From the NCBI GenBank assembly GCA_963920765.1, contig OY987246.1:2234501-2298500 (forward strand): a DNA stretch of 64,000 nt. The letters run 5' to 3'. How positions within the stretch are numbered: the stretch's first letter is position 1; every line of letters starts with the position of its first letter. The notes below the pieces were generated by a model. That model did no database searches and was not told where the DNA came from. It saw nothing but the letters and a program-made list of their open reading frames with translations. The stretch is from Ulota crispa (taxonomy: Eukaryota; Streptophyta; Bryopsida; Orthotrichales; Orthotrichaceae). This document shows, one piece after another, positions 1 to 64,000 of this stretch. A program made the position numbers and the translations under genes.

Positions 1-2880
1 AAAAAAAAAATAGTACTTGAAGGAGTTGCCCTCCACTTGAAAAATACAAATTTTACAATACAAGGGGTAATATCTTGACCGATCTGAGCATTAATTGTGC
101 CTTTTTCATCCAAGGGTCTCCCTAACAAGGTGTTTTGCCAATACGGGTGGAGATGCTCTAAGGTGCCTTGTACTTTGAGCTCCGACGGCATGGCACACCT
201 TATTTTGGGGAAGGCACTTAGCCTTGTCGTCTACAACTGTGCTCCCCTTTTCACTTCCTCACTTTTGGATTTGCTTTGTCCCATCGATTCTCACATCTAT
301 TTCGCACAAACTTTAGTTTGTTCTTTTCCAGTTTTTTTCCCGGTTTCTGTAACATCCCCGTAAGACGTCGCATATGCAATTCTTCGTCGTGCTCTCGCAT
401 TGTTTCGTTTATTTAAGGCTTCATTTGTGCCCTAGAATCTGATCTTAGTCTCAAGTTTTGAGCAGTTCTAGTGCCCTTCATTCGTGGCGGTCATGGTAAT
501 CTAAGCGACCCTCAACGTGACTTCTAAGTTGATCGCTGTGTTGCTTGAAGAGGAGTTTTATTGCCCATCCTGAACCCTAAAATTGCGTTAGCTGCAGTTG
601 AGTAACGGTCTTCACAGCAACGTCAAGTACAGGTATCTTCTCTCACCGGAGTTTTCCGTGGCTTGTTCTCCAGTGGCTGCCTCCATGTATGCTTTGATTT
701 CTTTCCTGCGTTGATACTAGAAATAAAGGAAGATAATAATGTCGTATCCTAGCTCTTGCTTCAAATGTGCACCAATACTTATGAACTACTCCCCTGTCTC
801 TCTGAAAACGTCCAAAAAGCTTCCTTGCAAAGGATTAACTTTGTTTTTAGTCTTTGTGCTAGTGGCACATGCATTTTAGAATCAATATATCATCTACCAA
901 ATGTATGCAAAATCTCTAGTTTTGATGTTGTTGTTTAGGCACCCAAATTCCATGCAAAAAGCACCATATTTGTACATGCGGTAGCTCCTCATTATTGATG
1001 ATTATTGATGATTTGAAGATTAGTAGCAACAATGGTACCTCATATGGACAAGGCCAAGCTTGCTAGGAGAGGAATGCTCTCTAATCACTTAACTTGCCCC
1101 CAAGAGATCATTGAGCATGACAAACGCTTTCTCAGCATTTGAAATCAGCAAAAAGTAGCTTTTTAGTGGTACAAGAAATGTGTCTGATTTGGACGATTTT
1201 AGAGGAACAGAGGGAGTATGTTTCCTTGTTGATTCTGCAAAGAATATCGTGCTCTCAAAAAGTCCGACATCCAATCATGTTGGCTAATTGTGCAACAATG
1301 TATCACGGCGTTAATACCGAATTTCCTTTTCCCTTGTTAACACGAAATCAGGATGAGTTACGTTGATTGTAGTTTTTGATCGAAACCCTAATACTGGTTG
1401 AATCCCAATAATTGTGTGAAGTTTGTTTTTCTAGCACATACCTCTTGCTTCAAATGTGCATCAGTATTGATCACTCTGTTTCTTTGTGTCAGAATTGTTG
1501 ATACAGCACACGATCAAGAAATCCGACAGCGATTTAGCATGGTATTAACCCTACATTTTTTTTATCCTCACCTCAAACATGAAATTAGAAGGGTAGCAAT
1601 GTGATTTGAAAGTCCAACTGAAACCCTAGTGTCACTTGAACCACAGTATAAATTGTTTCCTTAGCATCAGTTGGAGGTTGACGTAGAGGATACTCTTTCT
1701 GTCGTTTTAAGCATTTTAACCAATGTGTAGGAATGTGTTTCATGGGGAGATTATTGTAGAGTTCTGGAAAAATCACTCTAGGTACTATATCCAGTTTGTT
1801 GTGAGGAATTTTTTAGCACCACGGATTAATTCCTTTCTGCAATCTCTTACAGTGCAAAGTTGTAAACTACTATTGAAGGGACAGTAGCTAATCCCAGTAT
1901 TGTTCAGAGGTGAATGGCAATAGACATTTAGTCAGTTATAGTTACACCAGTTACTGATAAGTGTAATATCACTATAGATGAACTGATGATGGTAGCAGTG
2001 GCTAGTGTAGGGAGTTATAGGATTCTCTACCTCGATGGATATGGATTCAGATTGTTATTGGAAGGAGCTTTGGAGTCTGGAGTCAGAGGACTTATTTGTT
2101 ATTCGATTGTTGGCTGGATGAATACAGGAGTACCTAGCCACAAAGGACGTGGTGGAAATGGCTGGGAGTTTGTACTCGGCTGTGAAGAGCATTTTCATTC
2201 TCAATCTTCAGCTCATTCAGGCCATGCTGCCCTCATCACCCAAAGCTTTAGTCAAGTTTCATGCTTAGTCTTTTCGTCTTACACATGACCTAAGCGTGAC
2301 TCGTCATTTGAACGGATTCTTTTAGCCTAAGGCTGTATGCTATTTAGGAAGAAGCTGTAGCACAGTTTGTTCCTAAACTTGTTTAGTTGATGCAAAGTGA
2401 TTGATGTGTTGTACTGCCGACATATCATGAGAGAGAATTGCCACAAGTTCATGTGAGTAGTGGTGCCGAGTAGTATGTAAGACATACTTTTTAACGATTT
2501 CCTTGTGTAGACTTGTAGCATTTTAAAAGCGAGGTCTCATTATTGAGAACAACAGTGACATTGTGGAGTGGAAAATGCCGCTGAAATTTAAAGCGGTTGA
2601 GAAAAATGCATAGATTCGAGCATTTTCTTTAATTTTTGGAAGTCACGATCTTCCAGTTTGTCAAAATGCTGGTCTGTATTTGGGTCTCAAAATGTCGCCT
2701 ACCACAAATTTTGGGTTTTGTAATTTTTTGACTTTCAAAAATCTGTTCTTATTCCTTCACTTGGATTTCGAACACCTGTGGTTACTAGGTCCCTTCAGCT
2801 GATATACTTTTAGTCTTTAGTGCAAAACCTCCCAAATTCAAAAGTTTGATAATTTTGAAAAGAATATGACACTTGTGCCT
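1..2880. other. No gene recognised
   Basis: I see only short open frames on both strands, none with a recognisable domain or a consistent set of splice sites. The first ten bases are an A run that continues off the window. The stretch around 1850-1950 has a phrase about a small block of 'aagggacag' that also occurs near 62950, perhaps a degenerate dispersed repeat. A transcribed non-coding or heavily split gene cannot be excluded. Confidence 0.5.
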
Positions 2881-3005
2881 ACAAAACAATCACACATGAA
2901 GGGATACAAAACAATCACACATGAAGGGATACAAAACAATCACACATGAAGGGATACAAAACAATCACACATGAAGGGATACAAAACAATCACACTTGAA
3001 GGGAT
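2881..3005. repeat. 25-bp tandem repeat, five copies
   Basis: Five consecutive copies of a 25-bp unit start at 2881, 2906, 2931, 2956 and 2981. The unit begins acaaaacaatcacaca and ends tgaagggat. The first four copies are identical and the fifth has one change (acacttg for acacatg). The near-perfect identity suggests recent expansion. It is not in a recognised gene. Confidence 0.97.
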
Positions 3006-3276
3006 AAGGTTGAGAGTCCACAAATTAATTACAGATGAAGGAATGGTCTTATTTTTTACAAGCATTTGAGTTTATATGTAAACGAACTAATCTTACTATA
3101 CATTATTTTTTGCAAATAAAGCATTGATGTGGGCATGTCAAGTTTGCTCTCAACACGCGACTAGTAGAATCATTAAACATGGAAGCTATTCTATAAATGA
3201 CAGTCTTTTACAACACACAGTACAATCATTATTCTTTAGATTCAAAGAAATTTATTAAAACTCTAGTAGTACTACG

Positions 3277-3478
3277 GTGCATGACACTTATAACCAACAA
3301 CTCCCATTTCAAGTGGTTAGCTTAAGGCTTTGTCAAAAAAAAAGTTTTCAAAAAATCAAGTCCACCAAGATGAAGCTTAAGGTTTGTCGCGCTTGGTGGT
3401 GGAATTACTTTTGAACTAATGGGTATATGTGTTTTGCTTTGGTTGGACCAATAGTTGTTGATTATAAGTGTCATGCAC
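3277..3478. mobile_element. Small inverted-repeat element (MITE-like)
   Basis: The left arm GTGCATGACACTTATAACCA at 3277 is matched in inverted orientation by the right arm ending at 3478, with one mismatch over about 24 bp. Similarity continues more weakly a few bases outwards. The interior of about 150 bp has no coding capacity. I could not define a target-site duplication, so the superfamily is open. Confidence 0.65.
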
Positions 3479-3884
3479 TATAGCAGCAATTTTAAGCATA
3501 CCTTGTTACAATTTGATAGTGGAAAGACGTTTTCCAGAATAGTCTAAATTGAAAAAGTAAATTATCCAAGTGGATACAAACATTGCAAAACGTGGAAAAT
3601 GCTGTAAAATGCTGCAAAATGTGCAAAATGTGCTCAATTTCAAATTAAATACTGAGGTGTTCACATGACTTGTAGCTGTAAATAAAAAAGTTGGTTGTAG
3701 TTTTGCTAAGTTATGTGAACGCTGATGCCGGCACAACACGTGTCGTAAACGCTGAGCAATACACGAACGGATGAATTTCATCTAAAAGCATTCGTTTGCA
3801 GCAGCTCCCGCGCATTGAGTGAGCAGTCTCTCCGCCGAGAGCTCCCGATTGCCACCGCTAGTGCCGCCAAGGACTTCGATCGAC

Positions 3885-5370
3885 ATGGCTGCATCTGCTG
3901 CATTGCGCAGGATGATGGCGCAGGACCCCGTCCTCACCGCCTGCGCTGTGCTTTCCGCCATTGGTAACCTCAAATTCGCCTTCTCTCATTCTGAATCTCG
4001 AACATTTCGCATGGATTCGATTTCTAGTTCAATTGCACATCTCTGTTGGGAAAGGATTGACTCGCAAGGATGTCCACAAGTTTCCACATAGAGGATTTTG
4101 AATTCAGGATGTATATTGTAGCGATTACCGGGTGAATGTGCGGATGGCGCTTTGCAGAATTAGGGTTTCCATTTTGGGAGTGAGCTTGTTTTTCAACGGA
4201 AATGTGCATTCGGCTGCAATACAATTACTCAGAGCGTCAGCTGTGCAGTGAAAGACTTATGCCTAGAACTGAATGTGGGAGATTTAGGTTCAGTGTTTGG
4301 TTCCTACGCAGAATGTGGCAATCTGGATGAGTTTTTCTTAATTCGAAAACCTTGAATGGTCAGGGTTGATTTGGTGATTTAGTCCAATTACGCGTTTTCC
4401 TTGTGAGAGATCGAATCACGACGATAGCTAGGGTTTCTCGGGAGCTGAAACAAGGATCTAAATTGTGGCGATGGCGGGAGAGTCGAGTATCAAGGGTGCT
4501 TTGCATAGTTCGAGTGTCCGTGGTAGTAGTGAGCTTATTTCTGAGCCAAGTCGTTTTTTCGTTTAAGTTGAATTCCGCAGTGAAATTTCACGTGCTAATT
4601 TTGAAAGCGTTGGAACACATTAGTGATTAGTTATGAATTGGAATATTTATGCGTACAGTTGAAACCCGAGATGAGTTTCGTTTCGAATGTGATATATTGG
4701 ACTGTTTTTCTTATGCAAGAACTTTGTTTATTTTTGGAGATTAAGAAGGAACGATGTTCGAGATGATATGCAGCAGCTTGCCGAACTAGGTTATGAAGCA
4801 TTACAATGGGGAGAGCGAAAGGACAGAGAAGCGGACTGTGTATAGGAATTAAGTTGGCAGTGGACTTGCTCACTAAGGATGTTGTTAGTTGTTGCAATTT
4901 ATATTTCGACAGATGTATCACTCAAGGGTCAACTCAAGGGCTGTGAAAATTCGGTTGTTTTGTACAGGGCTTGGTGCACCATTGATTGTTCCTCCTATTA
5001 GAAATGCTATGAACCGTCCGGAACCGGTTTCGCCTCCCAAGCTAGCAAATGTACGTTGCTCTTTACAGTTGAAGTTTTCTACTGAATTACATTCCCGCTG
5101 TGCTTAAACTTAATTTCAACGGTTGTTGAATCAAAGGTACACATGCGTAGAATGGATATATTTCGTGATGAATTTGGTTGTTTTCTGGCTGAGAAGTGAA
5201 AATGAGTTGTACTCCAACATCATGAGCTTGTGTACAGTACAACGTTGTTTACTTGTATATCCTGCTGTCTGTAGAATGGTTATTCGCTGAGTTTCTGATA
5301 TTCTTCCTTGGCTGTTCTGTGTCCTACATATCAGGTTGTTGAAGGCATAACCGGTAAGGCGAGGATTTGA
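3885..5370 (+). CDS. Small membrane protein resembling complex I subunit NDUFA3/B9 (65 aa)
   Basis: Three exons: 3885-3963, 4968-5050 and 5335-5370. All introns are GT-AG and the sum is an exact 65-residue frame ending TGA. The start is the first in-frame ATG after a GC-rich leader. The protein has a short N-terminus, a single hydrophobic segment (about residues 15-36, containing PVLTACAV and APLIVPP) and a short hydrophilic tail ending GKARI. From memory, the length and the 'DPVL..., one membrane span, ...PP' layout fit the small mitochondrial NADH dehydrogenase subunit B9/NDUFA3 of plants, an accessory protein of the complex I membrane arm. The gene structure is well supported by the sequence. 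The family name is an inference from a very short protein. The 5'-nucleotidase downstream is convergent. Confidence 0.6.
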
Positions 5371-6108
5371 GGTTCACCCTTTGATGTGACCATATTGATG
5401 CCAACCCTTTTGCTCCTGACGAGGTACTAGTCTCACAGTGCGCTGAATGAAGTTTGAAGTGAAGGTTTCGGATTCTCAGTTATTATTAGACATTCGCTCA
5501 ACACTCTACGTCTGCCACTCCTCCCATAGCTCTTGGGCTTGCGATTGGATGTGATTTAGTTGAGTGAATTGTTCGACATAGTGGTACTTACAGTTCTATT
5601 TACAGATACTCCATTATGGAAAATGTCCTTACTTTGTCATCCAAGTCTTCTTTTGTGAGTGCTCTGGTTGGTATCATATTAGTTATTGAAGCAGGAATAA
5701 ATTGGCAAATCGCCTAATGATCAGAATGTCTTTTGCGCATTCCCGTGTGTGGGTGGACTATTAGTATTCTTGTGTCACAGCGGAATGGATTCTTGTTTGC
5801 CAATACCTCACATCATGATTCGGACTGTAATCCTCTGTTTTCACATAATTCTTTTCAGGTGAAGGCTAGCGTCAAGTAATCTATTGTTAGTCCACTCTCT
5901 GTATGTCTCAAAGATTGGTGCATTAGCTGAGGCTGTTGATTGGGCTAACGTCTTCGTTGTTGAATTAGTACAGCGAGACTGCACATATCAAAACCATGAG
6001 ATTCCTAACCATTAAGCTGTGGCTTGTTTAAAAAAGATGTTAGAGCAACTCGGAGAAGAGTATAACAGATGACAAGATTACTTGTGTGCCTGTGTTTGCG
6101 GATAGCCT
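5371..6108. other. Intergenic region between convergent genes
   Basis: This stretch should hold the 3' untranslated regions of the complex I-like gene (+) and the 5'-nucleotidase (-). It is AT-rich with only short open frames. I see no further gene, repeat or hairpin that stands out. Confidence 0.5.
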
Positions 6109-9100
6109 TTACTCCCTCAGTGGGCTCATTCCGTGGCGGACTTCTTCGTCATCTGCTGGAAGCGTCTGTAAAATTTTGTGCATGAAGTTAGCTTAATACC
6201 ACAAAGCATCAGCAGACCATTGTTACAAACTTTGTTTGAGCTGCAATAAGGTAACTACATCTAATCATAACCTTCAAAATACAAATGCCATCCTTACAGA
6301 TTCTTACTAGAAGGTATGAATGAGAGGGCCTCCGATCCATTTTGTGTAACCATCCATAATCAGCAGTTTTAGCTTAAAACTTGTTCCTACGTAGGGACAT
6401 GTTCAAATGCTTACCTGCACTATTTTAGTTTTAAATACCTCAATTATGTCACTTTACATAGAGAACTAACCTTGATGTGGTGGGGCAGAATCTTCACATC
6501 AAATGGGGTGTAGAGCCATGCATCGGTTGAGATGAAAAGGAAGTTTTCTAGCCGGCTTGTGTACACATCTGCGTACCGTTGTACATTGTATGCAAATGCG
6601 GACTCCTTGGCAGTGTCGGTCAAGAATGTGGATCCAAAGTTGGCATTGAACATGGCTTTCATAGCAAGTCTAGATTTGCTTCGCATATCTCTCAACTCGG
6701 CCAAGATGTTGCTCTCTTCTCTTGTTATGGCAGCAGATCGTCCATGGAACTTTCCTAGCACATCCTTCAACATGTTGTACCTTGCCTGCAATTTTGCTAC
6801 ACAATCAACATATCATAATGCCAATACAAGATTTTGAAGTAGACAGGAAAGTAGATGTAACTTTCAATGCTAGCGTACTTAACTTACAACCCAATAAAGA
6901 ATTTGATTGTACTTACAAGCCACAAATGTTAGCATGTTACATTGTCAATACAAGACTTTGAAGCCATGAGAAAAATTAGAGTTCGACTTTGAAATACAAC
7001 CGTTCTTGTACTTACAACCCATTAAAGAATCTACTTCAGAATTTATGCTACCAATGCTACCAATGCTACCAATGAAGTCTAAAATGTACAAACTTGATCT
7101 GAATATCAAATTGCAATAGAGACATTTTTCAAGTCTAAAACTTTGATTCCTGTAATCTTTGAACATACTTGGAATGTCCAATTGAGGATTCGAGGAATAG
7201 AACAAACACAACATGGTCGTCAAAATCTTAAAATTAGAATTCCCAAAGTAGGTACTCAAAGTGGAGATTGTAGATTGCGTACCAAAAGAAACTTTTAGAA
7301 GGTTTAAATTCCTGTTGTAGGCCAACATATCATATGCATTCATATTTATGTCTAGTAGTGGCAAATCACTGCTGCAACTATTAATAATTAGCTTGCAATC
7401 TAGCACCTTCTCTTTACTTACTAGTTGTTGCTATCAACTATTTTGTCCTGAATCGATGAAAACTTACACAATTACAACAATAGTGAATGACATAGCAGGT
7501 GTTGATGCCTATTAGACAGTACGACCCAGACAAAAAGGGAGCTTACTTGCTGGAACCGGTACTCAATCTCATTTTGCGTAGAGATCTCCCTCTGTTGCAA
7601 ACGTGTCATCAAGCTCCAACTCTGTAAAGCTTTTTAGGTGCTTGAAAGCAAGCCACGTGTCGCACCCAAAGCCCTAAAGTAACCCTAAATCTGAATGCAG
7701 AGAGAACTAAAGCCTGCTGACTTGACTAAAAGCCTACGATCACTGAACTTTGAATGGAAATGGAATGTCAACAACCTCCCACCTTGGTGATAAAAATTGG
7801 GTCTCAGCAAACTGGGCTTGGTATCTTAAGAGCTCTCGAGGGATTTGCACACCTCCCATAAATCACTAAAACACTCAAGTATGCCATATCGTAAGTTCAG
7901 TTACCATTGGTTACCGTCCGGCTGTCTGCTCTCTGCTGTAAGTCTAGCTTGTAATCTACGTCCACTCACAGGATTCTCTGAAGGGGCTGATTGGGTAGCA
8001 GAAGTCAAGTGGTGAGCACCTCAAGCTCCCGTATGACAGCTGCAGTCCGCCACCCAGCTTTTGCAGGTCCTTTAAGGTCACTGAACAAATGATCTCCGAA
8101 GTAGATCACCTGCGCAGACAAAGATACCCTCCAAGCTTGGTGAGATTATTGTTTTCCATACAAACCAGTGAAGGAGCGGTACATCAATTGCTGTTCCACC
8201 AATTTTCGATAACAAATGTCACGTGTTTAAGGACTGTATTTGAACCCAAGGGCAAGCTTGGAAAGACAGGGTATGTACCTCAGACCCCTTCCATTTAGTG
8301 ATCTCGGCGAAGTCGTTGAGGCAGCCGTGATAGTACACACCGTGTGGCTCGAAGGTTTCCACTTTTGTGAACCTCAGAACATCCTTCTTGTGGTGGTATG
8401 CTCTGAATCAATCAGAAAACATAGGTCATTGAACACGCGGGCTGAGCACAAGTGTCACTATATGACTTATCTTATTCCATACAATCCTTAGCATATTTCT
8501 CACTATAATCCTCACTTACAGAGAAATTCAAAAAATCCTATTTAACAAGCTTATCAAGCCATCACATGTCACAAACAATTCTTTCTTTGTAATGATGGAC
8601 ACCAACATGCTACTATTGCTCTAACTCAAGTCTTGGTTTCGTGGGATTCTAAAACTTTCTACATTTTTGAATCATTACTGCATCTCTCTGCATGATTTAG
8701 AGACAGTTAACAGAAACAGAAACCCTGTTGTAATAATGCCAAAGCCTAGTAAGAAATACTCCAATTCGTTAGCATGGCCCCTAAGGTGACAACGAAAGAA
8801 AAGGATACTGCGAGTGAAGGCAAAACCTGAAAGGTCTTTGAGAACTGTAAAAGTTCGGTTTGTCAGAAAGTGCAATCACCACATCAAACAGATCCCTCCA
8901 ATTTCCGGGCTTACCTGTTTCCTGTTCCAGACATAGAAAAAGTAGATGCTGTAGCACGTTAGTTAAGTCCAGAAATCATCTGTGGCTTTTTACCGCAATC
9001 AATGGCATGATCCAGAGTTGCAGGTAAGGCGTTCACAGCAGAAAAACTCACAAAGCAATGGAAAATACCTGAAAAAGGAAGCGCATACCACCATCAACGA

Positions 9101-11042
9101 ACGGGAAAGGTGAGTTGGTCAGGATGAACATTTTCTTTCCTCTTTCTTTCAGGGCATGTAGAAACTCCACAACTTTCGGCTGCATCCCGAGGAGTATAAC
9201 ATTGATTGACGAGTTTGAAAATTGTTTAATTCTACGTTCTGTGGGGACAGGATTTTTTGCTCATAACTTACAGCGGCTGTCAATGGCAAGGTTGAGAATA
9301 GAAGCACCATTAAGGACCTAATTCCGTCTCCACTACTGACCACAACTGGCTCTAGTGATGAAAATTTGGCCTCAGCTCTCGTATTCAAAGATGTCTCCAC
9401 AGGTTTATGTATCTATCTAAATCAAAGACCTACCAAAAATCACCCTTCTACGTATGTTAAAATGCTCAAAGTGACGCATGTAGTATCCTCTACCTAATGA
9501 CTACCACGATGCATGCAGAGGCTACAACAATGACAGATGGTAGAGCTGTCGAGCACGATACATTCTTTTGCAGGTACTTGGCCGGATCGCTCAGGATTTC
9601 ACGGTGCAAGTTCCCACTCCTGTGGATGAACTCAATGCTTTTTTGGACATCTTCGTAGACATAGGTGCAATCGAAATCCAACTTCTCATCCACAAAGTGT
9701 TGAATCACATCCGCCAACAGACATACCTGCACCCAGCTCCGCACCCCGGCTTCATATCTCGCCCTTGTGCCAATTAACCCTCCTCAGAACCATTAGTGAC
9801 CTGTAACTCTTTCCACATTACCTCCATTACCGACAGCAACTCATGTTTGCAATTCGTAGGACTTCTTAGCAAGTGGCCTACAACACTAGCAGTTTGAAAA
9901 GGCATAAAACTCATATGTAGTGAAGAAGATTCGATGGTTATAAATTCGGCTTTTCCTACCCAAAGTGGTCTTGCCACCAGTGATATTACAAGAAACCCAT
10001 TTTTGCATGTTGGTGAACATGCTCCGCCTTACCTCACTGAGGCAGAAGAGGTCCATCAAAGGAACAAGAAAACGCATGTGCTCCGAGCTCACATGCTTCC
10101 CAGGGTAAGTGGCCTCTAGGTCCTCCTCATCCAACTGCAAACAAAGTGAACTCTTAGCTATTTCAAAATCGTGTAACATGGAGTAACAAAAACCAAAGTA
10201 AACACCCTTGCAAAAGAAGTTTACATATAATACTACGGTTAGACGTTTACCCTGCGCCGGCCAAAAAAGCAGCCTCCAGGCTGAACCGAATGGAAGAAGT
10301 CCAGTTTCAGAAGGTACCCCATTTTCTTGTCGTAATACAAACCTCTTATGGGAAAGTTTGCATCGTACTGAAAATTCAAGCAGGAATCCGGGTACCTGTG
10401 CTGTTTGATATACATCCAGAAACTCTCCCTCTAAAAGCTTGAGCACCGGCACACTTTCAAAATCACTGAAAGCCAACCAAGGATTTAATTGTTTTATAAA
10501 GGCCGGTGCATCTAGTCCCGTGGCAAAACATGATATTCAAAACTCAACGAGACGAGATCTACTCACCTCTTGCACGAGATGGTTCCTGGCGAGCTCGTAA
10601 ATGATGTGTTGCAATGCAGGAGTGTAATGTGCCAAGGTGTAATCGTAGTCAAATCCATACACGTTGATCTTAGCAAGACGCACGTTATGATTTGCATAAA
10701 CACCTGCTTTTATTAAGAAGAAGAGTTCAGAAGCTGTCATTTGATACTGAAATTGAGAAATGGGGTATGGGAAGAGGGGTCAGTTGGTTACGTACCGCAG
10801 GGGTTCATCTTGGGCAGATCGGCAAGCTGGTCGGGGAGGTGGATGAAGAGTTTCTTGACACGGTCGAACTCGGTCTTGAGCTCCACCGTGTTCCCCACGG
10901 ACAGCTCTCCAGGGTTGCGTTGGTAGTGGCCCTCTCTCTCCGCAGGGGAGAGACTGATCGACTTGTCTTGTGTTCTCCGCACACGACTGAAGGGCTCCCC
11001 CAACTTCACCCCACTCCCACTCCCAAACAACTGCCCGAACAT
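6109..11042 (-). CDS. HAD-superfamily 5'-nucleotidase (cytosolic purine 5'-nucleotidase / NT5DC type)
   Basis: Twelve exons read on the minus strand: 11042-10796, 10703-10567, 10400-10251, 10134-10033, 9726-9562, 9179-9069, 8921-8827, 8402-8279, 8109-8020, 7591-7547, 6785-6471 and 6165-6109. All junctions are GT-AG and in phase, giving about 545 residues. If the last intron is not removed, the frame ends at 6444 with 535. HAD motif I is visible as FDYDYTLAHY (nucleophile Asp and second Asp), motif II as FILTNSP, and the metal-binding motif as YFGDHLFSDL. The family signature HRYPD...RGLYYD follows motif I. The C-terminal part has the conserved TLTD-like, YADVYTS and PHHIK blocks. The family dephosphorylates nucleoside monophosphates such as IMP/GMP in the cytosol; exact substrates are inferred. 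The start MFGQLFG lies exactly at a segmental-duplication breakpoint, and the gene diverges from the GH81 gene. Confidence 0.92.
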
Positions 11043-12294
11043 CGCTACCCTATGTCAGAGATTCCTGTTTCAACAATGCTGTGCACTTGGAAGCTTAACC
11101 CTCCGGTGTCTGTCAGCGCTTTGGGACAAATATCGGTTCATCCACCGTCCGCAATCATGCACCATCTCAGATTCTCCTTCCTTTCATGCATCGTTTCAAT
11201 TACTTGCTCAGCCGTAAACCCCATACTTGATGTGCACTCACCCCTAAATGACCGAGGATTCATGGTATGAAACTGACCAATTCAACCGAAAATACAATCA
11301 ACATGGTACCATATTTTATGTCACCGGAAAAAGAAACTTGAACAGGAAAAAGGTTCCTTGATGACCCACTATAATTGCTACACGAGACCTGATTTGAGCT
11401 TCTTGATGCTGTAGAGGCTAATGTAGCAGAACCAGGCGAACAGAAAGAGAGTTATCTATCTAATCTCTTCATAGATTCATGACCCACCTTCTGAAACGGG
11501 AAGCACTTGATCTGTACCATGCTCAGTGCCTCCGCTTTTGGTACAGAAATTCACAGAAAATTAGGTCTTGCAAAATTAGGGCATCACTTGGTGTTCAGGT
11601 GACCATTCCCATCCCCTTGAAATCCAGAGAGATGGGTCCCATCAGGCGTCGGCAACAGTCTACCCGTACCCGTACCGACCTTTGGGAGCAATTAGGTCAC
11701 ATTCACGGAAACCATGGAAGTCCAGATTCAAAAGGTACATGTGGAGGAGCCACTCCCATCTGCCACGTACACGTTTGCTGACATGGAAACAAAACGAGAG
11801 TTTCGTAATTCGTTGTTACTACTTACTAGTTGCTGCAGAAACCGTGTCTGTTCTCGATCTTCAATGCTCATCAAAGTCCGCGCCGGCAGTTGATTGGTAA
11901 CTTAGTGATCCCAAATGGTAACGGATTGCTGAGTAAGTTAGTAAGTTAGCCTTACAAGATCGCTGATCGTTGTGTGCAATCAGAGCTTCCGTAATCTGTT
12001 TCATCTTCTCCTGAAACGAACCGCATAAACCGCAAGGATCCGTTTGAATCACCGTTTGCCTTGGTTGGAGCTCCCGAATTGCCACTTCTCGTGGTGTCAA
12101 AATCATGGGCTTGATGTATTGGTGGTAAGTCCAAAGAGACAGTGCCTGAGGTTGTGATTGTGAGAGATCGAGGACGAGGGCGTCGGTAGTGGATCCGTGA
12201 GCATCTTCATCAGTGAATTGCAATCGATTGTACGTCGCGAGGAGAAGCGTGAATTTGTGTGTTGGAGGGGTTTTAGGGTTTTGTGGATTGGGCG
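11043..12294. promoter_or_regulatory. Divergent intergenic region between 5'-nucleotidase and GH81 gene
   Basis: About 1.25 kb separates the two start codons, so it should contain both promoters and 5' untranslated regions. A telo-box-like motif, ttttagggtttt, lies at 12271-12282, about 15 bp before the GH81 ATG. Such motifs are common near plant transcription starts. The long open frames seen on both strands here have no recognisable domain and overlap the GC-rich GH81 start. Confidence 0.5.
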
Positions 12295-15200
12295 ATGGAG
12301 AAGATGGGGAGCTTGATGGAAGCGCTGCGGCACCACAAGAGTCGGCCAACGCCGATACACTCGCACCATCACCAGCCGTTCCCGGCAGTGGAGAATCATG
12401 CGGCACCAGCTCCGACCTCGCTCTGGGCGCCGCGCATCAAGTCCCCGCCATATCCAACGAACACGCCGTGGCAGAACTTCGTCCTGAACGCCGGCACATG
12501 CCATGAGAATCTGCATCCGTTTCTCGTGCAGCTTCAACCGGATTGCTTCTCGCTGTCCCACCCTCCACGAGCTCCAACGTCCGCATTCATCTTCACGCCC
12601 TTTGTCGCCGATCTTACCTTCCGCCTCCTGGAGCCCTGCCACTCCTCCTCGCACGTCATCTCCCGCTACGACGATCTCAGCCTCACTGTCGACTTCGGCA
12701 ACTTTGCAGTGCCGTTAGTGCGAGGATCCCCGTACATCACCGTCCTCGTCTCCGAGGGCACACCCGCGTTTTCCACCATCCACGCCGTGGTTGGCTTTTG
12801 GGCGAATCACAAGCGTACCAAGCACCGCATCACGCTCAACAACGGACAAACCTGGGTGGTGTACTCGTCCTCTCCGCTACATCTCTCGTGTGAACTCAAA
12901 TCTGAGTGTGCATTCCAAGGCGTGATACGCGTGACGGTCGTATCCGGACGTGAAGAAGGTGAAGATGACGAGAGCTTGCTTGACAAGTACCGCAACTGTT
13001 ACCCGATCGGGGGTGTTGTTGAATTCTATGAGAATTTTGAAGTGATTTACAAGTGGGAGACTCAAGGCGATGGTGAGCTGTTGATGCTGACGTTACCTCA
13101 ACATCGAGAGATTATGTCCAATTGTTACACGAGGACGTTACCGACTGTTTCGTTTCGAAGCTTGGATGGCGATCTGCAAGGAGTTGTGGGACATAAGTGG
13201 GGGCTGTTGGTGAAAAACCTGGAGCTTCGGTGGCACTCGGCAACGGGGATTCATGATGTGCAAGCGAGAGCTCAAGTTGTGGAGGCGCTGGAACGGGATG
13301 TCAGAGAGCTTGTGGCGATCACCACCCCGTCAACTTATTTTCATGGGAAGGCTCTGGCGCGTGCTGCGAGGTTGGCTCTCATTGCGGAGGAGATGAAGCT
13401 GTTCAACCTTGTTGGGAAAGTGGTGGAGTTTTTGCAGAAGGCGATTACTCCGTGGTTTTTGGGAGAGTTTCAAGGGAATGCGTTGGTGTATGATACCACT
13501 TGGGGTGGGATTATCAGTCGCGATGGGTCGAGAGATCCGGGCGCTGATTTTGGGCTTGGAGTTTATAACGATCATCACTTCCATCTCGGCTACTTCGTTT
13601 ATGCAGGTAATGTGCCAGCCCTTAGCACTCTTGTCTCACATAAGAACCTCTTCTCAATTTTTTGTTTATTAAAAACCAGCACATCCTTGCTCCCTCCAGA
13701 ACTATGTTGATCACAACATGGCTTATGAAAGTTGGTCATTTTGAAATCATGAAATCTTGTTCCTTTAGGAATAGAGTCTGGGCTCGGATACATCTCCAAT
13801 GCAGGTTTGCTTCAACAGCCAATTGAGCTCATATCAGAACCATTTTGACTGATGAACTCTCATCTCTCTCTGTTTCGTTCAAGTTGTGCGCAATGCAGTT
13901 TTTCAGGGGTCGTTTAGTTGCAGTGTTTGATTTGTTGCTGGTTCGTTGTTGTGGTGTGTTGTGTGACGCAACAGGTGCGGTGTTGGCGAGGCTGGACCAT
14001 TACTGGGCGCAGAACTTCAAGCCCCACATGTACGCCCTCATCCACGACTACATGAGCATAGAACGTCATGACTTCCCCCGCCTCCGCAATTTTGATTGCT
14101 ACACGCTGCACTCGTGGGCAAGTGGGCTCACAGAATTTGCCGATGGACGCAACCAGGAGTCCACCAGTGAGGCAGTGCATGCTTACTACGCAGCTGCTTT
14201 GGCAGGGTTGGCTTACAACGACTTCGACATGGTGACTCTTGCCAGCACTCTGTGTGCTCTTGAGAATCGAGCTTCGCAGCTCCTGTGGCATGTGCCGTCG
14301 AGCAGCACGCTGTACGAGCCTGAGTTTGTTGCAGAGAATCGTGTGGTGTCCATAGTGTGGTCGACCAAGCGCGACAGTGGCTTGTGGTTTGCAGGTGAGA
14401 ATGACACCATGAACTCAATCACGTCACAATACTTCAACATTAGGGAAAATTTGATGGATACCCCTGAAGTTTGCGATATTTGTATAAATCCCCTGGTTTT
14501 TCAAAAATTGCACGGGTACCCTTAGACATGATTTCCAGGGGTTTATTTTGTTGTGCTCGTCTCTTCCTTCATGACCAACGTTGAAGCAGGGAGTGCCATA
14601 GGACAGAAAAGAAGCAATTTGCGCACAAATAGAAAAGGAAGTGACATCCACAACGTAACAAACGCCTTTAAATTACAATCCAAGGGTATTTGTGCAATTT
14701 CTGAAAAATCAGGGGTATCTATACTAATATCGCAAACTTCAGGGGTATCCATCAAATTTTCCCTCAACATTAACCCTCAGTCCTCACAAATTTCTTCTCA
14801 TATCCGAGGGTCACTTACTTAGGTCTCTGTCTTTCCTCATGTTTTCACTCACTATAGATCATACCAAAATGAAAGTCCGTACTTGATAAAATAAATTATT
14901 TAGGTTTTGATCATTTTGAGTAATTTACATAGAAACCTGCAGTCGACATGCTTCGAATGAAAACACCGTCGAACTTGAACATATATTTATGGATCTGTCA
15001 ACAGTCATAGTTGTTGGCTCTTGAAAGCTACATTTTTCAAACTCTCATATCTCACTTGATTTTACTCTTTTTTTGTGATTGAACAACGTAACAAAATTCT
15101 GATAGGGTTTGTAGAGTTGACTGAAATTGTCATCACGTGGACTGAATTAGTATTTTTGTGGCTGATATACCCCCGTAGGGTCTTCGATGGCATTTTAGTA

Positions 15201-15595
15201 GTAAGAATGAGGATGTAAGTATTATGATGTCGAAAGTTGTTCTGAACTACCTGGAATTGTTTTGAAAATTTGTTCGTGCAGGGGCTGAGCGGCGTGACTG
15301 CCGGCTTGGCATCCAAGTGCTGCCCATAACACCCATCACGGAGGACATGTTTCGAGACAAACGGTACGTGAAGGAGCTCGTGGAGTGGACCATGCAGTCC
15401 ATCAACAACGAAGGCGTGACGGATGCATGGCGAGGCTTCGTGTACGCCTTGAAAGCCATTTACCACCCCACGGCTGCACTGGAGGAGACCCTGAACCTCA
15501 ATGGCCATGACGATGGCAACTCCTTTACAAACCTTCTGTGGTGGATTCACACACGGCAAGCGCTTTCTTCTCACCCACAGCCACTGCAACGCTAA
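12295..15595 (+). CDS. Endo-1,3-beta-glucanase, glycoside hydrolase family 81 (copy 1)
   Basis: Three exons: 12295-13606, 13975-14394 and 15282-15595. GT-AG introns and phases match, giving 681 residues. The first ATG in the open frame is 12295. The beta-sandwich-like N-terminal half begins after a His/Pro-rich leader; the catalytic half carries YDTTWGG, DPGADFG, NDHHFHLGY (Asp at about 426, the likely acid) and GRNQESTSEA (Glu at about 499 and 503, the likely base region). It ends with the conserved LGIQVLPITP and LLWWIHTR blocks. GH81 enzymes cut beta-1,3-glucans such as callose or fungal wall glucan. I see no clear signal peptide at this start: the N-terminus is charged and His-rich, so secretion is uncertain. 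Intron 2 contains a Mutator-like MITE. An essentially identical second copy lies 37,600 bp downstream. Confidence 0.93.
14443..14763. mobile_element. Mutator-like MITE in GH81 intron 2 (copy 1)
   Basis: The ends form long inverted repeats of about 75 bp starting GGGAAAATTTGATGGATACC. The element is flanked by a perfect 9-bp direct repeat, TCAACATTA, at 14434-14442 and 14764-14772. A 9-bp target duplication with long TIRs starting in G is characteristic of Mutator-like elements. It is 321 bp long with no transposase, so it is non-autonomous. It sits wholly inside the intron and does not touch the splice sites. Confidence 0.9.
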
Positions 15596-17913
15596 GCTAT
15601 ACAGCAGCTCTGAGGGAGGGTGAACTCAAAGGTCGGTATTTTGTTCACAGCCCAGCTCTCACTCTCTTCATTTGCACCGAACTCTCCCTCTCTCTGTTTC
15701 TTCCTTACTTTCTGTCTTTCTTTCTTATTGAAGGTGGTGTAGATATTGTGGATATTCGTAGATGGTATTGATAAACTGTCACGCATTTGGTATTGCCGTG
15801 AAGTTAAATGACACTTTCAAGTAGAGTGGGATTTTAGCATTGCTCGAGTCCACGCTAAGGAAAGGTTTTAGTGTGGGCGACAGCAATAAGAGTGCTTTTA
15901 TGTGTAAGCCTCTCTTGAAGAATTAGATTAGAGGACACTCCGGGATTTTGGAATTGTGGTGCGTGCAGCCACGAAGCGAAGTCAAGTCACGCAACGTTTT
16001 GTATTTTAGTGTTCCATAGCTTAGTTTTATGCAACTGATTCCAGATCTCTCACTCGTTTTCTGTAGAGTTGGCGTGTATGGAAGGCATTGTAGGTCGTCT
16101 ATTTGTGTTGCAATGAAGAAAACAGAACAAAATGAATGGAAGGCGGGTCTCAGTTTTAAAGATTTTCCCAACATGTTTGAAGCATATCTTGTTTCTAGTG
16201 AGATTATGTAAATATCAAGGTAGGTATCAGTAGAAATGTGATATGCATGCATGTATGGGCATCAGTGTATTTATTGGGGTGTATTGGTTTGAATGTGATA
16301 AATTTATTGTTAGTAGTATCGAACATTCAATGTTTGCCTCTTTGATCCTATGTGGCCATTAAAATATGGTAGTGAGAACTGGAACCAAATACGTTAAAAT
16401 ATGATTGATTGACTCTAACCATGGTATACAAAATTCAGTATTATGCAACAATATTTCAAATTAAGTAACGAAAAAAAGAATTGTTATGAGAGTTAACATA
16501 TTGAGATATTAGAGTAGTAAGGGTTGTTATTTCCATAACAAAACTACATTATTTTCACAGTACTAAACATTACTTTACTGGTTCAACCAAGGGTATAAAA
16601 AAAGAACACCATGATAAATAAATAAAAAGGGCCTAGATTATGAAGTATACCCTATGCTCTTCATATCCAATGTTTGGTTGCCACCTTAACAAAAAATGGG
16701 CTCCATTGAGGTTATCATAAAAGTCAACTCTATTGGGAACACTTGCGCAAATTATGAACAAGTTTTTCATCCAATGTAAATTATGTTCAAATGAAATCAT
16801 TTTATAATTTTGTAGGTAGTTTTTCATATCATATGCTTATAGAAATAGTGAATTATTACATTGGTGGAATCATGCACATGTGAAGCATGATTGCAACAAT
16901 GCATTACATCTTTGGCAGGCCACGACCATGATTTTGACATAAATCGTAGTTAAAATAATGTTATTGCAAGTCCAATAGCATGAGATTATTTCTTATATAC
17001 TACTCTTTTTTAGTCAATGCAAGTGCCATGAACTTATGAAACTTACCCTTTTTGTTTTGTGATCAATATTTGTGATCTTTACACTAAGGCACACACAGAG
17101 ATTAGAAGCTTGAAAATTTGAAAACAAGTGCACAAAACCCTACTTTTGGTCACAACATTACATCAACATGCTTGAAGAGAAATAACTTTAAAAATACTCA
17201 CAATTTTCTTGGTTGTGAACTAAAACTACTAACCCTTGGAACTCCTCTTCCAAGACCAATTACCCTTTGAACTTATCTTCTTTCAATATTAGGCTCTATT
17301 TTTTTTGAAATTTTCTTTCTCCTCAATTTTGCATTTTAATAATCACACTCAAGGTGTGTGGCATCACTACATCCAATTGGCTCAACTGTTGATATCTAAG
17401 AAGCTAGAACTAAAGTGCAAGCATTTGGATTTGGTCTGCCAAAACGCAAGTATGTAATAAAATTCGGCTTGTACGAAGTAAATGGTTTTTTTGCAAAAGT
17501 GCAAGAAAACAAAAACTCCATCATGAGCGCAAAACACTCCTCAAATTTAAGAGTGAATTTGCAACATTTTCAAGCAATGTTTTTTGTGCTAATTATTTAC
17601 ATTTCAATACAAAATGAAACAAAGATTGTAAGCAAAGTGAGGCATGCTATCAACAAAGTTTTGAGAAGTGCTTCAAGAATTTATTGCAATTGATGAAGCA
17701 CACAACTATTGTTGCAACTCTAGGTTACTTTCACTTTCACAATTATTACAACTTTTCCTAAAAGATTTTTTAGGGTTTAACCTTTATTCCCTAAAGGCCC
17801 AAGTGTTCCCTTGGGGGTCAATTTTACCCACCCAGAGGCGCACCCAAACTTGTGAGGGACCGTTTAGAGCCCTCACTTAGGCTCATGTGCAGGGCCCATG
17901 TGCAAGGCCCTAT
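15596..17913. other. 3' flank of GH81 copy 1, no gene recognised
   Basis: The first few hundred bases should be the 3' untranslated region. From about 16200 the DNA becomes very AT-rich, with only short meaningless open frames. The phrase ttaacctttattccctaaag at 17777 resembles the ends of the TTAA elements elsewhere in the window, but I found no partner end. This stretch is duplicated at 53196-55513. Confidence 0.5.
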
Positions 17914-18215
17914 TGTTAGAAGTTGATACTTGTGTTGAGTGAAGAGTGTTAGGATAAGGATTATATTAATAGGCTCTACACATAATTAACTAGAGTTCAT
18001 TGCAGTTTACTTTAGTAAAGGGATCCCATGGACTATAATTAGAGGACTTTTACTTTCTATCTTTACTCTATATATAGTGGGGAAAACCTACTTGGAATAA
18101 CACTCTTGTTATTTATTTTTGGTTGCATACTTTGGTTCTTTGTTGTGTTCTCTATTCCCAATACAATTGAGCTATTTTCTTTTTGAGCTACCGTATTTTC
18201 TTTTTGAGCTTTGCC
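17914..18215 (+). promoter_or_regulatory. Promoter region of the two-exon gene, possibly a solo LTR fragment
   Basis: The stretch starts TGTTAGAAGTTGATACTTGT and has a strong TATA-like tatatatagtgggg at 18070-18083, about 140 bp before the ATG. The TGTTAG start, TATA box and TTTG/GAGCT-rich leader are reminiscent of a Copia-type LTR. However, I could not find a matching CA end, a target duplication or a second LTR. Just before the ATG, copy 1 carries a short tandem repeat of tattttctttttgagct that is absent from copy 2. Confidence 0.35.
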
Positions 18216-18855
18216 ATGTCGGGTCCTTTTGGGAGCGCAAAGTCGGACAGCAACTTACAACCGCGGCCTCCAAGCACAGATTCACGCACATATTCGGAGA
18301 AATTGGACGATCTGATGAAGCAAGTGGACTTCCTTATGGAGGAGAATGAGTTTTTTAAGAAGGAGCATATCAAGCGACTTCACTATAGAGAACTCACAAA
18401 AGCGTGGTGCACTAGGGATTTGGTAACTTGCGCCGGTGAAATTTGGAAGCGGTGCGTTCTGAAGGGAGGAGGAGGCGGAGAGACTGGGCTATGGGATGCA
18501 AATAAACAACAATTTGTTCAAGTAAGTTTCTACCTCCTTGCTTGCTTTCCATTTCTTTTGTGGAGGTGGTTAATCAAAAAGATTCTAATGCTATTCACTC
18601 TTGTAACAGGGCGCAGGGACTGCTATGTGCATGAGTGGGGATATTCCTATGATGATGGAGATTTCACGAGAGTGTATCCTCGCTTGCAACGATGCAGCGC
18701 ATTTCACAACGATCAAGAGTCTCGACGAGGCTGTCCTTAACAGCGAGAGAGCAATTCTCATGTTTCCGGAGTTGAAGAATTCACACACTAGCGAGTGCAG
18801 GACGATTATGAACTATGGACGTTTTAAGACCTTTCTTCCAGATAACTTTGTATAG
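18216..18855 (+). CDS. Unknown two-exon protein, coiled-coil N-terminus (183 aa, copy 1)
   Basis: Exon 1 is 18216-18521 and exon 2 is 18610-18855, with an 88-bp GT-AG phase-0 intron. The protein starts MSGPFGSAKSD, then has a charged, probably coiled-coil stretch (EKLDDLMKQVDFLMEENEFF, about residues 28-47). Next is a Trp/Cys-containing block (KAWCTRDLVTCAGEIWKRC), a poly-Gly run (GGGGG), and a conserved C-terminal half with LACNDAAHF, LDEAVLNSERAI and MNYGRFKTFLPDNF. I do not recognise the family. Conservation of frame, intron and C-terminus in the diverged paralogue at 55760-56384 argues that it is a real gene. It lies between GH81 and the shugoshin-like gene on the same strand. Confidence 0.75.
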
Positions 18856-19131
18856 TTTTGTCTCCCTGGCTAGCGCTTCAGCAAACTCTTGACTTCTAAG
18901 AGTACTAGGTTAAATTGAAATCCACATTGAGATGTTCTTGTTCTAGCTTTATGGCGCTTTGTTTCTTTCAACCTAAAATTGTTTTGTTAGGAGGCAGTGC
19001 TATGCATATGCTGCCAATTTTGTTGAATCACAGTGCTCCAATCATTTAGAAGCAAGCAGAAACTCTTTTGGAGAGATAGACTACGTCAATAAATTGAAAT
19101 CCGCACTGAGGTGTTCTTGTTCTGGCTTTAA
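18856..19131. repeat. Imperfect tandem duplication downstream of the two-exon gene
   Basis: A segment beginning ttgaaatccacattgagatg at 18914 and continuing through 'ctagctttatggcgctttgtttctttcaa' is repeated from 19091. The second repeat is split by the TTAA element at 19132-19899 and resumes at 19904. The same tandem pair exists, unsplit in its second unit, in copy 2 near 56440-56700. No coding signal is seen. Confidence 0.7.
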
Positions 19132-19899
19132 CCCTTTAGGGCCGAGAGAGCCAGTTTTGGTTGATTGAAACACTATTTTTGAAATAGCTTTTTAAGCATG
19201 CTGCGGTTACAAATGACATGTGAACAAAGTTGGAGGGCACGGGAATTTTGGATCAAACCAACCCATGTACATTGTTGTTGGATTTATAATGAATCCAGAA
19301 GCTTGGATTGAAGTGAGTCAAGCTCAAGGATTGTGAGTAAAAACTGTACAAAAACCCCCTCACTTTGCAATGCTTGAAATTCTTGTCCAAACTCAAATTG
19401 ATTTGAAATAATTTTCATATGCTTGGTATGAAGGTCATCTACCAGATTGCAGTTTATCAAATTCACATTTGGGCTCTAAAAAGACACAAATTTGACCTCA
19501 CAACACCGTGTCTAATTTTAGAAATAATAAAGCCCTCAACCTAGCATGGATGTGTTATAATCTTTGTGGTCGCTTGGGCAAAGCTTGCAAGATTTGACCA
19601 AGTAATAGATCTAGTAGTATGTATTCCATCTATACGGATAGATCTTGACAAAATCTAGCCATTTATTGAGAAAAGATGAAAAAAGGCTGCTAACCAATGA
19701 TCTCAAATATGATTTTCAATTTTACCTCAAGTGGCTAAAAACACTATTAAAAAATTTAAACTTTCAAATCTAACATTGTAAAGTTTCAGAAAAAATTAAT
19801 TCCATAATTTTGTTGGTAGCAATTCGCTAAGCTTAGCCAGTTTAAAAATCAAAGTGCTCACAGCTACCCTGAGCCGGGGGCGCCCTCCGCCATAAAGGG
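19132..19899 (+). mobile_element. piggyBac-like TTAA MITE 'A' with empty site in paralogue
   Basis: The element is 768 bp, starts CCCTTTAGGGCCGAGAG and ends CGCCATAAAGGG. TTAA lies directly outside each end (19128-19131 and 19900-19903). The paralogous site at about 56643-56656 reads ggctttacggca without insertion, which shows directly that this is a transposed segment and that TTAA was the target. TTAA targets with CCC...GGG termini are the hallmark of piggyBac. No transposase frame is present. A related copy, inverted, is at 33470-35013. Confidence 0.88.
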
Positions 19900-20281
19900 T
19901 TAAGGCGCTCTGTTTCTTTCAATGTAAAATTGTTTTGTAAGGAAACACACCTTCGTCCAGTCCTTCTGAAGTTCTCTTGGCGTTTCATGCGTGCATTTGC
20001 CTGTCTTAATGTTTCCTTCTTGCTGTTTAATAGTCGGTTCTCGTGTATACCTTCCTTCCTCGTAACCCTAACTTGCTTGTCAATGTTGTAGGGACACTAT
20101 CTGCTTCATGTTGTGTATCTTCTATGGTAACACTCTTCTCTAGAACAGTAGGCACGTAATGCTGATTTTGAGTGAATGTTTTCCCGATGCGCCGAGGCTC
20201 CTGATGCGACAAACAGGGGAGAACATACAGAAGCGCGTAACCCGTTCATTGTAGAATTGTATACAGTGTGTGATTTTGAAG

Positions 20282-22568
20282 AAGAAGCTGGCCGGGGAGT
20301 CGAGGACAGGGAGAAGGACGTTGGGAGCAACACCGCCCCACAGGCGCCGCCTGTCAAATATTACCAACCAGGTTGTCAATGGCAGCAGCTCAGCTGGTCC
20401 AATGAGAATGAACTTGTCAAGAGCATTATTTTACAACACCAGTGATTTGCAGCTTCAGCAGGTGATACACTTAACTTTAGTTTCTTGCCCTACATGCTTT
20501 TGTTGTGAAGGTCACTCAAGCTTGTTTTTAGGTTTTCATCGCCTGGTGCATTTCCACAGCCAGCTAATTGCACCACCAGGATAGTGTGATCGACCTTTTC
20601 CTGCCGTGACTTGTACCCTCTCTGACATGGTATAAGCGGACAATCGCTCTTTTTTCATATGTAACTTAATCCTCAAGAGTGCCTCCTTGCTTGTGCCGTA
20701 TCGCGTGATTGGGAGCTGCTTTAGGAACCGAGGATCTTTTCCGCATTCGCAAAGCTTTTTTAATTATTTCATATCTTAGCCTAAGTTCGACCGTAGATTT
20801 CTTTGTTTTCGTGAATGTGATGATGCTAGATAACCAAGATACATTTCGTCTTACTTCTCCGACAGATGTGGGATCCGTGGATGGTTATAGAACTAATTCT
20901 TTGTTCTGCTGTAAGCAGGAGATCAAGAAGCTCGAGCAGATAAACGGCGAGAAAGATATGATCATAGCTGAAAAAGAGTATCCACTCCAGGTTTATTGAA
21001 GTGGACTGTATTCATCTCGAAATTTGTTTTAACCTGATTGGCACCAAATCCATTATAGTTGAATTTGATGAATTAGTACTTTTGTGACTTCGCCACTTGG
21101 AAGGCCAAGTTAATTTGCAGTGTCTACGTTTCGGTGTCTAGTCTCAGTTCTAATGCTTACGGCTCGTTCCGAATGCTTCTTACTGTATCAGGATTGCTGC
21201 TGGGGATTTCTTAATGAGGAGTAGGTTTTAACTTGAGAACAAGAGATCGCTATCTAGATTCATTTTCCTGCATTATTGGTGGATGTTGATGCTTCTTCAT
21301 ACAATTGATGCCAGCGCAATGTGTCGTAGCTTATACCTTAATCATTTTACACAGTCAGGAGATAGAATCGCGAAAGCTCTCCATGCATAAAATGCAGAGA
21401 GAATTCTATACCAACATTTGCGAACGATCTCAGCAGAATGAGGAAATTATCAGCTTCAATACCCGCCTTTCTAAGGTAGGAAGGGTTTATCTGCTTCGCT
21501 CTTCTCAGTGACTTTTTGTAGTGGCTCGGGTGTAAACCGGCTGAATGATTAGGCTCCCTGTTCGGCATTGGTGTTATATATTTGCAGTGCAATTTTTACT
21601 CTGACTGAGTTTTGTCCCATTATGGCTTCGGTGAGTTGGTCCCTCTGAAAGAGATTGAGATACTGAGCTGTTTTGAGCAAAAGGTGAAGTTTTTTTTTTT
21701 TTTTTTCTTTCATTTGTTTCAGCACACCTAATTCTCTTGTTTCGTGTTGCTGTAAATTATTCTGACAGGGACTGAGCTACGCGCGCGAACAAGGAAGTAC
21801 TCTATCTTCAATGTCCCTTCGGATCATATCCTTACTCCTCCCGTCCAACCGCCTGCGCAGCTCAAATTGTTACATCATGAGTACACCCAAATGGCACACG
21901 TCTACAAAGTCCAATGAGAACGAGCTGCAGGTACTGCATGCTCTTCTTTTGTCTTTTGTTCAATCTTCAACGATGGTTTCCCCTGAAAAATAACCCCGAT
22001 CTACGTTCGAAATGTACATCGCTACTAGTTTGAAACAGCCTCATACTTTTTACTTCGACCACGATGTTACCGAACGGGAAATGATAGCAGATGATTTCAA
22101 TCTGTGGTGAACCTTTTAACCACAAAGCTTTTCGGCTGTCACCCTTTACGCAGACAAGACTAGCAGAGATACAAGATCGATTGAAGCGGTTTTGTGAGGA
22201 GAAGAAAGAGAAGGTAAACAATGGAAACGGCAAGGCTTCTGTTTTGATGTCCTACGTTCTGTCTAGACCTTTTTTGCCTTACCTTGTTTGTGTCTCTCTG
22301 GTAGCTTGCATATTGATCATGAATTCACGACTCTCATGAAGTTCCGCTAGAAAGTTTGTGCAAGGAAGACTGCATAGCACAGAGAAGTATTTAGTCGTTT
22401 GATCTCGACCTCTTCTCATCGGACGTTTTGATGTGTTTTCTGGACATCCAGGGTTCCAGTGTTCTGGTTAACATAAACGAAATTCCTACAAACGTCACAC
22501 GAAGAACTCGAAACAGCTCTGCACGAGGACATTCAATGGTCGAAGGAGTTTGCCCCTCTTGGCATTGA
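20282..22568 (+). CDS. Coiled-coil protein with shugoshin-like N-terminal motif; start codon apparently lost (copy 1)
   Basis: Six candidate exons, 20282-20461, 20919-20990, 21359-21475, 21769-21930, 22154-22213 and 22452-22568, each have a length divisible by three. Each is bounded by AG/GT, giving one frame of about 235 residues ending TGA. The N-terminus has RRRLSNITNQ, which resembles the RRKLGDITN motif of plant shugoshins. Coiled-coil exons follow (KKLEQINGEKDMI, SRKLSMHKMQREF), and a basic stretch near the end (VTRRTRN) could be the C-terminal basic motif. Shugoshins protect centromeric cohesin in meiosis. The codon aligned with the ATG of the truncated paralogue (57055) is AAG here (20282-20284), and no other in-frame ATG precedes it after the last stop. 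The gene may start in an unseen exon or be dead. Confidence 0.5.
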
Positions 22569-23166
22569 ACAGTCAACAGTCTCTCGCCTCATTGGGTTGC
22601 ATCACGCATCTGCTCTGTATACCTGGAAGCCTCTACTTCTCTACTTCTTCACCGAGAACCTGATTTGTCTGTCAGTTGCTGGTATTACTAAATGCAAATT
22701 TTGTTCTCTTGCAGTTGGACTGGATTCAGACATCTGGAAGCCCTCAACAAGCACGCATTCAACAAGCTGCCTTGACACGACTACTGTTACCACAAGGTTA
22801 CTTCTGAGCACGCTCGTCGGTGTTAGATATAGCTTACATCTATTCGTAAACGTCTGTTGGCAAAAATCCTTAGCATTTAGAGTTGACCTTATACCCCTGA
22901 AAGGAACAGACAAAAATCCTAAAGTTGCGTTACGTATCGTAACGCCACTCCGAACATTGCGGAGTTGCTGAAAGAAATTTTCCCATCTTTCTAGAGCCCT
23001 TCCAGTGTCTTTTCACGATATGCTGTTTCTTTCAACATAAATTTTTCTCTTTAAAATGCACATTCACACAAATTGTTTCAAAATTTGCTCTATAAGAGCT
23101 TTTACTCAAAAAATTGCGTACATTCAAGTAGTTCCAAATTGCAACTATTTGAGGCATGATCATTCA
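22569..23166. other. 3' flank, no gene recognised
   Basis: Open frames here (for example across 22597-22971) overlap the likely 3' untranslated region of the coiled-coil gene and show no domain. A short palindrome, gttacgtatcgtaac, lies at about 22929. Nothing else stands out before the recombinase-like remnant. Confidence 0.4.
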
Positions 23167-25212
23167 CTATCGTGGAGGATTGTTTTCTTTGTTATCAACT
23201 TGAATTTGACCAACAACTTGTAATCCTTTGAGAAACTCAACACCAGCAGCAGAATCTATAATGTTCACAATCATAATTGGTGAATTTGTGACATTCCCGA
23301 ATTGATTGCATGAATGTGTATTTGAGATCGATGGACATGCCAATGTTTTCATCTAGTATGCCTTTATCTCATTCTCCAAAATCTGGTATCCAGTTGAAGA
23401 TCCCCAAAATTCATCATCTGCAAAGGAAACACTTGAATTGTTGTCCATAACTGCCACTTCTTTGCCAAAACATGATTGAGTGAATGAAGAATCAAGTATT
23501 GAAGGATTACTAGATGCAATGGGAGGATTGCTTGGTGTTGTTTTTGCAACTTCAATGTCCATAACATTGGAGGATTCCAATTCCTTTTGTAATTTGTATC
23601 TTCCCATTTCTTCCTCAAAAGCTTGTTGAAACTTCAAAAGTTTTCCACCTTGCTTTTCACATGCAATTACACGTTGCATGGCTAAATCTCAAAGTTCCTT
23701 CTGGCTTTGATTGTACTTGCAATCAATAAATCATAATTCAAAAATTAAATTGAAATAGATTACATGCAACAATAGTATACCTTAAAAGGAATTCACTATG
23801 CAACTATTTAATTTAATTTAAATTTCATGCATTATACTTCAAGTGTCACTTACTATAATTCAATTGACACTCACGTATAAACTAAACAAAGTCAAGCGTC
23901 ATTCAGCAAGTATCACTTACTTGGAATATGATTTCGAATCTCTGTGTCCAGTTAATTCCATCCCATACTCAACTGGTGTAAAAGCATCTTTGAGACGGGT
24001 TATGCCTGTCTTGTTCGTAATTTTTTTGCAAGCAAGTTCAGGTATATCTTCAGTAAGTTTTTTTGCAATATTCCGTAAAGTATTGATGCCAACTGGAGAT
24101 TTCCCAAACCAAACCGGATCATTGAGTTTAAATCTTGGCTTCGGAGTTAAAAAAGGAGGATGCGGTCCTTTGTCTTTGAGAGACCACACAAGCCGCTTCA
24201 ACATCATCATTTTATAAGTGTCAATAACATCCACAATTGGGCAATCAACAAGTGGCCTTTGTTGTTCAATTGCAGATTTTGATATATCAAACTTCCAATT
24301 TTTGGAAATTGCTTGAGTAAATCGCAGCACCTCGGTCCCAGTCGAGAGGACATGTAAACAAAAATCAGCATCACTACAATTTCTTAACTCTGAAGCTGCT
24401 CTGATAAAGAAACACTTGGTACAAAACCAACTGAATTGGTAGTTAACCCTAGTAGGACTATTGATTTGGCATTTTGGCTGTGATAACATTTTTTGCTCTT
24501 CATCAGGAGTAAGAATATCACTACGCATTGTTTCCCTACCAATACCAGCAAGTTTAGATCGAGTACCAGCCTCATCACCGGCAATTTTTACACTGTAATA
24601 TCTTGGATCTGTGAAAATATGAAATGGTAAACTCTTCAAACTAGTTTCAACATTGCGCTTCTCCTCCCTTGAACGTATAAGTCGACCAATGCCACGGATC
24701 AAGCCTTGTATACTTCCGGTAAGGTACATTGTACCGTCTTTTTTTCTTGCTTGAAGAACAAATTCACACAACAAATCAACAAACGGCTTGATGTTATCCA
24801 TTTCTGAAAGATCCTCAGTGCTCTTTTGTGTATCAAGACCTCTAAAGTGGCGCCATTTGTCAAACACATTTTGGGCCCATGATTCTGCGGCCTTACTTTG
24901 ACGACGACGTCCACCGGCCTTAACATTGTTAAATTTGGTCTAATCCAATGGAGCAAATCGATCAATGGAAATACTATGTCCAGGAGTAATTTTACTAACA
25001 GCATCATCACCTTCACTTAATTCTCCTAATTCATCAAATTCCAACTCTGGATCAAAAGCCTGATCAAAAGCTTCAAGATCAGCATTGTTATCGGTAATTC
25101 TACTTGAAGACACGAACAACGAGTTGTAAAAAAATTTAGGAGCCTCGTAATTTCTCTCAACAGCATCATCTACACTTTGAATATAATTAACTCCTCCTTT
25201 GTCCGGCTCCAT
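23167..25212 (-). pseudogene. Decayed tyrosine-recombinase-like gene (Crypton / DUF3504-like)
   Basis: One minus-strand frame runs from an ATG at 25212 to 23917 with a single internal TAG (24942-24940). A further block (23706-23167) follows after a short AT-rich interruption, with an internal TGA (23691-23689) and TAG (23355-23353). The N-terminal 90 residues are acidic. Around residue 156 lies ARKKDGTMYL, then GLIRGIGRLI, FIRAASELRN (position of the first catalytic Arg), FTQAISKNW (Lys) and, near the end, ELTGHRDSKSY (GH plus Tyr). This order matches the Crypton-derived DUF3504 tyrosine recombinases (ZMYM2/KIAA1958 relatives). The expected H-x-x-R box before the GH motif is missing (TNKTGITRL), so the copy seems inactive. 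The C-terminal block ends NKENNPPR. The family call is from motif memory only. Confidence 0.6.
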
Positions 25213-25546
25213 GGACAAATGCAACAATAAAACTCTTCCAAAATCGTGAACTAGAATCAACTATGACAAAGTTGTGCAAAAACCAGATCAAACTGAAGAA
25301 GCGAAAGGAAAGAAGCTTTCACAATGGCAACAAAACACTTTAAGAAAACTTGGCAAACCAAAGAAGCGGGAATGAAGAAGGTTCTGGAACCGGAGACAAA
25401 ACGATTTAAAAGAAACTCGCAAACCAAAGAAGCGGGAAGGAAGAAGGTTCTAGAAGCGGGAACGAAAAGGTTAAAGAAATCTAGCGGTTAAAGAAAAACA
25501 AACGTTGCAATCTTTTACGCATTTTTGCCAGCTTGACATTTACGCC
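25213..25546. repeat. Upstream flank with 67-bp tandem repeat
   Basis: The phrase caaaccaaagaagcggga occurs at 25353 and again at 25420, a period of 67 bp, with a third partial unit (aagaaggttctagaagcggg) from about 25441. It lies just upstream of the recombinase-like remnant, so it may be part of the element's 5' region or promoter. No coding signal. Confidence 0.7.
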
Positions 25547-25658
25547 GGGTAAGCCCTCTGTGCACGGGGATTTTGGCATATAAGCCACCGGGGACTTGGG
25601 CTTCGCCCTCGTTCCCCGTGGCTTATATGTCAAAATCCCTTGCACAGAGGGCTTACCC
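25547..25658. repeat. 112-bp near-perfect hairpin
   Basis: The arm starting GGGTAAGCCCTCTGTGCACG at 25547 is complemented by the arm ending GCACAGAGGGCTTACCC at 25658. The apex is at about 25602 (cttcg), with few mismatches along arms of about 50 bp. It could be a foldback element, one end of the neighbouring transposon, or a transcribed hairpin. It lies about 335 bp upstream of the recombinase-like remnant. Confidence 0.9.
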
Positions 25659-26217
25659 TACACAATTCCACAGATTTTCCATAGATTTTCCAAGATTTTA
25701 GAGGTGACGATTATGGGGATAGTGACGCTTATGGGTGTTCCTACCTTAATAATGAGAATCACACTTGGAATCACTGCTTGAGACTCGATACTTGGGACTT
25801 GGCGTGAACCGCCCCTTAGGTATGGGCCTTACGGCCTATATAAGTGTGTTGGGTCTGGGTAAGCGACAAGTGTCACTCTTTGAAGCCATCCATCATAGCT
25901 GAATTCTATGGTTAGATTTTGATTTTTGGAAGTGGGATCAACTCAGTCCTTGTGGTTTGAGAATGGAGATTCCTTGGGAATCACGATCCGAATCTCCATG
26001 AGTTACAAGGTCTAGAGCGGAGAGCAGACTTCCATGCTCCTACCATATTGGCAAGTGGTAAGACGTTTACAAGAGCTAGTAAAGTACAAGCAAAAAAATT
26101 GTCAATCGTTTTCATGTGAATATGGAGCAAACAATTAATGGAGTAGAATTGCCTTTTTGTAGACAAAATAAAAAACGCATTGAATTTGATTTTGTATTGT
26201 GAGCAATTCTTTAATCC
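25659..26217. other. No gene recognised; LTR-like promoter text
   Basis: A GC-richer phrase, cggcctatataagtgtgttgg (around 25843), has a TATA-like core and could be a remnant of an LTR or another transposon promoter. I found no second LTR, primer-binding site or coding remains to support that. The rest is AT-rich. Confidence 0.3.
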
Positions 26218-26221
26218 TTAA

Positions 26222-26856
26222 CCCCTGAATGCGTGCGGCACCAAATTTTGGTGTCGACAATACTTTGAGGTTCAATGGACCTAACTAAGTTGTCATTTTT
26301 AGTAGTTAGTATTTTGAAGTTATTCTTTTTGAAGTCTAGTTTTAGCATCAAAAACCCGATTTGGAAAATTATTGATTATGATTTTTTTATTCAAGATTTT
26401 GTGCAAGGGTCTTGACTTTCCGTAGTGTTTGAGAGCTCTTGGAAATGAGCCTCAAATACACTAGATCTTAGAGAAAAAATTACATTAGAAATTCATTATA
26501 AAAATTTGTAGAAGAGATTTTGAAAAGCCATGAAGTGATTGGAGTTATGTATATTATGTCTTTTAACCTCATACATTTTTGGTGACCAATGTTTTAGATT
26601 CAACATGTGAAAAGTTTATTGAAAGACTCCAAGTCATTTTTGCAATTTTAACACCCTCATGATCAAACATTATAATCTTTTGACCCATAAGTGATATTGT
26701 TGTGTTTTCTTTTCCTATGTGATCTCTAACATATCTAGTTTGAATTGGTACGGTTACAATTTAAAAAAACTTGATACAGCTTATTAAAATGTTGGCTTTT
26801 TGTTCATTTTAGAGCAAATTCTTGGATGCTCAAAAAAGGCCTCATGCATTTAGGGG
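26222..26856 (+). mobile_element. piggyBac-like TTAA MITE, 640-bp family, copy 1
   Basis: The element starts CCCCTGAATGCGTGCGG and ends CCTCATGCATTTAGGGG. These ends are inverted repeats of each other with four differences, and TTAA abuts both (26218-26221, 26857-26860). It is 635 bp long. Internal text such as aacaccctcatgatcaaaca and gtgatctctaacatatctag recurs in three more copies, at 28157-29444, 28595-29235 and 46795-47846. No coding capacity. Confidence 0.88.
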
Positions 26857-26860
26857 TTAA

Positions 26861-27899
26861 AAGTCATAATACTTGCAGTACACTCACAAATGATAACATG
26901 ACTGGTCACGTTTAACGTTTGAGAGTTATGAGAATCTCATTGGTGAAATTGTATCCAAATAGGATGCATGATATACCATTGGAAAGTTCTTGTCAATTCA
27001 ATTTTGAGGATATTTTACATGTCCCATTTGCAACAAAACTCTAATCTTCAAATCTCTAATTTTCAAATTTTTGTTAAAGAAGGTTGTATAGCATTGGTGA
27101 CATTCCTACTACAAGTCAAATCAAACTACCAACTTTGACCAAGTTCTTAAACAATACAAGCTCAACAAACACCAACCTTGTTTGTAAATCATGTCCACTA
27201 AGTTTGTTGATTCATTGGCACTCTTTTACGTCGTGACAGTGGTCCATTATTTGTCTTTCTTAAACTTCATTGAGAATAGCCACACATAGAAGTTTGCCTT
27301 TAGAGTGCTTTTAACATTCCCATTTAATCATTTGGCATTTGTTTAAAAAAGCAACATTTGTAAGAACATGTTCAATTCAACATTTGTTTGATGATAGTAG
27401 AGAGTGTAGTGATGAGAACACTTGGGACATGTTTTTTGAGACAAGATTCTAGATTTCATGTTTTCTTATTTCAATCAATTTTATTTTGAAGTAAATGATG
27501 AAAAGCATTTTTGATTGAATTTCAAATGCCATCAACTAGCATTTTTTTTTTGGAACAACAAGCCCATCGTTGTCCTAATTAACTAGAGAATATGTAGAGG
27601 GAGATCATTCTATTGGGTCAAATTTGTCAAAACTGAGAAAATTTTGCTATGAAAAACAAACTTTGCCGTAAGCCCTTCTTATTGTGTCACTCAATAGGCC
27701 CACGCACATGACCATTTGTGAGGGCTCCGTCCAACGTCGCACAGACATGGGCAGGCCCCCACCACCAACTTACTTTTTGGGGAGCAACAGGTTCTAGGGA
27801 GATTCTGCATGGTGAAAAAAAACACCCCCCCCCCTCTCTCTGCGTCTCAAAAGTTTTCTTCACCTTGTTCTACACTTGAAAGAACTTTGCATCTTATGG
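26861..27899. other. AT-rich intergenic DNA, no gene recognised
   Basis: No convincing coding frame. A C homopolymer of about 11 bases sits near 27824-27833, after a poly-A run. A GC-richer patch at 27690-27760 (gtgagggctccgtccaacgt) weakly resembles text at 17845 and 31440, perhaps parts of one degenerate repeat family. Confidence 0.35.
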
Positions 27900-28156
27900 A
27901 ATTTAATTGGTATTTGGTTGATTTGAATCATAGCTATTTGATTCTTATGCTATCCCAATCAAGCATACCAAAGTTCATATCCTACAAATTAATACCCCAT
28001 GTTTGGTGAACCATTTTGTGTGGAATTCATGGTGTAGGGTGATAATTGATTGAAATAAAATTGGTGATAAGCTTTTGAGACTTGATTGCATAGGCATGTA
28101 AGAAACATTCATATGCACATCTTTCCTTCTAACAAGCATTTCCAAAAAAGCTTTTA

Positions 28157-29444
28157 ATCCCTCAAGGCCCAATGGGACCAAAATTGTCCTTCCTTGTTTG
28201 TAATTTGGTATGCCTAATTTTTCTTCATGATTAATTACAATGATCATTATTTTTTAAAAGTTCTTGTGGAAGTCTTGTTTTAGTATCAAAAGTCTGATTT
28301 TGAAAATGACTAATTATGATTTTTCTATTTAAGATTTTGTGCAAGGGTATCTATTGCAAATTCTTCACTTTTTAGTGTTGAGAGCTCTTGGAAATGAGCC
28401 TAAAGTACACTAGAACTTGGAGAAACAATCACATTAGTAATTTAAAAAGTTGTAGAGTTGATTTGAAGAAGCCATAAATTGGTTACAGTTACACATGTTG
28501 TACTCTACATACTCATATTCTTTTGGTATCCTAAATTTAAGTTTGAGATGTGAAAAGAGGATTGAAAGACTTCAAACCACTTTCATAGTTTTAATCCCAA
28601 AACGACCCTGGAGATTCTTGAGCTTCTAGGAATCTGCTCTAATTTCAACAAAAAGCTTTTGATACATTGTATCAAATCTTTTTGAATTGTAACCGTATAA
28701 AACCAAACTAGACATGTTAGAGATCACATGAGAAAAGAAAACACAACAATATCTCGTATGGATTGAAAGATTATAATGTTTGATCATGAGGGTGTTAAAA
28801 CTGTGAAAGTGATTTGAAGTCTTTCAATCTTCTTTTCACATGTCCAATTTAAAAAGTTGGCCACCAAAACAAATATGAGGTTAAAGGGCCTAATATGCAT
28901 AACCCCAATCAATTTATGACTCCTCAAAATCTACTTTACAATTTTTTTAAATGAATTTTTAATGTGAATTTTTCTTAAAGATCTAGTATACTTGAGGCTC
29001 ATTCCCAAGAACCCTCAACACTACATAAGTCAAGATTGCAATGGACACCCATGTACAAAATCTTGAATAGAAAAATCATAATCAATCATTTGCAAAATCA
29101 AATTGTTGAAGCTAAAACTAAACTTCAAAAAGAACCTTTCAAAAAAATAAACTACTAAAAATAATAATTTGGTAAGATTTTAATTAACTTCAAAAATCGG
29201 TCGAGGACACATTTTGTCCTCAATGTTGTTTTGGGTTAACACCCTCTTGATCAAATGTTATAACCTTTCAATCCACAAGAGATGTTGTTGTGTTTTCTTT
29301 TGCTATATGATCTCTAACATATCTAGTTTGAATTTGTACGGTTACAATTTAAAAACAAATGATGCAACTTATCAAAATGTTGACATTTTGTTCATCCAAG
29401 AACAAATTCTAAGATACTCGGGAAAGGGCATGGGCCTTGAGGGG
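28157..29444 (+). mobile_element. piggyBac-like TTAA MITE, 640-bp family, copy 2 (outer of a nest)
   Basis: The ends TCCCTCAAGGCCCAATGGG and, inverted, CCCCTCAAGGCCCATG are flanked by TTAA at 28153-28156 and 29445-29448. Removing the nested element 28595-29235 plus one TTAA leaves 643 bp, matching the 635-641 bp of its relatives. The body aligns in the same orientation as the copy at 26222. It is inserted in a foldback repeat. Confidence 0.85.
28595..29235 (-). mobile_element. piggyBac-like TTAA MITE, 640-bp family, copy 3 (nested, inverted)
   Basis: The ends TCCCAAAACGACCCTGG and, inverted, CCCAAAACAACATTGAGG are bounded by TTAA at 28591-28594 and 29236-29239. It is 641 bp and lies opposite to its host element. 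It entered the internal TTAA of the family phrase tttTTAAcaccctc, which reads continuously in the other copies. Element and host together make long inverted repeats here. Confidence 0.87.
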
Positions 29445-30059
29445 TTAAATTCCTTTTATAACGATTTCAATGTTGAGATGAATATGTCCAAATTTTGTAA
29501 AATAGATGTTTTTTTATGAAATCAAAATTTTTTTATTTGATTCATATACTATGACTAAATTTGTACCTTTGAACATGTCACTATGTTTACTTAGCCAAAA
29601 TCTTGTTAAAAAGAAAGAGATATCAATTTTACAAAGTTTGGTCATATTATAGTTCACATTGAGTTCTTCATCAATCATATTTTGGTATTAAGTGGCATTT
29701 TTTGTAACACAAATGATGTGCATATGGATGTTTCCTACATATCCATGCAATCAAATCTCAAAAATTTATCACTTGTGTTTTTTAGTCAATTATCATATAA
29801 AATCATAAATCTCACGGTAAATGATTCACCAAAAACCCAATTTTGATTTCATGGAATTGAAATCTGGTATGCTTAATCAAGACTGTACAATAATTTAATA
29901 TCAGTGATGCTAAAAAAATAAAATGCCAATTTTGTTGTGAACTATGCAAGTCAATTGAATGATGTAAAAGCAAAAACTCACATACTTCTTTTTGAAGATT
30001 GTGTAAGCCCTCTTATGGCATTCAAAAGGTTTGCATAATAAAGAATATAATTGGCATAT

Positions 30060-30760
30060 CATTCTAATGTTGTTGGTGTTTGATTCTTATGCAACCCTAA
30101 ACAAAAATATCAAATTTTTGTTACTAAAACATAATATCCTAATTTTAGAAATTTATTTAAAACAAAAAAATGGTTTTCATTATGAATGATTAAAAAATGT
30201 TGGTAGTGAATTTTTATGATTTGATTGCATGAATAGGTAGGGAACATCCATATGCACATCTATCCTTCTAACAAACATCTTTAAAAAAATTCAAAATTTC
30301 TTCTATACATGTTTTAATGTTAAGGTGATAACGACCAAATTTGGTAAAATAAATGTCTTTATTTTTACAATTGGTTTTGGCAAAGTAAACATATCATCAT
30401 GTTCAAAGGTATAAAACTTAATCATAATGCACTGGTCAAATAGCAAAATATATTCACCATAAAGAAATATATATTTTACAAAATTTGGTCATATCACAAG
30501 TCATACTAAATCCTTTGTAGATCAAATTTTTGTTACTTAAGGGGGTTCTTTTATCAAGGAAAATGTGCATATGGATGTTTCCTACAAATTTATGCAATCA
30601 AAATCTCAAAAATTCATAACCAATACTTTTTAATCAATTTTCTTGTAAAACAATGATTTTAACACAAAACAATTTACCAAAAATTGAATTTTGATTTATT
30701 GGGATTGAATTTTGATAGTTTTGATTGGAATTGAAATTTGATAACTTTTATTGGGATTGG
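30060..30760. repeat. Second foldback repeat of the 27.9-29.9 kb family
   Basis: The text near 30213-30270 (gattgcatgaataggtaggg, catatgcacatctatcc) is the approximate inverse of the text near 30560-30620 (tgtgcatatggatgtttcct). The interior is AT-rich and non-coding. Limits are approximate. Confidence 0.5.
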
Positions 30761-33159
30761 AGATAAGAATTAAACATAAAAATCACAAAAAATAATGAAA
30801 TGTCAATTGATGCCAATTTTATTCTATAATACATTGAGTGGTAAAAAAGGGTGACAAACTTTGTTGGAGGGCATTGTATTGCCGCTCCTACAATGATCAC
30901 AGACTCTGAGCTATTTTGGAATGAAATTTGGAAGAAGTGAGAGGCAGTCAAGTTCAATTCAAAATTTTATGTAATTTTTGTAGCTTTTTTGGAGGGGGGA
31001 ATGCTAGTAGATGAATTAAGGAGTGTTTTCATAAATTTTAGACTTCTATTTTTTGGGTATTGAGAGCTTGTGAGGTCTTTTTATTTTTCTAATTTTGAGA
31101 AGCATTTGCAAGGGAAAATTTGATAAATCACCGTTACCCCTCTCTTGGATCACTTGAGATCCATCACTTTCTTCACCATCAAACATTAATGTCAACATTG
31201 CATTTAGAAAAATCCATAATGTCACCTACACTTATAATCCTAACTCACTCAAGCTTAGTTCCAATAGGAGAAAAGAAGAGTCTTTGAGTTCAAATTCTGA
31301 GAAGTTATTAGGAGAGTGCTTTCAGAAATTGCTAAGTTACTATGGAGGTGAAAAACCAAAGTAAACAAATGGTGGGAGCAAGCAAGCTTATAGTCCCTAA
31401 GCCTTGAGTCGTGAGGGTTGGAGTGAGCAAACCCGCATCCTTGCGCCCTCATATGCAACGTTGCACGGGCTTCGTAAGCCTCATGTGCGCAGGCCTAATG
31501 TCAACATTATTTGCCATTATACTTATGAAGTCAATTACTATATACAAGGCCGTCCGGTAATTTGTAAGTCATTGTCACAAAACTATCATTTTCTCCTAAG
31601 ATGACAAAACAATTTGCTACTTAATTGTTTTTAGAGTGTAAACCAAACTATATTTATTAATCTAAAATCATGTACATCCATCCAAGCTCTAGAACCACCA
31701 TGGATGACGCTATTTTGTGAGTATAAAATGGTGAGCCCATGAGCACTCAGCCAAGATTTTGTGAGTTGGAACCAATTTTAAATTCATATTGAATGGAAAA
31801 ATTTTAGAAATGAATTTTTTTTCTAGAGATGAACCTTTATAATGCACATTATAAGGTCCTCCGTACATACTTATAAGTGAAATCTAATATTTTGACAAAA
31901 AATCTAGGCTCAAGCTCATGACTCATAGATCCATGCTCATGATTTGCCATTCCCCATTTTTTTATTTTTTATTTAGAAGCTGCAATCTTAGTTCTTATTT
32001 TATTAGGAATTTCTTTCCACCTATGTTGGGTTTATCAAGCCACTCTTCTATATTGGTTCAATACTTAGTGGAATCTTTAGTGTCAAATGCCATTGAATTG
32101 AAAGATTATTATGGGTTGTCTCTCACAATTTCTTACACCAATAAAATTCACAAAACCAAAGAAAATGGAAGATTGGACTTATAAGATCAATGTTGAAATG
32201 GAGGAGTCTTTGTTTGAAGGAGGAAGTTCTATATATGTAAATTATATAGTGCCATGTTGATAGTTGAAGAGGCTTATTGCAATTAAATTTTTAAAAAAGG
32301 TAAAATTACATTTCAATTTGTTGTTGATACCTTTGGAGTTTTGTCACACCCGTATCTTTTGTTTTGGAAAATCATTGGAAAATGTGCATTTATTCTGGGT
32401 ATTTTGGGCCAATCATGAAAACAAAGTACATTTATTTTAGTTTCATTATTACATTATACTAGTTAAAAAATGAACAAAATAGTTAATGAAATGCATTTAG
32501 TGTTTGATGTGAAACTTGGCAAAAATCCAATCAAACAAAAAGAAATATAACAAATATGTTAAATTTGATTATGTTTTAGTCTTAGAAGTGTCTAGAATGC
32601 ACATTTTTGTGTTTTTGTGAATATAAATTCCACAACATATTGACTAAACAAACATATTTTTGATCATCCAAGTATAAAAAAGCATAAAAAACTAGTCAAA
32701 GAACTTGTTTTGATGACTTCCTTAAAAGAATGGCAAAAGATCAACAACTTGGATAATTATTGTAAACCCTAACTTTGAGGTGTAATTATTTTTGTCATTT
32801 TGCTTATTGATTTGTTAAAGAAATTCATGTATGGAAATAACTACCTAAAACCTCAAAGATTACATGAAGAGCACTATACTTGGAAATGCCCTTGAGATGC
32901 CCCTTTGGCACTTTCACAAGTAGGAAGCAAAGTCAATATCACTACTAAGAGTAAGAAATTCTATCACTAAAACTTTAAAATTTCCCAACCATGAAGGTAT
33001 TAGTGGTAATGCACATTGTTGCTTAAAAGAAGTTAATACTCATGTAATATTGATGTACTTTAATTAATAAATTTGACCAGTCAATTAAAAATCTGTCTTT
33101 TTTTAAAAATTAAATAACTCATTGTATGCACAAAACTTTAGTACTTTGATCACACTTAA
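30761..33159. other. AT-rich intergenic DNA, no gene recognised
   Basis: About 2.4 kb of very AT-rich sequence with scattered short open frames and no domain. The patch 31400-31500 is GC-richer, and its gcgcaggcc phrases echo other degenerate repeat text in the window. I cannot assign it to a transposon family. Confidence 0.4.
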
Positions 33160-33469
33160 CCCTTTAGAGACCACCAAACCACATTTTGGTTTGGGAGAGT
33201 AGTTTTTGGCCTATACAATAAAATTGCTCAACAATTTGGAAAATGATCTTGAAGAACGCTTGTGATCACAATAATTTTGCATCCAACCCAAGAAACGACA
33301 ATGGAATTGGATATGTGAGTTGATAAATAATGGTGTTTATACATCATGGCCTCAAAATACGTATCCATATTTGGTCAAAGATGGATAAAAGCAACAACAC
33401 AATACATCAAAAATCCAAGAAGAATGCCACATTCCAATTGTGCAATCTTAAAAAATTTAGATTGCTTAA

Positions 33470-35013
33470 CCCTTTAGGGCCAAGGGCGCCCCTGGCCCAG
33501 GGTCACTGTGAGCACTGCAATCCTTAAAGTGGTTAAATTAGGGAGATTGCTACCAAAAAATTATGCAGCTAACTTTTTATGAAACTTTACAATGTTAGAT
33601 TTGTAAATTTTTACTTTTTAGTAGTTTTTTTAGCCACTTAAGGTAAAAGTGAAAATTGTATTTGAGATCAATGGGTAGCATCTTTTTTCCATGTTTTCTC
33701 AATAAATACTCGGATCTTGTCAAGATCTATCCATATAGATGGAATACATACTACTAAATCTATTACTTGGTCAAATCTTGCAAGCATAGCCCAAATAACC
33801 AAAAAGATTATAACACATCCATGCCAAGTTGAGGGGTCATAACTTCCAAAATCATATACAGTGTTGTGAGGTCAAATTTGTGTCTTTTTAGAACCCAAAT
33901 GTGAATTTGAGAAACTGCAATGTGGTAGGTGACCTTCATACCAGGGTGAATGCATGGTTGAGTGGCTCAAAATCGTGTCACACTATAAAAAATTGCACAC
34001 ATCCAATTTTCAAATGCCTAAAAAGGTACATTGGGAATTTTTAAAAAAAGAAAAAGAAAAGTCCATTGTTGAGACTTAAACTTCAATACAACTACAATGA
34101 TGTTGTTTAGTTTCATGTTTGACATTTTATGGAGGTGTGGAGGACTTTTGAAAAAACATGAGTGTAACATTTCTGCTGTCAATAAGTTTTTCAAGGACTT
34201 TTTAAGATAACATAGTTCCTTAAGAGAATACAAAAGACTAGGATTCTACTGGGTATTTGGATAAAATTTTAAGAAATTGTAATCTTGTTTTGTAAATGTG
34301 TATAGAATGTTTGCAAAGGACTTTTTAAGGCTTTTTTAAACCTTCAATCTTATGAGTTTTTTTTCTCCTTTGTTTTTTTTTTTTGTTTTTCCAATTTCTC
34401 TTTTTGCAACTTGAGTGATTTTTTGAGTTCTAAGTGCGCCTCTAGCAATAAGGACTTTTTGAATAACTTTGATTGATTTAAGTCTAGGCCCTAGAATATA
34501 GCCTGCAGTGGGTAATTTAAAAAAGAACAGATCTAGAAACATTGAGCTGTTGGATTGAGTTTATAAGTCCATTGTAGATATGAAGAGGCCACTTAACCAA
34601 TAGGACACTTCATGCAATTACAAGCTAACACTTGAATCAAAATCCTTAAACCCACTTAAGGGACTTTGAAGATATGGACTTTTGCCAAAATTGAGCCACT
34701 CAACCTTGCATTCACCCACCAAGCATATGAAAAATATTTCAATTGAATATGAGTTTGGACAAGAATTTCAAGCATTGCAAAGTGAGGGGGTCTTTTTACA
34801 ATTTTTACTCATGATTCCTTAGCATGACTCACTTCAATCCAAGCTTCTAGATTCAATATAAATCCAATAACAACGTACATAGGCTTGCTTGATTAGAAAT
34901 TCCCGTGCCCTCCAACTTTGTTCCCATGTCAATTGCAATCACATCATTCTTCAAAATTTATTTCAAAAAAACGGCTTCAAACAACCAAAATTGGCACTCT
35001 CAGCCCTAAAGGG
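33470..35013 (-). mobile_element. piggyBac-like TTAA MITE 'B', inverted relative of element A
   Basis: The ends CCCTTTAGGGCCAAGGGCG and CAGCCCTAAAGGG are bounded by TTAA at 33466-33469 and 35014-35017. Internally it matches the element at 19132-19899 in the opposite orientation (for example the phrases around gatctatccatatagatgga and gaggtcaaatttgtgtcttt). Removing the 774-bp insertion 33944-34717 and its 4-bp duplication leaves 766 bp, against 768 bp for A. Confidence 0.87.
33944..34717. mobile_element. 774-bp TIR element nested inside TTAA element B
   Basis: The ends GGGTGAATGCATGGTTGAGT and, inverted from the right, GGGTGAATGCAAGGTTGAGT match at 19 of 20 bases and continue with GGCTCAA. 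ACCA is found on both sides (33940-33943 and 34718-34721), a possible 3-4 bp target duplication. Comparison with the uninterrupted relative at 19.1-19.9 kb confirms that it is an insertion. The superfamily is unresolved. Confidence 0.82.
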
Positions 35014-35876
35014 TTAAGGAATACACTTGTATTGTTTCTCTATATGGTAGTAGTACAATTGTAGTATTTGAGAATCCATTGAAATGACACTATCATTTTA
35101 TTTTAAAAAAAATCATCCTACATTTAAGGCCAATTCTTGATTGCTTTCACCAATTGGATTTTCCATAACAATTATCAAATTTCTTGAAGAATTGTTTTAG
35201 GGTAGCAAAGAAAATAGGATTTTTGACCCTTTTTGTCCACTTAGCTACACCTTGTGATTGCTGTTTTTGTCTATTTTGTGTGAAACTAGTCTTGTTGGAA
35301 AGGTGGGAAACCTTGCTTTTTAGAAATGTAAGGCTCTTCTCAACCAAAGCTTGCATGAAGCATTAACATTCAAAACCACACAAGCATGAATAACTAAAGA
35401 TTTTCCATCGGCTCACTCAATCATTATAATATTTCACCTCCAACGGTAGATCTAGCTGAAATTTTGACACATTACAACAAACAAGGTGTCCTTCACATAT
35501 GTACGGTTGGATTATTCAAATTGGGTCCATTTTTATTCAAATGCACATCTAGTTTTATTGCCCTGGTTTCAAGTGAATTTTGGGAAAATGTGTGTGGTCT
35601 TTAAAGGGTTAATAAAAGATTTAATAAAAGACTTAGCATCCATGTTATTCCAAATTGATATCTTTATAGGTCTACCTTATCATATAAAAATTTCAACTAT
35701 GTACTACAAATAGAAAATTTGACATTTGAAACTTTAAAAGCTTTTGAATTTATTCAACATAGGCATGCAGAGATTTTTGTAAATTTGACTATGCTAGTAA
35801 TTTTATAGATATCATGTCAAAGCTCATTATCTTTTAGTTTGTTTTTGAAATGTATAGAAGAAGTCACACGTAATAA

Positions 35877-36241
35877 GGGCGGCTTCACACTATGACCGGC
35901 CAAGTCGAGAGGCCCTCAAATTGAGTGGCCAAACTTTGCCAAGAGGCCAAGAAAATCTGCTGAAAATAGACAATATATGCTAAAATTGACAGCAATAAAT
36001 GCTAAAACTAATGGCCTCTCGCCCATAGTTTGGGTCTCCATTTTTGTTGGACCCAAACTTCCCTTTGAGAGGTTGTCAATCTTGGATGATAAAGTGCTGT
36101 CATGTAGGCAAATGGTGGATGACGGCCTTTGGAGTTTGGCCTCTAGTGTAAAGGCTTGAGCGGCCGGAATCTTGATTTTGTGCAATCTGATTGGTGCAAA
36201 CCAACGGCCTCTCAACCTTTGGCCATAGTGTGAAGCCACCC
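35877..36241. mobile_element. PIF/Harbinger (Tourist-like) MITE
   Basis: The left end GGGCGGCTTCACACTATG and the inverted right end GGGTGGCTTCACACTATG match at 17 of 18 positions. TAA lies directly outside both (35874-35876, 36242-36244), the target duplication expected for PIF/Harbinger. It is 365 bp and non-coding. Repeated phrases such as gaggcc/ggcctct extend the inverted symmetry inwards. Confidence 0.85.
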
Positions 36242-36271
36242 TAAGTATTGTCCAAGTTCCTCAACCATTAA

Positions 36272-37026
36272 CCCTTGAACGCTCTAGAGGACCAAAAGTG
36301 TCCTTGCATGATTTCAAAGGCTTGTTTGAGGCACTGGATCTAATTTTTTGATCTTGCTATAAACTAAAATTATGAAGGCATTCAAGTTGTCCATGCCAAT
36401 GGAGTAATGGCAAAGAAAGTTAAATGGTGTACAAGTGTTGCAAGAGATTTGATTGGGTGAAACATCATATGGGGCGTGATGGCAAGCAGTATTTTACAAG
36501 CTGCAACTGGTCAATATCCTTTGCAAACTTCCTTATTTGTGATTTGTGGTAGCTGGAAATTTATTGGCAAGGGTTCAAGCACGTTCTAGACCCTTATTAT
36601 GGCAACCCTCACCAATTGTGTCGATCATTGTTTTCCGTGCAATAGCAAATTGAAGTCCTAAAACTTAACATAAAAAGAAGTGCAATCTTCAATAATTTAC
36701 AAATGTGTGCATTCACATCTAATCTTGCTACTCTCAAAAATTGAGATGAATTAGGGGCTTATAGAATTTTGTAAAAATCATCAACTAGCAACTACCTACC
36801 AAAAAATGAGATTTTGCCATCACATGTTGTTTGATCAAATGTTGTAATCTCCCATCTCCTATGGTCAATTGTTCCCAAAATTTGCAAGTTGTTTTTTAAG
36901 TAGGTGTTCCACTATTTTCAACAATCATTTTTTGTGGATCATCCAATTGATTGAGATATAGTACATCAAAAGTTGTAGGTCTCCCAAAACCTTGATTTTG
37001 GTGAGAATGGCATGGGCCCTCAGGGG
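36272..37026. mobile_element. piggyBac-like TTAA MITE 'D'
   Basis: The left end TTAA-CCCTTGAACGCTC (from 36268) and right end GGGCCCTCAGGGG-TTAA (to 37030) bound 755 bp. The terminal similarity is short (CCC(T/C)TGA), so the assignment depends mainly on TTAA, the CCC/GGG ends and the size. No coding capacity. Confidence 0.6.
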
Positions 37027-37030
37027 TTAA

Positions 37031-37654
37031 GGGGACAATTTTAATTGGCACTGGTAATATTATAAATGATCAAGTAATGTTGTGTTGTGTGATTGGGCAT
37101 TTAAAGACACTGAACTCAATAAATAATATAGAACTATAAAGGGGTTTCAAACCTACACATTTTTGTGTTTGAATTGACAAATGTTCTTTCTAATATAAGC
37201 ACTTGTGTCACACCAAACAAGTGCTTATTGGCAAATAACCATATCTAATGGTGGTTATTTGTCAAATAATTTCTTATTTGAAATTCCATGCTTCATATCG
37301 TTCAAGAAGATCCCTTGAAATAGGGTGGCATAATTGGCCGTTGCAATGCTGCACTCAAGTTCTTATATTTTTTATTTGTTTTTATTTATTCATCAATTAA
37401 GAATCAAAATTTTCAATAATTAATGATTACACTAGGCAACCATGGCCCAGTTGTATTCAATTTTCATGATGTTCATATGACCACTTAAATGAAACAAAAG
37501 AAAATGGGGATTCAACTTTGAAAGGGACCAAATGCTTGGATTGACCAAAGTCAACATTCATAGAAGTCTCATACCAAATAAGCAACTATTAAACATAAAA
37601 TTGTCAAGGTTTGAAATCCAGTATTGGAATGATTTTCATAAATTTGTTTTATTA
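37031..37654. other. AT-rich intergenic DNA, no gene recognised
   Basis: Short open frames only. The phrase acacttgtgtcacaccaaac..., with its nearby inverse (ttatttggcaaa/ttgtcaaat around 37210-37270), suggests a small local inverted repeat, but I could not define an element. Confidence 0.35.
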
Positions 37655-37657
37655 TAA

Positions 37658-38202
37658 GGGTTGCTTCACACAAGGAGTTGAGACCACTTTGGAGCTTGGT
37701 CCCATATTTTTCCTTTGATTAGCTAAATTATTTGAAAATAGCTGCAAGGCCTTTACACTAGTAAATCTTTGCAAAAAGTTTGAGGAAGCTTTTAGTTTTG
37801 AAGATATCAAATCTAGCACAAGTCCAAGGTTAAGTAATATTAGATTCACCACTGAAAACAAAAGTCGATTCATGGCCTTTGGGTTATTTTCAAGTTTCTT
37901 CAAAATATAATTTTCCAAACAAAACAAAACAAAATTTGTTGGTCACTACCTTATTAGGATGGAACAAGAATCTCAAACCTTCTACTTGCTATCTTTGTTC
38001 ATTCTTATTTTTGGAAAATTTCACAACTTGCACTAATGGCCTCAACTTTTGGCCCTCGAGCTCTTTGGATCCATGAAAATTGGCTCAATTGTATTTTTAT
38101 TAAAAGAAGTGCTTGGGGATGTTTTTTTAAGACATTTGGACTAAATTTTTGATTCAAAAAGGCCCAAATTTTCATGTCTTGACTCCTACTGTAAAGGAGC
38201 CC
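37658..38202. mobile_element. PIF/Harbinger-like MITE, diverged
   Basis: The left end GGGTTGCTTCACACAAGGAG and the inverted right end GGGCTCCTTTACAGTAGGAG are flanked by TAA at 37655-37657 and 38203-38205. The termini resemble those of the 35877-36241 element (GGG..GCTTCACAC), so it is probably a diverged relative. It is 545 bp and non-coding. Confidence 0.68.
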
Positions 38203-38313
38203 TAAGTGGCATAAAAACAATATTGTGTAGTTAGTATATTGTTATATTTCAGTTAAAACTAATCACCCATTATTAGATTTTTAAAAGGTTCTTCTAATGG
38301 TATGACAAGTTAA

Positions 38314-38687
38314 CCTTTGAACACTCGGCTAGTCACCATGTATGCTCCTCTACAATAGCGTTACAAAGCTTTACAATGGTGTGGCAAGTACCAACTCATT
38401 ATAGTGTTGTTTCCAAAAGTTGTAGGAGGTCAACAACATGATGCCCTTGTGAAAATTGCAAGAAGGGCAACATGGGACCTAACATTGTGTCTATAAATCT
38501 TCTCACAATTTGAGTCACCTAAAATATGAGTGTATATGGTGAGATTGGTTTTTGGCTTCCATGGTAGACCATGTCTTTGAGATCGCTTCTAAAAAAATCA
38601 ATTGAAAAACAGCTTTTATTTTATTCCATCTTAGAGTTTTTTTTGTTCTCCAACGGACAAAAAGACGTCTGCCTCGGCGATTATGGG
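38314..38687. mobile_element. piggyBac-like TTAA element 'E' (first of three abutting)
   Basis: It starts TTAA-CCTTTGAACACTCGG (TTAA at 38310-38313) and ends GCGATTATGGG-TTAA (38688-38691). TIR similarity is weak. Its right TTAA is also the left TTAA of the next element. Confidence 0.55.
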
Positions 38688-38691
38688 TTAA

Positions 38692-38910
38692 CCCTTAAAC
38701 GACCATAGGGAATAGTATGTACGCTGGCATATAATTTTCATTTGCTATCAATAAAAAAAATTAATTAAGGATCTCAAGTAGCTCACCAGAACTGCATTGA
38801 TGTAATCTCCAACTTCTTTATTGATCTCAAATGTAGTAGAGGTGTGGATCCATTGCAAATACAAGAAAAATACCCCATATTGTATTGGTCACAAAGGGCC
38901 TTTTGGTCAT
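38692..38910 (-). mobile_element. piggyBac-like TTAA MITE, 220-bp family, copy 1
   Basis: It starts CCCTTAAACGACCATAGGG and ends GGGCCTTTTGGTCA, with TTAA on both sides (38688-38691, 38911-38914). The interior (phrases such as tgatctcaaatgtagtagag and gtggatccattgcaaataca) is the inverse of the copies at 58176 and 58406. It is 219 bp. Confidence 0.8.
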
Positions 38911-38914
38911 TTAA

Positions 38915-39126
38915 CCCCTAAAGGGCCCTTGAGCTCTGGAGGTACGGTATCAAATATAGCCGCAACTAGTATTCAGAAGTTTGAATCAATTAAAAATTAA
39001 GTGTTACAATCATACATATTGAAGGATTGTATGATGGTAGGTGCATATATTTTTTTGAAAAGCCCTTAGAGCAGCTCAAATACATCTGTATATACGGCCG
39101 CAAAGGGCTTTCGGGACGTTCAGGGG
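38915..39126. mobile_element. piggyBac-like TTAA MITE 'I' (third of three abutting)
   Basis: It starts CCCCTAAAGGGCCCTTGAG and ends CGGGACGTTCAGGGG, with TTAA at 38911-38914 and 39127-39130. It is 212 bp and non-coding. Its left TTAA is shared with the preceding element. Confidence 0.72.
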
Positions 39127-39130
39127 TTAA

Positions 39131-40635
39131 GGGTTGAACACATGTACAATGCATCGTCGCACGTTAATTGCGCATCACACGAACAAATTATGAATTCTTC
39201 GGATGCAAGCAATTGACGTACTCAACAGGGGTCGCTTTTCAGTGATGCCAGTAAAATTCATGGCAAAAGTCTAGGTGTAGTGACATTAATCGATGCATGC
39301 TGTCCAAACATGTGTTCCAGGTAAGGGAACCGACCTAGACTTCATGTGCAAAGTTTTGCAGCTGCAGTACCTGACAGATACTTCTGAAGCCATTCTCAAA
39401 CGGACTTGGACAAACCATAAGCTTACTTGGCTTCTCTGGAACGACTGGAAGCATGGGACAGTCAGACAGTGTCGCAAAGCAGGAGATCAATACCTCATTT
39501 AATACTGTAGACACTTCTTCAAAACTTCAGTCAAGTCTGTTTCTGCAAATAAGATTTACTTGCAATCAAATCTGACAAGTCGTATGCTGCCGATCACAGT
39601 GTACCTAAGATAAATCGTGAGGGTGAGGAGACACCTACTGTAGAGATGGATGGTTCAACGACAGCAGCTTGTTCTGTAAGGGTGTAAAAACTTACAGCTA
39701 GATTCTCACAGGCCAGATGCGCACGGAGCAGCAGTTGGACTGGCATGAGAAAGGTCTAGAACCAGAAATCCAAGTTTCTAACCATCGACATTGATTGCGA
39801 TTCTCAAGAGAACAAAGCACCAGTCACGCAGGAAATCAATCTAGTTCTGGTACAACACGTCCATCCCTGATGGAGGGTTCAAAAGTAATGCACAGTACGT
39901 TTATCTCGGTGCTTGCCAACGGAATATGACCAGGCACTAAAAGAAAAAGCCGCATTTGATCTACAACTACACAAGATTGGGCCGTGTCCCATAAACCTTA
40001 GAAAAGGAGGGCAACGACAGAAATGATTTAGTAACTCTATAACTGGAAAGTACACATTCTACAACTATCTACCAGTAGCTAGCCCAAGAGATCCAGGAGA
40101 AAAGTGAAGGCTTTTCTACACCGGACTGAAAGAACAGCAATTTACTGGAGACAAATTAATTTACTGTTGTGAAGCCACTGCTGTTTCCCATGTACAAAGA
40201 CAGGTTTACTTAGCAAATCTCTTGGAGACGACACATACAGGATCATAACCTGATACAATACAGCATACAAAGTTAGCAAAGCTTGTACACTGACAACATA
40301 AGATCACGTTCACTCATAGTACGAAGGGATTTCAAAAGGATCCATTCAGATGTAGAAGATATTCGAGGGCAATCTAATTACTAAGTATCACATTACTCAA
40401 ATTCCATATGAGATCCTCTAATCGAGCATATTGTGGAGCAATCAAGACAAACTTCCGATCCAACAGCAATTTCTGCTATCTGAAAAGATCCAAACTTCAA
40501 GGCGTATAGGATGCAATCAGTAGATATAGAAACAAACCATAGACACAAGAAAAAAATGATCGAACCAAGGGTGTAATTAAATCTCGCACTAACCTGAAAT
40601 GAAGTGCATCATCACACCAATGACTTGATTAAGCT
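39131..40635. other. Intergenic and 3' flank of the LRR gene, no gene recognised
   Basis: Composition is less AT-rich than in the transposon zone. The part next to 40636 should be the 3' untranslated region of the LRR gene. I see no conserved protein in any frame. Confidence 0.45.
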
Positions 40636-43369
40636 CTAATGTTGAGTGGATTCACCGGTCTGACCATGTGGAGAACTTGAAGTCCTTTTCTTGCTGATAA
40701 CAGTCGACAACCGTGATCCGAAGCTTGGCTTTTTAGTTTTCTCCTTAATATTCGCCATAAACTGTAGCACAGCCTGCATTTCCGATCCCTTGGTTACTAA
40801 ACTGAAAATGGCAAAACAATGTAGTACAACTCACTTTGAAGTGTAAACACATAGAAGAGAACCACCTGCGTGACATGTAATCAAAATTCACAAGATCAAC
40901 TTAAATGCATACCTCTGTTCCTTTTTGGGCAACATCCAGAGGCGGTAGCATCCACGGATTTGGTACCAATTCAAGCTTCTGGAGGCCAGTCAGTTTGGCA
41001 AAAGATGCAGGTAGCGTTGAAATAGAATTGTCGCAGATGCTCAACTCCCGTATGCTGGGCATATCACCAATAGCTTCTGGAAGTTCTCTTAGTGCAATGT
41101 AATTTGACGAAACATCAAGTATTGTCAAATTAGGGAGGTGACAGAGGCTATCAGGGATACTCTCCAACCGATTGTAGTGCACATGCAATTCCACCAAATT
41201 CGTAAGATTTGGAAGTGTCGTTGGCAACCGCTGCACGTCGTTCCAGTTGATATTCAACTGCTCAAGTGAGGTAAGATCACCCATTGCTTCAGGCAGCACT
41301 TTCAGATTATTGAAATTTGCTATCAGCTCCACAAGTCCTGTACAAAGACCGATTGCGATGGGCAACTCTTCAATTTTATTCATTTGAATATTCAAGATTC
41401 TCAAATTAGTGAGGCATCCAAGTGTCTCTGGAAGCTCCGTCAGCAAGTTGGTTGCGACATTCAGATACGATAGCTTGCTCAACTCCCCAATGGAATCGGG
41501 CAACGCTTCCAGATGGTTCCCTGTAGAGCAAGACCCCGAGTGAGATGTTTAGTTACCAAAAAATCGTCATATTTAAATCGATCGTGGTATATGTTTGAGA
41601 AAGGCCCAGTGAACAGTATACAGTAAGCAATTGTATGAAATCTACAAAGAGGGCAGATTGCGAGTTTCAGTGACAAAAAACTTTTGAATCATGAAGCCTG
41701 GAAAGGGGAGAACAAAATTCTAATGGTAGACTAAGTTCTTACACTCCTCATGATGCTCCCGTATAACCAGGTACTGCGTTCCTTGAAAAACGTACTAATA
41801 TTCTACAAGAGAGATTATGCTAATCACCAAGGCAACTACTTATCGTAGAGAAGGATCCACCAGACATTGCATCAGAAAAGAGTTGCTCCAGCCCGGGTCT
41901 AAGGCAAGGCTCGCACCAAGACATGAGCCTTGCTTTCATGCGCCACATTTCATTGAAAATGGGGACCCTAAACAGCAAATTGATGGATCGGACTTAGAGC
42001 ATGTCATCAAATGACTTGCACGAAAACTGTACTATCAAGTTCAATAATCACTGGTGTTCCTTGAACACAAATCCCCTAGTTATTCAGCACAGCCTCAACA
42101 TGCACTCAAAAGAAGTCTTCAAATTTGGACTTCTCCAAGACCAATAATTCTTAATGATTCATGTACCTGATAGATCAAGCGCAGTCAGATTTGTCAGCTC
42201 CCCTATTAATTTAGGAATCCTCTCTAGCTGTATGTTTGAAAGTTTTAACTCCGTCAGCTTTTGCTTCTTAGCTTCTTCGATAGCGCTCAGCACCTTCGGG
42301 GAATACCATGTGGCTCCGTCCTGGTGGTCCTCATGATCTGGGTGCGGACCTGATATTACAAAAATAAAAATTACGAAAGCCTGAGAAATTTGGCAAGGAA
42401 TGGAATCTAAATGTGATCGACAACTAGTCGACGAATCTATCCTCGAGGCAGTTCAGAAGATCAGCAATAGTGGGCATGCCAATCACGGCATACCGGTCGG
42501 TATCACACTCAATCATTCGTTATATATCTGTTCAAGTTTAGCAAAGTGCACGAACAAACAAGTCTATTGCACACGTCAACAAGAAATTCCAGCAAGCAAT
42601 TTCTGGAACGTGTGACTACGAAGAAATTGGGGTTCTAAAGCATATCAACGCTGCTTCTGGATACAATAATACAACTCCTATTATTAAAGCGCCTCAAGAA
42701 TAGAGCATAAAGCAAAGCAGTACCTGCAATTGGCGCTTCTTGTGGAATTGTTCTTCGACTGAAGTTATTTGCTGAACTATCTAAGTTCACAGTAGATGTG
42801 GACGCTTCAAATGAACGGCTCCCTAATTGAACACTTGACGGAGTGCTGGAAAATGACGGGGAAAAGCTGGTGTCCTCGGAAACAGGAGGAAGAGCGTTGT
42901 TGGTTAGGGCATGCGATGCAGCACGTTGTGCTCCTTGTATCAATGCCTCGAACCGTTCGTGCATGTCATCTAACTCTTGGATAGCCACATAGTCGCGCTT
43001 CCGGTCCTGGGCCTTTAAGAACAATTAAGACTAGTATTAGAACTTCGTGCATACTCGATACAGTCTGAATAATGTGTAAGTATCCTAAGTTCAGGAAAAC
43101 ATGAGGAGCAAACAATTTGAGTAACAGTCAAACCTAACGCCTCTCATGAGAATGTACGCCGGCAGTACCTTTTTACGGATCAAATCTTCACTCATCTGCA
43201 GATAAGCGCGGTAAGGGGCTTGAAGCTGGTCCAGCAGAGTAGCCGCACTAGAGTCGATCTGTTCGATCACCCGTGTTGCATTTCGTAAATCTTCCGGGCT
43301 AGGACGAGGAGGTAACTTTGCTTTCAGCTTCTTAATATCTTCTAGAGCAGATTCCATATTCTTCCCCAT
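40636..43369 (-). CDS. Plant intracellular Ras-group-related LRR protein (PIRL-like), 472 aa
   Basis: Five exons on the minus strand: 43369-43169, 43012-42724, 42349-42167, 41520-40913 and 40773-40636. All are GT-AG and in phase. Residues 1-100 are a charged, helical leader (MGKNMESALEDIKKLKAKLP), followed by a Ser-rich linker (about 105-150). From about residue 180 there are roughly nine leucine-rich repeats of the short L..LP..IG.L type, such as LPDSIGELSKLSYLNV and LPEAMGDLTSLEQLNI. The C-terminus is a basic, Ser-rich tail (KKPSFGSRL...) without membrane segments. The repeat type and layout match the plant-specific PIRL family, thought to be cytosolic scaffold proteins related to animal Ras-binding LRR proteins such as SHOC2. 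The start is the first ATG that opens the conserved frame; an upstream in-frame extension lacks an ATG. Confidence 0.88.
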
Positions 43370-45448
43370 CTTGCTCGAACACCAGCCGAACCAAGTAGCA
43401 AAGGGAGTCTGACCACGGGCCCTCGTCCTTCTCAAGGCGAAAAAAATCTCCACTCAGGCAGAGAATAGAGTGGTATTGGGACTGTCAATCTTGAACGCTG
43501 TGAAGATCGAATTGCGTGTACGGTTCTCCAGGCACTTTATGAATATAAATCTTACCGGCGATTGGAGTCACTTTGATGGCAGCAATTTCATACCTACGGC
43601 AAATTTCCAATGAACCTCTCACATTACCAACTCCATGCGCGGAGAAGTACCTGGAATCCTGTGATTACTTACGTAAATATTCAATGAACTGAAATTAGAT
43701 ACCTCTTGCACCAGTCACTGCCACATGTCACCTATCTTCGGATTAAAAAATGCCGTATCCCATTAGGTAGGGAAGTCACGCGAAGAGGTACAGCAACTAC
43801 TATTCATGCGAACAGGCCAGAAATTGAACTCGTACCTAAGGCAATAAACAAACATTTTATGGAATGAAATGCTTCTAAACAGCCACACATCAGATAAAGA
43901 TAAATGAGCTCCGCACCATTCGGAAGATCACAACGAGAAAACGAAGCGGCTCACAACAGCGCACAACACCGAGATTTTAAGAAAATCATTAACTCGATTC
44001 AGCACAGAGACGTGCTTCAGATTCACAGAGTGTCGCTAACAGCTACCTTATTCTCTTCTCTTCCGAAAAGTAAAAAGGAAGCAAGGACGGTCTACAAATT
44101 CCGGAACATGAATATACTAAGAATTCATCCGAGCTGCTACACAAAATAAAGGACGACTACTCTCCACCCTAGACCATACCAAGAAATCACCCTCACGACA
44201 ACCACACCAACTCTCTCACTCATCAAAGAAGCGCATCGCCAACTTCACACCACAGCTTTCAACCTCGTTTGAAGGGCTCCACCCGCGCCGAAGATTCACA
44301 CACCACTTCCGAAGATGCCCGCAACGATCAAAGCACACAAGAAACGGGCCGTCCTAGACATCAGCTCTCTTCTTCTCGTTCTTGTACCTCCAAGCTCAGT
44401 CCACGCGTGAGTTCCAACCTCCTTTCAATGCGTGCACGATCTCGCCGACGATTCACACACCATTCCGGTGCACCTCCGACAATAATCCTGCAATAAGAAA
44501 CGCGCCGTGCAAAACATCAGCCGTCTGGATTTCGCTACTGTATCCCCGAGCACAATCCACGAGGCGCTACAGAAAGCGCTACGAAGGGAATCCACGCGAC
44601 TGAGAAAGATAAGTTCCAAGAGAGAGAGAAAATGAGTGAAAAACATGGAAAAGAACATCAAAATTTAAAACAGTTGAAACAAATGCGGCGAAAGACGAAG
44701 AGAAAGATGCTCTGTGAGCTTCCAACACAGCACTGACCGCAACAGAAGCAGTAACTTAGAATGAAACGGTAACCACCACAGCCGACGATCTTAAGCTCCA
44801 AGGGCCGTCGTCTTCGAGCTCTCTCCCAGCTAGGCCCCTTCCGCCACGGTGACAGGTCTTGGTTCTTTTCCTGTGACCGTGGAATTCGATGCCCAGGTCA
44901 ACGGTCGGGCGGTCTGTCACGGTCAGGGCAGAAGCCGTGCGCGGCACACTCGCCTGGGGTTCAAAGGGGTGGTCCTGGGCCGTCGGATGGAGGAGACGAG
45001 AATACTGGCCGTCAGATGTGAGAGGCTGCACACCAGCGAGGTTCGGCATGGACTTGGATTGAGGAGTAACGAGGGAAGAGACAAAGCAGCGAGCGTGGCC
45101 CTGACAAATGCCGCGTGGGCAGCGTCCGCTTTTAGAATCCGGCCCCTTTTGAGGTTATAATGGAAGCAGCCATTTAACATGTCGGTAGGATGCTGGTGGG
45201 CTTGGCAGTGGCTTCCTCTGGCCATATTGTGAAATTTGCTGAGGGTCTTCCTAATTGCAAAGATACTAAGGTAGGAGGCTCATGAGTGGAGCATCTAAGG
45301 GCTGAAACTGAATTTTGGGTAAGTGAAACTTTTTGAAATATTTTTCAGTAAAGTTTCCTTGAAAGACAAGAAGAATTGACATCTGATCCAAGTTGTTTCA
45401 TATTTTTTGGAACTTTGTGGAATCAGTTGTGATATTTTGAAGTGGAAA
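43370..45448. promoter_or_regulatory. Upstream region of the LRR gene
   Basis: Expected 5' untranslated region and promoter of the minus-strand LRR gene. From about 44750 to 45230 the DNA is strongly GC-rich. It carries repeated phrases such as ggtcacgg/ccgtgac (44850-44935) and gggccgtcggatgg, but no frame there shows a recognisable protein. A separate unrecognised gene or a CpG-rich promoter is possible. Confidence 0.35.
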
Positions 45449-45567
45449 GGCCATAGGGCTCTAAAACGGAGCACCTTCTCAAGTGTACATTATTGGAGGA
45501 TTACAAAAAACAAAAGGTACAAATAGAGTACATTTGTGGAGGTGCTCCATTTTAGAGCCTGCTCGGC
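45449..45567. repeat. Small foldback repeat of about 110 bp
   Basis: The left arm GGCTCTAAAACGGAGCACCT at 45457 pairs with the right arm ending TTAGAGCC at 45559. About 28 of 32 positions match, and weaker pairing extends to ggcc at both outer sides. The loop is about 40 bp. It is probably a small MITE remnant; no target duplication was defined. Confidence 0.75.
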
Positions 45568-46003
45568 CTCACAACACAGAGTTTTCTTTTTTTTTCTTTT
45601 TTCTTTTACTCTCTCTGAAATATGTTTTCTAATCATCCATAAAACATGTGCTCATCACTCCTTATTATATCACGTTTGGTCTAGAAAGTAGTGATAATTA
45701 ACTTCAGGTTGAATTTGCAATGCTCACTGGCGACAAAGATCTTCATTGCAGGGTCGAGCGTGCCAACCAAAACCGTCATGTTCATCAACGTGTGTAAGTT
45801 TGATGGGAATAGATTCCGGTGGATCAACAGGGGACAACAACAATAACCAAACCTAGAGTCCCATACCAACATGTAAGTGTAGCGCAAAGATGCAAACGGC
45901 TTGTTCTACGGTTGATCCACTTGAAGCTAGCCATGAGCGTTTGCTTTCTTCCCATGAGTTCTAAAACGTTAGATCATAGATTTTATAAAACACATGTATC
46001 ATA

Positions 46004-46121
46004 CATGGCATTTTTTTCTGGCAAAAAATTGCCTGGCTCGACCAACGAGGAGTGGTCCCTCCACATTTTCACCAATACGTTGTTGACGGCTGGCAATTTT
46101 TTGCCAGAAAAAAATGCCCTA
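46004..46121. mobile_element. hAT-like micro-MITE (118 bp) with perfect 8-bp target duplication
   Basis: GTATCATA occurs on both sides (45996-46003 and 46122-46129). The element ends, CATGGCATTTTTTTCTGGCA and the inverted TAGGGCATTTTTTTCTGGCA, match at 18 of 20 bases; the inverted repeat continues to ttgcc, leaving a loop of about 60 bp. The 8-bp duplication points to the hAT superfamily. Confidence 0.9.
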
Positions 46122-46129
46122 GTATCATA

Positions 46130-46790
46130 TCCACAATCTCTCAACTTTAAAGGAATATTCTTAAATATCCGATCATGCACAATTTCATGCATAAAAAACA
46201 TCTCAAAATTGCAATGAACCTCATAGAATCATTAATGTTTAAACAAAGAAAATCAAATGTTGTTGAGAGCCCTCTAAGGGTTGGTTTAGAAACATTTTAA
46301 GTGCAAATCCTTGAAAACCCTAAAACATGAGTGATCAAGAATTGAAATCTGAAAACTGTATCTTCACATTAAGTCTTGAGTCTCAAGTCATTGTTGACTT
46401 ATGATTTCCCTCATTGTAGCATTTTAGAAATTTTGGCACCAATAAAGTAGGATTTGAATTTGGATTTTTGAATAAATTAGATCCAACGTGTATGCCAAGA
46501 ACAAGAGCTTCTTGCACAAAATATACAAAGATTTGAGCGTTCTGGTTTTGATTATCCTTTTACATCCTAATGAAGTTGGAAGTACAGTCTTGAATTGGAA
46601 CTTAAAAAATTGGGATTTGGAAAACAATGCAAACACTTCCAAAAGAACTTTCAAGGTAGGATAATCCAAAGGCTAGCTTGATATGTCAGAGCGTAACAAA
46701 TTTCAATGACATAATACACAAGCATTAAATAATTACCATTCAGCATCAATTACAAAATGTTCAAATATAGGGCATTGATTTATAAACATA
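46130..46790. other. AT-rich intergenic DNA, no gene recognised
   Basis: Short open frames only, with no repeat structure that I could define. It leads directly into the TTAA element at 46795. Confidence 0.4.
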
Positions 46791-46794
46791 TTAA

Positions 46795-47846
46795 CCCCAA
46801 AATGACCACGAGGGCAAAATATGTCCTTCACCAATTTTTGAAGCTAAATAAAACCTTACCAAATTACTATTTTTAATAGTTTATATTTTTGAAAAAATCT
46901 TTTTGAAGTTCGGTTTTAGCTTCAACAATTTGATTTTGCAAATGATTGATTGTGATTTTTCTATTCAAGATTTTGTGTGAGCGTGTTCATTGCAATCTTG
47001 ACTTTATGTACTGTTGAGGGTTCTTGTGAATGAGCCTCAAATACACTAGATCTTTGAGAAAAAATCACATTAGAAATTCATTTGAAAAAAGGGATTGATA
47101 TGTCTACTGCACCCTTTCAACTATTCTACCACACCCCTAGGGTAAACTTTAGATTTCTACCATCTAAAATGCTGAATTTGAGAATTTGGAATTTAGATTT
47201 GGACTTAGAGACAGTGATATAGTCTAGACTCACAATTAAAGGTTCTAATTGAACAACATCCAATGAAAAAGCTAATCTTGGGGAAAGAGTATTACTTTTA
47301 CTTTTGTATATAAAAAAGATAAGCTTTTTCATTAGGTGTTGTTCAATTAGAGCCTTTTTGTGATTCTAGAGTAAATCACAATCTCTAAGTCCAAATCTAA
47401 ATTCCAAATCCTCAAATTCAACTTTTTGATGGTAGAAATCTAAAACTTACCCCAGGGGTGTGGTAGAATAGTTGAAAGGGTGTGGTAGACATATCAATCC
47501 CCATAAAAAAAATTGTATAGTAGATTTTGAGAAGTCATTATAAATTGATTGGGATTATGCATGTTTGGCCCTTTAACCTCATATTTTTTTGGTGACCAAC
47601 TTTTTTGATTTGACATGTGAAAAGAAGATTGAAAGACTTCAAATTACTTTCACATTTTTAACACCCTCATGATCAAACATTATAATCTTCCAGTCCATAA
47701 GAAATATTGTTGTCTTTTCTTTTCTAATGTGATCCCTAACAAGTCTAGTTTGATTTTATAGGGTGCAGTTCAAAAGAAGTGATATAACTTATCAACAAAT
47801 TAGAGCAAATTCCTAGAAGCTCAAGAAATTCTAGGGTTATTTGCGG
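46795..47846 (+). mobile_element. piggyBac-like TTAA MITE, 640-bp family, copy 4 (interrupted)
   Basis: It starts CCCCAAAATGACCACGAGG and ends AGGGTTATTTGCGG, with TTAA at 46791-46794 and 47847-47850. The body matches the copy at 26222-26856 in the same orientation. Removing the nested foldback 47091-47501 leaves 641 bp, again the family length. Confidence 0.85.
47091..47501. mobile_element. Foldback MITE with arms of about 180-200 bp, nested in a TTAA element
   Basis: The sequence starting GGGATTGATATGTCTACTGC is the near-perfect inverse of the one ending AGACATATCAATCCC. Pairing continues inwards through tctaccacaccc, tttagatttggacttagaga and caatgaaaaagct almost to the centre at about 47295. 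It lies in A-rich DNA, so the target duplication is unclear. Long TIRs starting GGG suggest a Mutator-type MITE. Confidence 0.85.
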
Positions 47847-47850
47847 TTAA

Positions 47851-48622
47851 CTTACCTTGACCTCCTATAATTTTCCCACACAACATTCAAATGTCAATCT
47901 TCAAAAAAAGTGAATTTGTTTATATGTAGAAAGAAAGATTACAACCTTATTGACACACATAATGCTTATCAAAGGAATGTGTTCAATTATAGGTAATCTA
48001 ACTTTCTTGTTGGTAATCTAATTTTCTTGTCGGGAATCTAACTTCCTTGTTGGTCTTGTAACAAGCAAATGTCTCTAGTGGTCATGATTGTGTTTCAACA
48101 AAATCTTACTTGTTACTTCCCACGTTAAAACCTTCTTTATAGATTTGAATGAAGTCCCAAGAATAATATTTAAATGCAAAATTCACAAGAGGTCCAAAAC
48201 ACTTGATTGATTTTTTGAAGTTGTACTTAGGTAGCAGCATCCATAACCGTCAAATTAAGGGTTTTTGAACACGATGATTACTAATAAACATCTTGCAAAT
48301 TATAGAATCCTATTAGCAAGAGAAAAATGATGAATTTGCACTTTTGAGTGTATTATTTGGATATTGTGAGAATAAATTGTGAATTTTTATTTTTTTAAAT
48401 TGATACCATGAGCAAGATTAAAAGCTGAAAAATAAAATCAAAATTGCATCTTCTATGTCAAGTTGTAATTTCAAATTAGCCCCACGCCTCAGGAGACAAA
48501 TGGATTTTGGGCATGTACCTATAGCTAATCCATGTTTTGTGACTTTTTTAGAATTTTTATTGATGATGAAGAATTCCAAGACCTACGCATGAATCTAATT
48601 TTTTTGTCATTTTGACATTTGA
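47851..48622. other. Intergenic DNA up to the duplication breakpoint
   Basis: AT-rich, with a local triplicated phrase (taatctaactttcttgttgg, about 47994-48055). No coding frame. It is unrelated to the sequence at the corresponding side of copy 1, where the 5'-nucleotidase lies. Confidence 0.45.
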
Positions 48623-49894
48623 CGAACATTGCTACCCCTAACAACAAGATTCCTGTTTTAACAATATTGTGCACTTGGAAGCTTAACCCTCCGGTGTCTG
48701 TCAGCGTATTGGGACAAATATCGGTTCATCCACCGTCCGCAATCATGCACCATCTCAGATTCTCCTTCCTTTCATGCATCTTTTCAATTACTTGCTCAGC
48801 CGTAAACCCCACTTGATGTGCACTCACCCCTAAATGACCGAGGATTCATGGTTTGATAATGTCCACTTCAACCGAAAATACAATCAACATGGTACCATAT
48901 TTTATGTCACCCGAATCCGCATGCAAGCAAAGAAATCTGATCGAGAGAAAGAGTTCCTTCATGACCTACTATTATTGCTACACGAGACCTGATTTGAGCT
49001 TCTTGATGCTGTAGAGGCTAATGTAGCAGAACCAGGCGAACAGAAAGAGAGTTATCTATCTAATCTCTTCATAGATTCATGACCCACCTTCTGAAACGGG
49101 AAGCACTTGATCTGTACCATGCTCAGTGCCTCCGCTTTTGGTACAGAAATTCACAGAAAATTAGGTCTTGCAAAATTAGGGCATCACTTGGTGTTCAGGT
49201 GACCATTCCCATCCCCTTGAAATCCAGAGAGATGGGTCCCATCAGGCGTCGGCAACAGTCTACCCGTACCCGTACCGACCTTTGGGAGCAATTAGGTCAC
49301 ATTCACGGAAACCATGGAAGTCCAGATTCAAAAGGTACATGTGGAGGAGCCACTCCCATCTGCCACGTACACGTTTGCTGACATGGAAACAAAACGAGAG
49401 TTTCGTAATTCGTTGTTACTACTTACTAGTTGCTGCAGAAACCGTGTCTGTTCTCGATCTTCAATGCTCATCAAAGTCCGCGCCGGCAGTTGATTGGTAA
49501 CTTAGTGATCCCAAATGGTAACGGATTGCTGAGTAAGTTAGTAAGTTAGCCTTACAAGATCGCTGATCGTTGTGTGCAATCAGAGCTTCCGTAATCTGTT
49601 TCATCTTCTCCTGAAACGAACCGCATAAACCGCAAGGATCCGTTTGAATCACCGTTTGCCTTGGTTGGAGCTCCCGAATTGCCACTTCTCGTGGTGTCAA
49701 AATCATGGGCTTGATGTATTGGTGGTAAGTCCAAAGAGACAGTGCCTGAGGTTGTGATTGTGAGAGATCGAGGACGAGGGCGTCGGTAGTGGATCCGTGA
49801 GCATCTTCATCAGTGAATTGCAATCGATTGTACGTCGCGAGGAGAAGCGTGAATTTGTGTGTTGGAGGGGTTTTAGGGTTTTGTGGATTGGGCG

Positions 49895-52800
49895 ATGGAG
49901 AAGATGGGGAGCTTGATGGAAGCGCTGCGGCACCACAAGAGTCGGCCAACGCCGATACACTCGCACCATCACCAGCCGTTCCCGGCAGTGGAGAATCATG
50001 CGGCACCAGCTCCGACCTCGCTCTGGGCGCCGCGCATCAAGTCCCCGCCATATCCAACGAACACGCCGTGGCAGAACTTCGTCCTGAACGCCGGCACATG
50101 CCATGAGAATCTGCATCCGTTTCTCGTGCAGCTTCAACCGGATTGCTTCTCGCTGTCCCACCCTCCACGAGCTCCAACGTCCGCATTCATCTTCACGCCC
50201 TTTGTCGCCGATCTTACCTTCCGCCTCCTGGAGCCCTGCCACTCCTCCTCGCACGTCATCTCCCGCTACGACGATCTCAGCCTCACTGTCGACTTCGGCA
50301 ACTTTGCAGTGCCGTTAGTGCGAGGATCCCCGTACATCACCGTCCTCGTCTCCGAGGGCACACCCGCGTTTTCCACCATCCACGCCGTGGTTGGCTTTTG
50401 GGCGAATCACAAGCGTACCAAGCACCGCATCACGCTCAACAACGGACAAACCTGGGTGGTGTACTCGTCCTCTCCGCTACATCTCTCGTGTGAACTCAAA
50501 TCTGAGTGTGCATTCCAAGGCGTGATACGCGTGACGGTCGTATCCGGACGTGAAGAAGGTGAAGATGACGAGAGCTTGCTTGACAAGTACCGCAACTGTT
50601 ACCCGATCGGGGGTGTTGTTGAATTCTATGAGAATTTTGAAGTGATTTACAAGTGGGAGACTCAAGGCGATGGTGAGCTGTTGATGCTGACGTTACCTCA
50701 ACATCGAGAGATTATGTCCAATTGTTACACGAGGACGTTACCGACTGTTTCGTTTCGAAGCTTGGATGGCGATCTGCAAGGAGTTGTGGGACATAAGTGG
50801 GGGCTGTTGGTGAAAAACCTGGAGCTTCGGTGGCACTCGGCAACGGGGATTCATGATGTGCAAGCGAGAGCTCAAGTTGTGGAGGCGCTGGAACGGGATG
50901 TCAGAGAGCTTGTGGCGATCACCACCCCGTCAACTTATTTTCATGGGAAGGCTCTGGCGCGTGCTGCGAGGTTGGCTCTCATTGCGGAGGAGATGAAGCT
51001 GTTCAACCTTGTTGGGAAAGTGGTGGAGTTTTTGCAGAAGGCGATTACTCCGTGGTTTTTGGGAGAGTTTCAAGGGAATGCGTTGGTGTATGATACCACT
51101 TGGGGTGGGATTATCAGTCGCGATGGGTCGAGAGATCCGGGCGCTGATTTTGGGCTTGGAGTTTATAACGATCATCACTTCCATCTCGGCTACTTCGTTT
51201 ATGCAGGTAATGTGCCAGCCCTTAGCACTCTTGTCTCACATAAGAACCTCTTCTCAATTTTTTGTTTATTAAAAACCAGCACATCCTTGCTCCCTCCAGA
51301 ACTATGTTGATCACAACATGGCTTATGAAAGTTGGTCATTTTGAAATCATGAAATCTTGTTCCTTTAGGAATAGAGTCTGGGCTCGGATACATCTCCAAT
51401 GCAGGTTTGCTTCAACAGCCAATTGAGCTCATATCAGAACCATTTTGACTGATGAACTCTCATCTCTCTCTGTTTCGTTCAAGTTGTGCGCAATGCAGTT
51501 TTTCAGGGGTCGTTTAGTTGCAGTGTTTGATTTGTTGCTGGTTCGTTGTTGTGGTGTGTTGTGTGACGCAACAGGTGCGGTGTTGGCGAGGCTGGACCAT
51601 TACTGGGCGCAGAACTTCAAGCCCCACATGTACGCCCTCATCCACGACTACATGAGCATAGAACGTCATGACTTCCCCCGCCTCCGCAATTTTGATTGCT
51701 ACACGCTGCACTCGTGGGCAAGTGGGCTCACAGAATTTGCCGATGGACGCAACCAGGAGTCCACCAGTGAGGCAGTGCATGCTTACTACGCAGCTGCTTT
51801 GGCAGGGTTGGCTTACAACGACTTCGACATGGTGACTCTTGCCAGCACTCTGTGTGCTCTTGAGAATCGAGCTTCGCAGCTCCTGTGGCATGTGCCGTCG
51901 AGCAGCACGCTGTACGAGCCTGAGTTTGTTGCAGAGAATCGTGTGGTGTCCATAGTGTGGTCGACCAAGCGCGACAGTGGCTTGTGGTTTGCAGGTGAGA
52001 ATGACACCATGAACTCAATCACGTCACAATACTTCAACATTAGGGAAAATTTGATGGATACCCCTGAAGTTTGCGATATTTGTATAAATCCCCTGGTTTT
52101 TCAAAAATTGCACGGGTACCCTTAGACATGATTTCCAGGGGTTTATTTTGTTGTGCTCGTCTCTTCCTTCATGACCAACGTTGAAGCAGGGAGTGCCATA
52201 GGACAGAAAAGAAGCAATTTGCGCACAAATAGAAAAGGAAGTGACATCCACAACGTAACAAACGCCTTTAAATTACAATCCAAGGGTATTTGTGCAATTT
52301 CTGAAAAATCAGGGGTATCTATACTAATATCGCAAACTTCAGGGGTATCCATCAAATTTTCCCTCAACATTAACCCTCAGTCCTCACAAATTTCTTCTCA
52401 TATCCGAGGGTCACTTACTTAGGTCTCTGTCTTTCCTCATGTTTTCACTCACTATAGATCATACCAAAATGAAAGTCCGTACTTGATAAAATAAATTATT
52501 TAGGTTTTGATCATTTTGAGTAATTTACATAGAAACCTGCAGTCGACATGCTTCGAATGAAAACACCGTCGAACTTGAACATATATTTATGGATCTGTCA
52601 ACAGTCATAGTTGTTGGCTCTTGAAAGCTACATTTTTCAAACTCTCATATCTCACTTGATTTTACTCTTTTTTTGTGATTGAACAACGTAACAAAATTCT
52701 GATAGGGTTTGTAGAGTTGACTGAAATTGTCATCACGTGGACTGAATTAGTATTTTTGTGGCTGATATACCCCCGTAGGGTCTTCGATGGCATTTTAGTA

Positions 52801-53195
52801 GTAAGAATGAGGATGTAAGTATTATGATGTCGAAAGTTGTTCTGAACTACCTGGAATTGTTTTGAAAATTTGTTCGTGCAGGGGCTGAGCGGCGTGACTG
52901 CCGGCTTGGCATCCAAGTGCTGCCCATAACACCCATCACGGAGGACATGTTTCGAGACAAACGGTACGTGAAGGAGCTCGTGGAGTGGACCATGCAGTCC
53001 ATCAACAACGAAGGCGTGACGGATGCATGGCGAGGCTTCGTGTACGCCTTGAAAGCCATTTACCACCCCACGGCTGCACTGGAGGAGACCCTGAACCTCA
53101 ATGGCCATGACGATGGCAACTCCTTTACAAACCTTCTGTGGTGGATTCACACACGGCAAGCGCTTTCTTCTCACCCACAGCCACTGCAACGCTAA
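49895..53195 (+). CDS. Endo-1,3-beta-glucanase, glycoside hydrolase family 81 (copy 2)
   Basis: Exons 49895-51206, 51575-51994 and 52882-53195 are the exact counterparts of copy 1 shifted by 37,600 bp. I see no change in the encoded 681 residues. The catalytic Asp (NDHHFHLGY) and the Glu pair (NQESTSEA) are intact, as are all splice sites. The upstream region is duplicated too, although its far end is diverged and the divergent 5'-nucleotidase is missing here, so regulation may differ. Two intact identical genes are compatible with recent conversion and dosage, or with an assembly duplicate. Confidence 0.93.
52043..52363. mobile_element. Mutator-like MITE in GH81 intron 2 (copy 2)
   Basis: Same element as at 14443-14763, with the same 9-bp duplication TCAACATTA on each side (52034-52042, 52364-52372). 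Its presence in both copies at the same site shows that it was inserted before duplication, or was copied by conversion. Confidence 0.9.
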
Positions 53196-55759
53196 GCTAT
53201 ACAGCAGCTCTGAGGGAGGGTGAACTCAAAGGTCGGTATTTTGTTCACAGCCCAGCTCTCACTCTCTTCATTTGCACCGAACTCTCCCTCTCTCTGTTTC
53301 TTCCTTACTTTCTGTCTTTCTTTCTTATTGAAGGTGGTGTAGATATTGTGGATATTCGTAGATGGTATTGATAAACTGTCACGCATTTGGTATTGCCGTG
53401 AAGTTAAATGACACTTTCAAGTAGAGTGGGATTTTAGCATTGCTCGAGTCCACGCTAAGGAAAGGTTTTAGTGTGGGCGACAGCAATAAGAGTGCTTTTA
53501 TGTGTAAGCCTCTCTTGAAGAATTAGATTAGAGGACACTCCGGGATTTTGGAATTGTGGTGCGTGCAGCCACGAAGCGAAGTCAAGTCACGCAACGTTTT
53601 GTATTTTAGTGTTCCATAGCTTAGTTTTATGCAACTGATTCCAGATCTCTCACTCGTTTTCTGTAGAGTTGGCGTGTATGGAAGGCATTGTAGGTCGTCT
53701 ATTTGTGTTGCAATGAAGAAAACAGAACAAAATGAATGGAAGGCGGGTCTCAGTTTTAAAGATTTTCCCAACATGTTTGAAGCATATCTTGTTTCTAGTG
53801 AGATTATGTAAATATCAAGGTAGGTATCAGTAGAAATGTGATATGCATGCATGTATGGGCATCAGTGTATTTATTGGGGTGTATTGGTTTGAATGTGATA
53901 AATTTATTGTTAGTAGTATCGAACATTCAATGTTTGCCTCTTTGATCCTATGTGGCCATTAAAATATGGTAGTGAGAACTGGAACCAAATACGTTAAAAT
54001 ATGATTGATTGACTCTAACCATGGTATACAAAATTCAGTATTATGCAACAATATTTCAAATTAAGTAACGAAAAAAAGAATTGTTATGAGAGTTAACATA
54101 TTGAGATATTAGAGTAGTAAGGGTTGTTATTTCCATAACAAAACTACATTATTTTCACAGTACTAAACATTACTTTACTGGTTCAACCAAGGGTATAAAA
54201 AAAGAACACCATGATAAATAAATAAAAAGGGCCTAGATTATGAAGTATACCCTATGCTCTTCATATCCAATGTTTGGTTGCCACCTTAACAAAAAATGGG
54301 CTCCATTGAGGTTATCATAAAAGTCAACTCTATTGGGAACACTTGCGCAAATTATGAACAAGTTTTTCATCCAATGTAAATTATGTTCAAATGAAATCAT
54401 TTTATAATTTTGTAGGTAGTTTTTCATATCATATGCTTATAGAAATAGTGAATTATTACATTGGTGGAATCATGCACATGTGAAGCATGATTGCAACAAT
54501 GCATTACATCTTTGGCAGGCCACGACCATGATTTTGACATAAATCGTAGTTAAAATAATGTTATTGCAAGTCCAATAGCATGAGATTATTTCTTATATAC
54601 TACTCTTTTTTAGTCAATGCAAGTGCCATGAACTTATGAAACTTACCCTTTTTGTTTTGTGATCAATATTTGTGATCTTTACACTAAGGCACACACAGAG
54701 ATTAGAAGCTTGAAAATTTGAAAACAAGTGCACAAAACCCTACTTTTGGTCACAACATTACATCAACATGCTTGAAGAGAAATAACTTTAAAAATACTCA
54801 CAATTTTCTTGGTTGTGAACTAAAACTACTAACCCTTGGAACTCCTCTTCCAAGACCAATTACCCTTTGAACTTATCTTCTTTCAATATTAGGCTCTATT
54901 TTTTTTGAAATTTTCTTTCTCCTCAATTTTGCATTTTAATAATCACACTCAAGGTGTGTGGCATCACTACATCCAATTGGCTCAACTGTTGATATCTAAG
55001 AAGCTAGAACTGAAGTGCAAGCATTTGGATTTGGTCTGCCAAAACGCAAGTATGTAATAAAATTCGGCTTGTACGAAGTAAATGGTTTTTTTGCAAAAGT
55101 GCAAGAAAACAAAAACTCCATCATGAGCGCAAAACACTCCTCAAATTTAAGAGTGAATTTGCAACATTTTCAAGCAATGTTTTTTGTGCTAATTATTTAC
55201 ATTTCAATACAAAATGAAACAAAGATTGTAAGCAAAGTGAGGCATGCTATCAACAAAGTTTTGAGAAGTGCTTCAAGAATTTATTGCAATTGATGAAGCA
55301 CACAACTATTGTTGCAACTCTAGGTTACTTTCACTTTCACAATTATTACAACTTTTCCTAAAAGATTTTTTAGGGTTTAACCTTTATTCCCTAAAGGCCC
55401 AAGTGTTCCCTTGGGGGTCAATTTTACCCACCCGGAGGCGCACCCAAACTTGTGAGGGACCGTTTAGAGCCCTCACTTAGGCTCATGTGCAGGGCCCATG
55501 TGCAAGGCCCTATTGTTAGAAGTTGATACTTGTGTTGAGTGAAGAGTGTTAGGATAAGGATTATATTAATAGGCTCTACACATAATTAACTAGAGTTCAT
55601 TGCAGTTTACTTTAGTAAAGGGATCCCATGGACTATAATTAGAGGACTTTTACTTTCTATCTTTACTCTATATATAGTGGGGAAAACCTATTTGGAATAG
55701 CACTCTTGTTACTTCTTTTTGGTTGCATACTTTGGTTCTTCTTTGTGTTCTCTATCGCG
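53196..55759. other. 3' flank of GH81 copy 2 and promoter of the following gene
   Basis: Almost identical to 15596-18158 up to 55690. It contains no recognised gene. The last 245 bp carry the same TGTTAGAAG... start and TATA-like tatatatagtgggg (about 55670-55683) as the LTR-like promoter stretch of copy 1. Confidence 0.5.
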
Positions 55760-56384
55760 ATGTCGGACAGAGCTTGGAGCGTGATGTCAGATAGCGACTT
55801 ACAGTCGCTCACTCGGCCTCGAAGCACAGATTCACGCACATTTCCGGAGAAATTGGACGATCTGATGAAGCAAGTGGACTTCCTTAAGAAGGAGCATACC
55901 AAGCAGTTTGAATATAGAAAACTCACGAAAGCTTGGTGCACTAGGGATTTGGTAACTTGCGCCGGTGAAATTTGGAAGCGGTGCGTTCTGAAGGGAGGAG
56001 GAGGCGGAGAGACTGGGCTATGGGATGCAAATAAACAACAATTTGTTCAAGTAAGTTTCTACCTCCTTGCTTGCTTTTCATTTCTTTTGTGGAGGTGGTT
56101 AATCAAAAAGATTCTAATGCTATTCACTCTTGTAACAGGGCGCAGGGTTTGCTATGCGCATGAGTGAGAATATTCCTGTGATGATGGAGATTTCACGAGA
56201 GTGTATCCTCGCTTGCAACGATGCAGCACATTTCATAACAATCAAGAGTCTCGACGAGGCTGTCCTTAACAGCGAGAGAGCAATTCTCATGTTTCCGGAG
56301 TTGAAGACTACACATGCTAGCCAGTGCAAGACGATTATGAACTATGGACGTTTTAAGACCTTTCTTCCGGATAACTTCATATAG
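55760..56384 (+). CDS. Unknown two-exon protein, coiled-coil N-terminus (178 aa, copy 2)
   Basis: Exon 1 is 55760-56050 and exon 2 is 56139-56384, with an 88-bp phase-0 intron, as in copy 1. It starts MSDRAWSVMSDSDLQ, differs from copy 1 in the first 15 residues, and lacks a short stretch of the coiled coil (KKEHTKQF in place of MEENEFFKKEHIKRL). The middle (KAWCTRDLV to the end of exon 1) and the intron are nearly identical to copy 1. The C-terminal half differs at about ten residues but keeps LACNDAAHF and MNYGRFKTFLPDNF. I do not recognise the family. The diverged ends and intact frame suggest a functional paralogue. Confidence 0.75.
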
Positions 56385-57054
56385 TTTTCTCTCCCTGGCT
56401 GGCGCTTCAGCAAACTCTTGACCTCTAAGAATACTAGGTTAAATTGAAATCCACATTGAGATGTTCTTGTTCTAGCTTTATGGCGCTTTGTTTCTTTCAA
56501 CCTAAAATCATTTTGTTAGGAGGCAATACTTTTCCAATTTTGTTGAATCAGAGTGCTCCAATCATTTAGAAGCGAGCAGAAACTCTTTTGGAGAGACAGG
56601 CTACTTTGATAAATTGAAATTTGCATTGAGATGTTCCTGTTCTGGCTTTACGGCACTTTGTTTCTTTCAATGTAAAATCGTTTTGTAAGGAAACACACCT
56701 TCGTGGAGTCCTTTTGACACTCTCTTGGCGTTTCATTGCGTGCATTATCTTGTCTTAATGTTTCCTTCTTGCGGTTTAATAGTCGGTTCTCATGTATACC
56801 TTCCTTCCTAGTAACTCTAACTTGCTTGTCAATGTTGTAGGGACACTATCTGCTTCATGTTGTGTATCTTCTGTGGTACTGTAACACTCTTCTCCATAAG
56901 AGTAGGCACGTAATGCTGATTTTGAGTGAATATTTTCCCGATGCGCCGAGGCTTCTGATGCGACAGACATGGGAGAACATACAGAAGCGCGTATCCCGTT
57001 CATTGTAGAATTGTGTACAGTGTGTGATTTTGTATACAGTGTGTGATTTTGAAG

Positions 57055-57174
57055 ATGAAGCTGGCCGGGGAGTCGAGGACAGGGAGAAGGACGTTGGGTA
57101 GAACTCCTGAACTTGTATGCACAAAGAGTCAGAGCAAAGTCAGCCTCAGTCAAGAATGTCTGTAGGGAGAAGAC
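57055..57174 (+). pseudogene. Truncated start of the shugoshin-like gene (copy 2)
   Basis: An ATG at 57055 opens MKLAGESRTGRRTLG, which is the start of the coiled-coil gene of copy 1. Homology stops at 57098, after 15 codons. The frame then runs through unrelated sequence (RTPELVCTK...) to a stop near 57172. None of the coiled-coil exons are present downstream, so this is a truncation at the duplication breakpoint. A 23-bp phrase (tatacagtgtgtgatttt) just upstream is repeated in tandem here but single in copy 1. Confidence 0.8.
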
Positions 57175-58171
57175 CTTCAAGACGAGCTTCAGAGGGCGCA
57201 AGGTAAAAGCTCACTTGAGCGTTTAAGGGCGTTCAAGGGTTTAGGGTACTTCAGAGTCTCAAAAAATTCATGATTTTTTTTATAGGGTTACCTTTCAACA
57301 AGTTATCATGGAACATAATTTTTGTGGAGAAGATATTGTAGATTTTTTTATATTAAAGGGTAAAGTTGCAGCTCATAAGTTCTTATTAGTAACTCTAAAC
57401 TACCCTTGAAGCTGCTTTGATGTGTTCCTATACATGTGCTTGACGGTCCCAATCCTAGCCATCTCACATCAACTTAGCAAGTGACATGTGACAAGATTTT
57501 CTTGTGTAAGGGACATTCACTGCTCCACTTTGGGTTCATAATGAGTGATGAACACCTCAAAAGTAGGGCTCCACTTTTGGGACTGCTCATGTATGGGTGC
57601 AGTTACCTTAATTTCTTACAAGGAGCCCTCACTGGTCTCTAAAATGCAGAGACCTCTTGAAGTGCAACTCTCTTTCATGCTTCTACTCTTTCAACGGTTA
57701 TCCCCTACATGGGAGCACCTTCTACCTTCAGAATTGCATCCTCTGCAATTTTGGTTAAGGAAAGTGTAAGCAATAGCTCCGTGCATGAGCACAACACACT
57801 AAGCTCTCTTGATGATGTCTATTGAAGATTGCCGTGTTTATATCGCATTGACAGTATAATATTTGTCAACTTTTTGTAGATTGACGATGGTTTCCTTGTA
57901 GTGCAAATTTTTCGTAGGTTGTTTAAAAGTTTTAAGTACATATACTAATTGGGTTATTCTCCTTTTATTTTATTTTTGAGTGTATATCATTGTGGTAGTA
58001 CGTCTTTATTTTATAAAAAGGCCAAAATTTAGCAATTTTTCCAAGTCTAAAAAGTTACTAGGAGAGAGTATTAATGTTTTAGTCATTAGCTCTTTTGCCT
58101 TTTCTATTGCTCAAAGTGATAAAAAATTCTTTGAATCAATAATTAGTAAAGTGTTCTTCTCCCATTAACTC
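57175..58171. other. Intergenic DNA, no gene recognised
   Basis: AT-rich beyond the duplication end, with short open frames and no domain. No transposon ends were recognised before the TTAA at 58172. Confidence 0.4.
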
Positions 58172-58175
58172 TTAA

Positions 58176-58401
58176 CCCCTAAAGGACTGAACGTGCCGCT
58201 GCGACCAGTACAATACAAGGTATATTTCTTGTATTTGGAATGGATCCACACCTCTACTGCAGTTGAGATCAACAAAGAAGTTGGAAAATAGATTAAAGCA
58301 GTTCTAGTGAGCTACTTGAGATCCCAAATTAAAACCTCTTACTAGTAGCAAATACCGATTATATGGCAATGTATATATTATGCCCTATGGTCCTTTAGGG
58401 G
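58176..58401 (+). mobile_element. piggyBac-like TTAA MITE, 220-bp family, copy 2
   Basis: It starts CCCCTAAAGGACTGAACG and ends ATGGTCCTTTAGGGG, a 12-bp perfect terminal inverted repeat (CCCCTAAAGGAC). TTAA lies at 58172-58175 and 58402-58405. It is 226 bp and related in sequence to 38692-38910. Confidence 0.87.
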
Positions 58402-58405
58402 TTAA

Positions 58406-58620
58406 ACGACCAGAAGGCCCTTTGCTACTAGTACAATATGGGGTATTTTTCTCATATTTGGAATGGATCCAAACCTCTACTACATTTGAGACCAACAAAG
58501 AAGTTAGAGAATAGATCAATGCGATTATAGTGAGCTACTTGAGATCCCAAATTAAAATTTCTTATTGGTAACAAATGACAATTATATGAACTTTTTTCAT
58601 AAGTTGTATTTATTTTACCT
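58406..58620 (+). mobile_element. piggyBac-like TTAA MITE, 220-bp family, copy 3 (right end lost)
   Basis: It begins directly after the TTAA that ends the previous copy, with ACGACCAGAAGGCCC. It then repeats the family body (aatatggggtatttttctca, ggatccaaacctctacta) in the same orientation. The similarity fades near 58590-58620 and I found no right terminus, so it is truncated or decayed. Confidence 0.7.
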
Positions 58621-59519
58621 ATCATGCTCAAAAAGCATATGCATAGGTAACCTAATTAAGGATGCATAAAAACCAAAATACACTACAAAAGTAAACATCT
58701 TGTTAGACTAGCTTACAAGATACGGAGTAGTTTGTTTTGGCTTTGGTGCCAAGTTAAGGTAGGAGTGTGTTTTTGCGGGCACATCAGTAGTCAAGCATTC
58801 GTTGCTCCAAAAATAGTCACGCATACAATACTACACATCTTCCAGAACTATAAAAACACGAAGCCAGGCTTCATTTGCAGAACTCAAAGAAAAACTCAAA
58901 GCAGCTGGGTGTCACAGATTTGGAGCACTTAAAATTTCAAAATTGACTTCGCTGTCACTCCCACCAGCCAGGAACGGCACTTACAACGTGTGTGCTTTTG
59001 TCAAGGATGGAACTACCTCTCAACCTGGCCATCCGAAGTAAATATCCTAGAGTTTCATGGTCACGTATAACAAGCCATTCAACTATACCACAATGTCAAG
59101 CCGAAGCTCGGCAGGGCAAAAAGGGAAGCGTTGCTTCTACTAAACCGACGCAAACTTGTCCTTCAATAATGTGTACCTGGGCATACCATAACGTTAAAAC
59201 CAGCAGCAGCAGCTACTACGGTACTCTCATCTACACCTTGTACCATCACAGCATCCTCACCAAAAATTAATAGGAAGAGTGACCACCCAGTACCTGGAAA
59301 AAGCAAAAAAAGAAAAAAATACCAACCCTAGCAGCTGTATAATCCACCGTAAAAAAATCTTCGAAGAAAAAATCAAGGTGGAGACCAACACAAAGCCTGA
59401 AACAAGACCACCTAATGATGCACCCTGGTGTGCACTTCCAACAAATCTTTGCAGCTGCTGGTAACAAATATTACAAGTGCCGTTTTTCGAATCCAAGGAA
59501 CACCACCCTCGGCCTCTTG
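58621..59519. other. Intergenic and 3' flank of the ankyrin gene
   Basis: No gene recognised. The last few hundred bases next to 59520 are expected to be the 3' untranslated region of the minus-strand ankyrin/PGG gene. Confidence 0.45.
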
Positions 59520-62427
59520 TCACTTTTTGGTGTGCTTTCTCTTCAGCCCCTGCCACTTGAGAATAAGTCGATTGTCGACGTTGTTTCGCCACCACTCGGG
59601 GAGGAGCTGGTAGAGGTCAAGCAGGAACACAGCCAGAGCGATGGCGCACACCAGTCCGCCGAAAACAATAGTGACAATCATGTTATGTCGGTACTTGGGA
59701 ATGGGTGGGAGAACGGCGTATCCGGCGGTGGCAAACGCGCCGAGCACGAAGATGACGGAGCCAGCCAGCAGCAGAGCAGTCCACAGAAGCGCTCTTCGCA
59801 CCTTTTCCACAGCGTCTTTGATGAAGCTTTCTCGCAAGGGCAGCACACCTCCGGCACCTACAAGCACAGTTGCAATAGCGAAGAAGAAAGACAGCGTGTT
59901 GAAGATCCAAAACACTTGCAGATTCGGATGCTGCTCCAAGTTGGCGTACACTTCGTAGTTCCCGGAGGGCTGGGAGGCGCCCTGCTGAGCGCCCATGTAT
60001 GGAGCGTATCCCAATGGAGGTTGCAACCATGCAGCAAAAGTGACACTGGCTATCAAAGCTGCGCCAACTAAGATGGCGTTTGCTGCGTCGACGTACACCT
60101 GCCTGTCTCTGTAGAGCCCGTTCACGTACTCTCGCACATCCGAGCGCTCCAGAAGCAGCTTTTCGATGTCCTTGTGCCGGTTTTCTACAGCGAGCTGCAA
60201 CGCGGTTTTGTCGTGGTTGTCCTCTTCCGTGGCACGCAGCCGGCCAGCCGTTTCCAAGCTCAGCTCCTTCACCACTTCGGTTTGCCCTTCCTTGGCCGCA
60301 AAATGCAACGGTGTCTCCTTCCTGTAATTCTCGGAGTTGATGTCGACGTCTGACCGGGCTAACAGCATCCTCACAACCTGGATGTGGCCTTTTTGAGAGG
60401 CATAGTGTAAGGGCGTGTTGCAAAAAGCGTCTCTTACGTTCACGTCCCGGGGTGAACCCCATTCTAGGAGGTGACTCGCCAACTGCTTGTAGCCCATGTC
60501 AGCTGCCCAGTGTAACAAACTCTGGCCGTGGGCCACTGATGCATCCCCTGGAAACGCAACCTCGTCTGCTATTCTTTGGAAGAGTAGCTTTACAATGTCT
60601 GAGTGATGCTCTTTTGCTGCAAGATCTAATTGCTTACTGTACAAATGCTCTGCTCCTGGATCCTTCCGGACCTCCACTGGATGCTCCAGCAGCAGCCACA
60701 CCAGGTTTATGTGGTCTTCCCTCTCCGCTACGTCCAGCGCTGTTGAACCAGATGCGTCCTCGCAATTGCAGTTTATATCATTCTGCGAGCAAATGCCAGA
60801 ACATCTATGGGTGAGAAAGAGAGAACTTCATCCACATGTGGCACAGGTATCTATCACTTTGCCCAGCCGAAATAACACTAGTAGCATCTACAACCTCCTA
60901 CCTATTCACAAACAAATACTACTTTTTGCATGCCATCCACCAATTCTCTACAAACGATAGTTGAAACCTCCCCATCCTCCTTTAATCCTGCCACCTGTAA
61001 TGCCATTGGCCAAAATTGACCGCTTCTGTATCGACAGGAGTTGAAAGGAACCATTCAAGAAGCCTCAAGCAAGGTAAAAAGAACTTTATCAATAGAAAGG
61101 AGATATCACACTCTACATTTTTAGCAATAAAAGTAGGTTTCAAAGGATAATATAATCATCTATTAGCTCTACCAGTTTTTTGGTTTGGACACTCGAGGTA
61201 AGGTGACTTCCAACGTAAACCAGAACGTAGCAAGGCTTTCTAGAATACCTCTGGGGGATGGGTTTCTAATAGTGGACTTGGGGTGGCTGAGCATGTTGAT
61301 GATAAGGTCATTACCTGGCGTAGGAGTTCGATCACAGTGGGAATATGTCCACTCTTCACTCCCAAATGCAAGGGCGTAGACTTGTCATTCGCCTCCGCAT
61401 TCACATCCCTCTGACGATTCTCCAAAAGCATTTTCACGATATCAGATTGCTCGTGCAAACACGCATAGTGCAACGCAGTCAGCCCCTCGGAATCCACCGT
61501 ATTCACCAACACGGTAGCACACCGCAGAAGCCTGATCACCACCCCTTTGTGACCCTCACGCGCAGCCAGGTGCAGGGCAGTGAAGCCATCGCCAGTCTCG
61601 ATTTTCGGGTCTGCCAGGGATGGCCGGGGCAAGTACTCCAGCTCCAAGTCCGTGGGCGCAACCAGTGTCGACTGGGTGTTCTGGTTCCGCGCCTTCGCAT
61701 TCACAGACAGATTTGCACACTTGAGAAGCTCCACGACCACGCCAGTGTGGCCCAACTGGGCTGCCAAGTGCAACGCCGTAAATCCATCCACATCTTTGGC
61801 ATTCACATCAAGGTACTCATAAAACGGCTGCTGGAGGAAGAGCTTCACAACATCGACGTGACCAGCGCGAGCCGCGTAGTGCAAAGGAGTTCGCTGAATC
61901 CGATCCACCATGTACGCACTCATCAGCTTAGCCACGTCGGCTTCCGAGAGGTTCTGTGCCAAGAATGTCACCACATTGTCCTGTCCGATGTCAGCCGCCA
62001 TGTGCAGGATGCTCACGGAGTCCTCGGTCCGCGCCATTTTGTCTACCAATGGGCTCTGGATCAGAACCTCGGCAACGGAAACGGCTCGCCGCATGATGGC
62101 GAGATGCAGGGGGGTGATGCCATACTTGGCAGGTGCATTCACGTCGACATGATCCTCTGCCAGAATCCACTTCACAACCTCGGCGTGGTCGTTGTACGCT
62201 GCCAGATGAAGGGGCGTCCGGTGGAGGTCATCCCTGACGGTCAGGTCGCACACTTCACCGCCGATCATGACGTTTAAAAGGTCGATTTGACCGCTCGCAG
62301 CGGCCGCGTGAAGAGCTGACATGTGAAAGGGAGCAGATGCTGTGTCAATGCTTTTGGCAGAGATCTCCAATACCTGCTGCACGGTGTCAACGTCCCCTCG
62401 CCCAGCTGCATCCATTAAAAACTCCAT
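59520..62427 (-). CDS. Ankyrin-repeat membrane protein with PGG domain (ACD6-like), 791 aa
   Basis: Two exons on the minus strand, 62427-61315 and 60782-59520, with a 532-bp phase-0 GT-AG intron. The start is the ATG of MEFLMDAAGRGDVDTVQQVL; the open frame continues upstream but without an ATG. Residues 1-590 hold about 14 ankyrin repeats, many with TPLHLAA or TALHLAA cores. A PGG-type segment begins around residue 603 (VYVDAANAILVGAALIASVT). Four predicted membrane helices follow, with WIFNTLSFFFAIATVLVGAG, LLWTALLLAGSVIFVLGAF and IVTIVFGGLVCAIALAVFLL easily seen. The tail is basic (KRKHTKK). This layout matches the plant ACCELERATED CELL DEATH 6 / ITN1 group, plasma-membrane or ER proteins involved in immunity and stress signalling. 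The exact role is inferred. Confidence 0.9.
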
Positions 62428-64000
62428 TCTGGAAGCCAAAACTAGTGCTTCTTTCAACTAAATGCACTGGCCCTGGCTTGGTTGATCGAATGGGCGGATA
62501 CTCTCTGCGACTCCAACGGTCTGCATAAGCTCTCAGCAGCATCGCCTTCTCGAAATGTCTGCTGTAGACGTCATGGTTAAATGCATAGAAAGGTATTCCC
62601 CTGATTCATCTCCAGGCATCCACCAACATCAGGCTGCGCCCTTCTCCAAGACATCACCTGCGACACCGCAGTTAAGAGATGGTTACAAACTGCGCACCAA
62701 TTGAATGACAAACCATACGCATCATCGCTAACTAATAACTCCACTTTGATAGCGTTTTCTTTGACTTTTGGATACTGCTTGCGTCACTTGAAGCATTTAA
62801 AGTGGGTAGGAATGTGATTCTTGGATGATCAGTATGGAGAAATAAAAGAGAACTTTGAATACAAGAGATAAAACCTGTTGAGATCAAATTATTGTCACTA
62901 TATATGAATTCCTTCTGCAACCGCTAAAGGTGGGACGTTGTAGACCACTATTAAAGGGACAGTCAGTCTATAGCCATAGATATTAACTCAAATCGAGCTT
63001 GCACCACTAGCTAACTGCAGGCCATCCAAGTATTTCTAAAGATAAATTGCAGTTGGTAACAGGGTCTAGGAGACAGGATCGGGTCCGTAACGGCTATAGT
63101 ATCATCTCTCTCAACTGGAAAAAACAGGGTAAAAAAGAGCACGAAGATTTAAGGATTCAGGTACTAGATCGAGCAACAAAGAGAGAAAAATCATTCTTGA
63201 AACCACTGACTCACTTTGATATGCAGTCCCTGCAAGCACTATTGGTAGCGCCAGCTGACAGGAGACCCCCTTGCTGCGTGCCCAAGTTCAAAGTTATCGG
63301 CTTCTACTAAAAAACTCTTTTCCATGGGCAATCCAAAGTGCTTCTTCACCGATCACTGTCTTTGTCGATGTCATTGCAGCTGTCTCAGAAGCAGCATTAT
63401 CACACTCCCTTCACGAACTCTGCCAACCAGCTAAACCTAGTTTCACATAAACCCAATTGAAAGTTTTCAGAAACCCAAACTCGAGAACAGTGGCATCCTA
63501 TCACTCAAGAACTAGAAGATCACTAATAAAGAAAGCACTAACCTGTGAATGCAAGCACTATGAAGTAGCGCCTCTCTAGGGTGAGGGTTAATTGGTGAAT
63601 TTCTCACCAGCACATCTTAGTCTGCACAATTTCTGCACATCAGGATTTTGCAATTAATACAAATTGTGTCAGAAACCACCAATCGTACTCCATCGAGCAA
63701 AAGTAACCTTCAAACCATCTCAATATTAAGCATATTATAAATGTCGTAGAAGACCTTTCCATTAGCACTGAGCTCATCCAGTTAGATCCCCTCAGAGACA
63801 AGGTACCTAAGAAGAGATGACAATGTTGGAGTAACTTCAACAATCAGTGCATCTTAGAAACTTGACGTGTCGAAAAGCGTCTACATAACAATGCCTTATT
63901 TTAACAGTAGTGTTGATTGTGACACCGGAGCAACAATTCAGCAAACCATTCAAAACTAACCAGACTAAGCCATGATCATTGACCTAATTAGCCACATCAA
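62428..64000. promoter_or_regulatory. Upstream region of the ankyrin gene
   Basis: Expected promoter and 5' untranslated region. I see no second gene: open frames are short and without recognisable domains. The phrase cactattaaagggacag (about 62947) resembles one near 1870, perhaps a degenerate dispersed repeat. Confidence 0.35.

Follow-up and report, generated by a model that had tools for sequence, protein, structure and literature searches.

The window, the 64,000-nucleotide stretch of DNA analysed here (C5:2234501-2298500), contains two directly repeated segments, copies A and B, each with an open gene of the GH81 family in a nearly identical core flanked by diverged arms. Homologous BLAST blocks pair 11036-19130 with 48623-56650 and 19900-20325 with 56648-57098. 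A partial, inverted third copy, copy C, lies 18.3-20.8 kb beyond the window end. The features are as follows; positions are those of the window unless the contig is named.

11374-18090, plus strand: core of copy A, two mismatches in 6,717 positions against copy B at an offset of 37,600
48974-55690, plus strand: core of copy B, from the alignment to copy A
11036-11373, plus strand: left arm of copy A, diverged counterpart of 48623-48973; occurs twice in the genome
48623-48973, plus strand: left arm of copy B, from the alignment to copy A; two places in the genome
18091-20325, plus strand: right arm of copy A, including an insertion found only in A; third copy at C5:2317288-2318407, minus strand
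55691-57098, plus strand: right arm of copy B; homology with copy C extends to 57201 and resumes at 57609-57862
12295-15595, plus strand: GH81 gene of copy A, predicted exons 12295-13606, 13975-14394 and 15282-15595, 681 aa
49895-53195, plus strand: GH81 gene of copy B, PF03639 match; predicted protein identical to that of copy A
14442-14764, no strand assigned: palindromic dispersed repeat in predicted intron 2 of the GH81 gene, copy A; self-inverted match of 72%
52042-52364, no strand assigned: palindromic dispersed repeat in predicted intron 2 of the GH81 gene, copy B, counterpart of 14442-14764
17890-18090, plus strand: terminal part of the core, shared with copy C; the three-copy test used 17955-18090
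18216-18855, plus strand: predicted small gene in the right arm with two exons, 18216-18521 and 18610-18855, 183 aa
19132-19899, no strand assigned: 768-bp insertion found only in copy A; TTAA at 19128-19131 and 19900-19903, ends CCCTTTA...TAAAGGG

Judged from its sequence, the core gene is a member of family GH81 and a predicted endo-beta-1,3-glucanase. Its exons were assigned by eye with GT-AG introns, and the reading frame is open. Pfam matches on the joined exons cover positions 12-314 of 323 in PF03639 and 6-348 of 349 in PF17652; both the N- and the C-terminal GH81 domains are complete and lie nearly end to end in the predicted protein, whose best match among solved structures is 4k35_A (E 1e-48). 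A PF03639 search of the genome (274.8 Mb, 157 contigs) found GH81 at these two places only (2/2 candidates). A literature search for glycosyl hydrolase family 81 in moss found no papers, and one for GH81 together with bryophyte glucanase returned a single paper, on brown algae.

Elsewhere in the window, a 340-aa open frame (23920-24939, minus strand) has a DUF3504 match below the curated cut-off (25.2 versus 29.7 bits) and may be the remnant of a Crypton-like tyrosine recombinase. Two ankyrin-repeat frames (59523-60827 and 61243-62457, both on the minus strand, the first with a PGG domain) and a leucine-rich-repeat frame of 215 aa (40904-41548, minus strand) are also present. Neither ARAGORN (bacterial code) nor Rfam, applied at its gathering scores, gave any tRNA or other non-coding RNA in the window.

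The identical core and its diverged arms

Aligned to each other, the two cores stay 37,600 apart throughout and differ at 2 of 6,717 positions, with no indels, in agreement with the earlier note. The only mismatches are 17412 and 17834, and at both sites copy A has A and copy B has G. They sit 1.8 and 2.2 kb past the GH81 stop codon, so that 11374-17411 (6,038 bp) is free of differences. Both fall within the last 679 bp, which has a one-sided probability of about 0.01 under uniform placement in a test picked post hoc, and the tract may therefore be of two ages. The plateau also covers the introns, the dispersed repeat within them and 2.5 kb after the gene. Since the closest mismatches beyond the core are at 11373 and 18091, its edges are sharp to the base, again in agreement with the earlier reading.

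For the remainder of the core, a DNA search of the genome with its first 1,001 bp (11374-12374) found two places (2/2 candidates scored). With 14526-18090, two full-length places were found among the 40 of 3308 candidates that were scored; the short piece in copy C was not among them. The large number of candidates is due to the dispersed repeat: ~250 bases at the start of 14526-18090 have matches at many genome places among those 40 scored. The DNA searches thus covered 11374-12374 and 14526-18090 of the core.

The arms are considerably less alike. In total, copies A and B differ there by 125 substitutions in 1691 positions (7.4%) and 11 indels: 21/311 and 4 indels in the left arm (11061-11373), 77/954 and 4 indels in the right arm, and 27/426 and 3 indels in its distal part. 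The 768-bp insertion of copy A is missing from copies B and C. Alignment of 11036-20325 to 48623-57098, the check proposed in the earlier note, thus bears out its account of substitutions, indels and an insertion in the arms, and gives a near-identical plateau (2/6717) inside older, diverged homologous arms (125/1691). At the arm rate, ~497 differences would be expected in the core (log10 P of two or fewer = -210, single-rate Poisson). Even at 1%, the rate of the slowest binned 200 bp of arm (18400-18599, 2 differences), ~67 would be expected (log10 P ~ -26). The argument that neutral divergence after a single duplication could not yield such a plateau is thereby upheld.

Divergence is raised close to the core. 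Within 100 aligned bp of the edges, 32 of 200 sites differ, compared with 93 of 1491 at the remaining arm sites. Cut-offs of 50, 75, 150 and 200 bp give 14/100, 18/150, 42/300 and 43/400, each above the rest of the arms, with a weaker effect at 50 and 75 bp (p 0.016 and 0.032). The effect comes chiefly from the right edge, where 5% of windows are as high, while the left 100 bp alone are unremarkable (19% of windows). Raised divergence near the edges fits a homology-dependent process that stops at poor homology.

Some further observations concern the arms themselves. The insertion at 19132-19899, presumably a small piggyBac-like element, and 33465-35017 belong to one family of small elements with TTAA flanks and CCCTTTA ends; the former resembles a shortened form of the latter. 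At 18445-18600, across the predicted exon-intron junction at 18522, copies A, B and C are nearly identical, unlike the remaining arm, owing either to constraint or to three-way exchange. The 183-aa product of the predicted gene around this junction has no Pfam match. Sequence more distantly related to the right arm lies at C5:865176-865580 (78% identity over ~395 bp).

The third copy and the history of the right edge

Copy C crosses the right edge of the plateau and reaches ~200 bp into the core. Its matches to A or B are piecewise and extend over C5:2316757-2319330; somewhat further on, only B is matched (57609-57862). Its core end carries an inserted 718-bp palindrome (C5:2318545-2319262, 93% self-complementary). 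Because copy C spans the right edge, the core end and the right arm must have been contiguous before the triplication.

In the right arm the three copies are about equidistant outside the plateau: A and B differ at 104, A and C at 105, and B and C at 93 of 1373 columns, and the sites unique to A, B and C number 57, 45 and 46. Across 17840-18090, where the alignment is poor at the beginning, A and B do not differ at all in 234 columns, whereas each differs from C at 34. In the well-aligned part (17955-18090) all 7 informative sites are unique to C, as against 46 of 148 in the arm (Fisher p 0.0004). Hence, judged against copy C, the tract and the flank on its right have conflicting histories. 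Since the core ends of A and B are identical with only C differing, and the arm is equidistant, the right edge falls within an older duplication, after which A and B were homogenised. This test applies to the right edge, as copy C does not extend to the left one. The earlier proposal, that the GH81 gene was recently covered by interlocus gene conversion, gains support from these incongruent histories. The donor was also sought by means of copy C, but its distances to A and B are nearly equal (105 and 93 of 1373) and the core ends are identical, so that the comparison with copy C gave no signal for the direction of conversion.

The arms appear to be mosaics. Labels of unique sites are clustered along the right arm (73 runs versus a shuffle mean of 99; 0 of 10,000 shuffles had as few), and clustering persists when the badly aligned 18091-18300 is removed (53 runs versus 72; 0 of 10,000). 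The strongest segment groups B with C to the exclusion of A over A-coordinates 18980-19958, with 22 sites for and 2 against; none of 5,000 shuffles scored as high, and it amounts to ~210 aligned bp since the insertion found only in A lies inside it. The best A-C segment (18223-18231, p 0.004) falls in badly aligned sequence and was set aside; no A-B segment in the arm is more than weak (best p 0.07). The clustering together with the B-C segment makes older exchanges among the three arms likely, but fast change in A or uneven constraint could mimic them.

Explanations for the plateau

On the evidence of the alignments, we regard it as highly probable that the core goes back to a single recent gene conversion between the two loci, or to a long homologous replacement equivalent to it. 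An old local duplication would have given rise to three or more related segments: A and B, which share one orientation, and C, which is inverted and truncated. At a much later time, A or B would have been repaired by homology from its partner 37.6 kb off, a step that would have replaced about 6.0-6.7 kb, the entire GH81 gene included, and left the middles of A and B identical and their outer parts diverged. We infer a one-way transfer in a single event. The route may have been synthesis-dependent strand annealing or a patch of break-induced replication. With the Arabidopsis rate of 7e-9 per site and generation taken merely as a ruler, the tract would be ~21,000 generations old (2,600-77,000). 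Against conversion it can be said that the arms, at 92-94% identity, seem less alike than typical human conversion substrates, and that exact local copies can arise otherwise, since elsewhere in this genome 1,900 bp are duplicated exactly between unrelated flanks.

That duplicate matters for the alternative which the earlier note had ranked first, namely an assembly artefact in which the reads of one copy built, filled or polished both cores while the actual second core is absent or has diverged. An identity of 99.97% over 6.7 kb is indeed the look of wrongly reused sequence, and the same assembly has the exact pair C1:168126-170025 and C1:295251-297150, in direct orientation 127 kb apart; this pair carries an LHC-like gene, occurs at two genome places and shows no target-site duplication by eye. 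For comparison, local pairs were picked by eye among the 56 matches to the LHC family (chlorophyll a/b-binding protein) in the genome. One of these proteins, among the best 60 of 647 rows of its structure matches, scored highest against 9vfj_2 (a 620-residue LHCI-2 entry) and then against 8htu_U and 7xqp_a, the latter two being Physcomitrium patens entries, a lead towards a moss. Of the local pairs, one on C7 is 91% identical in the longest of its blocks (2,050 bp) and 86-91% in the two that follow, a pair on C6 is 91% identical over 2,096 bp, and the main blocks of a cluster at 21.4-21.5 Mb on C4 reach 92-98%. An inverted pair at 4.76 Mb on C4 (C4:4758500-4768400) is 99% identical over 731 bp and has unrelated flanks. 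None of the LHC-family local pairs compared shows a plateau inside diverged arms. As other local duplicates remain 91-98% identical, the assembly does not flatten all duplicates, yet exact short ones still occur. Moreover, the window and the flanks fetched around copy C contain no N, C5 is a contig of 25.6 Mb, no third place was found for 11374-12374 (2/2 candidates) or for the GH81 domain, and two differences are retained between the cores, though these could be polishing errors. An artefact is therefore kept as a rival, but a weakened one, which we consider unlikely.

The position of both core differences in the last 679 bp and the mosaic arms would also suit a stepwise homologous replacement, either by unequal crossovers via extra copies, which direct repeats 37.6 kb apart can undergo, or by two overlapping conversions of different age. 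An extra copy of the core was not found by the PF03639 search or the DNA searches (that with 14526-18090 scored 40 of 3308 candidates and overlooked the piece in copy C), and a single tract suffices; such a course thus appears very improbable. Purifying selection on an old duplicate could be considered given the open enzyme gene in the core. The plateau, however, also includes the introns, the dispersed repeat in one of them and 2.5 kb beyond the gene, and the core end has diverged freely in copy C. Selection cannot account for identity of this non-coding sequence and was rejected, with hardly any probability left to it. The same negligible standing is given to a recently moved mobile element, for instance of the CACTA type with the gene aboard. 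Close to both edges of copy A a 9-bp inverted match (CCCACTATA / TATAGTGGG) was seen by eye, but its left part is altered in copy B, no target-site duplication is visible by eye, the arms past both edges are homologous, and copy C has the core end contiguous with the right arm at the right edge. Terminal inverted repeats combined with target-site duplications at both copies, as expected of CACTA or other DNA transposons, were not observed. One recent duplication with fast-evolving arms was also ruled out, because A, B and C are about equidistant in the arm and each has its own indels and insertions.

Gene conversion thus being preferred for this tract, a broader and rather doubtful conjecture may be added. 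This genome, taken to be active in homologous recombination, might repeatedly overwrite kilobases between local copies more than 5% diverged; its only two GH81 genes would thus stay alike, in effect a single gene shared by two places, with several rounds recorded in the locus of A, B and C.

Comparison with known conversion systems

Long conversion tracts between paralogs obscure how old duplicates really are and can preserve uniformity among gene copies. Gene conversion is a well-known process, and the locus is a clean example of it rather than a new kind; a tract with base-level edges, arms diverged by ~7% and a third copy as reference is nevertheless a useful natural example in a moss. Among GH81 endo-beta-1,3-glucanases (4k35 and others in the PDB), the product resembles the known enzymes in carrying both Pfam domains nearly end to end, but it is predicted from a three-exon plant gene and is known from sequence.

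In human haplotypes (PMC10172114), interlocus conversion tracts are reported to average 6.26 kb, with the top tenth above 14.4 kb, and their substrates are mostly of higher identity than 92-94%. Human segmental duplications likewise show transfer of whole genes between local duplicates, and 6.7 kb is ordinary beside that mean. The present case differs in that conversion is deduced from one assembly and no population, and in that its arms lie below most human cases in identity. Physcomitrella is described as repairing DNA by homologous recombination at an extraordinarily high rate (PMC3729371), and concerted evolution of its tandemly arrayed genes has been reported, with conversion proposed for highly similar local duplicates (PMC3045890). 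The likeness is that highly similar local duplicates in a moss are ascribed to conversion. In those arrays conversion was suggested by overall similarity, whereas here the edges, the arms and a third copy are seen.
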